Origin: Siphonodentalium dalli
Lineage: Eukaryota > Mollusca > Scaphopoda > Gadilida > Siphonodentaliidae
DNA: 64,000 nucleotides
Direction of reading: 5' to 3'
Assembly: GCA_032622095.1 (NCBI GenBank)
Contig: CP136064.1
Span: 174,600,310 to 174,664,309, forward strand
Shown here: in pieces, positions 1-64,000 of the stretch
Layout of the letters: the number at the start of each line of letters is the position of its first letter
Position numbering within the stretch: position 1 is the first letter of the stretch
Program-made: the position numbers and the translations under genes
The notes under the pieces: generated by a model
Told to the model about the DNA's origin: nothing
Seen by the model: only the letters and a program-made list of their open reading frames with translations
The model's database searches: none

Positions 1-1260
1 TCAAAATTTAATCCATTAGCACTGGCCACAGGTCGTACTTTTCGTCTGATCATCATGAAATTTGTCATGGATGATAATATTGACATGTAGATGGGAACGA
101 GTAATTTTGGGGTCATTCGGCCAAAAAACATGGTCGCCAGCAGCCATCTTGGATTTTACTCTTTGTATGACTAAATCCTTTAGCACGGGCTACAGGTTGT
201 ACCTTTAGTCTGATCATCATAAAATTTGTCATGAATGTTAATAATGACATGTAGATGGGAACGAGTCGTTTTGGGGTCATTCGGCCAAAAAATATGGCCG
301 CCAGCAGCCATCTTTGATTTTACTCTTTGAATGACTAAATCCTTTAGCACGGGCTACAGGTCGTACCTTTAGTCTGATCATCATAAAATTTGTCATGGCT
401 GTTGAAATTGGAATGTAGATGGGAACGAGTCATTTTGGGGTCATTCGGACAAAAAACATGGCCGCCAGCGGCCATCTTGGATTTCAAAATTTAATCCATT
501 AGCGCAGGCCACATGTCGTACTGTTCGTCTGGTCATCATGAAATTTGTCATGGATGTTAATATTGACATATAGATGGGAACGAGTAATTTTGGGGTCATT
601 CGGCCAAAAAACATGGCCGCCAGCAGCCATCTTGGATTTTACTCTTTGTATGACTAAATTCTTTAGCACAGGCTACAGCTCGTACCTTTACTCTGATCAT
701 CATAAAATTTGTCATGGATGTTAACAATGACATGTAGATGGGAACGACTCATTTTGGGGTCATTCGTCTGAAAACATGGCCGCCAGCAGCCATCTTGGAT
801 TTTACTCTTTGTATGACTAAATTCTTTAGCACGGGCTACATGTCGTACCTTTAGTCTGATCATCATAAAATTTGTCATGAATGTTAATAATGACGTGTAG
901 ATGGGAACTAGTCATTTTGGGGTCATTCGGTCAAATAACATGGCCGCCAGCAGCCATCTTGGATTTTACTCTTTGTATGACTAAATTCTTTAGCATGGGC
1001 TACAGGTCGTACCTTTAGTCTGATCGTCATAAAATTTGTCATGGATGTTAACGATGACATGTAGATGGGAACGACTCATTTTGGGGTCATTCGGCCGAAA
1101 ACATGGCCACCAGCAGCCATCTTGGATTTTTACTTTTCTCTTCATGTCTATAAACTAGTATTAGACATTCAACTTTCCACATTCCTAATCGCTCCATTGA
1201 CTGTAATACATTAAATTATTCCCTTTCCAAGTTGAGCTACGGTGTCATTGACACTTTCAT
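1..1260. mobile_element. pearl/Helentron-like element A: seven-plus ~165-bp tandem units (left end outside window)
   Basis: The unit contains GACATGTAGATGGGAACGAG, then a CATGGCCGCCAGCAGCCATC block, recurring near 80, 246, 413, 566, 730, 893 and 1059. The unique tail ends with AAGTTGAGCTA and the hairpin AGTGTCATTGACACT (here with one mismatch). The same tail closes the copy ending at 12231. Short ORFs in the array are artefacts of the periodicity. Confidence 0.75.
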
Positions 1261-1264
1261 TTAT

Positions 1265-1690
1265 AATTTTCTGTATGAGGGTACCTTCATGGTGTAATCA
1301 ACTCCTCCTACAGTTTTCATCCTAGAGATTTGAAACTTCAGAATATTGTTTCCAATATATTGAAGATGTGCAACATGTATATAGATGACGGAAAAAATAT
1401 TTTTTGACAGAGTTATTAACCTTTTTCGACTTAGAAAATTTCAACATTTTTAATAATCTTCTGTATTAGAGTACCTTCGTGGTGTAATCAACTCCTCCTA
1501 CAGTTTTGATTGTAGATATTTGAAACTTCAGAGTATTGTTACCTAGAATATTGGAGATGTGCAACCTGTATACATATATATAGATGACGGAAAAATGATT
1601 TTTTACGGAGTTATTAACCTTTTTTCGACATTTTTTTTTATTTCTTCCACAAAGCGGCATCGACTTGCCACGTTTTTGCGGGGACACTCT
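1265..1690. repeat. two ~185-bp tandem units
   Basis: GTGTAATCAACTCCTCCTAC and GAGTTATTAACCTTTTT occur twice, spaced about 190 bases. Unit content (cgacttagaaa, gagttatt) resembles the other tandem-repeat elements listed here. Confidence 0.6.
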
Positions 1691-2412
1691 GGTCAGCTGA
1701 CCTTTTATTTATTTATTTATTGTATAAGCACTATTTTTATCCATTTTATTTCACCCCTGTGTGGTCCCTCACATGTTTGTAGTCTAAAACTTTGATCATG
1801 TTCCAGCATGAAGTAAACAACAGGACCATAGTAGTCAGTGCCTCAAGCAGAAGTCTTCTAAAAGCAGGAGGATGAATTAATGAACACCGTAGCATTCAAT
1901 TTAGTTTTCCTCTTATGTCACGATATTACCATAAATGTTGAGAGTGACATTAAACCCCATTATAAACTAACTAACTGAAAGGCTACCGTGATGTGCCTAC
2001 TTCAGAATTGATGTAGGTAAACATTATATATAGGTTACCAGTAATAACCTTTGATAATTACATGGATCACTTCATTTGTTGTAGTATTTTGCCATCGGTT
2101 TCCAAAAGGCTAATGTATTTAAATAGGATAATTGCAAAAGGGCTTGAAGTTAACGTTGAGTGTAGGCAATGTCACTATAAAGTTCCCAATATTTAATGAT
2201 ATTTCCTACTCAAAATGCATTTAGATTGATATTTTTCACCGAGATGTATTAGATATATAAATTGTAAGTAATAATCTCGGTATCCTAATATAATTAAACA
2301 ATTTGAAGGCATCATGCTGAATCACTAACTGTTCAAAATCATGAAGCAATATATGAGTTTGTGAATTCACATGATGCTTTTATACTATAATTACATATAC
2401 CTTATTAATTAA
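1691..2412. other. no feature recognised
   Basis: AT-rich sequence with no convincing exon or repeat end. Confidence 0.5.
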
Positions 2413-2854
2413 AGGCCCACTTAATTTTCGAACCACCAGATCACATTATATACAACATATTCCATATTATATACCATTTGAAAGGGGAAGCTCCAAAACA
2501 TTGTATTATCAACTGATCCGATCGAATAAACAGGGAACATATTGTTTTTGTCAAGGTACTGACGTGTGTTCTGTGATTAATTTTGATCCAGACTGTACTA
2601 TAAAGTCTATTATTCTCAATGGAAAGGGAATAACTCTATCTCTTATTTGTATTCTGATGCATTCTGGGTTGACAAGGGGGAATTCTTGGAATGAATCAGA
2701 GAATCTCTATCACTCGGTGGACACTCCAAGGCCACAGCTGTTCCATATTTTAGTGGAATATATATATTTTTGGTTCCTCTTCCAAATGGTATATAATATG
2801 GGATATGTTGTGTATACATAATGTAATCTGGTCATTCGAAAATTAAGTGGGCCT
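2413..2854. mobile_element. TTAA-flanked MITE with AGGCCCACTTAATTTTCGAA ends
   Basis: Inverted ends of 20 bases with TTAA on both sides (2409-2412, 2855-2858). One copy of the 48-bp unit that is amplified at 53465 lies at its left end. TTAA targeting fits Kolobok or piggyBac type; the 5'-AGG end favours the former. Confidence 0.65.
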
Positions 2855-3540
2855 TTAATTACCAAATATGAATGATAAACAGTCATGGGGAGGGGGAACT
2901 TGGGCCATGTTAGAAGCTTTTAGTGAATACGTTGAGAATGTCATAAATAATAATCAATTCATTTCACAAGAGGAAAAAGCTCAATTTGTAGTATTGAGAT
3001 GTTACTATTCTGCAGTTGGAATGTGTATGACTGGGACAAAAGAGGCTCAATTTTTTTTTAATGAAATCCACCTTCCCATCTCAATTGTCTGATCTATCAT
3101 TCTATAGATTTGCTTATAATTATCATACAACAATTCTATAGTTGTCAGTGTAAACTTGAAGGTCAATACAATTTAATTGTTTTTTACTGAATTGATTCTC
3201 TCATTGATTGATCAGTTATTCATTTAGAGAGGTGTTTTAATAATACAAGTGCAGAAGACATACATGTATTTCTGTAGGATTTCTAGTCAGTCGTTTGGAG
3301 GGAATGTTCAGACATTAGGGAGGTTTAGTTTGTAAAACTTCAAACTTTAATTGCTATAGAAATATTCTTGGCGTGAAAGCACCTGGTGATATACCTGCGT
3401 GAAAACTTGACGTATGCCGATAAGTTGCTTGCTAACAAATTTAATGCTTATTAAGATTCATGTCTCAAAAGTAAACTTCATGTCCTTTCATAAGTGATTT
3501 TGGGTGGATAAATGTATCTTACACTTGGTTGTCTTGTAAA

Positions 3541-3690
3541 CTCTTTCATGATGGGAGATGCGCTGGTGCAGCATTGATCAAAGATTCCTGTGCCAGTGTT
3601 TCCTCTTATATATGCGAGTCTCTCGTAGGCAGCCTCACATATTTAAGAGAATGTACCATTGACCATTTACGAGCATGTACCATTGACTTC
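3541..3690. mobile_element. fragment of the CCCTTTCATGA double-hairpin MITE
   Basis: Left end and first hairpin are recognisable (TTTCATGATGGGAG, CTTATATATGCGAGTCTC); the rest is replaced by the element starting at 3691. Confidence 0.5.
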
Positions 3691-4565
3691 AAGTCTGAAT
3701 TTAGCGTGCCTGACATTTGCAGAATGAGGTCCCAGAGGGTGAATTTAGTGACGCTACCCTGCATGGCAGGCTAGCATCACCAAATTCACCTGTTTGGGAC
3801 CTCATTCTGCTTCAGCCTCATCTTCTGAGAAGTCTCAACTTAACATTGTTCAAGGCTTAAAATTCGTATGAGAATCAGTATGTCTGCTTTGTTATATAAA
3901 GACATCATATCATAGCTACGGGATTAGACCAGGGTTTTTTTTTCAATTGATTAACAGTAAATTTTTCAAAATTGAAAGCTATACATGTAAAATAAATATT
4001 GCAATTCTCCAATCCTGTCCTGTTACATTCACATCAACTCATGAAGATACAGGGAGAGGGTAAACTTTTAAAAGATATTACTGTTGAGAAATTGACTCAT
4101 TGTATTGAATTTTCAAAATTTACCTGGGAGATGGCCTTCAAACGATCTCTAACATGGATCGAGTAATACAAAATATCCCCCTGTCAACCAACTTGTAGTA
4201 TAATCAGTATTTTATTTTGATTCTCGTACCCTCAAACTTGTGAATCAGCTTTGATTCTCGCAAAAATGGATAGATTGTAAGGCATGTTGTTTTTAGTAAC
4301 TTTTTCCCTTTGTTCAGTTTCTATATCCCCTAATTTGCAGAAGATAAATTGCATAATTGATGTGACTAATGGGTGAACATCACCAACTTCAACTGGGGAA
4401 CTTCAATCTGATCACAGGTCTCCCATAGTAGTTGAGGCCAAAGTAGAATGAGATCCCCAGAGGGTGGATTTGGTGAAGCTAGCCCACTATGCAGGATAGT
4501 GTCACTAAATTCACCCTCATGGGGACCTCATTCTGCAAATGTCAGACACACTAAATTCAGACTTG
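3691..4565. mobile_element. 875-bp element with AAGTCTGAATTTAGCGTGCC ends
   Basis: Long inverted ends (TTTGCAGAATGAGGTCCC, then the 90-bp palindrome GAGGGTGAATTTAGTGA...). Each end is itself a palindrome around GCTACCCTGCA. The interior (3820-4440) has no gene. Confidence 0.65.
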
Positions 4566-5173
4566 ATTGACTTTGATACATACATTATTTATCTAGTTCA
4601 ACTATTGCTAGTGCTTGATACGATGCGATACGATTTATTTGCATAAACACCAATAAAGGCAGTATGCTAACAATACAATTCATAATAAAACAAACAATTA
4701 CATGTGAACATGGCATGTCTAGCTATAGGTATTTTATTGTGTGATGGCAAGCATAATATTCATGTTATGATATGTGTTTGATTTAATATTATTTGCTGAA
4801 TTTGTGTTGTTTGCCTTTTAAGGAACCAAAAAGTTTGATGATAAAGTTATTGATGGTCCTGTCTGATTTTTGTCCATATGCAGGGGAGGAAATGTGCCTA
4901 CTTATATCGAATATATTATCAGCTTTCGTAAAAAATTTCAAGCAACAGTAAGAAAAGTGTATTTATTTGACAAGAAACAGCTTTTTTATACCGCTATGTA
5001 TATATGTCATACCCGGTATGAAATTCAGCCCCATGTACGCCCTGTCATTTGAAACACAAACATTTTTAGGCCCCGTAGCATTTTCAAAACCGGAAGCCTG
5101 ATACATGTGTTGATATACATGTATTTCATTCCAAATAATTTCAATTATTAATGATTTTCTCTCTATTTTTCAG
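4566..5173. other. FOXJ intron upstream of exon a, no recognised element
   Basis: AT-rich. I looked for an earlier FOXJ exon here and found none with both splice sites and an open frame. Confidence 0.5.
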
Positions 5174-5273
5174 CCTCCTACCCCAGCATCATTTGTAGAC
5201 AGCAATCCTTCATTTGAGGATTTAAGTGCTTCTATCAAGAGTCTATATAAGTCAGTTTTTGAGAACAACCAGG
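5174..5273 (+). CDS. FOXJ3: FOXJ2/3 exon a (first visible coding exon)
   Basis: A pyrimidine-rich acceptor ending tttttcag precedes the exon and gtatgtg follows it. It encodes 33 codons plus one base, starting PPTPASFVDSNPSFEDLSAS and continuing IKSLYKSVFENNQ. The S-F-E-D-L-S-x-S-x-x-S-L-Y-K-S-V-F pattern is a FOXJ3 family block after the forkhead domain. It starts in phase 0 and ends in phase 1, fitting the next exon. Confidence 0.88.
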
Positions 5274-8200
5274 GTATGTGCAAGGTTTATTGTTAAATCG
5301 TGCCTTATTTTTATATCTCATAAAATTTTACAAAGCATTTTTCACAAAATATGTTAATATGCTAACTTGAATTGATTTGTTCTTGAAGGACCTATATTAT
5401 ATTTTATCTGCCACCATAGATCTACTTCTACTGCCTACTTAAAGCCTGCTTAATAAATGTTACATTTGTTACATCAACGTTGCTTTATTACAGGGTTCAT
5501 ACGCGAGTCTGGAATCCTGAAAAAGTTATGGAATTCAAAAATTTCGATTCAATACCCTTGAAAAGTCTGGAAAATGGGACCTTTTTTCACCCTACTATGG
5601 GAAAAGTCTTGAAAATAAGCTACCCCGAGATTCAAGGTCTTGAAAAGTCATGGAATATCCCCAAGGCCGAGTTCTTGGGTAAATAAATGTAAGCTTGCGG
5701 TACCATCTCTGTAGTCATAGTTGAACTACACGTTTTATGGAATGTCGAAACACCAATTGTCTCCCTTACCGGAACTCCAGTTTGGCCGCTAAATAATTCA
5801 GAATTTGACCTAAATAGTAATAGTAAACAAATATGCCTGGAAACTGTGTCTTCCGTGACAAATGGGTCACGGATATGTGGTTTGAAGCATGGATAGATCG
5901 GGTACCAGAGAACCAGATGAAGGCGAAATGCCAACTGGGTGTTAAATCCAGAAAGTTAATAGATATTGCCAACATGGGCGAAGCGGCACTCATCAGCCAC
6001 GCTAAATCAAAAACTCACATGGATGGCATAACAACCATGAAAAGTAACGGCACGAAGAGGGCAGATTTTCAGCTTAATTAGTTAAATGCATCTTTGCAGA
6101 TAAAGGGCTCATTTTAACTACCGTATATGTGTGCTCTGTTTAAACAACCTGGAATTTATATATTGGTCTTCCTCATTGTTTAGCTAGGTTCGAGGTATGG
6201 AAAAGTAATGGAATTTTTTCACTGAAAAGTCTTGGAAAATTTGTCCGAAAGTCTTGAAAAAGTATGGAAAAGTTATGGAATTTTACTCTCAGCTAGATGT
6301 ATGGACCCTGTATTAGGTAAATGTTGTTTTATTATACTCCCAACACCGAAGGAAATGGTGGGTATACTGGATTACATGCATCCAACCTCCATCTGTCCGT
6401 CCGTCTGTCAAGCCATCCTTTCGGGCAGATATCTCAACCCCTGGTTGTCAAATCTCAAATGAAATTTGGTTTGACGTTCACAACTATGAGCACATCAATT
6501 GAGTGTTCAATCGTTTTGTTTGGACTTTCCATTCTAGAGTTATTCATCTAAATGTTTATATGATCTGGAAATGTTTTTTTTTGTCAATCCGAACAGATAT
6601 CTCCACCACCGGTTGTTGGATCTCAATGAAATTTGGAATGGATGATCACTACTTATGAGGACATTCAGTGGAGTGTTTATTTGTTTTGTTCAGGTTTTCC
6701 GTCTAGAGTTATTCATCTTTGTTATAAGGTAATGTTTGTGTTTTGTCCATCTGAGCCGATATCACAGCCACAGTTTGTTGGATTTCAATGAAATCTGTTA
6801 TGGATGTTTACCACTATCAAGACATTCAATAGAGTGTTCAATTGTTTGGTTCAGGTTTTCCATTCTAGAGTTATTCATCTTTGTTTATCTGAAATTGTTG
6901 ATTATTTTTGTATGACTGCCTGAGTATCTCAGCCAAGGGTATATGACCACACTAGGCCGTGTACCACCGGTGACAGCCTAGCTCTTTGTTATGTTACTAC
7001 TACTACTTTCATGACATAATTATATATGCAAATTGTGCAGGTTACTTGGGACAATGTCGACTAATGTAAATTACACATGTGATTTGGAACTTTTCTCATC
7101 CCTAATTCAGGAACCAGCCTGGAGGGTGACTTGATAGAATCTTCTCCCTAAAATGTGCCACTTCTCCCTATTTTTGTCCCCTTTGTTGTTTTACAAACAT
7201 TCATAGAATTTATATTATTTCACATGAACCCACATTGAAGGCCTTTGGTTCATTTAATTCATTTTTAGCTCAACTTTACTTTGTAAAGTTTGAGCTATTG
7301 CCATGGCTTTGTCGTCCGTCGTCTGTGTGTGCGTATGTACGTGATGCGTCAACAATACAGGCTACAGGTCGTACCTTTGATCGGATCATTATGAAATTTG
7401 TCATAGCTGTTGACATCAACATTTAGACTGGAAAACATGACCACCAGCAGCCATCTTGGATTTTACTCTTTGTATGACTAAATCCTTTAGCACGGGCTAC
7501 AGGTCGTACTTTTAGTCTGATCATCATAAAATTTGTCATGGATGTTAACAATGACATGTAGATGGGAACGAGTCATTTTGGGGTCATTCGGCCAAAAAAC
7601 ACGGCCGCCAGCAGCCATCTTGGATTTTACTCTGTGTATGACTAAATCCTTTACTGCTTATTTTTTACACTCCTTTTTAATCTCTCTATTCATTGCTCAT
7701 CACACAAAAATTACCTTCTTTACAGAGTTGAGCTACAGTGTCATTGACACTTTCATAGTGATGTTCTTATTCGCTATAATGGTTTTATAAATGGGCTCTT
7801 GTGTTGCATAATACTTATTGGAACTTAGAAAGGTGATGTTGAGGTGTGAATTGGAACTTCAGCCATTGCTCCCTGATAACAATCCACTTATCCATTATAA
7901 CCAAACAGGGAGAAATATATTCTCCCAATTATAAGCCTCTAGGCTGGTTCCTACCCTAATGCACAGCAGTTGATACAAAATGGGGAAAACAGGAAATGTT
8001 TTGTTTTGTTCTGAAACATCTATAAACTATTAGGACAAGTTAAGTTTCAAACAAGGATCACTTGGATTCATAACTATAATGGCGTCATTGACAAAAAGAT
8101 GAAACCTTTTGGAACTTTTCGTACACAAAGTTAAAGTTTTGAGCAATGGATAATTATATAATGTAGCTATTAAATTCTGTCACTAAACTGTTTATGTATG

Positions 8201-11200
8201 CTCGGGGGAGTTGGCCTCTATATTGGACTTGGCAGATCCTTGACCAATAGTTGATCAAGTCCCCCCTCACAGATATAAACAGCTTAAGCGAAGACATTAG
8301 CTACTTATTTTAGATGAAACAGTATTTGACTCCTCTTAACCTTTCTATACTAAATACTCAATGATGAGTGGTTACCTTAGGAAATGTTCATATAATTAGT
8401 TCAACAAATGACCTATAACAAACAACCATTGAATATGAATCATTCTGCTCTTGTATCATCTGTTTTTTTTCTTTTATTACCTGAAATTCCCTACAAATGA
8501 ATAATAGACTGTTCCAATGTTTACTTTTATAAATGAATGGGAGAATCCATTCAGAATAAACAGGGGTAAAGCCCTTCCACAAGGTGCATAACATGAGTAT
8601 CCTCAAATAAAAAACACATCCTTTGCATAGTGCCATTAAGTTTAGCAAATTAGTTATTTTTTGTTGACCGAAAGCTATATAAATATAAGAATGAATACAA
8701 TATTGGTGTGGCTTATTGAGAAATATGCTGTTGGTTTTCCTTAAGTCACACTTAGTGTGAAAGCTTAAATGAAACCAAGACCTAGCTTCGCAGTGGGTAA
8801 ATGTGCAAAATTACGTTAAAGTTATAAAAGTCTGTAAAAACACCACAACTAAGAAGAACACAAAGATATAGATACACTTTGTTCTTAATTAATTATTTTA
8901 AGTTCTCCAATAACATCATTTCGCTTTTTTAAACCCATTGTTCTGTAAACAAAACTGTTACAGTGATGTGTCAACAAATACAGGTATCACTAATTGTGTA
9001 GTAAGGCCACAGGAAGTTGATTCTCTGTTTCTCAGACACTTTTTTTCCCAAAGCAGGCAGGCAGGCAGATTTTTATATTTATTTTTTATGGCCAAAATTT
9101 ACCGGCAGGCAGGTTTTTATTACCATATTTTATGACCAAAATTTCCCGGCAGGCAGGTTTTTATTTGTTTATCAAAGTGTTAACAAAGTTTTTTCCAATA
9201 ATGTCGACACTATCCTTGCTGAAACCAATTTTTTTTTCTTCCAAATATTCTAGAAATTTTTTGGTGAGTTCATGGATTTATTTATGGATTTGTCCAACTT
9301 TGGAAGCTGGGTAGTCTTTTCCATAAGTACACTGAATGCAGACTTCGTTGGTGCATCCGCACTGGTAGTTGCACGTTGACAAGTACTTGAAGTATTGGTG
9401 GTCACCGTGATTTTAAAATAAAATCCAAAAATGTCTGCAACTTGTGTGGCTTTCAGTTCAGGTGAGACGAAATCGAAGTCTGATGTTTTGTTTTTTCCAA
9501 CAGAAATGGATTTGATGCTTCCGCCGTGTTGGGACGTTATCCGTTCCGATAAATTCCGACATGTTTCATCGATCTCAACACTCACTATAGTCCAGGGGAT
9601 AACATATTTGTTGCCGTCCCACACGGAAACATTCAGAATTGCAACCATTGTTCTAGCGGAAGTAGATCGGGCGCGTTCGATTAAGATTCCGGACATCGGC
9701 TTGTTCGATCTATTAAAAGATTGGGAGATAGAGTTGCGCCTCTTTACCCACACCTGTTAACAATGGTCGATTGCGAACTTCACGGATTGCGAGCGGCGGG
9801 ATGGATTATACTTTTTATTTTTGGTAGGCTATAAAAAGTACACAGCGGCGTATTTTTTCGGGGGGGCGGCGGTGTCTGAGAAACAGAGAATCAACTTCCT
9901 ATGCCCTAAGTTAAAATATTTTTTTGTCTGAATTTATTTTTCAATGCTTTGACCTTTTCCATTGGTAAATGTCAAGTTTAGATTGTACTTTGGTATGTTA
10001 TTGGAATATTTTGACATTGATCGGTAATGCCACTGTAATAGTAATGTTTACATAACAATGGTTTCAATATGTGCATCTTGTTATTGGAGAGCTATTAGTA
10101 ATGAAAATTAGAACAAAGATGATATATGTTTAAATGTACTTTTTGATGATAGTTGTTACAGACTTTTAAGAAAATTTATCTTGTATCATATGAAACCACT
10201 TTGATTACATTGGGTCCCTTTAAAAGCTGACTTTCCCATATTTCTCATGCTACAAAGAAGTTTAAAACACTGGGGTATTCAGATTTGCATAGCAGTTAAT
10301 CTTGCTCAAAGAAATAAAAAAATTTATTTTTCATATCCAATTTGGCAAGGTGCCCATGTTTATGAATTACAGGTATCGGGTACATGTATTGCTGATGTTG
10401 GCAGAATCATTTTAGTATGTTTTGTTAATTATTAATTCACTTCGAATTAAGGAATAAATATTTAAATTTTATCAGTAAGGAGAGGTGTTGTGCAGAAGAT
10501 GTTATTTGCATATTTAAATATTTCAGCCTTTATTTGATATATTTACATGTATTTACATATGACATATTCCATCCGATGTAGTTATCTGTCATCATTTTCT
10601 CTCATATGCTTCTACATGTACCAGTATAATTATCTAGTGCATTGACCACCCTCTAGTGCACCTTGCTTGTAGCAACTTAAAAGTTGAATCAATAACACGT
10701 TTCAAGTTCTGAAGGCGTAAAAGTATATTATTCTCTAGTGGCTAAATCATAGCTGAAATACATTTTTAGCTCAACTTACTTTGTAAGTTTGAGCTATTGC
10801 CATGGGTTGGCATCCGTCATCCGTGTGTGTGTGTCCGTGTGTGCGTCAACAATTTCCTTTGGCGCGGGCTACAGGTCATACCTTTGGTCTGATCATTATG
10901 AAATTTGTCATGAATGTTGACATTGACATGTAGATGGGAACGAGTCATTTTTGGGTCATTCGGCCAAAAAACATGGCCGCTGGTGACCATCTTGGATTTC
11001 AAAATTAAATCCATTGGCGTGGGCTACAGGCCGTACTATTCGTGTGATAATCATAAAACTTGTCATGAATGTTGAAATTTATATGTAGATGTGAACGAGT
11101 CATTTTAGGATCATTTCAGCCAGAAAATATGGCCGCCAGCAGCCATCTTGGATTTTACTCTTTGCATGACTAAATTTTTTGGCATAGGCTACAGGTCGTA

Positions 11201-14200
11201 GCTTTGGTCGGATCTTCATGAAATTTGTCACGGATGTTAACAATGACATGTAGAAGGGAACGAGTCGTTTTGGAGTCATTCGGCAAAACAACATGGCCAC
11301 CAGCGGCCATCTTGGATTTAAAAATTCAATCCATTAGCACAGTTTACAGGTCGTACTGCTCGTCTGATCATCATGAAATTTGTCATGGATGTTAATATTG
11401 ACATGTAGATGGGAACGAGTCATTTTGGGGTCGTTCGGCCTAAAAACATGGCAGCCAGCAGCCATCTTGGATTTTACTCTTTGTATGACTAAATCCTTTG
11501 GCATGGGCTACAGGTCCTACCTTTTGTCGGATCATTATGAAATTTGTCGCAGGTGTTGACATTAACATGTAGATGGGAACGAGTCATTTTGGGGTCGTTT
11601 GGCAAAAATACATGGCTGCCAGTTGCCATCTTGGATTTAAAAATTCAATCTATTAGCACGAGCTACAGGTCGTACTGTTCTTCTGATCATCATGAAATTT
11701 GTCATGGATGTTTATATTGACATGTAGATGGGAACGAGTCATTTTGGGGTCGTTCGGCCTAAAAACATGGCAGCCAGCAGCCATCTTGGATTTTACTCTT
11801 TACATGACTAAATCCTTTGGCACGGGCTACAAGTCGTATCTTTGGTCTGATCATCATGAAATTTGTCATGGATGTTAACAATGACATGTAGATAGGAACG
11901 AGTCATTTTGGGGTCATTCGGCCAAAAAACATGGCCGCCAACAGCCATCTTGGATTTTACTCTTTACATGACTAAATCCTTTGACACAGGCTACCGGTCG
12001 TATCTTTTGTCGGATCATCATGAAATTTGTGATGGATGTTAACAATGACATGTAAATGGGAACGAGTCTTTTTGGGATCATTCGGCAAAAAAACATGGCT
12101 GCCAGTGGCCATTTTGGATTTTACTCTTTGCATAACTAGGCCTTTCAACTTTCCACATTCCTAATCACTCCATTGACTGTAACACATTATTCCCTTTCCA
12201 AGTTGAGCTACAGTGTCATTGACACTTTCATTTGTTCTAACAATAGCTATAAAAAAAGAGTTGTAAATATACCGGGTATCAACAATAGTTCCATGGATAG
12301 GATAATTTTATTTACAATTTACCAGGGTTTCCGTTAGTGCGGCTCATCGTCCGTAGGACGGCCTGATTCCCCTCCAGATTATCTGTTTGGTTCATACATA
12401 TACCAAATGTCAGTCGCAATGTTGTAAACAAATCCGGTTGCAACGGGAGTTCGGGGTTAAACAGAATATTTGTGACAAAGCGGGTCAAATAGCGACGTTA
12501 GATACAGCGTAATGCATGTCGCGGTAACATATTTTTGTGCACGGGATGAAATTACTGATGCTCGAAAATCCCGTGATATCCTACAATTACATAATTTGAT
12601 CAAAGAACGCCGAATTTCTTAGTCGGGACATTTTTATGCACGGGATTTTCATGGGTGAAACTACTCCTCTCCTCTACTGCTATCGTACGGTACATAATAA
12701 ATGGGTCCATCTGCAGAGTCCATGAGGTATAGAACAGAGTTTTAGCCAGCGTGTTATAAAATATAATTTTGCCGGGAAATGTGAACACGTGCGTCATTGA
12801 TTGTGCTTGGGAGAACGCAACTATATTATTTACCATCCTTTGACTTTATCTCCAAATTGGGGAGGGGGTATGTGTTTGTCTTTATCCCCCATGTATGTAA
12901 TATGGTTCAAATGAATGATGTTGTTAACTTGTCACTATGAATTACCACTATAAAGACTGATTTCGGGACAGGTTATTATTGTGAAATAAATCACTTTGGG
13001 ATTTTTATGACTATGCGCATAATAAGCAATTGCGGTCGTCAGTTTATGGACTAATAGAGAATAGTGAACAAGCTACGCGTTCCGAGTGAAAGATGTCGCT
13101 ACCCACAGGTATTAGGCACATTTTTTTTTAAATGTAATAAAAATCTTTTTTTATTAATTTTTGTTTTGCCAAATACCTGTGTCGCTACTATTCGTATTTT
13201 GCCGCTATAAATATCTCCTGCAGACAAACCCTGCAGTATGACGTCACAGCGCACTAATAGTTTTACGATTGATAGCGTATACCATGTCAGTTTCATTTTC
13301 CCAGAAGCTGCTTGAAATTCTAGGAAATACTTTATTCAATTATCCTTGCTATCTATTATTGATCAATGCATAGATGCTTTGTAGTGTTTAGATTCATTAT
13401 ACCTGTCGGAATTTTATTGTATAAATTTGTAAACACTAACTCGTAGCTTGTTCATTTATAGGCCTATATAATCTTCAATCAGACGGCAGTCTTATGTGCA
13501 TAATTAATTGATTGATTATCTGGATACCATCAACAGAATTAATGCACCCACGGAAATGATTGACTTGCGTAATATATACATAGCTTTGGTTGCTTTGTTA
13601 GACTCTTAAGTGCAAGGAAATTGCTACTTTTCAGTGTCAAATAACAAAATTTTCGCCCGACGGCACGAACCATGCTCGTCCCGTCGCGTTATGTGTTTCC
13701 CCAATACGGACTCATTAATTTTCCCCTCGCGGAAACCCTGAATTCACACATGAACAGAGCATAACAATAACGTGTGCAATATGGTCCAGCAAATATTCGG
13801 TATGCGTAATCATATTCGATTCGACCACAGTATTCAATTCGAGAATCTGGCCGAATATCTAAAATTATTTTATGCAATGTTTTCCCATTCAGAATGAACT
13901 GGTTATCGGTGAAAACGGGAAGGAATTTGTCCGGTATTGATACTTATTAGCTCAACTTTACTTTGTAAAACATGGCCACCAGCAGCCATCTTGGATTTTG
14001 CTCTTTGTATGACAAAATCCTTTAGCACGGGCTACAGGTCGTACCTTTGGTCTGATCATCATAAAATTTGTCATGGATTTTAACAATGATATGTAGATGG
14101 GAACGAGTCATTTTGGGGTCATTCGGCCAAAAAACATGGCCGCCAGCAGCCATCTTGGATTTTACTGTGTGTATGACTAAATCCTTTACTGCTCATGTTT

Positions 14201-17200
14201 TACACTCCTTTTTAATCTCTCTATTCATTGCTCATCACAACAAAATTACCTTCTTTACAAAGTTGAGCTACAGTGTCATTGACACTTTCATATTATCTCC
14301 CCGGGAGTATATATGTACTAGTATGAGGTCACAGGGCATTAGTGTCCAACCTCATTCTCGCTAATCATGGTAATTTTGTGGTATATGAAGCCCACCTCTC
14401 AACCTTTCATCAAACAGTCACGTATACAAAACTTGTTAATCATGATTCTGCTTTCCGTTACGAATCCGCGTATAGCTTGCAGTTCTAAAATTAAAGGAGG
14501 ATTTCTTCGTGAAGTAATTTTAAAGTTTCCGTTGACCGTTGTAAACAAAATAGAAATGTCTGCGGTACACATTTTATAAAAGACTCGGTGGCAAATGTCT
14601 ATAAATGTAGCACATGTAATGATGTATTCAAATAAAAGCATCTAAAACTACATCGCATGAATGGAATCCTCAGCGGAACAGACAGAACAGTTTGTTGGAG
14701 ATTAATTTAGTTTTCGTTTCCAATATTCTTGGCAAATGGCGCCAAGATATGTCACACCCGACAGTTTCAACATTCTTTGTTTCTTTATTTTCGAAATATA
14801 TTAGCAAGCTAATAAACTATTGAGCTATTCATATGTACATATATGTCCAAAATACAGATACTTGGATTGACAGTATATACATGTATATACCGGTAATATA
14901 CTACCAATTATATGGCGCACAATTAATGTTTTGTTATATGTTTATGTACGTCCACGTTTGGTTTTGAACAGAGTTGTACAGACCTGTATTTGATTTTACA
15001 CAGAAGACACAACCTCCACTAATTTATAACTGTGTCAAGGAGTGTGCTTTTGTTGTCAGTCAAGAATTATTTTTTTTACAGAAAAACGTTTGCATAAGTC
15101 TCATTTATCAAGATTTATCTTAAAGGGGTACTGTACACTAAATCCGGCCATTTATGGGACCATCTCCTTTTATACTCAACATATTATATGCAACAAATGA
15201 ATGAATTTGAGCCACAGATTAGTGCAAAATACACTCACGTGCTCTATGAACGATGCAAACAGCTTGGTAATTATAATGAAAATGAATAAATGGCTGGAGT
15301 CATAAATTCATTTTCATTATAATTACCATGTTGTTTGCATCGTTCATAGAGCACATGAGTGTATTTTGCACTAATCCATAGCTCAAATTAATTAATTTGT
15401 TGCATGTATTCTGTTGAGTATAAAAGGAAATGGTCCCATAAATGGCTGGATTTAGTGTACAGAACCCCTTTAATTTTTCATCTCTATAAAAGTAATTCCT
15501 TCTTGTATGTTTTAAAATGTTTTAAGTCTTAGTCAGTTCATAGACTCGCAACTGAACATTTGGAACTAAACGGTCTCGCCCCTTCAGGGACTCGACCTTC
15601 TATTTTCTACTGTTTAGTGTCTCGTCCATTAACCCTGACCGACCAGTCTTAGCTAAATAATACCATGTCAAAAGTGAGACTTGAAATTGTTGTAGGAGCG
15701 CATTCAAAATCTTTTTCTTATAGGGCAATATGGTTGTCATCAATTTTAGTGCAACATCAACTAAAGTCCATGCTTTGACGTACAAATTATTAGTATTCTG
15801 TGTCTGTGTTTATTCCTTTCACTATAAACATTACTTTAATAAGGACACATTTTTGACTACATGTATTTGTCCTAGTTTTCAGGAAGTTTTTAGAATCTGA
15901 AGGCAGTGCAAATTTAATTACCATCTTTGTAAAGATGGTCTTATCCGGACAGGTGTCTTTGATTCATATTTATTATTTATACCCAGGAAAATATATAAAA
16001 CTTGTTATTGGAAGAGATACATGTACACGGAATATCTCTTCCTATAACAAGTTTTATATAGTTTCCGGGGTATAAATAATAAATATGATTCAAAGACACC
16101 TGTCCAAAAATGTTTCTATCAATTAATATTAAATTTATTAAAAAAAATTCTGGTATAATATTTACAATCAATGCGACAGTTTTATGGACTTTTTTTTCAG
16201 AACAGCAACTTCAAGTGCATTCAGTGCACAGCAAGAGGGATAACTCTCTCTTCTTAGAACTCTCCATCAAAGCAAAATGCCATTTCAATTAAGATATTTT
16301 GCAGGAATAAACCACTTTATTATGCTTTTATAGATAAATAATTTACCCAATCTTCAGTTTTATTTGCAGAAAAAGATATATGTTGTCTTGAAATCAGGTT
16401 TTTCAAAAATAATGTTGTAATAATGGCCCAGGAGAGATATGCCATCTTTAATAAGATTTGTTTTGTTAGATATAAATTCAATTGTAGATAATTGATCTTC
16501 TTTTCCCGTATTTCTATTCTAATTATATAATTCATTTTCATTTTTTCACATCATGTTTGCTATTTAACACAATTTTGTCATTGTGAGCCTGTGTTGTAGG
16601 GTCGATGATAGCCTTACTGAATGGCAATGTATCGGCAGCGGACATAGCTAGAGCCGCCAACACTTCATCAAGCACCACCAAAACCATAATCACCACTACT
16701 AACAAAGCTGGTAGGTCTCATTTCTCATCACAATAGTCAGAGTTTACTGCCAGATCGAGTGAATTTGGATTCATTTCATTATGTAGATGTGGCATTGATT
16801 AAAATTGCTCACAAGTAGAATTTAAAACACTGAATATTGGTTTATAAAACAAGAAAATATAGTAATGCCCTAAATAATCAACTCCTTAACCACATCAGAA
16901 TTATGGGTAACTTTTCATGATTTAGTCGGAAATATGGCTTGTTGCCATTCATCGGAAAGCTCTCACTGAGAGCTTTCCGATGAATGGCAACAAGCCAAAT
17001 TTCCGACTAAATCCTGAAAAGTTACCCATAATTCTGCTGTGGTTAAGAAGTTGATTATTTAGGGAATTCTCAGAGAATGAGTGGTTGTGTTGAAATACAT
17101 GTGACATTTTATTTGTCAGTAAGAATTCATTTAATTCCAAGGGCTTAACTTGACAGATTAAGTCCTGAAATTTGTTTTGCGAACAGTTAAATTTGGTTGA

Positions 17201-20200
17201 CTATATTCAGATTCAGATGATAGTAGTCTGGTAGCATATATTAATTTTCATATATGTTTGACCACCTGTCTGAACTCATAATACGAGAAACGACATAATA
17301 TACATACTTTTATGTGATGCAATTACTTTTCTCACTCTAAGAGTTCGCTTCAGCCCACAATATTGGCACAATTTATGGCTTTATTGACTACAGGTATTAC
17401 CAACTTACGCACTTCTACTATCAAAAACTTTAAAAATATTTATGATGCTCTTGTGGAAAATTGTGACTGACAAAAAATGTTTGACAACCATTTTCCACAT
17501 ACGTTAATCTGTATAGATTAGTACCATGTTTTTAACACACTCAAATTTAATTTTAAATGTTTTCAGAATATATTTATACTATTCAGTGTGTTCAGAAAGA
17601 ATCATGCAAATTCATTTGTCCTGAGATTCCAATACAAGATCTCGGTAGTTGTTCCACATCAACAATGAAATGGCCAAGTTTACTTGTTTCAGTCTCTGAC
17701 GAAACCATCGCATGCCATTATAATTCGTAGTCATAATATCTATATTTGGGCATTGAAAAGTTTCTGTATTGTCTTACTAAGTAATTCCCGGTAAATGTGT
17801 GAATTATTCAAAGATGAATTTTGTTCCTAAGATCCTCTGCTCAGTTCTGGCATTTGAGGATTATTTTTAGTCCAAATAAATTTTAGGTATTCAGTTATGA
17901 GTGCACCCCTTGAACCAGATCTAATTCCAAGGTTCACAAAAATCCATTTGCACACCCCCCCCCCCCTGTTGGGTTGGAAATTTCTAACTTGACACCCCCT
18001 TTCAATTATGCTACTGTTTGTCTTAAAACAACAAATTCCACACTAATTATTATTGGTTGGAAAATCAAACAGTTACAACAATTTCAACCTATATATGGCA
18101 TAAAATTTCAAACTTTAGTTGCGTTAGGCGTGAAATTTCCAACTGCTGAAAATTTTGACCCTATTGCCGCATCCCTCGGCACAACAGATTTTCAGTCAAA
18201 TGGTATTTTGACACTCAAATGTATTGTATCAAATAATAAATTTTCCCAGATACGGTTTGGGTTCCTTTTTCCGATCTTAATGCTGAGGAAGGGTTTAGAA
18301 ACAAGAGAAACATCTTTAAATCTTCATACATTACAGAATTCAATTTTTTTTAATTAAATTCCTTTGTTTAAAATTAAGCAACATTGGTTTGTAATAAAGT
18401 AATGCAATGGATATTTGATTAACCCTTTCATGACTGGAGCTTAATTTTTGCGAAAATGCTGTGCTTGTGCATTCTCGTATATATGCGAGTCGCCCATAGG
18501 GAGCCTTGCATATATAAGAGAATACATTGGCCTAACAACATTTACCTTGACCTTGTAAGCCATGCATTATCTTATATATGCGAGGCTCCCTACGGGAGAC
18601 TCATATATACAATAATGCACTGGCACAGGGTCTTTAATGCTGCACCAGTGCAGCTCCCGTCATTAAAGGGTCATAAGCATGCTCAGTTATCGGTATTTAT
18701 GAGGGTGTCACTCCTCTCTCCCCTGAATCCTGAAAGCCAGTTAACCCTGTCTGTGCTAAATACTCATTGATAAGTAGTTATCCTTTAGGAAATATACAGA
18801 TATTAAGTTCAACAAACCAACATAGGTGCATAATTATTCCTATTCATCTGTGGGAAATTTTTAGATAATAAGTTCAACAAATGACCAACTTATTATCTGA
18901 ACATTTCCTACTCATGGGAACTACAGTAATGCTCTATATAATCGACTCCTTTACCACAGCAGAATTATGGGTAACTTTTCAGGATTTAGTCAGAAATATG
19001 GCTTGTTGCCATTTATCGGAAAGCTCTCACTGAGAGCTTTCCGATGAATGGCAACAAGCCATATTTCCGACTAAATCCTGAAAAGTTACCCATAATTCTT
19101 CTGTGGTTAAGGAGTCTATTATTTAGAGCATTACTGTACTCATCAATGAGTATATTAGTAAAGAAAGGGTTAAGCATGGTCAATCAGTTTGATTAATTAA
19201 ACACCTGCATGATTATTTGGTCTCATGTGCTTAAATAGTAAAAGTTGCCATTTTGTAATTTGTATACAATGTATATACATTTTATTTGACACATATATCT
19301 GAAAGTTGCAGTTGTTGGTCCACATTTTATTAAATTCCTGTTCCATATTCACTAGTGGACTATCTATTAAGTTGTTTGTATTGTCCCCCGACATTCAGTC
19401 GGAGGACCAGAGTAATGACCCTCGAACGTGCGTCCATACATCATTGTGTCCGTCCGGAACTTTGTCCGAGTCAGTATTCTGTCATTTTCTGGTCAATTAT
19501 TTTAAAACTTGGCACAACCAGCATGGGAACCTGCGCACCTGCGATTTTGAGTTTGGATGGACTTATTTTGGCAGAGTTATTGCCCTTATTCGACATAGAA
19601 TTGTAATCCTGGAATGCATTTTGTCCGGACCAATATTCCGTCATTTTTTAGTCATATTTAGTGAATATGCACTTGTAGTATAGGGATCTGAAACCTATAA
19701 ATCCTTCAAACCTGCCACCTTCGTCGGGGGACATTTTTGTCAGCGACCTTTTATTCAGATTAAATCCTTCACATTATCCACTAACATTTAGGTATATCCT
19801 TATGCCAAAAATAAGACAGAATTGTTGTTCAGGCAACTTCACCAACCTCTTTAAAAGTTAAATAAACCGAATCAGACATCATTTTCTGAAAATATTTCAT
19901 CAAATTGGCTACATTATATGACCATTTCTTCTTATCATACATCGTGTCATTATAGCTTCTCCCATGTAGTCAAATCTATTAGTATATCCTGTTACTCAGT
20001 CTTTATCTGTTTTTCAGCCCTCTTAATTCAGATTTTTTTGCTTCGGCAATCCCCTATGGCAATCCTTTGCCGTGGCCCAGTTTGCTTCAGCAAATGACTT
20101 CGGCATTGCTGATTTCCGTAGCCAATTATGAAGGCTTGTTTTGGCAGATCAAGTCAGTTTTATGATCTAAATAACAGCTAGTGTAATTATAAGTCATATA

Positions 20201-23200
20201 TCATGTTTCCCAATATAATTACACAGTATTAAGTCATCTTGATATTTATTTAAATGGCTGCAACGATACACGCACCTCACAATTCGATATGGATCACAAT
20301 TTTTTACAACGATACATATCGCGATACATTCCAGACTGAAAATTGGTCCAGTTTATAACTTTTGCATACTTTGCAAATTTTGCATATTGTTTTGGTGTTT
20401 TTGATTTTCCACACAATCGTCTTCTAAAAGCACGAAAACCAAAGTGTTTCCATACAGGCGATTTATATTTTGGCGGCGCATGACAATTTTTGGAATTATC
20501 TTGCCTATGACCAGTTGAGCACTTGTAATTGTATCATGGTCTGATAGTTCCGACATATTATTGATTTTAAATTTCAAAGGTCATCGAGACACCGACCATT
20601 GATATAATGGAAGAACAAGAATTTTGATTGGTTGACAGAACAAGAAACTACGGAATTATTGCAGTTACAGCCAATGAAAAATAGTTCTCTCAGAGTGCTT
20701 GGCCATGCGTTTAGACTACACGGATCGAAAACGTACCGGAATAATTACGGAATAAACCGCACATCGCACCGCTGGTAAACATCGTGATACACTGAAACCG
20801 TGGTGAATCATTGCAGCCCTAGTTCATAAGTTGTGTTTCTGTCTGATGATTTTAAACTATGTAATTACTTTAGGAACCTAAGATTATTACTTAAAATAAT
20901 GACAGGATATAAAAAGTAATGTAGATAAAACAAATAAATCTTAGATGCTCGTATAAGCCACTGACTACAAATGTTGCACATCCCATATCTGGCAGGTTAT
21001 ATGAACTGGGTCTCAGTAAAGTATCATTTGTTTGAATGTCGCCTCACATTTTCATTAGTACCTGTCTTATTACACATTTATCTGTGATAGTAGCCTAGCT
21101 TTACTTAGATGAATAATAAAACTCGCCGAAGCACCTTTAGTGGTAGATTTCACCATTTAGTCTAATCTCCTTCACACAATCATGCCTCGTCATAGATTCA
21201 TGAAAGCATATTAACACAGATCAACTCACTATATCATGCCACTCACTCTGCAATCAGATCATCATAATATTTTGATGAAGTATTTATAAAGCTTGGGGTT
21301 ATCATTGCAGCTCCGCCCAACTCATCTATTGGCAATAACGATTGGTTGCAGAGCCTTGACATGTTGAAAGAGAATGTCCGAATGGTCAGCTCTGGGTCCT
21401 ATGAATGGCAAAACATAGACGTGTCACATTTTCAAGGTCAGTTCCTTGAATTGATAATAGATCCGATCATCGTTGTGCTTGTTTCTAAATGTAACTTCTA
21501 GGCCTCAAAATATGGTGTTGGTCATTTGCAGAATTAGGTCCTCAGAGGGTGACTTTAGTAACGCTACCCTGCACAGCAGGCTAGCATCACCAAATTCATC
21601 CTCTGGGGACCTCATTATACGTGGCCTCATCTGCTATGGGAGACATAGACACAGATTTAAGTTTCCAGATGGTGATGATCTCCAATTGGGCACCTTGATT
21701 ATCCATTGTGTCATCTGCCAATTTGGGCATAGAGAGAACCCAAACTAAAAATGAAAAAGAAACTTTTTAAAGAAGTTTCTAAAGAAACTAATTTTTTTTT
21801 TTTAATTTGATAATAAAGATACTTTTAACAGAATGTGAAGCCTAAGCAAAATGGGGTCACCAGAGGGTGAATTTAGTGATGCTAGCCCACTGTGCGGGGT
21901 AGTGTCACTAAATTCATCATCTGGGGACCTCATTCTGCAAATGACCAGCATCATATTTTGAGGCCTCCTAACTTCATGTCCAAAACCACAGACAAGTTTA
22001 GATTAAGTGTCCGATGTTTATGTTGCTATGTGATTGTGACTTGTGATTGTGAGGTTTTCCTATTTTTGTTGATTTGTTTTTATTCTTTCTTGATTTTTCT
22101 TATAATGTTGGAAAGTTTCTAAAAGGCTATATGCCCCATTTATTTTATAGGGGAATAAATAATTGTCTTGTGATCTTATATTTCAACAGGTCAAAATGAA
22201 CAACATTTTAGAATTAAAATTGAAAATGTATATCAATACAATTCGATAATGATATTTTGGCACACCCATTCATTTATTTTTGCGAAAGATGGAAGATGTC
22301 ATAACGTTTAATAAAAATTGTTGTGTTATCCTTGAATAATACAAACCGATTATGTCAAAATCATCAATGGCAACGTCAACTTTAAAGTGATGTGAAACAC
22401 TCCGGTAGGTTGATCAAATAGAAATGGAGAATAATCTTGTTCAAAGTAGTTATTTTTTACAAATATTATATCCAAATTGATAACACACAATCATTCATAT
22501 ATATTAATTATATGCATTGACTCTCAGTGGTGAAATCGTTTTTGTTAATTTATCGCCGATAGAATGCACCCGAATCGAGTAGTAAATATTTACAATTGAG
22601 ACGATGTTTTCTATGGAGTGCTATGGCCGATTTGCTTCAGATTTTAAGCCATGTTAGTAGAATGGTACATTCCTACAGTTGGTATTGCGCCGGAATACTA
22701 ACTTATCAGTTTCATGCACCCGACAAGTACATAATATGTCATTAACAGAAAATTTCTTCACTAAATTATTTAAGTTTAGTCTACATGTACATAAAGCACA
22801 CATTTGTTCAATTAAATAAAAAAATATTGACCTAAATTGCACTATATTACAAGCTACAATCTTCAGAGTGTGCAATAAATGTAGAACAACACAGTTGTGT
22901 GATCATTTAACGTTATTGTACTTGTTTGTCTTTTTGCAAGGTAAAACTCGAACCTACAGTTCTTGTTTTACCATCGCTTCACAATAATCTCATGTAGTAA
23001 TGTTAACGATTTCACACACTTGTGTCATTTTATCTATGAATTGTACAACAAAAATATTTTAGTTCAACTTGATCAACCTCCCATGGATACATAAAGTTAA
23101 CTACTTGCTATAATAATCTAGAGTTTTGTTCAGTCGTTTGAGTTGAACGGGAATTATCCTTTTAAATTTAGGTTTATTTGAGAGAAATAATCTTAATGGC

Positions 23201-26200
23201 TAATCAGCATTTAATATATAATAGCTGCTCATTAATCAAAGATTTCGGCCACTGGCCTTCATCAGTGATGATACCAAATACACTTTTGGCTACATGTTAC
23301 AAAGTTACTTCAAAAATTCAATTAATAAATAAATTAATGACTAAATATGTGACAACCAATTGACAAAGTATTCTGTGGATTGTCAGCTTATGATTAAATT
23401 ATATACTGACCGCTTGAAAGGTTTCTTCATGACATATACACTCTGATTAATAAATACAAATGCAGTGATTTTTACTTGAAAATTATATGCAATGTAAGTT
23501 TGCTATGTTTTTCTCTCTGATTGTGATATGATGCAAGTTTAGTACAGCAGGTTAATGCTTACTTTTCGTCTCAGGGCTCATGGAAAGCATGAAAGCAGCC
23601 GATCATGCAAACTGGTCACTCAACCCCGAGCAGTTTGCAGACTTAGCGTCATCTCTAAATAACTTTTTCAATAACCAGCAGTCACAACACAATGATGATA
23701 ACAGCCAGATATCCGGTACGTTTCTTAGTGTAAACATACTTTATTCTGCAATTTGTCACAGATATTTTATATTTACCACCATTGGAACCTGTGATTATGA
23801 GATTGGTTAGACTTTTTAGTAAAGTTATCCAATTTTTTTACTTAGAATTTTGTTTGCACACTTAATTTTGTCCGAGATTGTACTCCTTAATTTCCTTGTC
23901 ATTTGTTTTGAAACTTGGCACAGATATTCACCACTGTTGGAACCAAGTCTGAGTTTAGTGTGCTTGTCATTTGTAAATGAGGTCCCCAGAGGATGAATTT
24001 AGTGACGCAACCCCGCATAGCAGGGTAGCATCACCAAATTCATCCTCTGGAGACCTCCTTCTGCTTGGCCTCATCTGCTATTGGAGACATAGACTCAGAT
24101 TGAAGTTCCCAAATGGTGAATATTGTGATGTGCACACTCATTGTGCACCTCAATTATACAATGTGTCATCTGCCAATTTGGGGATATAGAGAAACTAAAC
24201 TAAACAAGAAATAGAATCTATGTGAAGAAGTTTCTATAGAAAGTTGATAATAATGAAACTTTACAGAGAAGAAGATGTCTAAGCAGAATGAGGTCCCCAG
24301 AGGGTGAATTTAGTGATGCTAGCCTGCTGTGTGAGATAGCCTCACTAAATTCTGGCAATGACAGGCACACTAAACTCAGGGTTGGTTGGAACCTGTGTAC
24401 CAGTGATTATGAGTTCAGACTTATTTTAGTAGACTTATCCCAGTTTTTATACGCCCATTTTTCAAAAAACGGGACATGTTATGTTATTGGTCTGTCCATC
24501 TGTCTGTTTGCCATCTTTTTATCACTCTCTACATTTTTCAACTAAATTTTATTCCAAGAAAATATGAGTTTTTTGTCAATGTTTAACCCTTTGAACCCTG
24601 ATGTCCAGAACATTAAATAATCCCCACCCGAGGCGACTGACGTTATATAGTGTTGCCGACGACGTAACTCGTAATGCTCTTAACTGGGACGTATTTACAT
24701 GTATACACGCTCAACTATAGGGCAATCTACTATGCTAACCAAACTGGTGTGTGGCGAAATATGTCATAAGGTATTACAACGAGACATTCTATTCCACGTT
24801 CAATATACATGTAGATTATATTTCGGCTCCCTTTTGTCGTGCTATATATTTATAACGAAATTCTTATCCATTGCCTACGATAATGCACATCTGTACATGT
24901 GCCAAGAAACAGACCCCCTGTCACCAATTTGGCTGCTAAAGTCAGAGGTATGAACATGTGACTCATTCGTGCAAAGTGGATGCACAATTCAAGTTAATTT
25001 GTGCTTTGATTGCAAAATTTCTAACGAAATACTTCCCCTTTTCTGACGATAAAAAGCATATATATATTTATAAGAGAGAATGCACTGGCACAGCATCTTG
25101 AATGCTGCACCAGCGCAGCTCTCATCATGAAAGGGTTAATAGAGAAATTATTGTTTCAGGTCGAACGAGTACGTTTTCAGAGAGCAGTTCTCATCTCACG
25201 ATCGGAGATGATCCTACGGGATCTCTAAGCAGCCCCCAAATAAGTCCTCGACAGGTAAGCTATTACTTCACTAATGCCGAGTATGACAACATACTAGTAT
25301 ATCATTTTTTGGAAAGGAGCAAAGAGTCATGAGAACTACATTTGCTTTTATCACACAAATCTTTTTTTTTTGGCGGCCTGGCAAAAAGTCGACGAGAGAC
25401 GGTCTCCAACCAAATTGTGGATGAAGATGGATAAATCTAAAATCAAGTGGCTTTGTGTGTGAGATATTTGACAAACCGGCCAATTTCATTGAACAAAATG
25501 TTGATAAATATCATGATTGGGCAATTTTATACTATAGTTGACTGTGGTTAGCATTATTTATTAGCAAATAATTGATTCTGATAACTGAAGTGGCATTTAA
25601 AAAAAATTTGTTGTTGTAATCTGATGATATGGGGACCATCAAATCGGATCAGGCTCCTGAATGATGTTTCAGCAATCAGCAAATGTATCGCAACCTGTTT
25701 TCTTTTATGAGGCAGAACATTATTGTACCTTTACACAACATAGAATTTAGTTTCCAAATAGTCTTTTCTGTGTAGTCAATTCCAGTTTCCTTCAAAATTC
25801 TAAGAGTGGACTACACAATTTACTTGTTCTTCACTAGAAGTTGTAGACTTCTTTCTATTCGATTAATACCACTTTCAGGTTTCTGATTTTGTCAACACAT
25901 TGAAAATTTTAGTGCCTGTAAGTAACAGCAGCTGGTGTGAGGTTTTGTTTGCACTGACCATCTCGTTCACAGATTAATCTAACAGTGATGTGATTTTATA
26001 AACAAAACTTTTTTCTCGATGATTTGTACAGAAATAATTATTTCATATAACTCGAAGCATTCAACTAAATTGACCCAAGGCCTTCACAGAGGGTAAATGT
26101 GTAAAAATTATATAAGTCTGTATAAACGTCATCACCAAGAAGAAATAGATAAACTTTATTCTTATGTTCATTATTGATAATTCTCCAAAAAAGAAATGTT

Positions 26201-28420
26201 GCGTGTTGAAACCATTGATATGCAATAGTCTAAATAATATTTTCAGAATATTTTTCAATGCTTTGACTTTTTCCAATGTTTAATATCAAGTTTTGATTAA
26301 ACTTGGGTATCTTATTGGACTAACTGGAAATTTATTAAATTTGATAAATGCCACTGTATAAACAGTAATATTTAAATAACAATTGTTTTGATATGCGGAA
26401 TCTCATTGTTGGAGAGTAATTAATAATCAAAATTAGAACAAATTTGATTTAATTTAAATACTTGTTGATGAAGGACGTTTTACAAATTTTTTTTATTTCA
26501 CATGAACCCACTTTGAAGGCCTTGGGTTCCTTTAATCCATTTTTCTGCGCACTTGCAAGTCATGTCATGTACTGGTACTTAATATAGTGCTGACAGTACA
26601 CTGATACTTCATTACCAAGGTAATATATCTGTTGGGCAAATGTCGCTATCAATTAGTATTGCACAAGCCTCCACCCAAATTTGTTGTAATGTTCCAGAAA
26701 ACTCAACATCTAAACTAAAGCATAGAAGTGTAAATATCACTTCATTCAAATCAAAATAAATGTGATTAAAACACAATGAACACAAATCTGCCGAGTACAG
26801 GGACCAGCCTAGAGGGAGACATCTTCACCTTGAAATGTGCTATATTTTTGTCCCAGGGAGGTTGGGAGAAGTGACCTCTCTCTCATATACCAACATGCAT
26901 ACTGTATACAGTAATGCCCTAAGTAATCGACCCCTTAACCACAGCAAAATTATGGGTAACTTTTCAGGATTTAGTCGGAAATATGGCTTGTTGCATTCAT
27001 CGGAAAGCTCTCAGTGAGAGCTTTCCGATGAATGGCAACAAGCCATATTTCCGACTAAATCATGAAAAGTTACCCATAATTCTTCTGTGGTTAAGGGGTC
27101 GATTACTTAGGGCATTACTGTATCCCAACAGCATTTTTAAGGTATATTTACTGATTATAATGATGTTCTTATTCGTTATAATGGTTTTATAAATGGGCTC
27201 TTGTGTTGCATAATACTTATTGGAACATAGAAATGTGATGTTGAGATGTGAATTGAACTTCAGCCATTGCTCCTTCTCCCTGATAACAGTCCACTTCTCC
27301 CTTATAACCTAACTGGGAGAAGTGACTTCTCCCAATTTGAAACCTCTAGGCTGGTCCCTGGTCAAGTGATAAGAAAATAGTTTCCTTATAAGCATAACTG
27401 TGTTTGTTGTTAATTTGAATAAAACATATGTGAAAATAACCACATTAATGTATTGTAGCAAGAATTCATTTGGACACTCCATTGGATTGTTCACGCCTCT
27501 TCTTAAATAACAATCCTCCCAGTTTCAACTTCTCAAAATGTTCAATCCACTCCATATCACAGCGTTGAAACCAGAATTGGTAATGTTCTGCCATCTTTTT
27601 ATCACATTTTTCAACTAAATTTTATTCTGAGAAAACATGAGTTGTTTGTCAATGTTAATCTTAACCCTTCGATGACTGGAGCTTCTTGAATGTTGGCGAA
27701 AAACCTGTGCCAATGCATTCTCTTATATATGCAAGGCTCCCTTTAAGAGAATACATTGGCATAACAATATATACCTTGACATTGTAAGCCAGTGCATTCT
27801 CTTATATATATGCTAGGCTCCCTATGGGAAAATTGCATATATATATATTATATAAGAGAATGCACTGGCACAGCATCTTGAATGCTGCACCAGCGCAGCT
27901 CCCGTCATGAAAGAGTTAGATGGTAATTAACAAATATAAAGTGTGTCCATTTTAATTAATATCACTATTAAGATATATCTACTTTGTTCCCCAAAATGTA
28001 GGAGTATTATTATATTATTATAATTTACTGAGGGTGCTTGCTTTTATATTTATAAGGGTGCTTGCTTTAATATTTATAAGTTACATTGTATGCAGTGTGT
28101 TCTACTTTGACTTGAGTGTTATTTTCAATTTACATACATTAATCAGATGTTAATAGTGGAAATAATTGGCGATGAAAGGTCATGCATATGGGAATATTTA
28201 TTGCAACCTCTTGTTTGATTAAAGTTTGCTTTCAGCCAGGTTTTTTCAGAATGAGGTGTTTATGGTATTCAGAAAGAAATAATTTAATTAATTCTTTCTT
28301 TTTCAGAACGGTGGCTTCAGTCCTCATACAGGGTCAGCTGTCTCACTAACATCTAACACATCACACTATGGTGGTACAGATGAAATAGAAGACGACTTTA
28401 ACTGGGACAAACTGCTGTGA
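5174..28420 (+). CDS. FOXJ3: FOXJ2/FOXJ3-type forkhead transcription factor, C-terminal six exons (partial gene)
   Basis: Six exons (5174-5273, 16600-16710, 21311-21436, 23575-23715, 25160-25254, 28307-28420) have AG/GT borders and join in one frame to 228 codons plus TGA. Seen: DWLQSLDMLKENVR near residues 81-94, then FQGLMESMKAAD and NWSLNPEQFADLASSLNNFF, and the end DEIEDDFNWDKLL. Known: vertebrate FOXJ3 carries the same blocks in the same order and ends in an acidic D-D-F-D-W-D tail; FOXJ2 and FOXJ3 are the two vertebrate copies of one invertebrate gene. The protein is expected to be a nuclear DNA-binding transcription factor; this part is the C-terminal regulatory half. The forkhead DNA-binding domain must be encoded before position 1 or in an exon I could not see in 1-5173. 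Internal exons 2, 3 and 4 are all phase 1-1, so each could be skipped without a frameshift. Introns (11.3, 4.6, 2.1, 1.4 and 3.1 kb) are full of MITEs. Confidence 0.9.
5491..6310 (+). mobile_element. hAT-like element with BED-finger ORF
   Basis: The ends read CAGGGTTCATACGC (left) and GTATGGACCCTG (right), the 5'-CAGGG type used by hAT transposons. TATTA flanks both ends but a full 8-bp duplication is not visible. Both ends carry AAAAGT(C/T)(T/A)TGGAA-like repeats in direct and inverted orientation, a common subterminal array in this group. The 820-bp element sits in FOXJ intron 1. Confidence 0.7.
5833..6081 (+). pseudogene. decayed hAT transposase N-terminus (BED-type zinc finger)
   Basis: 82 codons from MPGNCVFRDKWVTDMWFEAW to the stop. 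The part NQMKAKCQLGVKSRKLIDIA, then N-M-G-x-x-A-L-I-S-H-A-K-S-K-T-H, has the spacing of a BED finger (C...H-x4-H), but the second cysteine of the C-x2-C pair reads G. No DDE/RNase-H part follows, so it cannot be a working transposase. Confidence 0.6.
6332..6991. repeat. tandem-repeat element, TATACTCCCA hairpin head
   Basis: The head pairs TATACTCCCA with TGGTGGGTATA, then GTCCGTCCGTC, then about three diverged ~165-bp units (GTTGTTGGATCTCAATGAAA...AGAGTTATTCATCTTTGTT). Same architecture and head as 42985-43585. Confidence 0.55.
7108..7952. mobile_element. CAGGAACCAGCCTGGAGG element, interrupted
   Basis: Left CAGGAACCAGCCTGGAGG and right CCTCTAGGCTGGTTCCT. Broken by element B (7262-7756). 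Its right part (TTTATAAATGGGCTCTTGTG) recurs at 27189. Confidence 0.55.
7262..7756. mobile_element. pearl/Helentron-like element B
   Basis: Starts TTTTAGCTCAACTTTACTTT with a hairpin (AAAGTTTGAGCT), then about two 165-bp units, and a tail ending AGTTGAGCTACAGTGTCATT, GACACTTTCAT. Subterminal TAGCTCAACT / AGTTGAGCTA are inverted. It is nested in the repeat 7108-7952. Confidence 0.7.
8340..8570. mobile_element. TTAA / ACTAAATACTCA repeat, copy 1
   Basis: TTAA at 8336-8339, then CTTTCTATACTAAATACTCA, CCTTAGGAAATGTTC, ATGAATAATAGACTGTTCCA and GAGAATCCATTCAG. Same order as the repeat hosting the Harbinger. Confidence 0.5.
9005..9906. mobile_element. 902-bp non-autonomous Harbinger element, TAA duplication
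   Basis: TIRs begin GGCCACAGGAAG (left) and GGGCATAGGAAG (right, reversed) and stay identical inward through ttgattctctgtttctcag. TAA flanks both sides (9002-9004, 9907-9909). A related host repeat at 51085-51105 shows the empty site with a single TAA. A tandem of about 43 bp with GCAGGCAG cores occupies 9055-9165, and a 167-codon ORF occupies the other strand. Confidence 0.8.
9250..9753 (-). CDS. unidentified ORF inside the non-autonomous Harbinger
   Basis: 167 codons without a stop, much longer than expected for this AT content. ttaacag directly before the frame resembles a splice acceptor, so it may be an internal or terminal exon; the first in-frame ATG is about 20 codons in (MSGILIERARSTSARTMVAI). 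Visible parts: a predicted beta-rich stretch NKYVIPWTIVSVEIDETCRN, then KATQVADIFGFYFKITVTT, and a T/S-rich basic tail. No family is recognised. It may be a relic of the element's own second gene or a captured host exon. Confidence 0.4.
   Translation of the reverse strand: MWVKRRNSISQSFNRSNKPMSGILIERARSTSARTMVAILNVSVWDGNKYVIPWTIVSVEIDETCRNLSERITSQHGGSIKSISVGKNKTSDFDFVSPELKATQVADIFGFYFKITVTTNTSSTCQRATTSADAPTKSAFSVLMEKTTQLPKLDKSINKSMNSPKNF
10225..10762. other. no feature recognised (FOXJ intron 1)
   Basis: AT-rich intronic DNA with several TACATGTA motifs; no gene or terminal repeats seen. Confidence 0.5.
10763..12231. mobile_element. pearl/Helentron-like element C, about eight tandem units
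   Basis: The head is TTTTAGCTCAACTTACTTTG with hairpin and GAGCTATTGCCATGG, followed by about eight units of 160-165 bp and the same tail type as element A (TTTCCACATTCCTAATC...AGTGTCATTGACACT). This is the most complete copy. Confidence 0.78.
12323..13740. mobile_element. 1.4-kb element with CAGGGTTTCCG ends (hAT-like)
   Basis: Left CAGGGTTTCCGTTAG and right CGCGGAAACCCTG are inverted. The flanks AATTTAC and AATTCAC differ at one base, so a 7-8 bp duplication is possible. The interior is CpG-rich near the ends and has no convincing gene. hAT is the best guess from the CAGGG terminus. Confidence 0.5.
13948..14291. mobile_element. pearl/Helentron-like element D
   Basis: Head TAGCTCAACTTTACTTTGTA runs straight into mid-unit, so most units are deleted; one and a half remain. 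The tail matches element B (CTTTTTAATCTCTCTATTCA...GTCATTGACACTTTCAT). Confidence 0.7.
14292..15123. other. no feature recognised (FOXJ intron 1)
   Basis: A run of short open frames without splice context; TACATGTA motifs near 14880. Confidence 0.5.
15124..15469. mobile_element. fold-back MITE, TTAA-flanked, 346 bp
   Basis: TTAA flanks AGGGGTACTGTACACTAAAT and its inverted end; the arms pair nearly throughout, meeting around 15290. Located in FOXJ intron 1. A partial copy is at 41252-41452. Confidence 0.7.
15947..16105. mobile_element. 159-bp fold-back repeat
   Basis: GGACAGGTGTCTTTGATTCA at the left is perfectly inverted at the right; arms of about 70 bases with a short centre containing TACATGTA. 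No clear target duplication. In FOXJ intron 1. Confidence 0.6.
16600..16710 (+). CDS. FOXJ3: FOXJ2/3 exon b
   Basis: The acceptor ends ttgtag and the donor is gtaggt. The exon is 111 nt, phase 1-1, and encodes a serine/threonine-rich stretch (SMIALLNGNVSAADIARAAN, then a TSSSTTKTIITTTNK run). It is low complexity with no domain; its place in the gene rests on splice sites, phase and position. Confidence 0.8.
16860..17071. mobile_element. CAGTAATGC palindromic MITE, copy 1
   Basis: About 100-base arms meet at CTCTCACTGAGAG with a single unpaired base. Arms contain AATTATGGGTAACTTTTC and GATGAATGGCAACAAGCC. The ends are slightly decayed. FOXJ intron 2. Confidence 0.7.
17072..18422. other. no gene; poly-C tract (FOXJ intron 2)
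   Basis: A run of C at 17956-17966 is the only marked feature. The 127-codon open frame at 17974 has no splice context or recognisable family. Confidence 0.5.
18423..18670. mobile_element. CCCTTTCATGA double-hairpin MITE, copy 1
   Basis: TTAA then CCCTTTCATGACTGGAGC; the right end reads GTCATTAAAGGG. Inside are two hairpins, each built on ATTCTCTTATATATGCGAG-like arms, separated by CCTTGACCTTGTAAGCCA. The 5'-CCCTTT end with TTAA fits piggyBac type. FOXJ intron 2. Confidence 0.65.
18745..19169. mobile_element. TTAA / ACTAAATACTCA repeat, copy 2
   Basis: TTAA on both sides; left CCCTGTCTGTGCTAAATACT, right ACTCATCAATGAGTATATTA then AAAGGG. Contains the palindrome 18924-19136. Confidence 0.6.
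18924..19136. mobile_element. CAGTAATGC palindromic MITE, copy 2
   Basis: TA, then CAGTAATGCTCTATATAATC, and the inverted end GCATTACTG, then TA. Inserted in the middle of the TTAA MITE 18745-19169. Near-perfect arms, one-base centre. Confidence 0.8.
19383..19735. repeat. tandem-repeat element with TGTCCCCCGAC ends
   Basis: Left TGTCCCCCGACATTCAGTCG and right CGTCGGGGGACA are inverted; inside are two diverged units with GTCCGGA..TTCCGTCATTTT and AACTTGGCACA motifs. Related internal units occur at 23850-23945 and 34830-35310. Confidence 0.5.
20255..20821. mobile_element. hAT-like MITE with GGCTGCAACGAT ends
   Basis: Left GGCTGCAACGATACAC and right (reversed) GGGCTGCAATGATTCAC form TIRs. A second, diverged copy is at 29339-29687. 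There is no intact gene. The terminal GGGCTGCAACGAT pattern is shared by known hAT MITEs. Confidence 0.55.
21311..21436 (+). CDS. FOXJ3: FOXJ2/3 exon c with conserved DWLQSLDML block
   Basis: The acceptor is atcattgcag and the donor is gtcagt; 126 nt, phase 1-1. The peptide contains NDWLQSLDMLKENVRMVSSG and ends in a W-Q-N-I-D-V-S-H-F-Q stretch. Vertebrate FOXJ3 has the equivalent DW-x-x-LDMLKES...W-S-D-V-D-L-S-Q-F-Q block. This is one of the two strongest identifying exons. Confidence 0.92.
21501..21965. mobile_element. 465-bp relative of the 3691 element
   Basis: Ends GGCCTCAAAATATGGTG and inverted TATTTTGAGGCC, followed by the same GAGGTCCCCAGAGGGTGAAT palindromes. FOXJ intron 3, 64 bases after exon c. 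Confidence 0.65.
22440..22720. repeat. dispersed repeat shared by FOXJ intron 3 and MRPL18 intron 2
   Basis: TTGATAACACAC, GACTCTC..TGGTGAAATC, AAATATTTACAAT and TGTTTTCTATGGAGTG blocks occur in the same order at 52955-53210. No terminal repeats identified. Confidence 0.6.
23575..23715 (+). CDS. FOXJ3: FOXJ2/3 exon d with conserved LMES / NWSL / SLNNFF block
   Basis: The acceptor is cgtctcag and the donor is gtacgt; 141 nt, phase 1-1. The peptide starts LMESMKAADHANWSLNPEQF and goes on to ADLASSLNNFFNNQ, matching the LMESMRQAD...NWSL...FADL-x-SSLN-x-FF block of vertebrate FOXJ3. A Q/N/D-rich stretch follows. Confidence 0.93.
23945..24380. mobile_element. 436-bp relative of the 3691 element
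   Basis: Left AAGTCTGAGTTTAGTGTGC and right GGCACACTAAACTCAG; two GAGGTCCCCAGAGG palindromes inside, the right one eroded. FOXJ intron 4. Confidence 0.6.
24587..25135. mobile_element. TTAA-flanked CCCTTTGAA...ATGAAAGGG element before FOXJ exon e
   Basis: TTAA at 24583-24586 and 25136-25139. The right end matches the double-hairpin family (GCACCAGCGCAGCT, CATGAAAGGG). The interior (24600-25050) is unrelated to the other copies; it may be a longer family member or two fused elements. No reliable gene inside. Confidence 0.5.
25160..25254 (+). CDS. FOXJ3: FOXJ2/3 exon e
   Basis: The acceptor is attgtttcag and the donor is gtaagc; 95 nt, phase 1 to phase 0. It encodes a serine-rich linker (RTSTFSESSSHLTIGDD, then a PTGSLSSPQISPRQ stretch). 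The upstream intron leaves only 24 bases between the end of a TTAA-flanked MITE (24587-25135) and the exon. Confidence 0.85.
25365..25680. mobile_element. fragment of the 44177-type element
   Basis: GGTCTCCAACCAAATTG, GGATGAAGATGGATAA, TCTAAAATCAAGTGGCTTT and GATGATATGGGGACCATC match 44320-44600 in order. FOXJ intron 5, just after exon e. Confidence 0.6.
26071..26533. mobile_element. relative of the 28652 element
   Basis: Left GACCCAAGGCCTTCACAGAG and right GAAGGCCTTGGGTTC are inverted; shares TTTTTCAATGCTTTGAC and TAATTCTCCAA blocks with 28652-29254, 8790-10218 and 51000-51290. Confidence 0.55.
26798..27360. mobile_element. CAGGGACCAGCCTAGAGG element, interrupted
   Basis: Inverted ends CAGGGACCAGCCTAGAGG / CCTCTAGGCTGGTCCCTG. 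Contains the palindrome 26909-27120. The CAGGG-type end suggests hAT; flanks GCCGAGTA and GTCAAGTG do not give a clear duplication. Confidence 0.6.
26909..27120. mobile_element. CAGTAATGC palindromic MITE, copy 3
   Basis: TA-flanked, near-perfect palindrome, inserted in the CAGGGACCAGCC repeat 26798-27360. FOXJ intron 5. Confidence 0.8.
27665..27915. mobile_element. CCCTTTCATGA double-hairpin MITE, copy 2
   Basis: TTAA-flanked on the left; two diverged hairpins with CATTCTCTTATATATGC arms. FOXJ intron 5, 390 bases before the last exon. Confidence 0.6.
28307..28420 (+). CDS. FOXJ3: FOXJ2/3 terminal coding exon and stop
   Basis: The pyrimidine-rich acceptor ends ctttttcag. 37 codons plus TGA at 28418-28420. 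The peptide ends GGTDEIEDDFNWDKLL, like the acidic tail that closes vertebrate FOXJ3. The 3' UTR probably starts at 28421; its end is not fixed, although AATAAA occurs at 29709 after two MITEs. Confidence 0.92.
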   Translation, partial: NGGFSPHTGSAVSLTSNTSHYGGTDEIEDDFNWDKLL

Positions 28421-28651
28421 TGCACATCTATGTCATATTAACTACATGTATTGTTGGCTGCTTTGATCATTGTTCTATTCTGTCCACATCTCAATCACTT
28501 TGCCCTATTGGGACTTCATAGTAAATTAGGCTGTCCAGTGATGGTGAAGCTTGTTTGATTATTGATGAGCACAGATTTTCTCGTACATGTTAAGGGAGGA
28601 AACCCTGTATCTGGGCAAGTTTGTCAGTTGCTTAACAAGAGTTTGTAGTTA

Positions 28652-29254
28652 AAGGTACACAAGGCATTCAAAGTGGGTTCATGAAAAATAACAGAATATC
28701 ATCAATAAGTACAAGTAAAAATAGATTGATTTCATTCTTATTTCATTATTAATAACTCTCAAATAACGAGATTTCTCGTATTGAAACAATTGTTATATAA
28801 ACAGTACTGTTACAGTGACATTACCGAATCAAAGTCAATTAGAGACCAATGTTTAACCCTTTTAGTGCCAGTTTATGGTCTGTAGAGTGCCCTAAAAAAG
28901 GAAAAAAATGATTTTTTTTTTTTTTTTTGAATTTTTTTTTTTCGGTTAGGCCAATGCATTCTCTTATATATGCGAGGCGACCTATGGTCGACTCTCATAT
29001 ATAAGAGAATGCATTGGCACAGGGTATATGGGTCCATACAAAAATCGGACCTGGCACTCAAAGGGTTAAACAAAACTTGACAGTGAACATTGGAAAAGGT
29101 CAAAGCATTGAAAAATATTCTGAAAATCACATTTGGACTAAAATATTTGAACTTTCTACGTGATCAGCGATGTCTCTTAACAATTCACGGTAACAGTTTT
29201 GTTTACATAACTATGGTTTCAACATTTGAAATTTCGTTATTGTTTTGGGTCCCT
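28652..29254. mobile_element. TTAA-flanked AGGTACACAAGG element with nested MITE
   Basis: TTAA at 28648-28651 and 29255-29258. The outer arms are inverted (GTTACAGTGACATT...AACAGTTTTG). The inner element 28857-29065 splits it at TTAA, so the order of insertion is clear. Lies in the likely 3' UTR or downstream DNA of FOXJ. Confidence 0.65.
28857..29065. mobile_element. TTAA-flanked CCCTTTTAGTGCCAG hairpin MITE
   Basis: TTAA duplicated at both ends; right end CTGGCACTCAAAGGG. Arms contain GCATTCTCTTATATATGCGA. A poly-T/A stretch (28910-28940) is in the left arm. Confidence 0.65.
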
Positions 29255-29338
29255 TTAAGTGGAGTGATTTCTTGGCGAAATCGACCATCTATAAGGTTTT
29301 TTCTTGACCAATAAAACTTGATGCCGTGATATAACCTA

Positions 29339-29687
29339 GTAGGGCTGCTGCGATTCATGTCTGATGAATCATGATTTACATTTAAGAAAAACATGGTTTT
29401 GCAACCAAAACTCATCAACTGCTATCTAACAACAATCAAGCAATCAGTTTTTCAATATTTATTTCCCAGAGTTACATCAATTTCATCAATGAAAAAGAAA
29501 AAGTAGATAAATTTTCCCTTCTTAATCGGGTTGAAGTTGCCATTTGGGCAGTGGGCAATTTGAGTCCTGAAACGAAAGCTGAATTAATTCATAGACAACT
29601 AGCAATTCTGAATCATAAAGCACATTTCATCGTAACAAACACATCGCGATGTGCATTTATCATGAAGTTCCGAATCATTGCAGCCTT
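29339..29687. mobile_element. second copy of the GGGCTGC-end hAT-like MITE
   Basis: Left TAGGGCTGCTGCGATTCATG and right CGAATCATTGCAGCCTTA. Shorter than the copy at 20255; both share internal ATCGCGAT-type motifs. Confidence 0.5.
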
Positions 29688-32600
29688 ATAACCAAGTGGC
29701 TGAAACACAATAAACTAGACCTTGGGCTCTGAATAGTTCACAAATGCAAGGCCATTGCCTGAAACATTGACAGACATGTCGGTGTCATCAGACATCAGTG
29801 ACGCTTGGACAGTGATTAATCGGGCTGAGGTATAGTGCCAAAGAGCATCTGAGATAGGGCTAGCTTGCATTACGAATGGATAAATTGAGTGATGTGCCAC
29901 TCTGTAGATTTTATTGATGTTAAATAAATAATGATCGTATAAATGTTTTTAATTCGTAAGTTATTTAAGTATGTATATATAACTATAAAACATTGATTTC
30001 AATGTGGTCATGGGTTCAGACCACAATCAAAATTCCATGACCATATTGAAGCACTTTATTTCTTATCAGGTCTACCGTAATACCCTATGTATCTGGTCAT
30101 TGGCAATAACATAAAGCTTGACTTATGATGATAGATTTACTGTTCCAATGGAAATTTGATAAATGGATGCAATGATCAAAGCAGTTGACATTTCCATTAA
30201 TTGTATGCTACCAGATTTATAATTTATGTCACCCTTGCTGGTCAAGTTCATGTTAAACATATATATATACCTCATTAAAATAGATATAAAAAAAAACATC
30301 TCATAGAATAGGAGAATGAATACTTGAATTTATATTGATTGAAGTTCCAGCACATTCCTTTTAGAAAAAAAATTCTAGTCTAGATCATGAAAATATTTCT
30401 TGCTGAATTGACTGAATACATGAATACATTTCATTGGCAGAGCTTTAAATTTGAATGTAGAGTTATTTATATAGGCTTATAAGAGGCTGTAAAAGTGGTA
30501 ACATTAGAGAAGAGAGTAGGTTGGTGGTCAGGTCGAAAATAGGAGAATTAATGCTAAGTGCTATCATGGATGGCACAAAGATGTCCCATAAGGGACTTAT
30601 TTCCATTGTGGTCCCTAAAAATAATATGCTTATTTGTTTGGTTTGAAGATTGTCTTGAGTACATGAGAATTCAAAACAACCTACCGGTATACTATTCATG
30701 CCTGTTTAACGAATAGAGCATGGCTTCGAGTTGACTACCCCAATTTAGTGACCCAAGGGAGTGATGTAGTTCCTGACACAAAGCAGGTGGCATATTTATA
30801 GATGGAGTAATCACAACACATAAGAAAATTTTATTATTTATTTTTTGCTTAAATTTAGAAATATACAAAAATCTAACAAAAACAACAACGCCGGAACTAT
30901 CACTACATAAACTACTTTGCTTTGCATACCGAACAGTAAAACAAATCCCAAAATAATGATTTGTAGACTTCGGCTAACAAAAACAAAAATATATATGTAA
31001 CAGGTTATAATGAAGCTAAACAGTCAAGCTTGGGCTATTGCCATGGGTTGGTGTCTGTCAACAATTTCCTTTGGCTCACCCTACAGGCCGCATCCCTCAT
31101 CCGATCATCACCAAACTTCAAATGGATCTTCGGGATGACCTCTAGATGGGAACCATAAATTTGTTCCAAATTTCGTTAATCTTTATTATTATAGGTCACT
31201 TTAATTTCTTTTGTTTACCTTATTTTGTTATGTTGTTTTGTCCGTCTTGACTAGTTATTTTGTCAGTTTAAGGCCACAACTATAAAACAGTCTTGTTTAC
31301 GATCATTTGGGTTGAACAAAAGTTGATGCAGGAGGGGGAAATTGAATACAAATTTGCATTACCATGGCAACAATAGATTAAATACCGGAATTGTCCATGA
31401 ATTTCTTTAGAATGTTTTTATTCCTTTTATAGAAATAAACTGAGGTATTTCTCCCACCCACCCCCACCCCCCCCCCCCCCAAAAAAAATAAGGTGAAAGC
31501 AAAAAAGAGCCTGCCATCAACTATTTTCTTCACCACTGTCACCACATGCTTCATATTTTAATCACATGAGCATAGACTAATCAAGTTAAAACATCAATTT
31601 TTTTTAACAATATTAAGAAAAAAGTTGTAACTGGGATGAGTTTGTACGCCAGGCTATTAAATTGCTGTTGCCTTAGATTCATATATAGTTCTACAGTTTC
31701 AACTCCATATAATAAGCAAATAAGCTACCGTACATCTGTATTTTATCTTTCAACAAAGTGACCATCTGATATGGTATTGCCCAGTGTATGGATCTTCTAT
31801 TTTCAGTCAACCAGAAGATATTTTTCATGATCCAGACTTGATGTTTATTTTTATGCTTCTAGTTGAGAATTCCATTAAAATTATACCATTTGTTAATTGA
31901 TTCCACATATTTTTTCAGTTTTCATCTTATTCACAATATTATATTAATATATTTAACATATAGTCCATCCATTTGTTGTTGTTGTTGTTGATTTTAAGTT
32001 TTGATATTTATTAATATACTAAAATTATGAGTAAGCAATGCTTTTATTTTTAATGTTTTGCAATAGTTGATTGTTATGACTGCTACTTTTATTATAATTC
32101 CACATTATATAGTTACCCCATTGAATAGGTTAAATACCAGGCATTTTTGAAATACGAGAATCAAAACCTTAAAAGATTTTCATAATTTTCAAAGATATGT
32201 GGTACCTACCTCCTCACAGAGGCCATCACGCATTTCCACTAGTATTCATCAATCATCTGAAACTTGATGTTGATACCAGTAGGTTAGGGTCCTGCAAATA
32301 ATTGATATTCTATTTGTTATTCAATTTGGCTCCCATGTTGGTTTCAAATTTGTTTATAAAAAGTTGGTATAAAAACGTAAAAATACAATAAATTTTAGTT
32401 AATTGCATATCATTTAATTGCATACATCAGATATTAGCATAAAATTTAACTGTACCAAACCATGTTATTCCCCCCCAAAAAAACATCTTAAAGCTAAACA
32501 CTGTTTTTTACATTGTCCATCAATATCTGTAACAAATCTGCCTGATACATTTTCTCGTAGGTTTTCAAGCAGGCAAGCATGGATTTGGTTCCATCACTGT

Positions 32601-32709
32601 CAACACCAATTTTTGTGCCTTGACTGGGAAGCCTGTTTGGAGTCCATGGCATGAAAGAATTTTCCTAGCAGTCATTGTGGCAATAAATAAAGGATGTTAG
32701 CAATATATA
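29688..32709. other. intergenic DNA downstream of FOXJ, mostly unrecognised
   Basis: Apart from the relic at 31030-31190, poly-C/A tracts at 31458-31490 and a TTG microsatellite near 31975, no element or exon was supported. It may include FOXJ 3' UTR. Confidence 0.5.
31030..31190. repeat. relic of the pearl/Helentron-like family
   Basis: GGGCTATTGCCATGGGTTGG, then an ACAATTTCCTTTGGC-like stretch and CTAGATGGGAACC match the head and unit of elements B and C, without tandem array or tail. Confidence 0.45.
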
Positions 32710-32922
32710 CTGTAATGCCCTAAATAATCAACTCCTTAACAACAGCAGAATCATGGGTAATTTTTCATGATTTAGTCGGAATATGGCTTGTTGCCATTGC
32801 CATTCATCACAAAGCTCTCAAGCTTTCCGATGAAGGGCAACAAGCCATATTTCTGACTAAATCCTTAAAAATTACCCATAATTCTGCAGTTGTTAAGGAG
32901 TTGATTATTTAGGGCATTACTG
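32710..32922. mobile_element. CAGTAATGC palindromic MITE, copy 4 (decayed)
   Basis: Same arms, but the centre has lost part of one arm (GCCATTGCCATTC duplication and a missing GAGAG), so pairing is poorer. Intergenic. Confidence 0.7.
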
Positions 32923-34829
32923 TATACTATACCAATTCCATAACAAATGACACTTGTACTTGTTTGGATGTTGCTTATACAATACAACTGCTCTTGAAAG
33001 TATATGTAATTATACCAGGTACACTTTCCCCGCCAGACCTTTGATTATGTTTGATCCGATAATCAATTCGCGAATATTTGTGTTTTTTCAATGTTCAGTA
33101 CTAACGTAAACAACATTTGCAGGACTCAACAGGAGGTCTTCTGAGATGTGGCATATTTGACATCAGGATCTTGTACTGATCTCGAAGAGATCCCTTGTGA
33201 AGACTTCCAACCAGTGAAATCTTATAAGAGAGTGGTATTCCAGTTTTTGTACCAAATGTTCTTCTACTGAGAAAATTGATAGTACAAATTTATGACAGTT
33301 TCAGATATGAAGAACCATTTCTCGCTCACCTCCATCCAATATTTTGTTACGTTGTTTGAACTTGTAATTTCTTTTGTGTGTTATTTTGTGATGAACTCAG
33401 TGAATACTGCTGAATGCATCTGTATATTTATACAAATTTTACACACTGCTTAGGTGTGAGTTATTCAGATTTCTGGAATACTTCAGTTCATCAATGTCAT
33501 CGTATATAGATGTTTGACTATCTAGCTGTATACCATATAATTTGGCGATGACAAAAATCAACTGACAGCCAGAAGCAAATAGCACCTGTAGATTTAAGTT
33601 AAAAGTTCTTAATCAAATCTGCCTGTTTTCTCAAATTTCAGAAAGAAAAGAATTAATTTGCTACAAAACACATTAACTATATCTCAGACTCGATCACCTT
33701 CATCATCATGTTTGATATATCATACATGAATTATTTACATCTATGTTAATATTTTTTACCAAATTATTCCGTCCTGATTTAGCAGCAGTGCTTTTATTAT
33801 AAATCCTCAGATACCAGCCTAATTTAATTATTACATTGTTTTTATCCTGAATAATATGTGATACACCTGTTGGACACAGGTACAAAATGGTGGCCTATTT
33901 CATTCCAAATCTAACACATGTCATTCCATTGTTAAATATAACCTGTATTCTCTTCATGGTGTCCGGTTATTTAGCATTAAAGTTTGAGTGCTTTTAGTTG
34001 AAAGTATTAGGCTTTAGGCGACACCAATTTAAATAGTTGGTTTACGAACCCGCCGACAACGTTTTCACTGAAATTCCAAATTTATTTTTATTTTTGCGAT
34101 CATGGTGTTCAGTTTTTGTTAGACTTCTCATCAAACTATTCTATCAGTCACAATAGCTTGGAAAAAATGAGAATAATTGAGATATTAACTTGTTGGTTTT
34201 ATTTATTTTTATTTGCAAAAAATTATTTCATACTTGTATGAGAACTGCATTCACCAGGATCGTGTAGAATAATTGCCAATCAGTATGTCAAGACCTGCCT
34301 GGGTTTTTTAAATATTTTTTCCCCTCATCCATCAAGAGATTTTTTTTCCTGATGTTCGTAAACCCAACTGATAAAATTGCTGTGGCCTTACATCAAAATT
34401 TGACTTGGTTAAGATTTTTAACTGTGAATATATTAGTTTATGTATGACAATACTCTATAAATACATGAAGATAAATTCTTGGCATGGACTTCCTTACTGG
34501 TTTTCATTTCCTTCTATCAAGCTTCCATATATAATATCAAAATGATGTCCTAAAATCTGCTAGCATCAACTGATGGCCTCCCAATTAGGGGCAAATAAGG
34601 GTGGTGAATCATGAGTACCTCATTCCAGCTGTAAACAGTTTACATTAAATTTGTAAAATCAGTCTGGACAGCATTTGCATACAGAATATACTGTGTTTCT
34701 GTTTACCAACAGTGTTTGTCCACAGTGTACTCGAGTAAGCCATTAACCAGATAATATATATATCAAAATCCAGAGTCAAAATATATATACAAATATATAG
34801 CCAAGGAGTGGTTACCGGAAACAATACTA
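32923..34829. other. no feature recognised (intergenic)
   Basis: AT-rich, no frame longer than about 60 codons with splice context, no inverted ends noticed. Confidence 0.5.
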
Positions 34830-35310
34830 TTTTGATATCCCCTGTAACCGTCTTTCTGTCAGTCTGTTGATGCAACTTTGTTCAAGCTTGTATTCTTCAT
34901 TTACCTGTAAATTTTTTTGAAAGTTGGCTCAGATATTTAGTACCATGAGTACCTGTGCTCCTATGATTATGAGGTTTGTCCAGTTTTTGTTAGTGGAGTT
35001 ATTCTCCTTTTTCAACTTAGAAATTTTTTGCAACTCTTGAATTTTGTTGAGCTTGTATTAACTTGGTATAAATATTGACCATCATCGGAACCTGTGCACC
35101 TGCAATTATGAGATCCGTCCGAGTTGTTTTTACTATAGTTGTTCTCCTTTTCGACTTAGAATGTTTTTGCAATGTACGTAATTGTTTCATTTTGTGCAAG
35201 TTTGCACTCCTTCGTTTCCTGGTCTATTTATTTGAAACTTGGCACATATATACCCTTTAGTCCCATTGAGGCAGCTGCACCTCTAGTTTTAGGTCTATTC
35301 CCATTGAGTT
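34830..35310. repeat. degenerate tandem units (GTCTGTTGATGCAAC...ACTTGGCACA)
   Basis: Three diverged units share a TTGAAA(C/G)TTGGC(A/T)CA core, a GGAACCTGTGCACCTGC-like core and TTTTTCGACTTAGAA. They resemble the units at 19383-19735. Confidence 0.45.
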
Positions 35311-35756
35311 GTAGTCATAGATAGGATATGCGTGATTTTGCAGTTTGTGAGGAAATAAAAACTGGTGGGAATTCCACCAACATATATGTAGTATTGATCA
35401 TTATGTATTTATATTGTCTTTACATGTTGGTTTTATTTTGGACCCATTTTAATTTTTCGACTACTAAATGGATTCTTCCAATCAGATCTAACAAAACACA
35501 TCACAATGGTCCATTCTTCATCTGTAGGGATGTTCAGATACTATAAACAGATGACAGACAGAACAACCAGGATATATCTGTTGAGATATAAGTTCAACAA
35601 ACATCTTGTTATAAGGCTGTTGCACCCATCAGCCAAACTTCGCTACAAATCAATCGATGAGAATCAAAGTTATTATACATCAGCAAATAATCAGTTATTA
35701 AGAGTTAACAGTAGAAAGTTTGGCTGAATTCTTTATAGGACAAATGTATAATTTAA

Positions 35757-35993
35757 CCCTTTCATGACTGGAGCTGCGCTGGTGTTGAACCAAAAATCCT
35801 GTGTCAATGCATTCTCTTATATATGGGAGTCTCCCATAGGGAACCTCACATATATAAGAGAATTCACTGGCTTACAATGTCAAGGTAAATATTGTTTGGC
35901 CAATGAATTCTCCATATGGGAGACTTGCATATATAAGAGAATGCATTGGCACAGGGTTTTACAAAATTTCAGGAAGCTGCAGTCATGGAAGAG
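35757..35993. mobile_element. CCCTTTCATGA double-hairpin MITE, copy 3
   Basis: TTAA on both sides; left CCCTTTCATGACTGGAGCTG, right CAGTCATGGAAGAG; both hairpins present. Confidence 0.65.
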
Positions 35994-38900
35994 TTAAGGC
36001 AACAATAACACATATAGTTCTATATAAAGATATGCTTTTATCGTTTATGAAGTTTGATGTACTCAAGTTTACACAGAAAATGAAAGAGATAATTGAAGTC
36101 TGAATTTTTGTTAAAAATTGCCAAGAAAGAAGGCTTCTGTATACATATAAGACTCGCTGATTCCATGTCAAATCGATGGCGAGATGTTCAAAGCTTGTGT
36201 ATTATACTCGCGTGTGTATCCGTGGCATATACTCAAGGAATACACATGCAAAACATTATTTGTGCATTGTGTCATTGTGTGTGTATCTATGGCTGGCCAC
36301 TGTTGGCTATATGGTGTTATTGTTTGATAGGATTATCATTTGCTAACCTCGTGTGTTAGATGGCAATGAGATTAACCATTTGTGTCAAATGTTGCTGTTG
36401 GGTAACATTTCATGAATGTTTGTCAGATTCTCAGAACTAACTTCAGCCAAATATGTCCTTTAATTTTTGCTTTCGGTATTTTTTATTTTGGTATAGTTAC
36501 ATACAGTATATACAATCAATGAAAATGCTCCTGCATTCTAATAATACAGTCACAACGTAAGACAATGATTATAATATCATCTTATATGGACAGATTGCCG
36601 AAAAACATGACACGCCGGTAAAATGTCTTGTGATAATAAAACGAATAAGTTTGTTTGTGTATATCCCCTGGATACACATATGTATAATACACAAGCTTCA
36701 GACATCTCGCCAAGAGTGTTTTGGTATCTGAATTCCTTCTGGAAGATGAAAATGAGCACCTGGTCTGTTACTATAAATAACCAGAGTATTCTTATGCATT
36801 TTGTTTTTGTATGTAAGTGTTACACATTCTTAGACATTGGCATGTAGTGCTGCACAATCATTTTCACATGTACATTCATCTGTTCACAATCACCTGTACA
36901 TAAACCTTCATGTAGTTAGATACACTGAAACAAATTTCCATGTTAAGGAACATCTAGGAAGGTATGACTCAATTCATAGAGGTTTGTTGTTAAGAAAACG
37001 AGTAAAAGTAGTAACTTAAAAATCCAAATTAAAAATGAGCATGCCACTTTAACAAATGCGTCGCTGTTGACATTACATCGCTATTGACATAACAATAGCA
37101 TATATCAATATCAATGCATTTGTAAAGTGGTGCACTCGTTTTTTATTTCATTTTTGTTTTAGTTGTATTTTCACTTGCTTTCTTATCAACAAGCCCCTGT
37201 AACTCAAATGATACAAAGAAGAGATTTGATTTAACATACTCAGTGACAATTTTTATATTTTGTTTTAAATCTTCCAGAAAGCTACATCTCAATACTAGTT
37301 GTTTCTTGGCAGCATGGACACTTTACCAGTTGAAAATTTGTCTATTTTCTGGGAAAGATATTGTTAGAATATATTGCACTGGTCAATATTTTTTGGATTT
37401 CAATAGAAAAATGGAATCGATTGAAGAAAAATGGTGGCATACCTGTCTTTTGAATTTCTTCTATGTTGTAGTGATATTTCTGTGATGGTTGGAAAATTGG
37501 TCAAATGAGCTCCCAACTTAATGCAAATATTTTTAATTATAGCCATGTGGCGGTTTGAAGCTGGAAATTACTCGCTTTTGTTATATCCGGGTCTAGTTAT
37601 CGGGAAACTATGCTGATAAATATGATAAATATTCTTGTATGCCACAGAAAGACTTATTCAAGTAATAGAATTTAGAATAATCAGGTCGTAATTTTTCTTC
37701 ATCATTGAACAATAAAAAGTACTCCTTGGTAATCTGTACCTGATATGGTAAAACTAAAGAGTGTTTCTCTCATTGATGTGAAAAATTGGGAACAGCTAGA
37801 AATTATGAATTTGGCATGTTTTCTCTTGACTATATAAAGCCTGTAGATTGATATTTCAAAACTTATCCACCTATCTTACCATTCTTCCAAAATACTTTGA
37901 CATAATATGGATGTTCGAATGATCCATGTCTGTTTAATATTGAAAACATCTCACAAATTGGAATCAACTCTTGCTGCAAGTCATTCATTGCGGCTCTATT
38001 TCCAATTCTTTACATGGAAATTATTCATCATTCATATTAGAATCTTCCATTTTTAAATTATGTATGTCAATGAATGTTAGTAGTATATTACACATTCCTT
38101 ATACATTTTTCAATTAATGTGATGAGACGTTCACCTATTTATCATTAACATAATAAATCCCACGTCAAGGCTGCAGTTTATATTAAATTGTACACTATTG
38201 TATATATATATGTACATAGCACTAACAGGGCAATCATTTCTGCAGTTTTCAGGTAAACACATTCAAACAATTATTCAAACATATATTCTTATGACTGGTA
38301 AATAACAATGAAAATATATTCTCAAACCAAATCTTCACTAAACTATCACTGATGACTTTTGGAGGTCCTGCCATCCATGTTCTCAAATCAGAATATGAGG
38401 ATATTTTATGAAGACAAATGATGTTGCTTATGTTTCAGAACTTGTATCAATATGAAATTTCAATTTCATGCTGAACTTGGATGATCTTTGTCAGAGTTAT
38501 GGGCCATTTTTCGACTTGGAAGTTTCTTTCCAAATGGTAAAGCTGGATTATTGGTCATCGCTATCCTTTGAATGTGACTGAATTGGTCCAAAATGATATC
38601 AGATTAATTCCACAGTTACTGATATAGTCTTTTTCAACTTAACAAATTATCTCCAGATGATAACTCCAGTCTGACCAATTCGGTACTTATCAGACTATAC
38701 CATATCAGCCCAATGATTTATGATTTCAGTATTTTACTCAAGCAATGATTTTTAACATTTCCGGTGTGTGGGACATTTTTGTCAAAACAATTATGACTTG
38801 ACATTGAGAGAGACTGAATTCAGTGTCTTTCTGACTGATCCCGGGGTTTTATTACTAGTTATCAGTGATTTGTGGCCAACTGGTCAGCTTTTGCTGAAAT

Positions 38901-39071
38901 ACCCTTCTAATATATGATGTCTAATTGCTATGTCTCATTACATTTCCTTGAAGAATCATGCTTCGTCATAACCCATTGACTGGTCTGGTAAATCCCATAA
39001 AATGACTATTGCTGATAAATAATGAATATGATGAAAGAGAGGTAACCCTATTCACAAAATAAACATTTTAA
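35994..39071. other. no gene recognised (intergenic)
   Basis: A weak inverted pair around 37020-37140 (AAAAATGAGCATGCCACTTT and its diverged inverse) is the only structure. The other open frames look like chance. Confidence 0.5.
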
Positions 39072-39545
39072 CCCTTTCATGATTGGAGCTGAGCTGGTGC
39101 AGCATTCAAGATCCTGTGCCAGTGCATTCTCTTATTATATACAGTAATGCTCTAATTAATAGACTCCATAACCACAGCAGAATTATGGTTAACTTTTCAG
39201 GATTTATTCGGAAATATGGCTTGTTGCCATTCATCGGAAAGCTCTCGCTGAGAGCTTTCCGATGAATGGCAACAAGCCATATTTCCGACTAAATCCTGAA
39301 AAGTTACCCATAATTCTGCTGTGGTTAAGGAGTCGATTAATTAAGAGCATTACTGTATGAGAGTCTCCCATAGGGAGCCTCGCATATGTAAGAGAATGCA
39401 CTAGCTTACAAGGTCAGGGTAAATGTTGTTCGGCCAATGTATTCTCTTATATATTCGAGACTCCCTATGTGAGACTCAAATAGATAAGAGAATGTATTGG
39501 CACAGGGTTTTCGCATAATTTTCGGAAGCTCCAGTCATGGAAGGG
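39072..39545. mobile_element. CCCTTTCATGA double-hairpin MITE, copy 4, with nested palindrome
   Basis: TTAA on both sides (39068-39071, 39546-39549). The first hairpin loop is interrupted by the palindrome at 39142-39355; the second hairpin is intact. Confidence 0.75.
39142..39355. mobile_element. CAGTAATGC palindromic MITE, copy 5
   Basis: Inserted in the TTAA MITE 39072-39545; uninterrupted relatives of that MITE show the site with a single TATA run, proving TA target use. This fits Tc1/mariner or pogo-type mobilisation. Confidence 0.82.
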
Positions 39546-40765
39546 TTAAAAGTGTAAGAACCTGGTTTGACCACTCTTGTCAGGTGTATTTGAATAAGTG
39601 TTCTTCTGTGTTCGTGAAAAGTAGACTACCAAGATGAATACTAAGAACAGACCAAGAACATGTTCGCGAATTTGAATTCCGGGAGTGAGAATCCAGATCC
39701 GATGACATGTTCTTGATCTGTTCCTGGCCGATTCTTGGGGTTCAAATCCTGGCACATTATTCTGCACTTTTATTATCTGTCGTTTGCTGATTTTTCCTGA
39801 AACCCCCTCCAGATGAATAATAGACCACTCCAATGTATGCTTTTATAACTGACTGGGAAAATTCACTCAGTATAGAAAGGATTAAGTGAATAAGTATACT
39901 CTTTTTATGTACAAACCACAAATTATTTCAACACTCACTATGTTACTGACAATTGACTTAAATTGAAGAACAAGCATTGAAGTTAGATATCAGAAATTTT
40001 TTTTATGCAGATTTGTGTTCTTGTCTAGCTTTCTTGGAAAATTACGCAAGCTGGTGCAACAGAAAATTTGAAGAAAGTGGTTTCTTATGGTGTAGCAAGA
40101 TAACAGCTATCAAATATAGTTGCAACAGCTCGTGTTAATGCTGACGTGCAATATATATTATATTGGAAAGATGTTGTTTTGCAATAGTCATATTTATCTA
40201 AATAGCTATATATATTTTATAAGTTATAGCTATAAATGGGATTTGCCAGACCTCATTAATAGAAATATATCTGTTTTGAATCTAACTTAAATTCTCAAAT
40301 TCCCCATCTCAGATCAGTTTTAATCAACAAATCTGTGAGAAGAACATTCCCAAACATTATATATATGCGTGTGTGTAAATACGTGCCCAATAGTATTTGG
40401 ACTATTTTTTCGTCCATATATTTTATTTATTCTTAACTAATGCCTCAGACAGATCTTTACAATTGCGTCCAATATCATCACTGCACATGTACATACATTC
40501 ATTGTATCTACTAGTTGAGTAAGTGCTCAAAGGTTTATATATCACATATATTTATTCAATTCAAACCATTGTACATTTGATAAGTGCATTTGTAAATATT
40601 AGTACAAGATGTACACAGGATTGTGGGTATTTGCGGTCTACTGATAATCATATTTAGACATGCATGATACAGGGGTATGATGTCTAGTGAATGTAGCCAA
40701 TTCATTTTTTTTTTAAATATCCAGTTCGATTTACAAAAGGTGCTCGGTCTCTTTCTTCCAACATC

Positions 40766-41082
40766 CAGAGACCAGCCTGGAGGTTCCAAATTGGGAGAAA
40801 TCACTTCACCCTATTTGGTTATTAGGGAGAAGTGGACTTGTCGGGGAGAAATAACAATGGCAGAAGTTCAATTCACACCCTAACATCACTCTTCTATGAT
40901 CCAATAAGAGCCCATTTATAATACCATTATAATGAGTAAGAACACTATTATAATCAGTAAATATGCTTTAAATATGCTGTTGGGATATATGCATACTCAT
41001 ATATGAGAGATGAGAGAAGTCACTTCTCCCTGGGACATTTTAGGGAGATGTCTCCCAAGTTGCCCCCAAAGGCTGGTCGCTG
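40766..41082. mobile_element. CAGAGACCAGCC element, uninterrupted copy
   Basis: Left CAGAGACCAGCCTGGAGG, right GGCTGGTCGCTG; the interior is reversed relative to 26798-27360 (GGGAGAAGTGG, CCATTTATAATACC). Confidence 0.6.
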
Positions 41083-41251
41083 ACAGCACCAATAACAGAA
41101 ATTTCAGTAAAACTTTTTAAAAACTATTTTGCATTATTATTCCTAAGAATGCTGTAGAAGGTGTATATATAAATCATTTAAAAGTGTTTTAAAAGAGATT
41201 TTCTCCAAAAAATATTCTCACATTCTAAACATAGTGACCTTTTTTGTTCTT

Positions 41252-41452
41252 TTGAATGAATTTGAGCCATGGATTAGTGCAAAATACACTCATGTGCTCT
41301 ATGAACGATGCAAACAACCTGGTAATTATAGTGAAATGAATTTATGACTCCAGCCATTTATTCATTTTCATTATAATTACCACGTTGTTTGCATCATTCA
41401 TAGAGCACATGAGTGTATTTTGCACTAACCCATGGCTCAAATTCATTCATTT
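41252..41452. mobile_element. fold-back MITE fragment (inner arms of the 15124 family)
   Basis: GAATTTGAGCCATGGATTAG at the left is inverted at the right, with GTGCTCTATGAACGATGCAA in both arms. The outer ends are lost. Confidence 0.6.
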
Positions 41453-42142
41453 TTAAGCTGAAAAACTGCTTTTGTACATCAGGATACTTGAAGTGTTTAT
41501 TTAGAACCTACAGGTTTGATTTTAGGGAATTGGTAATAGAAAATGTATCTATCAGGGCTTGATCTGAGTTGAGTGACATCTTAATGTGCCATTCTGATCC
41601 ATTTCGATGAGAATTTGTTCACGCACATTGATGCAATGATCAATCATACTGAGTCAGTGACTCCATAAATCTGATAAAACTATTGAACTATGATCTTCTA
41701 CAAAACTGCTATTTTATACTAAGAAAGTAAATTCACTTATTGGATGCCAACATCAAATTCACTAGATCTCTGCCCAATTATCATGCTGAATTCACAAGTC
41801 AGGCTTTAGAAAAGGCTTGTAATATAGATTATCTTGTTATATAAGCCCATGTTGCATTGATGTGTGAGCTAGCTTGCACATTTTGTAATGGAAATTCTTG
41901 CTGTGAAGAGAATAAAACATTTCACATGCTATACATGTTGTTTTTTTCTTTAATTATGAAGGTCTTAACCGACAAAACCAGGGATTCTTATGTCATTGCC
42001 TCCACTGTTGAAGCCAGCTGATCTGATTTCATGACATCAATTTAAAAACAAAAACCCATATAGAAACCCACAAGAAATAGGAAAATATCTACATGTATAA
42101 CAAATACTTATACTAATCTTCTAGAAGATAATAATAACTTAA

Positions 42143-42622
42143 AGGTACTCAACCCGATAAAACTCCTCTCAATTACTATTTCAATGGCTTCGGGGGTCAA
42201 AAATATTTGATTCGAGTCGAGGAAGTCACCCATCAAAGCTCAGATTTGTTAGATATCGATTTTAGAAATCTATTATTTTTCATTATCGGGAATTCTTTCT
42301 GGCCCAGAAGATAGTAAAAAATTCGTTATTATTACCCACTTGATTATAGAGTTATCCATCCTTGTCTGTTTGAATAGAATTTTGGCGTAAAATCTCGAGC
42401 ATGTTACCAAATTGACAGCAGTTATAAGTACTCATCTCGAGAACATAAGAATTTTAAAAAATCAATATCTAATGACTCTGAGCTTTGTTTGATGGGTTCC
42501 TCGACTCGAATCAAATATTTTTTACCCCCAAAGCCAAAGAAATAGTAATATAGGACCCTCTGATCGGATTGTTGTTGTTGGAATCTGTTGAGATGGGGAC
42601 CCTCTTTACGGGTTGAGTACCT
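42143..42622. mobile_element. TTAA-flanked AGGTACTCAACCCG element
   Basis: TTAA at 42139-42142 and 42623-42626; TIR AGGTACTCAACCCG. A second inverted layer (GGCTTCGGGGGTC...TCGAGTCGAGG) makes arms of about 150 bases. The centre has GGCCCAGAAGATAG and no gene. Confidence 0.7.
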
Positions 42623-42984
42623 TTAAACAGTGTGGATATCTGCTTGTTGCTAGATCCTTTTCTTTTCTACTCATATTTTCATCATCAAAATTTTGTACAT
42701 CATAGTTTTTGTAAATCTTGGAGCAAACAAATAGTGATTAATCAATGCTTTTACTACTATCCAAGTGAATGAAGAATGTAAGCCTATGGGATTAGAAACG
42801 TTAATGAACTGAATTCACCTAAAATCAAATTAAGACAAAGAATGATCAATTATATATTTGCACACTACTAGTAGTTGGTACCAGAAAAGTACCAAATTGA
42901 CCATATCACACATTTGTATATGCAGATTATGTACTATTATAGTTTTCTGTAACTGTCTAAAGAGCTGATGGTCATATGTATAAT

Positions 42985-43585
42985 TATACCCCCACTTTCG
43001 AAGAAAATGGGGGGTATACTTGATTGACTGCGTCCGTCCGTCACGCTTTCTCCGTCCGTTTGTCCGTCCGTCTGTCCGACCTCATAACTCGAACAACTAT
43101 GAACCGATTTCAATAATTTTTTCTATGCAATCTCCTTAGGACGGTCTCTCCGCATGATGCTAATTGCTAATTTTTCAAGTTACGCCTCTTTTTCGACTTA
43201 TTTTAACTTAGAAAATTCTTTCCGACTTAATAACTTGAACAAATATGAACCGATTTCAATAATTTTTGGTATACATGCTTCTCACAATAGCCTCTCTACA
43301 TGATGCGGCTAGGGATTGCCTCAGACTGTTTTTCGTAATATTACACCTCATTTTCGACTTATTTTGACTTAGAAAATTCTGTCTGACTTAATAACTTTAA
43401 CAAATATGAACCGATTTGAATAATTTTTTCTGTACAAGCTTCTTGTGACACCATATCGATATTATTAGTCCGAATTTTTCTTTAAAGTTAAAAATCTTTT
43501 TGGTTGAGTTTACTGATAATGCGGGTTGAATTTGCCACGGTGGGGGTATGCTAGCACTCGAGTGCACACCTCTTGTTTTCACATA
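42985..43585. repeat. tandem-repeat element, TATACCCCCA hairpin head
   Basis: The head hairpin TATACCCCCA/TGGGGGGTATA is followed by a GTCCGTCCGTC run, three ~120-bp units (GAACCGATTTCAATAATTTT each) and a tail with hairpin GCACTCGAGTGC then ACACCTCTTG. No TIRs; a 3' hairpin near the end fits a Helentron-type element. Confidence 0.55.
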
Positions 43586-44176
43586 AATAAATTCAGACTC
43601 TTTCCAGAAAACAAAGGGCAGAAATTAAAATTCTGACTGGAATCACTCGATGGAGAGCAGATATTCCCTCCTAAACTATAACCAATGACTGTTTAATGAG
43701 ATCACATGGCAATAACATCCTAACCATTAGAATGTTAAGGAAGCTTAGGATATCTTTTAATATTTTGAATACTAACCAAGAAAAAATACCCAGGATATCA
43801 GTTGAATGCTAAGCAAATGTTGAGGAACATGGCCTTCCGTCTTCAAATGAAATATCTTAGTCTTTGAATGGTAAGCGATTGTTAAGGATTGCATCTCTAA
43901 GCCATCGAATACCAGCTAAGCAAATGTTAAGCAAATACTTATTAGGTCTTCTCTCTTGGTAAGGGTTACCGGTATTTTGAAAGTACATGCAAGCAGCCTG
44001 CCCTTTTCATATTTAGTTTACAGCTGGGATTTACTACCCTTTTTGAGAAAGGGTTCTGGCCTGTGCTTTGCATTGGGAAAGTTTGTGCCATAGAGACTCA
44101 TAATTGGGACTTTCTATGATTGACATAGAATATAGGAACAAGCATTTTCATCATTTGTAAAAATCAATCAGGTTAA

Positions 44177-44610
44177 AGATGCATAATCCGAACTAACGCT
44201 CCCAAATTACTATTTCTTTGGCTTCGGGGTAAAAAATATTTCATTTGAGTCGAGGAACCAACCCATCAAAGCTCAAGAGTTATCAGATATTGATTTTTTT
44301 AATTTATTATTTCCCTGAGATATGTAATTTTTGGTGGCCTGGGAAATATTTGTCTAGCCGACGGTCTCGGACCAAATTGCGGATGAAGATGGATAACTCT
44401 AAAATCAAGTGGCTTTAGATATTTGAAAATCCGGCCAAATTGCATTGAACAAAATGTTGATAAATAACATGTTTTGGGCAATTTTATACGAGAGTTGACT
44501 CTGGTTAGCATTATTTTTGGGCAATTAATCGATTCTGATAACTCAAGCAGCATTTCAAAAAATGTTCTTGTTGGAATCTGATGATATGGGGACCATCGGA
44601 TTGAGTACCT
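44177..44610. mobile_element. second AGGTACTCAA-family element
   Basis: TTAA on both sides; right end TTGAGTACCT, left end diverged (AGATGCATAATCCG). Shares GGCTTCGGGG and GGACCATCGGATTG blocks with 42143-42622. Confidence 0.6.
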
Positions 44611-45155
44611 TTAATGCATTTATTCCTGTCTTATACAGATGATCCAAGCATAAGGACTTGAACGTCAAGGGAAGTCCTATCTCATTGACAAACCAATAGT
44701 TTCTGTAAAATGGAAATGTTATTGTCAGAAAGTGGGTGGGGGGGACCTGACTGCTTCCCTTTGGGAACCAGGGGCATTTTTGACCCTCTTATTACTAAAA
44801 TATTCCCTGGTATTTAACATTACTTAAGGACCAGGTAGTATTGATATTAATTAATAGGTGCAGCTAGATTAAGAAATAGTGTTGCTAAATCATAATTTTT
44901 GTGACAAGTGAGTTGGGATATTGTTTCAAAATTTTGACTAAATTGTAGAAGAGGGTCTGATAAAATTATTCATTGGTATAGGGGCACATAATGATAAAAC
45001 ACACTGAATATTTTTAAAGTAAACAATTTTTATAAGAACCAAATTAATATGAGAAATTGTATGATATTTGTTACTATTAAAGTTGATCGACCCTATCTGT
45101 GATATTATTGATTTCTGTTTGTTTAAATTGTACCGTGAAGCGAAAGTGCAAATAC

Positions 45156-45320
45156 CTGAACATCTGAAATGTCCGGATCATAGTCTAAGTGTTTTCCGTT
45201 TCTGTTAAATACACTGTCGCGCATTTTTTGGATCGCCGATTTCCGGTTTACTATTCGCAATGGCCTTGAAATTGATGAGAGCATTTTCTCCTGCTTTATG
45301 CGACTATTCTCCTTTGTCAT
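45156..45320 (-). CDS. candidate exon of an unidentified minus-strand gene
   Basis: From ATG (45318-45320) the frame encodes 55 codons: MTKENSRIKQEKML, SSISRPLRIVNRKSAIQKMR and DSVFNRNGKHLDYDPDISDV, ending CAG/gtattt (phase 0). Amino-acid make-up is strongly protein-like (basic then acidic, no low complexity). A pyrimidine-rich tract ending tgtgtaag just upstream could instead make it an internal exon. I do not recognise the family. The next upstream candidate exon on this strand is 48236-48329; the MULE-like element lies between them. Confidence 0.45.
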
Positions 45321-45468
45321 GTCATGTCTTACACACAGGAACAAGAGGTATCACATGGTTAGGGTTAGGGCATACCCGATTTTCGATAACTTTGAAATAA
45401 TTTCTCCTTTTATTTTCGGAATTTCATTTGTCTCGGAAAAGTTACCAATTTTTGAGCAATCCAGGCAT

Positions 45469-48053
45469 TAGTCCAACAAATTAGACTTTCGGATTAATTG
45501 GAATTTTAATATTTGGACATTTATGGACCATTTAATCCTTCAGTCTAATACTAGGCGTGAAAAATAGGAACGCTGCGAAGCCACTTATTTTACATGGCAA
45601 GGGCATGCCCCTTTAACTTACACTGTTCACGTCCAATGACACAAATAAAACCATGAATAAAAAACACATACCTGTTGTTGGAATGTTTAGTATCATGACT
45701 GAACTAACTAGAATATTTTTTGTCACTATTAATCCATTAAAATTTGATCAGAATACACACGTCAGAAATATCAACATCGTCTGCGTGAGGAATACGCGCG
45801 GTATTGAGATTACGCGCATGCGTAAAGGAACAGAAATCATGGAAAAATTTTAGGCCACACCAAACTTATTTCGCAGTTTCATTGTTCCAGACCATGTATG
45901 AGCAGGCTGATTTTTATAGACATTATTGGATCTATATCCTTATAATTTTTCGGAGTGAATGGTTTTTGTTCACATCTATATATTAAGTATATATGTAATA
46001 AACGCTAGATAAAAACGCTAACTGGCTGTCAAGCCACATACAGTACAAAAACGCAAGGAAAGCTATAGTGGATGGGTGTCAAGTAGGCCTTCAGTTTCAA
46101 CAATTGGAAAGTTTGTGCCTAACATGTTGAATTTGTTTTGATATGCGAGTATTACTGTGGTCATATATATAATGTGAAATTTGTAGTGATAAATCGAGAT
46201 ATATATAAACACACACATTATATAGCATCGTCGTCGAAATTGCTAGAAGTTTCATAGCAGACGTCTAAATGCAATTTTGGGCGCAATTTGTTACCGGATG
46301 GGAATATATTCGCTGCCACGTGGTCTTGTATTTTATACATATAAAAACGAGCTTCGCTTTGATAATTGAGAATGACACAGCTACGAAAATGCATATATGT
46401 ATACGAGTTCAATTATTCTATATAATTTGTAGCCGCCAGTGCCCGCCACAGGTACGATTTTAGTCGAGCGACTGAATATGATTGGCTACCTCCAATAAAT
46501 AGTACGACTCGATCGTAGAAAATCAAAATTATTCGATTCTTTGCGAGGCCGATCGTGCGTCAAAATGTCCTGCGATTTTCCACCGCACAAGCTACGATTT
46601 TACCTATATATATAGCCTACAATATAGGCTTAACCGGTGCCCGATATTTGTCGTACAATATATATCGCATCGTACGCGTGTGCGGCGCGCTAAGGCATGT
46701 TTAGGTTTTCCGTATCAATAATAATATTATATGTAGGCTGGTCTATTGCCAATTGTGTAATTTCCAATTTAACACAGTCAGGCAACTATTTTCGGTACGG
46801 TAGCGTATGTACAGGTACATACTTCAATTTATCTCCAAGTTTTACAATATACGTTTAAACACGTACACATATTCGCCGTATTAATGACCATATATTATTT
46901 TAAACATATAATAGGATGACCATACTTACCATTACTACTGTAGAAAACATTAACACAACTGTTTATTTGAACGTTGATTTACCGTTATCTCATTTTACTG
47001 GAAAAAGCGGTAATAATCGGTAACCATCGTAACGGCAGGTTTTTTTTCTCGATGTCGATTATAAACAGGCAAACGAAAATATAGTCGAAGTGCCGTTTCA
47101 GTTAATCTGTTTATCACTAGAAATGTGTTGGTTTTATGCCAAAATATCGAACATAGACCTATATAATCCGGCTTTTGGTGACAATTTGGTCATAGTTTTT
47201 GACTTGTGAACATTTCATGGGGCAGGTGGTCGTTGAATTCATCGATTACAACTGATTTACTTACACGAAAATCCACAGGAATACGAATATAATCCACATA
47301 AGTGACTAATAATAATAACTATTACCCACGAATATCATACTCTCGTCGAATCTTGACATACCGGAAAGCTTGAAAGACCAAGCATCCGGTTAACCGGTTA
47401 ATCAATTTGAATTTCAAAACTAATAAAATAATTTCCATATCCCTTCAAATATTGTTTACTTAAGAAAAGGCATCTTTATTTTTGGTACAAAAATATCAAT
47501 GGTATAATTTTTATAAGAACACTTCTATGATGAAAATGTCAACAAAACCGGACGAACAGACCCTTATTATTGTTATTTATCAAACAAACAACATTTGGCG
47601 CTAATGTGCTATCTATAAATGCCAACAAATTGACCCAGTTGATATTTCCATATCTGCACGGCATATATTGATTTTCACGAGTAATCAATTTGTGTGGCCT
47701 TTATTTTAGAAGCGTGACGTCATCATTATCGTCTGTATTTGAAAATAGTGATATGTTTTCGACTCCGAGATTAAACTAACAAATCTGTAATTCTGACAAC
47801 GTTTATATCACAATCTATGTTTGAACATAAAGAATACTATCTCCGCTACAGGTAAGACTCATGTATTTGTAGAAAATTTCAGATAGAATGGTATTTTGAA
47901 GGGGTTATATCGGTGGTCACTGGTGTTGACCTGCTTAAAAAAATTTGCAATCTTGGTTTTCAGCTGTTTTATTAGACTATAAGGAGTAATACAATCGTAA
48001 ATGTCCAAATATTAAAATATGTATTAATCCGAATAGTCTAATTTGTTGGACTA
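45469..48053. mobile_element. 2.6-kb MULE-like transposon with 9-bp target duplication
   Basis: TCCAGGCAT lies directly outside both ends (45460-45468 and 48054-48062). The inverted ends begin TAGTCCAACAAATTAGACT and remain alignable for about 80 bases with some mismatches. A 9-bp duplication with long TIRs is typical of Mutator-like elements; Merlin (8-9 bp) is the alternative. The interior is richer in CpG than its surroundings, especially 46180-47760, and has no transposase-like frame, so it is non-autonomous. Confidence 0.75.
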
Positions 48054-48235
48054 TCCAGGCATGACTGACTCACTGCCATGAGGCAAGTGACTGTAATAGT
48101 GTAAGTTGTAACTGTCAGCCCGAAATTGGTGAAATTCAATATATTTATAAATTTTAATGATTAGAAAAATAACGGGAATACGGAACCCTATTAGTATTAG
48201 TAGTATATGGCAAATATCAACGAAAATATGGAAAC

Positions 48236-48329
48236 CTGTACACATTGTCATTGATGATTGAACCCTCGAACATATCAAACTTCGAAGGTGTAGCTTCTTC
48301 TTCTTCATCATGCGACATGCCCATGCCGT
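48236..48329 (-). CDS. candidate internal exon with acidic EEEEATPSKFDMFEGS segment
   Basis: On the minus strand a long pyrimidine tract (ctcccctttctcc) ends in ggctcag, followed by a frame reading GMGMSHDEEEEATPSKFDMF then EGSIINDNVY, and an AG/gtttcc donor. The phases are 1 in and 2 out. An inverted, diverged copy lies at 48640-48706 on the plus strand. The family is unknown; this could be one exon of a gene that also includes 45156-45320, although the phases I can find do not join simply. Confidence 0.45.
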
Positions 48330-48416
48330 CTGAGCCATAGATATGATAGGAGAAAGGGGAGATTGGGGCTGATAGCTCAGTTGATTTGGTTTGTGGGCTA
48401 ACCTAGCTCAGCCTCA

Positions 48417-48591
48417 GGGAAGTCGGTAGCCGAGAGGTAGCGTACTGGTCTCTCGTGCTAGCGGACCGGGGATCGCAACCTGGTCAGGGTATTCTGACAA
48501 AAATCAGAACTCGGATACCAAGTTTGTCAGGCTGAAAAGTCTCATTCGAGATCACTGAATAAAGATCCGAATGCAATAATGACGACTTCCC
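48417..48591 (+). mobile_element. tRNA-derived SINE
   Basis: A-box TAGCCGAGAGG (48427-48437) and B-box-like GGATCGCAACC (48470-48480) are spaced as in a tRNA gene, followed by a non-tRNA tail. The ends show a short inverted match GGGAAGTCG / CGACTTCCC. A second A-box-like TAGCTCAGTTGA just upstream (48373-48384) hints at a dimeric head. It separates the two inverted EEEEATPSKF copies. Confidence 0.6.
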
Positions 48592-48613
48592 CCATTACAA
48601 CATTTGTCCAAGT

Positions 48614-48856
48614 ATGTTGTCAGTAAATGACAGCGAGCTGTCGCATGAAGAAGAAGAAGCTACACCTTCGAAGTTTGAGTTTGATATGTTCGAGGGTTCG
48701 GAATCGAATCCCATATCGTATCGGTCGGACTTTTTGTTGCCATCTGCATTTCCGGAACCATCGATGCCACATTCAGTGCTTCCAGAAGCAAAGCAATCTC
48801 AAACAAATTTGAAAAATGCATACTCAGGCTCCAAATTAAAGTGCAGACCCAAATAA
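48614..48856 (+). pseudogene. inverted partial copy of the EEEEATPSKF exon
   Basis: The plus strand reads SELSHEEEEATPSKFEFDMF, then EGSESNPISYRSD and on to a serine/proline-rich stretch ending at TAA (48854). The first third repeats the minus-strand exon at 48236-48329 with an extra two-codon insertion, so it is a duplicated, inverted fragment. It runs into the repeat that starts near 48826. Whether it is expressed cannot be judged. Confidence 0.35.
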
Positions 48857-49440
48857 TAGTGCAAGGGGGGGGGGGGGGGATTTTCAATGAAAATTAATAA
48901 ACGTGCAGACCCAAATAAAAGGGCATTGGGGAATTTCCAGCAAAAGATTACAAAATTAACATGAAATGAAAAACCAATAGCCATTTATTGTCTACCGGTA
49001 CATCTAGTAGTGAAACTTTGAAAGATCTTGTTCTGAGATTTATCTGAATAAAGTTTCCATAAACCTTGAGAGTCTTGGTTATTTAGTTGATGGGTTAGGT
49101 CACATTCCAATGACACAATATAATATTAAGTATCTCCTCTCCCTGCTACAGTCCAAATACATCTTGCTTGCCTGCTATTACCATTATGGGAATTCCCCTC
49201 AGCAAGTGACATATCTATAACTGTCGAAGGGTTTCCCAAAATTTTAAGTGAAGCAATGTTTTGAAGTGGTAAAACTTTTGTTTGTTGATGAATTTGACGA
49301 TTCACTTTTGGTACAGTATATTTTACTGAGAAATAAATGAATGCGCAGACCCAAATAAGTAACGTGCAGGGAGGAATTTTCCACCTGAATTATTAAACGT
49401 GCATGCACGCTTATTTGGAGCCCGAGAGTAGGCCTACTGG
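48826..49440. repeat. GTGCAGACCCAAATA repeats in inverted arrangement
   Basis: GTGCAGACCCAAATA occurs at 48840 and 48903 and as GCGCAGACCCAAATAA at 49343; GGCTCCAAAT and TTTGGAGCCCGAG mark the two outer ends (48829 and 49415). A G-run is at 48867-48881. A fold-back element of about 600 bases is inferred. Confidence 0.45.
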
Positions 49441-49940
49441 GAAAATTTCTTACCTCCGCTTCTCTCATAATGTCATAGCCAGGGATGACATTGCACTATA
49501 CATTGTACAACAAATATGCGCATGTTAAAGATCCCTACCGTGGCAAAGAATTAAGTCACAGGGTTCAGCAAAAATTCTAAACAAATTGGCTAAACTGCTT
49601 ATAATGCCCTATAAGGGAGCTAGCGGTACCACGTAACAAGACAAACAGATTGTCTATTTTGACCGACGAGCATGCACAACCATAACTTACATATGGACAA
49701 CCCGCGACACGTACATCTATAAACCAATAAATTCATGTTTCATGTGAGTGCTTACATATAAGAATAGAATAAATCCAATAAAAATGTCTAACATAAATTT
49801 GGGGCTCCTCCCCTCCCCAACCCCACCCCCATCCATGATCTGATGGTGCCACTTTGGCAACTTTGAACATCATAATTATATTCCTCATATTATGGAGATG
49901 CCCATCTATATACCTTACCTTATGATACCTTATACTGTTA

Positions 49941-50069
49941 GTGGACGCTGGCTTGTGCCACTATGTCCACGTCTTCTGTGTCTGGTTCTCCGAATTCACC
50001 AAATTCAGGCCCAATATGTTTCAGTCTAGCCAACGCCCTACTCGTCTTTTTCATAAAAAAAATACCACC
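49941..50069 (-). CDS. candidate terminal exon, unidentified minus-strand gene
   Basis: A minus-strand frame reads MKKTSRALARLKHIGPEFGE then FGEPDTEDVDIVAQASVH and stops at TAA (49938-49940). Codons are mostly G- or A-initial, as in real coding DNA, while the opposite strand reads a serine/hydrophobic mixture. Upstream is a G-rich tract (50065-50080). No acceptor is certain and no family is recognised. Confidence 0.35.
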
Positions 50070-50132
50070 CCCCCCTCCATCGTGACCCTCTATATCTGTC
50101 ATCCTGACTACAGCAGAATACTTTGACAACAT

Positions 50133-51976
50133 TAATTTACTTTAAACCACACCATTAGATTTTGTGGTGAATGTCGGTTTCGGATTATAGCTATCATATC
50201 TGCACCTATAGAGACCAACAGTGTCAAGGATCAATGACCAAATACAGTGTACCGTGATAACATGATCTTGGGTCATGATTATCATGGACAAAGCGAGCTG
50301 ACTGCTGTAATTATAGCGATGTACATGTACATGAACTGTCACGTGGTCAGATGACCAGGAGAACACAATCATTCATTCTCTCTGCCATAGATCACTGTCG
50401 GATGCGAAGACATTGTAGACATCGCTGTCCCACCATTAACACACCATGGGTATTTTATTTGTAAATTTTATTTTCAACTTTGCTAAAAATAAATATGAAT
50501 TCCCCAAGACTGCTTCTCCTTGTTTGTAATGGACTATAAAATAATAAAACTAAGTAGATATTATTAGAATATACCGGTAGTGTAATGTATTGTTTTATTG
50601 GACAAAACATAAAAAAATAATCAATACCATACATTATCATGTACATGTTGATGAAATTATACCATGAACCAGTCAGAAAGTTAATTAAATTAACTTCCTC
50701 AATAGGACTTTATATCACTACCAATTGAGGTACATGTAATAGTAGTGATATAAAGAGCTATATTATTAACTTCATCACAGGCGCATGATAAAATGTCTTC
50801 TATATGCTAAATCAACTCATGTCCATAAGGGATTTAATATGGATTATGGCTTTACTGCTGTTGATGTTGACAATAGAGATCGATATTTGTCATGAATAAG
50901 CTATTGGAGACCCTTCAGAATGTGCAAGAAAAGAACTGCACATCTACTGCATACATACTCCAAACTTAGGAATGTTATATTCTTGAAACAAGATTACTAA
51001 ATAATCATTGGGAAAGGTCAAAGCATTTAAAAATATTCTGAAAAACATTCAGACTACCGTAAATGTTTTAGCTTACTACACACGATTAGAGATGTTTGTT
51101 GACAAATCACTGTAACAGTTTTGTTTACATAACAGTGGTTTCGACATGTAAAATGTCATGATATTATTGGAGAACTATCAATAATGAATATATTAAGAAG
51201 AAAAAAATTCTGTTTTTCCATGGTCTTCTTTGTTGTGCAGATGATGTTACAGACTTTAATATGTTTTGCACATTTAAAGGGATGGGTGGGAACTAGGAAC
51301 TAATAAAATAGGAACTAATAAAAACAGCAAGTCCAAGGCAGCTTTGATCTTGCACGGAAACCATCTGACTCAACCATCTCATTCTGTAGGTATATCTTGA
51401 TTTCAAATCATGTAGTTTCTGACTACTCAAATACATGCATATGTCACAAGTTAAACTGCTTGCGAATGATATGCAGCCTGCAAAAAACATTATGTTCACT
51501 TTTGAATAGATTGATTTAAAAGTACCGATTGTGGCTGCTGATCTGAAATGTCTCCTAGAAACATAAAATAAAATTCGCACGCGCATATATGCCTTTAAAC
51601 AAATTTGGCCTGAGAAACGGGAAATTGACATTGTGTGGCCTATGTAAATTATTAGCCCAATCATACAATGATTTTCAATGAATATTTTATAGTGTGACTT
51701 ATGGTTCCTACAGTTATAAATGCATGACCCAAAGCTATGTATCAGGTTCAAAATACTAGGAGTGCATGAATAAATAAATTTAGATCAAACAAATTGATGG
51801 TACCGGTACATGTATTGTGCAATAGTGGTAGGTTAAATTTGACAGATGGTAACTACTCATTGACCGGGCGCTTATGCACATTTACAGATATTACTTACAT
51901 GTATAAACTAAGATTTTTGTGAAATTTTGTACACACACAGAACAATTGAAGCAATGCTCAGGCCCATTTTATACTT
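50133..51976. other. upstream of MRPL18, no firm gene
   Basis: Contains a short perfect hairpin (CTTTATATCACTAC inverted, 50708-50756), the repeat at 51000-51290, and a 152-codon minus frame at 51293-51751 that I do not recognise. Confidence 0.4.
51000..51290. repeat. further relative of the 28652 element
   Basis: GGGAAAGGTCAAAGCATTTA, CACTGTAACAGTTTTGTTTA and ATTATTGGAGAACTATCA blocks in the order of the 28652 family. It supplies the empty-site comparison for the Harbinger at 9005. Confidence 0.5.
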
Positions 51977-52014
51977 CGCGCCAAACACGGTTCATGCTAT
52001 CTTTGCTTGGCGCG
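51977..52014 (+). promoter_or_regulatory. paired E2F-like sites upstream of MRPL18
   Basis: CGCGCCAAA at 51977-51985 and TTGGCGCG at 52007-52014 form an inverted pair in a small CpG-containing patch about 200 bases before the MRPL18 ATG. Both match the E2F half-site pattern TTTSGCGC on opposite strands, the second lacking one T. Calling this the promoter is inference from position. Confidence 0.35.
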
Positions 52015-52216
52015 TCTCTGTCATGTGTTAAATTTGTTTGATATATACGTTGAGCCAGCTGGCACATGCCGTAATTGTATATTTCGAACGATTTTAGCAT
52101 TTCTGATACAAAATGCTGTCTGCTATAAGCATTTCCCTTGGGAAGTTCATGAATCCATCCCGGATCGAGGTTGTTGAAACCAAAAAATCAGGTTGAAGAG
52201 ATATTTGAAATTAGTG

Positions 52217-52301
52217 ATGTCACAACTATACATGTGTCACTTTCGAACTGCAAAACAACCTGCGGGTTGTGATAAGAAAATTAGTTACAACAGCGAGACA
52301 G
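52217..52301 (+). CDS. MRPL18: MRPL18 exon 1 (presequence)
   Basis: ATG at 52217 opens MSQLYMCHFRTAKQPAGCDK; the donor is ACAG/gtgtga, phase 1. No acidic residue occurs until near the exon end, which suits a mitochondrial targeting peptide. The frame is open further upstream to about 52193, so an in-frame alternative start (ATG 52232) or an upstream exon cannot be excluded. Confidence 0.65.
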
Positions 52302-55300
52302 GTGTGAATTTATGGACTTTGTCAACCCAGTCAACATACAAGATTCAGGTGGGTTACCAAAAACATCACTGCTTTTTAGGCATAATCATTGATTACTTTA
52401 TATGGAGCCTCATATATGCAGAATCCAAAGTCTATTTACCTGATCTTATTCCTTCCATTGACTCATAGGCAGAAGATATAGTACAAAACAAGATGAGAGC
52501 GGTGTAACAGAGGTGCAGGAAACCTACCCAAATATAGATTATGTTGTTAATCCACAATTCGTTAACAGAAATCCAAGGTTAGTATCTATTATTATTTATG
52601 CAGAAAACTTGTTAGATTTGTGGTTTCTCCTGAAGCTTCATAGAACAGTGCTTTCAAACATTCAAGTCTTGCAAAGTCCAGTATAAAGAAGGGTATCAAT
52701 TTACATCAATGATTTGTTTTCTATCTCACCCCCGAACAAAGTTGTGGGTGTGCTAACTTGAATTAGGTTAACTTTTTTTTTGCCATTATGGCAAGCCTGG
52801 AAATAAACGTCCAGTCAGGGTCAATGAATGGCCAAAAAGCCTAAATGACCAGTCCATGTTTGCTTGTTCATGTCATTATGACCGGTGCTTATTTATGTAT
52901 TATGCACAAATCAAAATGACGCAATATTATGACGCAATGGAGAATATTCTTGCTAAATGTAGTTATATTATACAAATATTGTATCCAGATTGATAACACA
53001 CCATCATTCTTATATATTAATTAAATGTAGTGACTCTCGATGGTGAAATCATTTTCGTTAGTTTATCACTGGTAGTTGCGTCCCGAAATGAGAGGTAAAT
53101 ATTTACAATCGACGTAGTTCAGACAATGTTTTCTATGGAGTGTTACGTTTTATTTGCTTGAGATTTTCAGTGATGTTAGTAGAATGCTACATTCCACCAG
53201 TTTATCAGTTTATATGAATGGCACAAAATTATTAATGACCGACAAAATCAATTGGTGCCCATCAATTTGACAGTTTCCAAAATTTTTGGTTATTTCCAGA
53301 CTTGTACCATGGCAACTAGTACACCCCGAATTGAGGGATCATTCAGACTTATTTTTGGCAGTTTACGTAATTTTGTAAAGGTTTTATTCATTCATTCCTC
53401 AATTGTTTTGAAATTTGACACAAAAATGTTTTAATTTGTCAGTTAAAGGCCCACTTCAATTTTCGAACCCCCAGATCACACTATATAAAATATATACCAT
53501 ATTATATACCATGAACCCCCAGATCACACTGTATAAAATATATACCATATTATATACCATGAACCCCCAGATCACACTGTATAAAATATATACCATATTA
53601 TATACCATGAACCCCCAGATCACACTGTATAAAATATATACCATATTATATACCATGAACCCCCAGATCACACTGTATAAAATATATACCATATTATATA
53701 CCATGAACCCCCAGATCACACTGTATAAAATATATACCATATTATATACCATTTGAAAGATGAAGCCCCAAAACATTGTATTATCAACTTATCTGGTATA
53801 ATCAACTCTGGACATGTTGTTTTTGTTGCATTCTGGGAGCAAGACTGGGGAAATGTTTCTATGATTTCAACTCTTTTCTATTACTCTATGGGCACCTTCT
53901 GAGAACCAGACGTTCCAAATGGTGATGAATTATAGTATTTTAATCATATTTTATGTCATAGATTGTTATTAAAGCCGTATATCAAGGCACTATAAAAATA
54001 ATTATCGGTGACTCGAAAATTAAATGGGCCTTTAATAACAATACTGTAAATGTCCTCACATTATTTTACAATAGGCATCTAGAGTTCAATGGATTTGCTT
54101 GGAAGAGACAAGGATGGGAGCTGCAAATGCCAAGAAAAGATTACTATCATCAGTATGTATGGTTATTGTGGAAAACAAGGCAGAAATTTTACCTTACAAG
54201 ACTGGGACATTCATTACTCTGAGAGACATTTAATCTATATGAACTTACCAGGCCAGAAGGTGTCATAATTTCAGACTTGGCCTTTCAAGAGCAATTGCTC
54301 CATCTCCCCTCATTGCTCCTAATATTTAAACGAGGATATTGACTGTGGAGTAATCAATGTACATGTATATAGAGGAATTTTAATTATTACTCAGCACTGT
54401 ACTCAGAGCAAAATAGTTAATTCCTTGAGATATTTCGTCCAAATTGCTTGGAATTTTTCAATCATCTGAGACTGACAATTGCTCGATGACATTTTGAGGG
54501 CCATGTGACATCAGGAGTCTACTAAAGATAGTAGGAAGCTCCAGTCCACCATCCCTGTGTTGATGGTGGGTTTCTTTCTCTTGATTTCTATGGCTCCTTT
54601 AACCTTTTCATGATGGGAGCTGTGCTGGTGCAGCATTAAATATCCTGTGCCAGTGCATTCTCTTATATTTGCGAGTCTCCCATAGTGAGCCTCCCATATA
54701 TAAGAGAATGCACTGGCTTACAAGGTCAAGGTAAATAATGTTAGGCCAATCTATTCTCTTATATATGTGAGGCGCCTTACTTTTGCGAAAATCCTGTGTC
54801 AATGCATTCTCTGATAGTCGTCCATAATATGGACGACTATCAGAGAATACATTGACACAGGATTTTTCGCAAAAGTTCATGAAGCTCCAGTCATGGAAGG
54901 GTTAAGTTTCCTCTCAGTAAAATGGTCCTCTGATGTTATGACTTACACATTACTTGTTGATTTTGTGGTTCTTAACCAGGCATTGTTCGAAAACTGTTAA
55001 AGGGTGTCTCGTTCTTTTATTATAACTGTTTCATCGTTGTAATCCTCCTCAGTCATAACATGTGATGTGGTAAATAACGCCACATTTCTTATTGTCTCTC
55101 ACTTTGTTAAAGAAGCCATATTTAATACTTGAATTTTGGCGATATTTACACCATTTGTTATATTTATTCTGATTGCATTTGATCATATTTGACCCTCCCC
55201 CCCCCCCCCCAATACTAAATACTCATTGTCGAGTATCTCTGTTTTATACGACGTGTGATACACGTGTATAACTGACTATTTTCCTGGTTAAATAAGAGAG

Positions 55301-58300
55301 TCGGCAATTGATCGTGTGTTACACGTCGTATAAAACCACGATACTCGTCGAAATTCGTCCTTACACGTGTCGACGTATTACACGACTGGCCTGGACGCGT
55401 AACTCATCACTTGTTCGTCAATTACGCGTCGCTGATTTATACGACGGGTATGACACGAGTAACGGAACACAATATGGCATAATATTTCACCCCATTTTGA
55501 GCCCCAGGGCGATCGCACATGCGCAGAAGAGTTATGACAACTTGTTTTTGTCGGGCTGTACTGAAATCGATATCACTTGTTGATTGAAAATATAGTATCT
55601 TCATACTAACTCTCCACTAACTCATCCGACTTGTGATTTATTGTGCTTATATAATGTGATTATTCAAGGATACAATCAGAGGATAAACTCAACAACCATT
55701 TTAATACAGAACATTACCTGTCAACACAGGGTGCTCCGATTTTACGGAGGAATATTCAACACAACACCAACAATGGCGTCTGAACAACAAATAGTTGAAT
55801 CGGGACGAATGTTAACGCACACTGTCGCAGATTTGGACGATTCTTTGTAAGTCCCAACACGCCATTATGGCATGTCTCATTGCGTATATATGTGGGGAAA
55901 ATGATGACGTTATTGTTATTAGCATTTGCGCGTATCTTTGCGAATTTAAAAGAAAATTGAAAACATTCAAAAATGAATCAAATTGTCAGAAATGTACTTT
56001 TAGAAGAATATTCCCGAAACAGGCTAAAACGTTATATTTTTCAGATAACAATAATCACAGACATACCTATGTTTAACGTAGACCTATTGAATATATATAG
56101 CGTAATAACGAGAAGAATTAATTTAAATGTCGCGGACATTTCAAGAAAAATATAGAGTTATTTCTCTTCAACTTTCATTAGTTTCAAGTTCAACTTCAAG
56201 TTGATTCATGATTGTTGTCTGTTGAAACTTGAAGGTGATTTATAAGTTCATTCATTCAATATCAATTTAAATCAAAATCAAATTATTGACAAGATGAATA
56301 GTAATACTAGTGTATCTATAGTGTCGGCCTCGGCTTACAAGAGTAATTATATTCTTGAATCTGATATTCAATTTGATTCTGAATTGTGTATTTTTCATGT
56401 TTACAAATTACAATTTACATCCAATCCTAGGTCATAGCCTACTGCCATAGCGCGGGCTACTACAAGCAAGCATTTAGGCTTTAGCGAGTTTTGAGTGGAA
56501 TTTGCTCTAATCCAATCCATGCCAATTCAGGCAATTGTACATGTAATTGAATTTGAATAACATCATGGATTCATGATTGTGATTGTCACATTTACTGATT
56601 TAGGCTATACTTTTATTTTCAATGAAATAAACATTTAATAGGCTTAGACTACTAATAAATTGGTACTGTTACAAATACCGATATTGTGCTAACTGTACTA
56701 GTGTACTAGTAAGTAGTGTTGAGATTGTTGACTTAGTTTAGTTAGTACCGGTACTAGTATAGTGACCATAAACTATTTTTTCTTCTTCAGGTTGTCTGTT
56801 GATGAAGTCGAAGAGCATGGGACTGCGGTGGAGCCCGGACGCGCGAACTGGGTGGAGAGATATATCACGGATCTCGTTGACATCATCTCCGGCTCGGAAA
56901 ACCTGAAACGTAAACTAATATACACGAACACAAAAAAACAGCAGAACTCGGCTGCCTATGAACAGGTCAGGGAGCAGCTACTACGTCGTCACCCAGAGTT
57001 CGGTCTAAACGTCACTCAAATACGTAACAAATTCAAAAGCCTTATCTCGATGTGCAAGAGCACTGCTTTGCGGATAAAAACGTCATCTGGCATCGCCAGG
57101 TTTCAAGAAGAAAAGGGGTACGGACCATGGTTTCAAACACTATTTCAGCTTGTAAAAGCTAGAGAATCGTGTCAGCCGGACCTGGCTGTAGAGCCGTCTG
57201 CTAGGCCTACTGCGGCAGCGAGTACTGCGGTAGTGAGTACTGCGGTAGCGAGTACTGCGACAGCGAGTACTGCGGCAGCAAGTGGTGAGGAGCCGGGCAG
57301 TGTACCTTTATTCACTCCCGTCAGGAAGGCGCAAAAGCGAAAAATTCCGGATATGATTGCGGAGTGTATTGACGTCGTCAAGAAGGCAGTTGAGGCAGAC
57401 ACAACGAAGGACATCCTCTCGTACATGAAGGAGGAAGCCGAGCGATCAAGGGCACATGAACTGAAGGTTTTGGAGTTGCTGCAGAGACATGAGTATGGTT
57501 CCACTAGGACAGGGCCAGGCACTGCAGCTAATGCGAATGTTGAACGAAATTTGTTTGACCAATTTGATCAATTCAATAATAATACCAGTAACAATACTTA
57601 TTACCAAATGTAAAATAATATTGTTGTTTCATTTTGACCTTGGGATCATAGGATGGTTGGTAAATAATGATATGTGAGCAATTTTTGCAATACTCTGCGA
57701 TGCAGTTTTATGATATTGTAACCAAGTACTGCTGCCTATTTATGCTTCCAAATATTTTGTCGGACTTGTATACTGCACAATTTAGTATATATGTCTTTCT
57801 CATATTGACATACATGTATATACTCATATATACTCATTGGTGCATTTTTGATCATTTGGCATTTGAACTTTTGAAGGCAAAATCACACTCCACACAATGC
57901 ATTTAAGAACCGTGAATGAAATACAATAGAAGGCCTAACATTAATATGTACCATATAACAACGTGTTAATGATTCCGATGCGAAACTGTCAAACCGCAAT
58001 CCATAGTCTGTTTATGCCAGTTAAGAAAACCACAACCGCATCCCAGAGTATTGCATTAATTGCCCACCATAATGATTGACACTAGACTCATCTTTGAAAT
58101 GGAAATGGTATATCCAACCAATGTGTTGTGTTAGTTTTTATGTTTACCCATACCATAGTATGGTAAACATAATGTCGACGTCCGGATTGACCACTTGTCG
58201 TTCGTTCGTCTGTCCGTCTGTCCGTAGACACTTTATGCATGGTCCGATAACTCAAATATTTTCTATCTGATCATAACTAAATTTTGTATATGAGTTTCTC

Positions 58301-61300
58301 AGACCAAAATACAGACCGAGTTCGAATATGGGTTTGATTCGAGTTTTTTTTACGGAGTTATGGCCCTTTTTCGAGTTAGAATTCATGGATGCTACGATAA
58401 CTAAAAAAAATGTTATCTGATGAGAACCAAATTTGGTATGTGAGTTTATCTATCTAAAATACAGTTCGAGTTCGAATATGGGTTTGATCAGTTTTATTTT
58501 AATTGAGTTATGGCCCTTTGATATAGAATTCATCCATGCTTCGATAGATCAACCAGTTATCGTCTGATAGGAACCAAATTTGGTATGAGTTTCTCAACTC
58601 AAAATACAGATCAAGTTTGAATATGGGTTAGATCCTGTTTTTTATTCCAGAGTTATGGCCCTTTTTAACTAAGGATTGAACAGATTCAATATTTGTATGC
58701 TTATCATGTAGAACCATAGCAGCTAACCCCTGTGATATCAGTTAGCACTGAGAGAGAGAATTTTGTATGTGAGTTTCTCAGCCCAAAATACAGATACATG
58801 TAGATTTCGAATTTGGGTTTGATCCATTTTTTTTATATTTTAAACATAGTTATGGCTTATGGATTTTCGTGTCCGAACTGAAAATAGCTGATCACTATCG
58901 CCAAGGTATGGGTTAAACATCTGCCGATCGTTATCGGCCTCTCGTTCTGGTATACTCTCACCTGCCTAATAAGTTATGATATATCACATGAACCCACTTG
59001 AAATAGGATTCAAATATCACAGAAAAATCCATGTTATATTTATTGGTATACACCACTAGTGTTATGCAAGATAAAAGTTCGTACAACAGGAAATTCACAT
59101 GATATCATTACAAAGGTGATACATACTTCAATATAAGAATCAGCGAATTCAAATCAGAATTTGAAAAAAATCATAAAAGAATTACACTATTATTACCAAG
59201 GCAGGTTAGAGCTTGAAAGTTGTTGACAGAACTACTGCGTCACATAATTATGACGTTGGAACCAACTGGTCTATTAATACGTGGGTGGTGTATTTTAGAC
59301 TATACACAGACAAGGTACCGGTATGCATCTATTTTTAATAATTATGGCATTAGCCTACAATCATGGACGTAAATGACGTATATACATCGCTGCTACAATC
59401 AATACAATGTCTACATTGAGGTTTTTTCTACCCAGAATTTGTCTTTGATTGCATCCCTCAATGCTGCACCTCCGCGATCGTTATCTCTAGTGGGCTCGCA
59501 TGGAATTAAATGGAGTAGGTCTTCGATCACCTCCCTTGGTCGTCTTTCCTGCGTAATTGGATCCAAACTCATGTCAAATTTTTTTGACACGGAGTCACCC
59601 CTGGCTATACAAATGTTGTGCAACACGATGCACGCAAGCACCGACATTTTTACTTGAGCTGGTGCACACTCGTTTTTACGTTGTGTTACACGCCATCGAC
59701 CTTTTAGCTGTCCAAACGCTCCCTCGATCACCATTCTAGCACGACTCAGTCTGTAATTAAAGTAACTCTCCTCTTCGGACAACACTGCATTGGAATATGG
59801 TTTCATCAACCATTTCTTAATGGGAAAGGCCGAGTCCCCTATAATTTGTGGCGGAATTTCAAGGTTGTCATTTTCGTTCGTCACTACACTTGCCACTGCT
59901 CGCCCTTCTGACAAATCACTCCACATTTCGGTCGACTGAAAAATGTTAGAGTCATGTGAATTTCCGGGGAAGCCGCACGACGCCCAAACAAATCGATATC
60001 TTGAATCCACCATGGCCATGAGTACTATACTATAAAAGTTCTTGAAGTTGTGGTACTCTTTCTGTGACTCTTTGCCCCCCGATGGGCACTTAATCGGAAT
60101 GTGGCACCCATCGACAGCCGCCCACGCGAAAGGATACTGCCACATTTCATGCATATCCAGCAATGCATCGCGAGTTTGTTCCTGTGATTTGGGGGTGTAT
60201 TTGGTGACATTTTCTTCCCACAGGACGGCAACAATGGCATCGCAAACTTCCTTTGTGATATTTCTAACCGTTGCTATTCCACGACCCGTCATTTGGGAAA
60301 TGGTATAGTAGTAATCGCCCCTGGCTAAACGGTAGATGCCTATTGCAAAACGTTCTTCGGGGCCAATTGGGTCTTCTACGAGCTCATTCTTGACGAGATG
60401 GTGACGAATATTGTCAAGGATGTGGTTAAAAGTCCCCCGACTAATTCGAAATGTTTTTTTGAAGTGTCTGTCGCCATAGGCATTGACTGTTTCGAACCAA
60501 CCCTGGTTTCGAAGAAGGCGTCGGCATGACCGATTTTGCTCCCTAGGGGCACACAATTGCATATACAGTTGAGATACTGACAACATTAATGTTCTCAACA
60601 TTAACTCCCTTTGACGCAAAAGCATGAGAATAATTCCATTGCGTTTTGTACGCTCAGCGCGCATCCGTAATAGTTTTAGAAGGACAAGATGTCGTAGATT
60701 TATAGCAGACGACATGACTTTATTTGTTTACGATGGGTTAACTCCCTTTTTAGTTAGTCGGATTACGTCCCTTGACGCCAGTCTAGATTACACGTGTAAA
60801 GTTAACACGTCATATAAATCAAACGTTAAAAACTCGTGTTGACGACGAGTTAACGTTACACGTGTAACGTGTATCACACGTCGTATAAAACAGGCCTTAG
60901 GAAATGTTCAGATAATATGTCATTTGTTGAACTTATTATCTGAAAATTTCATAACAGAGCTACTCGACCAATAGAGGAATCCTTCTGCTCTTGTATTATA
61001 ATATTCATCTCTCTTTCATCTGATAACTTTTCCTGAACTCCCCTCCAAATGAATAATAGACTATTCCAATGTATACAGTTATAACTGGGTTGGAGAATCC
61101 ATTTAGTAAATAATGGATGCCTTGGAAATTTTTTTTAAATGCTGAGAATTTTATTGAGTTTTATCAATTCTGTCCTGATGGGATCCTGATTCTGCTGTTG
61201 AATAGAGCTAACTATGTGAAGAGAATAAAGAACTGGACTACTTATTTTATTTTGGCAGGCTGTTTTTTGAAAAAACAAACAGGTATATCATTGGAAGAGT

Positions 61301-62519
61301 GGAACATTTCACAGAAAAAACAGTGATATCAGCATCCAGCAAAGAATGGGCTATCAAAGATGGACTATACAGGTACAAATTATACATCTCTTGTTGTGTG
61401 CTCACCAGGGAAACACTTGCTGTGTATCCATTTACAGCTGATAAATAGAGATTATCATTACCGTGATGTCATCTGAGGCTTCATAACACACCGAGTTGAG
61501 ATCCTGAATCAGATGAGTAACTGCAGGCTCAGAGTAAGATCCAGGATCTCACCTTCTCAACGAGATGTGATGTGGAGACTCAGATCACTTCACTGTAGTA
61601 ATAATATATATTATATAACCAGTTGAACTTGATTGTTACAACCAATCTCTGAAATTTATTGAGATGAAGGTGATCAGTTGAATTCAAATTTAAACAACAA
61701 TTTCAAGAAGAAATTTCCCAATTGAAAATAGTACCGGAGCCTTGTTCTGATTCAGACATGCATGATATGGAATTGGATCACGACACTGTCATGATCCTAT
61801 TTATAGGAAAACCATCACCAAAAAATAGCGGTATTAATGAAAATAATGACAGTCATGCAATAAATAGAAGATATTTTGTGTTTTTGAGTGGATACCGAAA
61901 ATTATGTCAATCATGATCGAGACAAATATTTATTTGACTTGTTCACAATGAAATAATTTTCGATATTCACTCAAAAATACTAGATATTCTTTTTATTATA
62001 CGGCAACGCGTTTCCAAAGAAATTCACCATTAACGACGATAAATGTTCTTACATGTCATCACCGTCAATCAATGTATCAAAGTCAACAGCTGATCGCTGC
62101 CTGTTCACTTCACCATCTGTAGAAAAGAGAAATATAGTTATCTTATTATTCAGTTTATTTCCCTCATAATTGTGTTGAATTTCAACATAAAATATATTTT
62201 TATTATAACTATAATAATAACAGTAAAATATAACTGTACTGATACGCATTGGTACTAGTACATGAAAGTGAATCGGTCGCATGCTCGAGTTAGTGTGAAA
62301 GTGAAAACTTCCATGTCCTCTTCTGTTGGATATCAAATTGATTTAACCGTGATTGAAGATAAACCACTATTGATCGTCTAATAAAGATTAATTCATTCAA
62401 AGAGTAGTAGATCGACTGGTGTTTCGGGAGTGGTAGTGGAGACAGATGTGACAGCCAACCTTATTGAGCATTTATTAAAAGTGCTTCAAGCTGAAAAGAA
62501 ACAAGAACAGTTGTTGTAA
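52217..62519 (+). CDS. MRPL18: mitochondrial ribosomal protein L18 (uL18m), five exons
   Basis: Exons 52217-52301, 52469-52577, 54075-54152, 61259-61372 and 62411-62519 join in frame to 164 residues. The family hallmark PQFVNRNPR is followed across the next junction by HLEFNGFAWKRQGW, matching [21 protein letters not shown] of human MRPL18. Exon 4 gives VEHFTEKTVISASSKEWAIK, matching the human VEH...VVVSAS-x-x-EWAIKKHLY block. Known role: a large mitoribosomal subunit protein of the uL18 family at the central protuberance. The N-terminus is basic and R-R-Y-S-T follows near residue 30, as in mitochondrial presequences. Human MRPL18 is 180 residues; the stretch corresponding to its I-G-R-V-L-A-Q-R-C region was not found between exons 4 and 5. 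Intron 3 (7.1 kb) contains a whole Harbinger transposon. Confidence 0.88.
52469..52577 (+). CDS. MRPL18: MRPL18 exon 2 with FVNRNPR motif
   Basis: The acceptor is gactcatag and the donor is gttagt; phase 1 to 2. It encodes RRYSTKQDESGVTEVQ and ends NPQFVNRNP, with the last R split across the junction. FVNRNPR is the diagnostic start of the mature uL18m domain. Confidence 0.9.
52955..53210. repeat. second copy of the FOXJ intron 3 repeat
   Basis: Direct-orientation copy of 22440-22720, clearly alignable over about 250 bases. Confidence 0.6.
53447..54031. mobile_element. second TTAA / AGGCCCACTT element, carrying a tandem array
   Basis: Same ends as 2413-2854 and TTAA on both sides. It lies in MRPL18 intron 2, ending 43 bases before exon 3. 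Confidence 0.65.
53465..53753. repeat. six 48-bp tandem units
   Basis: Unit begins ATGAACCCCCAGATCACACT and contains TATACC twice. Six near-identical copies; since 48 is divisible by three and the unit lacks stops in some frames, long repetitive ORFs appear on both strands without being genes. Confidence 0.85.
54075..54152 (+). CDS. MRPL18: MRPL18 exon 3
   Basis: The acceptor is acaatag and the donor is gtatgt; 78 nt, phase 2-2. It encodes HLEFNGFAWKRQGWELQMPR and then KDYYH, aligning with human [25 protein letters not shown]. A TTAA-flanked element (53447-54031) ends only 43 bases upstream of the exon. Confidence 0.9.
54603..54901. mobile_element. CCCTTTCATGA double-hairpin MITE, copy 5, with rebuilt perfect hairpin
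   Basis: TTAA on both sides. The second hairpin has an extended perfect stem centred on CCATAATATGG (about 54790-54875). Located in MRPL18 intron 3 just upstream of the Harbinger. Confidence 0.7.
55773..57613 (+). CDS. Harbinger accessory Myb/SANT-like DNA-binding protein, two exons
   Basis: Exon 1 is 55773-55846 (ATG, MASEQQIVESGRMLTHTVAD...), donor gtaagt. Exon 2 is 56791-57613 after acceptor ttcttcttcag. Joined they encode 298 residues ending TAA. A Myb/SANT-like (MADF/Myb_DNA-bind_4 type) helix bundle spans about residues 40-140, with NWVERYITDLVDIISG, YEQVREQLLRRHPEFGL, TQIRNKFKSLISMCKS and GYGPWFQTLFQLV. An A/S/T-rich run (about 163-185) comes from a short DNA repeat, and a charged helical region (KAVEADTTKDILSYMKEEAE) follows. 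Known: in Harbinger elements this protein accompanies the transposase into the nucleus and binds subterminal DNA. No frameshift or internal stop is visible. Confidence 0.85.
57202..57285 (+). repeat. short coding minisatellite in the Harbinger Myb-like gene
   Basis: A GCGAGTACTGCG-like unit repeats about five to six times with substitutions and encodes an alternating STA/AVA run. It explains the A/S/T-rich linker after the Myb-like domain. Confidence 0.7.
58125..58980. repeat. tandem-repeat element nested inside the Harbinger
   Basis: Head palindrome GTTTACCCATACCATAGTAT/GGTAAAC, then GTCTGTCCGTCTGTCCG, then four units of about 130 bp with CAAAATACAGA, CGAATATGGGTTTGATC and AGTTATGGCCCTTT. 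A second copy starts at 63597. It separates the Myb-like and transposase genes. Confidence 0.6.
59411..60715 (-). CDS. HARBI1-like: Harbinger transposase (HARBI1-like nuclease, DDE_Tnp_4)
   Basis: A single uninterrupted frame of 434 residues. The catalytic triad is visible: D202 in AAVDGCHIPI, D255 in GFPGNSHDSNIFQST, and E331 in MVIEGAFGQLKGRWR; GDSAFPIKKWLMKPY lies between the last two, as in HARBI1-type nucleases. An N-terminal helix-turn-helix-like region is around 85-160 (FRISRGTFNHILDNI, ISQMTGRGIATVRNI). The start is the ATG at 60713-60715; the first 30 residues are basic and hydrophobic. Length and motif order fit an intact enzyme. It is transcribed toward the Myb-like gene and opposite to MRPL18, so it could yield antisense RNA to the MRPL18 intron. 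Confidence 0.92.
   Translation of the reverse strand: MSSAINLRHLVLLKLLRMRAERTKRNGIILMLLRQRELMLRTLMLSVSQLYMQLCAPREQNRSCRRLLRNQGWFETVNAYGDRHFKKTFRISRGTFNHILDNIRHHLVKNELVEDPIGPEERFAIGIYRLARGDYYYTISQMTGRGIATVRNITKEVCDAIVAVLWEENVTKYTPKSQEQTRDALLDMHEMWQYPFAWAAVDGCHIPIKCPSGGKESQKEYHNFKNFYSIVLMAMVDSRYRFVWASCGFPGNSHDSNIFQSTEMWSDLSEGRAVASVVTNENDNLEIPPQIIGDSAFPIKKWLMKPYSNAVLSEEESYFNYRLSRARMVIEGAFGQLKGRWRVTQRKNECAPAQVKMSVLACIVLHNICIARGDSVSKKFDMSLDPITQERRPREVIEDLLHLIPCEPTRDNDRGGAALRDAIKDKFWVEKTSM
60853..60870. promoter_or_regulatory. 18-bp perfect palindrome next to the right Harbinger end
   Basis: ACGTTACACGTGTAACGT equals its own reverse complement and directly adjoins the 27-bp TIR. An AACTCGT...ACGAGTT hairpin precedes it, and similar ACACG blocks lie inside the left end (55312-55350, 55373-55395). 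A subterminal binding array for the transposon proteins is inferred. Confidence 0.5.
60897..61110. mobile_element. right part of the repeat that hosts the Harbinger
   Basis: TTAGGAAATGTTCAGATAAT, GAATAATAGACTATTCCAAT and GAGAATCCATTTAG match 8340-8570. The left part (AATACTAAATACTCATTG) is at 55212-55229. Confidence 0.6.
61259..61372 (+). CDS. MRPL18: MRPL18 exon 4
   Basis: The acceptor is ttttggcag and the donor is gtacaa; 114 nt, phase 2-2. It encodes LFFEKTNRYIIGRVEHFTEK followed by TVISASSKEWAIKDGLY, matching the human block at the same spacing. A second acceptor-like cag at 61282 would drop eight codons of the conserved stretch, so the upstream acceptor was chosen. Confidence 0.9.
61373..62410. 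other. MRPL18 intron 4; expected missing exon not seen
   Basis: I searched for a phase 2-2 exon of about 60-70 nt encoding the I-G-R-V-L-A-Q-R-C-like block and found none. The only exon-like item is on the minus strand (62049-62116). Confidence 0.5.
62049..62116 (-). CDS. candidate last exon of a minus-strand gene within the MRPL18 intron
   Basis: On the minus strand the acceptor tctcttttctacag is followed by a frame reading GEVNRQRSAVDFDTLIDGDD, M and TAA (62049-62051). The strong pyrimidine tract, protein-like acidic end and clean stop suggest a true terminal exon. It lies between MRPL18 exons 4 and 5 on the opposite strand. Its upstream exons, expected beyond 62116, were not identified and the protein is not recognised. 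Confidence 0.45.
62411..62519 (+). CDS. MRPL18: MRPL18 terminal exon (probable)
   Basis: After gtag at 62407-62410 the frame opens exactly in the phase left by exon 4 and ends TAA at 62517-62519. It encodes STGVSGVVVETDVTANLIEH, then LLKVLQAEKKQEQLL. Position and pattern resemble the human C-terminus (G-I-N-F-M-V-Y-Q...S-M-K-R-L-Q-S-A-M). The acceptor is weak, without a good pyrimidine tract, and one phase 2-2 exon may be missing before it. Confidence 0.55.
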
Positions 62520-62776
62520 TGGAATTACAAATATATAGAAACACAGTTGATCTCATTCACAAAGTCTAGAAAATAACAATAGTACACAGACAGTAAACTG
62601 TCGTCATGCATATGACATCAGCAGTAACACATTCAACTTTAGATCAGAATACATAAACATTGTGCATAAACAACTAGCATCTATATACAATTTGCCAGCA
62701 TCATGTACCATACACATGTACATACCCAATGCATGTGATTTATTGTCTATGTTTGTAAGAGTAATTATGCTCGAAA

Positions 62777-62880
62777 CAGGGACCAGCCGAGAGGGCGACG
62801 TGGGCGAAGAAGTCGCCCTAGCGCCGTCCGCTTCGCCTTATTTTTGCAGTCGGGCGAAGTTCAAGTCGCCCTGTAAATTC
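62777..62880. repeat. CAGGGACCAGCC end with GGGCGAAG repeats
   Basis: CAGGGACCAGCCGAGAGGGCGA opens a CpG-rich patch with GTCGCCCT and CTTCGCC motifs that recur at 63560-63596. It is probably the left end of another CAGGGACCAGCC relative, cut at the right by the element starting 63597. Confidence 0.4.
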
Positions 62881-63596
62881 CAAAGTTGACTGACGAAAAT
62901 CGGCAAAATGCCCCAAATAATTTATGATAATTTACAACTGTCAACTGTGATTGCACACAATACTCCACTATCAGGGTGTTATAAAACAATTAACACCTGT
63001 ATTGCTCCAATCTGGAAGCATGTTGACAACAGAGTCTGATTACTGGCAGTTGTGAAAACATCGTCGGGCCTCAAGTGTTAATCTGGTTGTTGTGATTTTT
63101 AGATTACCGTGATTACCACAATGAAGATTACAACTCACAGCTCTCACAATGTGTCAGTTCATCACTCCCTCTATGGACTTTGGTTAAAGAAATTTTAAAA
63201 CAAATTCATTTGTGAAGCATCTTAAAATTTCAAACGGGATTAGCGCAGTAAAAGTGTTCATGATTTCGTTTCGTTTCGGTTTGATAAATATTGTTGGCAT
63301 TTTTAAAAACCCGAAAAATATGAAATAAAATCCTGTCATTCTCCCACAATTACGATATAAAATGCTGCTATCCTCTCACAATTATGTTTGGGTATTATTA
63401 ATAGTTATTAGGGTCATGAAGTGAACATAAATACTCCATATTTCAACCATTGTTTCATAAGTTTAATTGACATATTACATCTCTCCTATTTTCGTTCTAT
63501 AGGAGTATAGCGACTCATGTCGTACTCGTAGTACTGATCAATTTAAATTTTGTAGACTCACTTCGCCCTATAGAACGGCCACTTCGCCTTATTTTT

Positions 63597-64000
63597 ATGT
63601 TTACCCATACCATAGTATGGTAAACATAGTGTCGTTGCCCGGATTGACCACTCGTCGTTGGTCCGTCTGTCTGTCTGTCCGTCTGTCCGTAGACACTTTA
63701 CGAGTAATGCGATAACTCAAACATTTTCTATCCGATCGAAAGCAAATTTTGTATATGGGTTTCTCAGCCCAAAATACAGATCGAGTTCGAATATGGGTTT
63801 GATCCGAGTTTTTTTTAGGGAGTTATGGCCCTTTTTCAACTTAGAATTCATGCATTCTGCCATAATTAAAAAAAAATTCATCTGACCATAACCAAATTTA
63901 GTATGTGAGTTGCTCAGTCCAAAATACATATCGAGTTCAAATATGGGTTTGATCCAATATTTTTTAATGGAGTTATGGCCCTTTGACATAGAAATCATGC
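63597..64000. repeat. second copy of the GTTTACCCATACC-head tandem element, cut by the window end
   Basis: Same head palindrome, GTCCGTCTGTC run and units as 58125-58980; ORFs on either strand here are repeat artefacts. Confidence 0.6.

Follow-up and report, generated by a model that had tools for sequence, protein, structure and literature searches.

DNA transposons of the PIF/Harbinger-like (PHIS) superfamily have been divided into groups by the target-site duplication that they leave. In the sections of PMC4482050 drawn on here, TWA marks PIF/Harbinger, CWG marks NuwaI, and C|TNA|G marks NuwaII; further groups are Pangu (ANT), ISL2EU (AT, with a second gene that encodes a YqaJ exonuclease domain), and Spy, which leaves no duplication within AAATTT. 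The mean lengths reported in those sections are ∼4.1, 4.5, and 4.7 kb for PIF/Harbinger, NuwaI, and NuwaII, respectively. Harbinger members that have been studied depend on the transposase together with a Myb-like protein, which binds the terminal inverted repeats (TIRs) and aids entry into the nucleus; their excision is precise as a rule (PMC2836001; PMC9179366).

Results

We analyzed a 64-kb window (the whole stretch of DNA under study; G+C content, 35.6%) in which exons of MRPL18, encoding mitochondrial ribosomal protein L18 of what appears to be an animal, lie on the plus strand. Three exons were located: one at 52469 to 52577, probably exon 2, one at 54075 to 54152, and one at 61259 to 61372, the last two directly upstream and directly downstream of the intron considered here. 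The three join in phase with GT/AG borders, and their joined translation matches 8 distinct sequences among solved uL18m chains, with a best E value of 9.4e-18. The intron between 54152 and 61259 is 7.1 kb long and holds a transposon. The original prediction had called it intron 3; the flanking exons confirm that the element lies in an MRPL18 intron, while the number assumes one exon upstream of 52469. Since the exon at 52469 starts after an AG acceptor, at least one upstream MRPL18 exon is expected.

Including a nested insert, the transposon spans 55239 to 60893 (5,655 bp; ∼4.87 kb without the insert), as delimited by its TIRs, its transposase, and host repeat on both sides. We interpret it, with a probability of about 0.9, as a cut-and-paste DNA transposon of the PHIS superfamily, structurally complete and with two genes. 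Its genes are convergent (tail to tail), with the transposase on the minus strand and a Myb-like gene on the plus strand, and this content and layout is the standard two-gene PHIS anatomy, of the ordinary kind. The TIRs, a DDE_Tnp_4 match, and the open frames agree with the original prediction that an MRPL18 intron holds a Harbinger-type transposon that has two genes and is apparently autonomous. Its right end, previously placed at 60896, needed correction to 60893, since positions 60894 to 60896 (GCC) are host sequence and do not duplicate the left flank (TCT). Within the 64-kb window, no second copy of the element was seen, an Rfam search returned 0 matches at gathering scores, and nine other frames gave nothing above the Pfam cut-off.

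The DDE transposase gene occupies a single exon on the minus strand (59411 to 60715), with an ATG at 60715, a stop codon ending at 59411, and a predicted product of 434 amino acids. The product matches the full Pfam DDE_Tnp_4 profile (PF13359, profile positions 1 to 158; E, 9.2e-32) over residues 204 to 370 of the 437-residue query, equivalent to 201 to 367 counted from the first Met, and a second Pfam family, Plant_tran, at an E value of 5.9e-10. Residues D202, D255, and E331, which from the family motifs we take to be catalytic, are all present in the 434-residue frame, as had been proposed, and the gene is antisense to the plus-strand MRPL18 exons, also as proposed. Candidate minus-strand poly(A) signals lie past the stop codon at 59334 and 59039. 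Comparison of the transposase with PDB sequences gave 11 matches at E values up to 1, all of them weak (best E, 0.044), and an AlphaFold2 model made without relatives was uninformative (mean pLDDT, 34.4). No pattern match to the transposase appeared in viral contigs, and none of 18 pattern matches in prokaryote genome contigs was confirmed; these misses mean little because the collections hold viral and prokaryote sequence.

The second gene is predicted to comprise two exons on the plus strand, at 55773 to 55846 (start context, CCAACAATGGC) and 56791 to 57613. They would be separated by an intron at 55847 to 56790 (GTAAGT...TTCTTCTTCAG), with a GTAAGT donor at 55847 and the pyrimidine-rich acceptor TTTTTTCTTCTTCAG ending at 56790. 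If spliced in this way, the frame runs from an ATG at 55773 for 298 codons with no internal stop, so that both genes are open, as claimed at the outset. Its product matches Myb_DNA-bind_4 (PF13837) weakly, with an E value of 6.2e-4 and a score of 20.5 bits, under the Pfam cut-off of 27; we call the gene weakly Myb/SANT-like. Exon 2 contains a 15-bp in-frame coding repeat at 57208 to 57283. No plus-strand AATAAA or ATTAAA was found between the stop codon at 57613 and position 59504. AlphaFold2, again without relatives, gave a low-confidence all-helical model of the Myb region (pLDDT, 61.7), and a fold search with this model yielded no match at an E value of ≤0.001 among the 77 PDB matches reported (best E, 1.7). 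The DNA-binding domain of fission yeast Sap1 was among the comparisons (E, 2.5; TM score, 0.47 by query length and 0.52 by target length). None of 11 pattern matches to the Myb-like protein in viral contigs was confirmed, a miss that means little in a viral set.

The two TIRs, at 55239 to 55265 (CTGTTTTATACGACGTGTGATACACGT, plus strand) and 60867 to 60893 (minus strand), are inverse matches at 27 of 27 positions, as the original prediction held. With ≤3 mismatches allowed, five occurrences of the TIR core CTGTTTTATACGACGTGT were counted across the 64-kb window (0.04 expected), each within ∼210 bases of an element end, and none of 100 shuffles contained five or more. Three of these are subterminal repeats: on the left at 55321 to 55338 (minus strand, 2 mismatches) and 55432 to 55449 (plus strand, 2 mismatches), and on the right at 60805 to 60822 (minus strand, 3 mismatches). 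The left repeats (55321 to 55449) are candidate binding sites for the transposase or the Myb protein. The TIR pattern had 0 matches in viral contigs, which in a viral sequence set means little. A further inverted pairing, of 55230 to 55238 with 55339 to 55347, was considered as a sign that the element reaches further left, and this extension was rejected because the host repeat continues up to 55238; the pairing itself may reflect either chance or old similarity.

Host repeat sequence lies at 55212 to 55238, left of the transposon, and at 60894 to 60968, right of it, both on the plus strand. The right part, recognized by repeat comparison, includes the second arm of the short palindrome that the host repeat forms in the MRPL18 intron, and the insertion point appears to be in the other arm. 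When the flanks are joined, they match 8347 to 8396 and 18756 to 18808, two paralogues of the host repeat that are free of the transposon. Between its genes, the transposon itself contains the nested element, an insert of ∼780 bp built of ∼150-bp tandem units (58140 to 58920, plus strand, ends approximate) with the end motifs ATGTTTACCCATACC and GGTATGGGTTAAACAT. A partial, cut-off copy of this nested element is present at 63592 to 63998 (85% over 407 columns). The double nesting put forward earlier is thus borne out, with host repeat on both flanks and a tandem-repeat insert inside.

Elements of the Harbinger kind normally leave a clean target-site duplication. No perfect 3-bp duplication was found at either junction of 55239 to 60893: the triplets outside the TIRs are TCT on the left and GCC on the right, and taking the last three bases of each TIR as part of the target gives CTG and CAG instead. 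This imperfect CTG/CAG (CWG) pair, with one base different, is the only candidate for a duplication. Three comparisons within the window served as stand-ins for the empty site: 8347 to 8396, the opposite palindrome arm, and 18756 to 18808. Joined with nothing duplicated, the flanks align ungapped with 8347 to 8396 (84% over 50 bases; E, 1.9e-10) and with the opposite arm at 60968 to 60897 (72% over 72; E, 1.7e-9). Retaining CTG costs 3 gaps in each of these alignments (E, 3.5e-6 and 4.5e-8, respectively), and in the arm comparison the CTG then stands opposite a CTG. The comparison with 18756 to 18808 needs two gaps without CTG and one with it, both at an E value of 1e-5. Two of the three comparisons therefore fit best with nothing duplicated, and 18756 to 18808 favors neither version. 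A point mutation in CWG, a small deletion, or integration free of duplication would each explain the missing clean duplication, and a single locus does not separate them.

The original prediction also held that the element may be recent or active. Indirectly in favor of a recent insertion are the open frames, the intact TIRs, and undepleted CpG; against it are the ∼780-bp insert and the lack of a perfect target-site duplication. When neutral substitution was simulated (the product of two simulations, 400 trials each), the probability that both frames stay open was 0.62, 0.43, 0.14, 0.06, and 0.01 at 0.5, 1, 2, 3, and 5%, respectively; indels were ignored, and real survival would therefore be lower. 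By this model, two open frames would be unlikely beyond ∼3% neutral decay. Identity of 27 bp between the TIRs is by itself weak evidence of youth, because at 5% divergence between the ends the TIRs would still match at 27 of 27 positions in ∼25% of cases.

In the transposon, insert excluded, the ratio of observed to expected CpG is 1.07. In the window outside the element it is 0.61, and the 1-kb stretches that start at 54000 and 61000 have values of 0.33 and 0.32. Seven 2-kb windows wholly inside the element, insert included, range from 0.80 to 1.03, compared with a mean of 0.59 (standard deviation, 0.23) in 110 overlapping 2-kb windows outside it. CpG is no clean clock, because some outside stretches are high, with 0.93 at 62000 and 0.99 at 63000 (1 kb each), and the intergenic segment of the element at 57614 to 58133 is low (0.53). 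The highest outside 2-kb value, 1.43 at 46001, belongs to a peak near 46 kb that is perhaps a promoter island.

Discussion

The anatomy of the element is consistent with the two-protein scheme of the studied Harbinger members. From it we infer expression and splicing of the genes, binding of the ends, and mobility. The Myb/SANT-like protein would bind the TIRs and the TIR-core copies near the ends and would recruit the DDE transposase, which would cut both ends and reinsert the element. The transposon presumably leaves the MRPL18 transcript together with the intron.

A domesticated host gene could also account for open frames in the region of a host gene; the transposase or Myb gene would then not be part of a transposon. 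Domesticated Harbinger genes are known (PMC9710019). This explanation is highly improbable here: both genes sit between perfect TIRs, TIR-core repeats accompany both ends, and the host repeat is interrupted at the TIR ends, features that one would not expect domestication to preserve. A reading that disputes age and activity, and leaves identity as it stands, is that the copy is old or immobilised, its frames open by chance, its duplication decayed, and its insert gained since. The imperfect CTG/CAG flank pair, the nested insert, the missing plus-strand AATAAA/ATTAAA from 57613 to 59504, and the lack of a second copy in the window would suit such a history, but the 732 codons open across both genes (survival, ∼0.06 at 3% neutral decay), the identical TIRs, and the mostly undepleted CpG speak against it, and we regard it as doubtful. 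The insertion is instead probably fairly recent in evolutionary terms, as judged from its sequence. The ∼780-bp insert implies that some time has passed since the transposon inserted, unless the two arrived together.

The element might be a NuwaI-type PHIS element whose two CWG copies are now one base apart, with the TIR proper starting at TTTTATACG. CTG and CAG stand exactly at the two ends, the second arm of the host repeat carries CTG in the corresponding position, and 18756 to 18808 aligns with one gap if CTG is kept and with two if it is not. NuwaI elements have two genes, one of them Myb/SANT, and occur in animals including one mollusc, according to the relevant sections of PMC4482050. 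Yet if one CWG is retained, the empty site exceeds 8347 to 8396 and the second arm by 3 bases each, and both of these align ungapped with nothing kept; NuwaI TIRs usually begin with GGG (PMC4482050, same sections), compared with TTT or CTG here. We hold this assignment as tentative and somewhat disfavored. Less likely still, the joined flanks would be the exact empty site, and the element would belong to a Harbinger-type lineage with two genes (Myb and DDE) that integrates without target duplication, like Spy. Integration of this kind would then have arisen in a lineage whose members retain a separate Myb-like helper. Further copies also free of duplication would bear on how target choice and staggered cutting vary among Harbinger-like transposases. 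A literature search gave no support for a 17-bp zebrafish Harbinger target, a result that is not conclusive.

Whichever account of the target site holds, the locus offers one more well-preserved, autonomous-looking Harbinger-type transposon, which can serve as a reference copy and might also supply a transposition assay. Among the described groups, ISL2EU differs in its second gene and its target: the Pfam matches of both proteins include no YqaJ or THAP family, and the flanks are not AT. Unlike NuwaII (C|TNA|G), the element lacks a TNA triplet at both junctions. It resembles Spy in that no clean duplication is recognised at 55239/60893, but it has two genes rather than one, and its site is ATCT/GCCT rather than AAATTT. 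The TWA of PIF/Harbinger is absent from the ends, where the flanks are TCT/GCC, or CTG/CAG, and the TIR starts with CTG or TTT, whereas those of that group usually start with A or G; we therefore file the element as two-gene Harbinger-like (PHIS) without a subgroup. By target sequence, NuwaI with one changed base would be the nearest fit: the two-gene content is the same and CTG and CAG stand at the element ends, although the flanking triplets differ from each other and the TIR does not start with GGG. With the PIF/Harbinger group it shares a DDE_Tnp_4-type transposase, a separate, weakly Myb/SANT-like gene, a TIR of tens of bases, and a total of 4 to 5 kb once the insert is excluded, and at ∼4.87 kb it is close to the mean lengths of PIF/Harbinger, NuwaI, and NuwaII alike.

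Repeats and CpG-rich stretches around the transposon

At the left end of the transposon, an inverted-repeat search of the window paired 55230-55264 with 55313-55347 (86% over 35 bases). This pairing overruns the 27-bp terminal inverted repeat by 9 bases, into the host flank; despite the pairing, the same 9 bases are already accounted for by the palindromic host repeat that the transposon interrupts. One copy of a palindrome-rich repeat family, with TTCTCTTATA as its core, also lies on the left side of the transposon. Several copies occur within the single 64-kb window (54639-54876, 3544-3656, 18419-18671, 25075-25139, 27657-27918, 28945-29027, 35750-35998, and 39067-39549), and the best 10 matches outside the locus were 72 to 93% identical. 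The tandem-unit insert, nested between the two transposon genes, has a second copy at 63592-64000, which starts with the near-palindromic ATGTTTACCCATACCATAGTATGGTAAACAT and is cut by the window end.

A tandem-repeat search detected six copies of a 48-bp unit (99% matches) at 53465-53752, flanked by MRPL18 exons, one ending at 52577 and the next starting at 54075; two overlapping reading frames are open across this array. Units of ∼164 bp formed arrays at 10-1130 (∼7 copies) and 10855-12138 (∼8 copies), which resemble each other in their units; the search also assigned them 327-bp and 319-bp periods.

CpG observed/expected ratios, calculated in 2-kb windows, reached 1.43 in 45001-49000 and 1.04 in 12001-15000, whereas the remainder of the 64 kb was mostly CpG-poor. 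The stretch at 45001-49000 may be the MRPL18 promoter.
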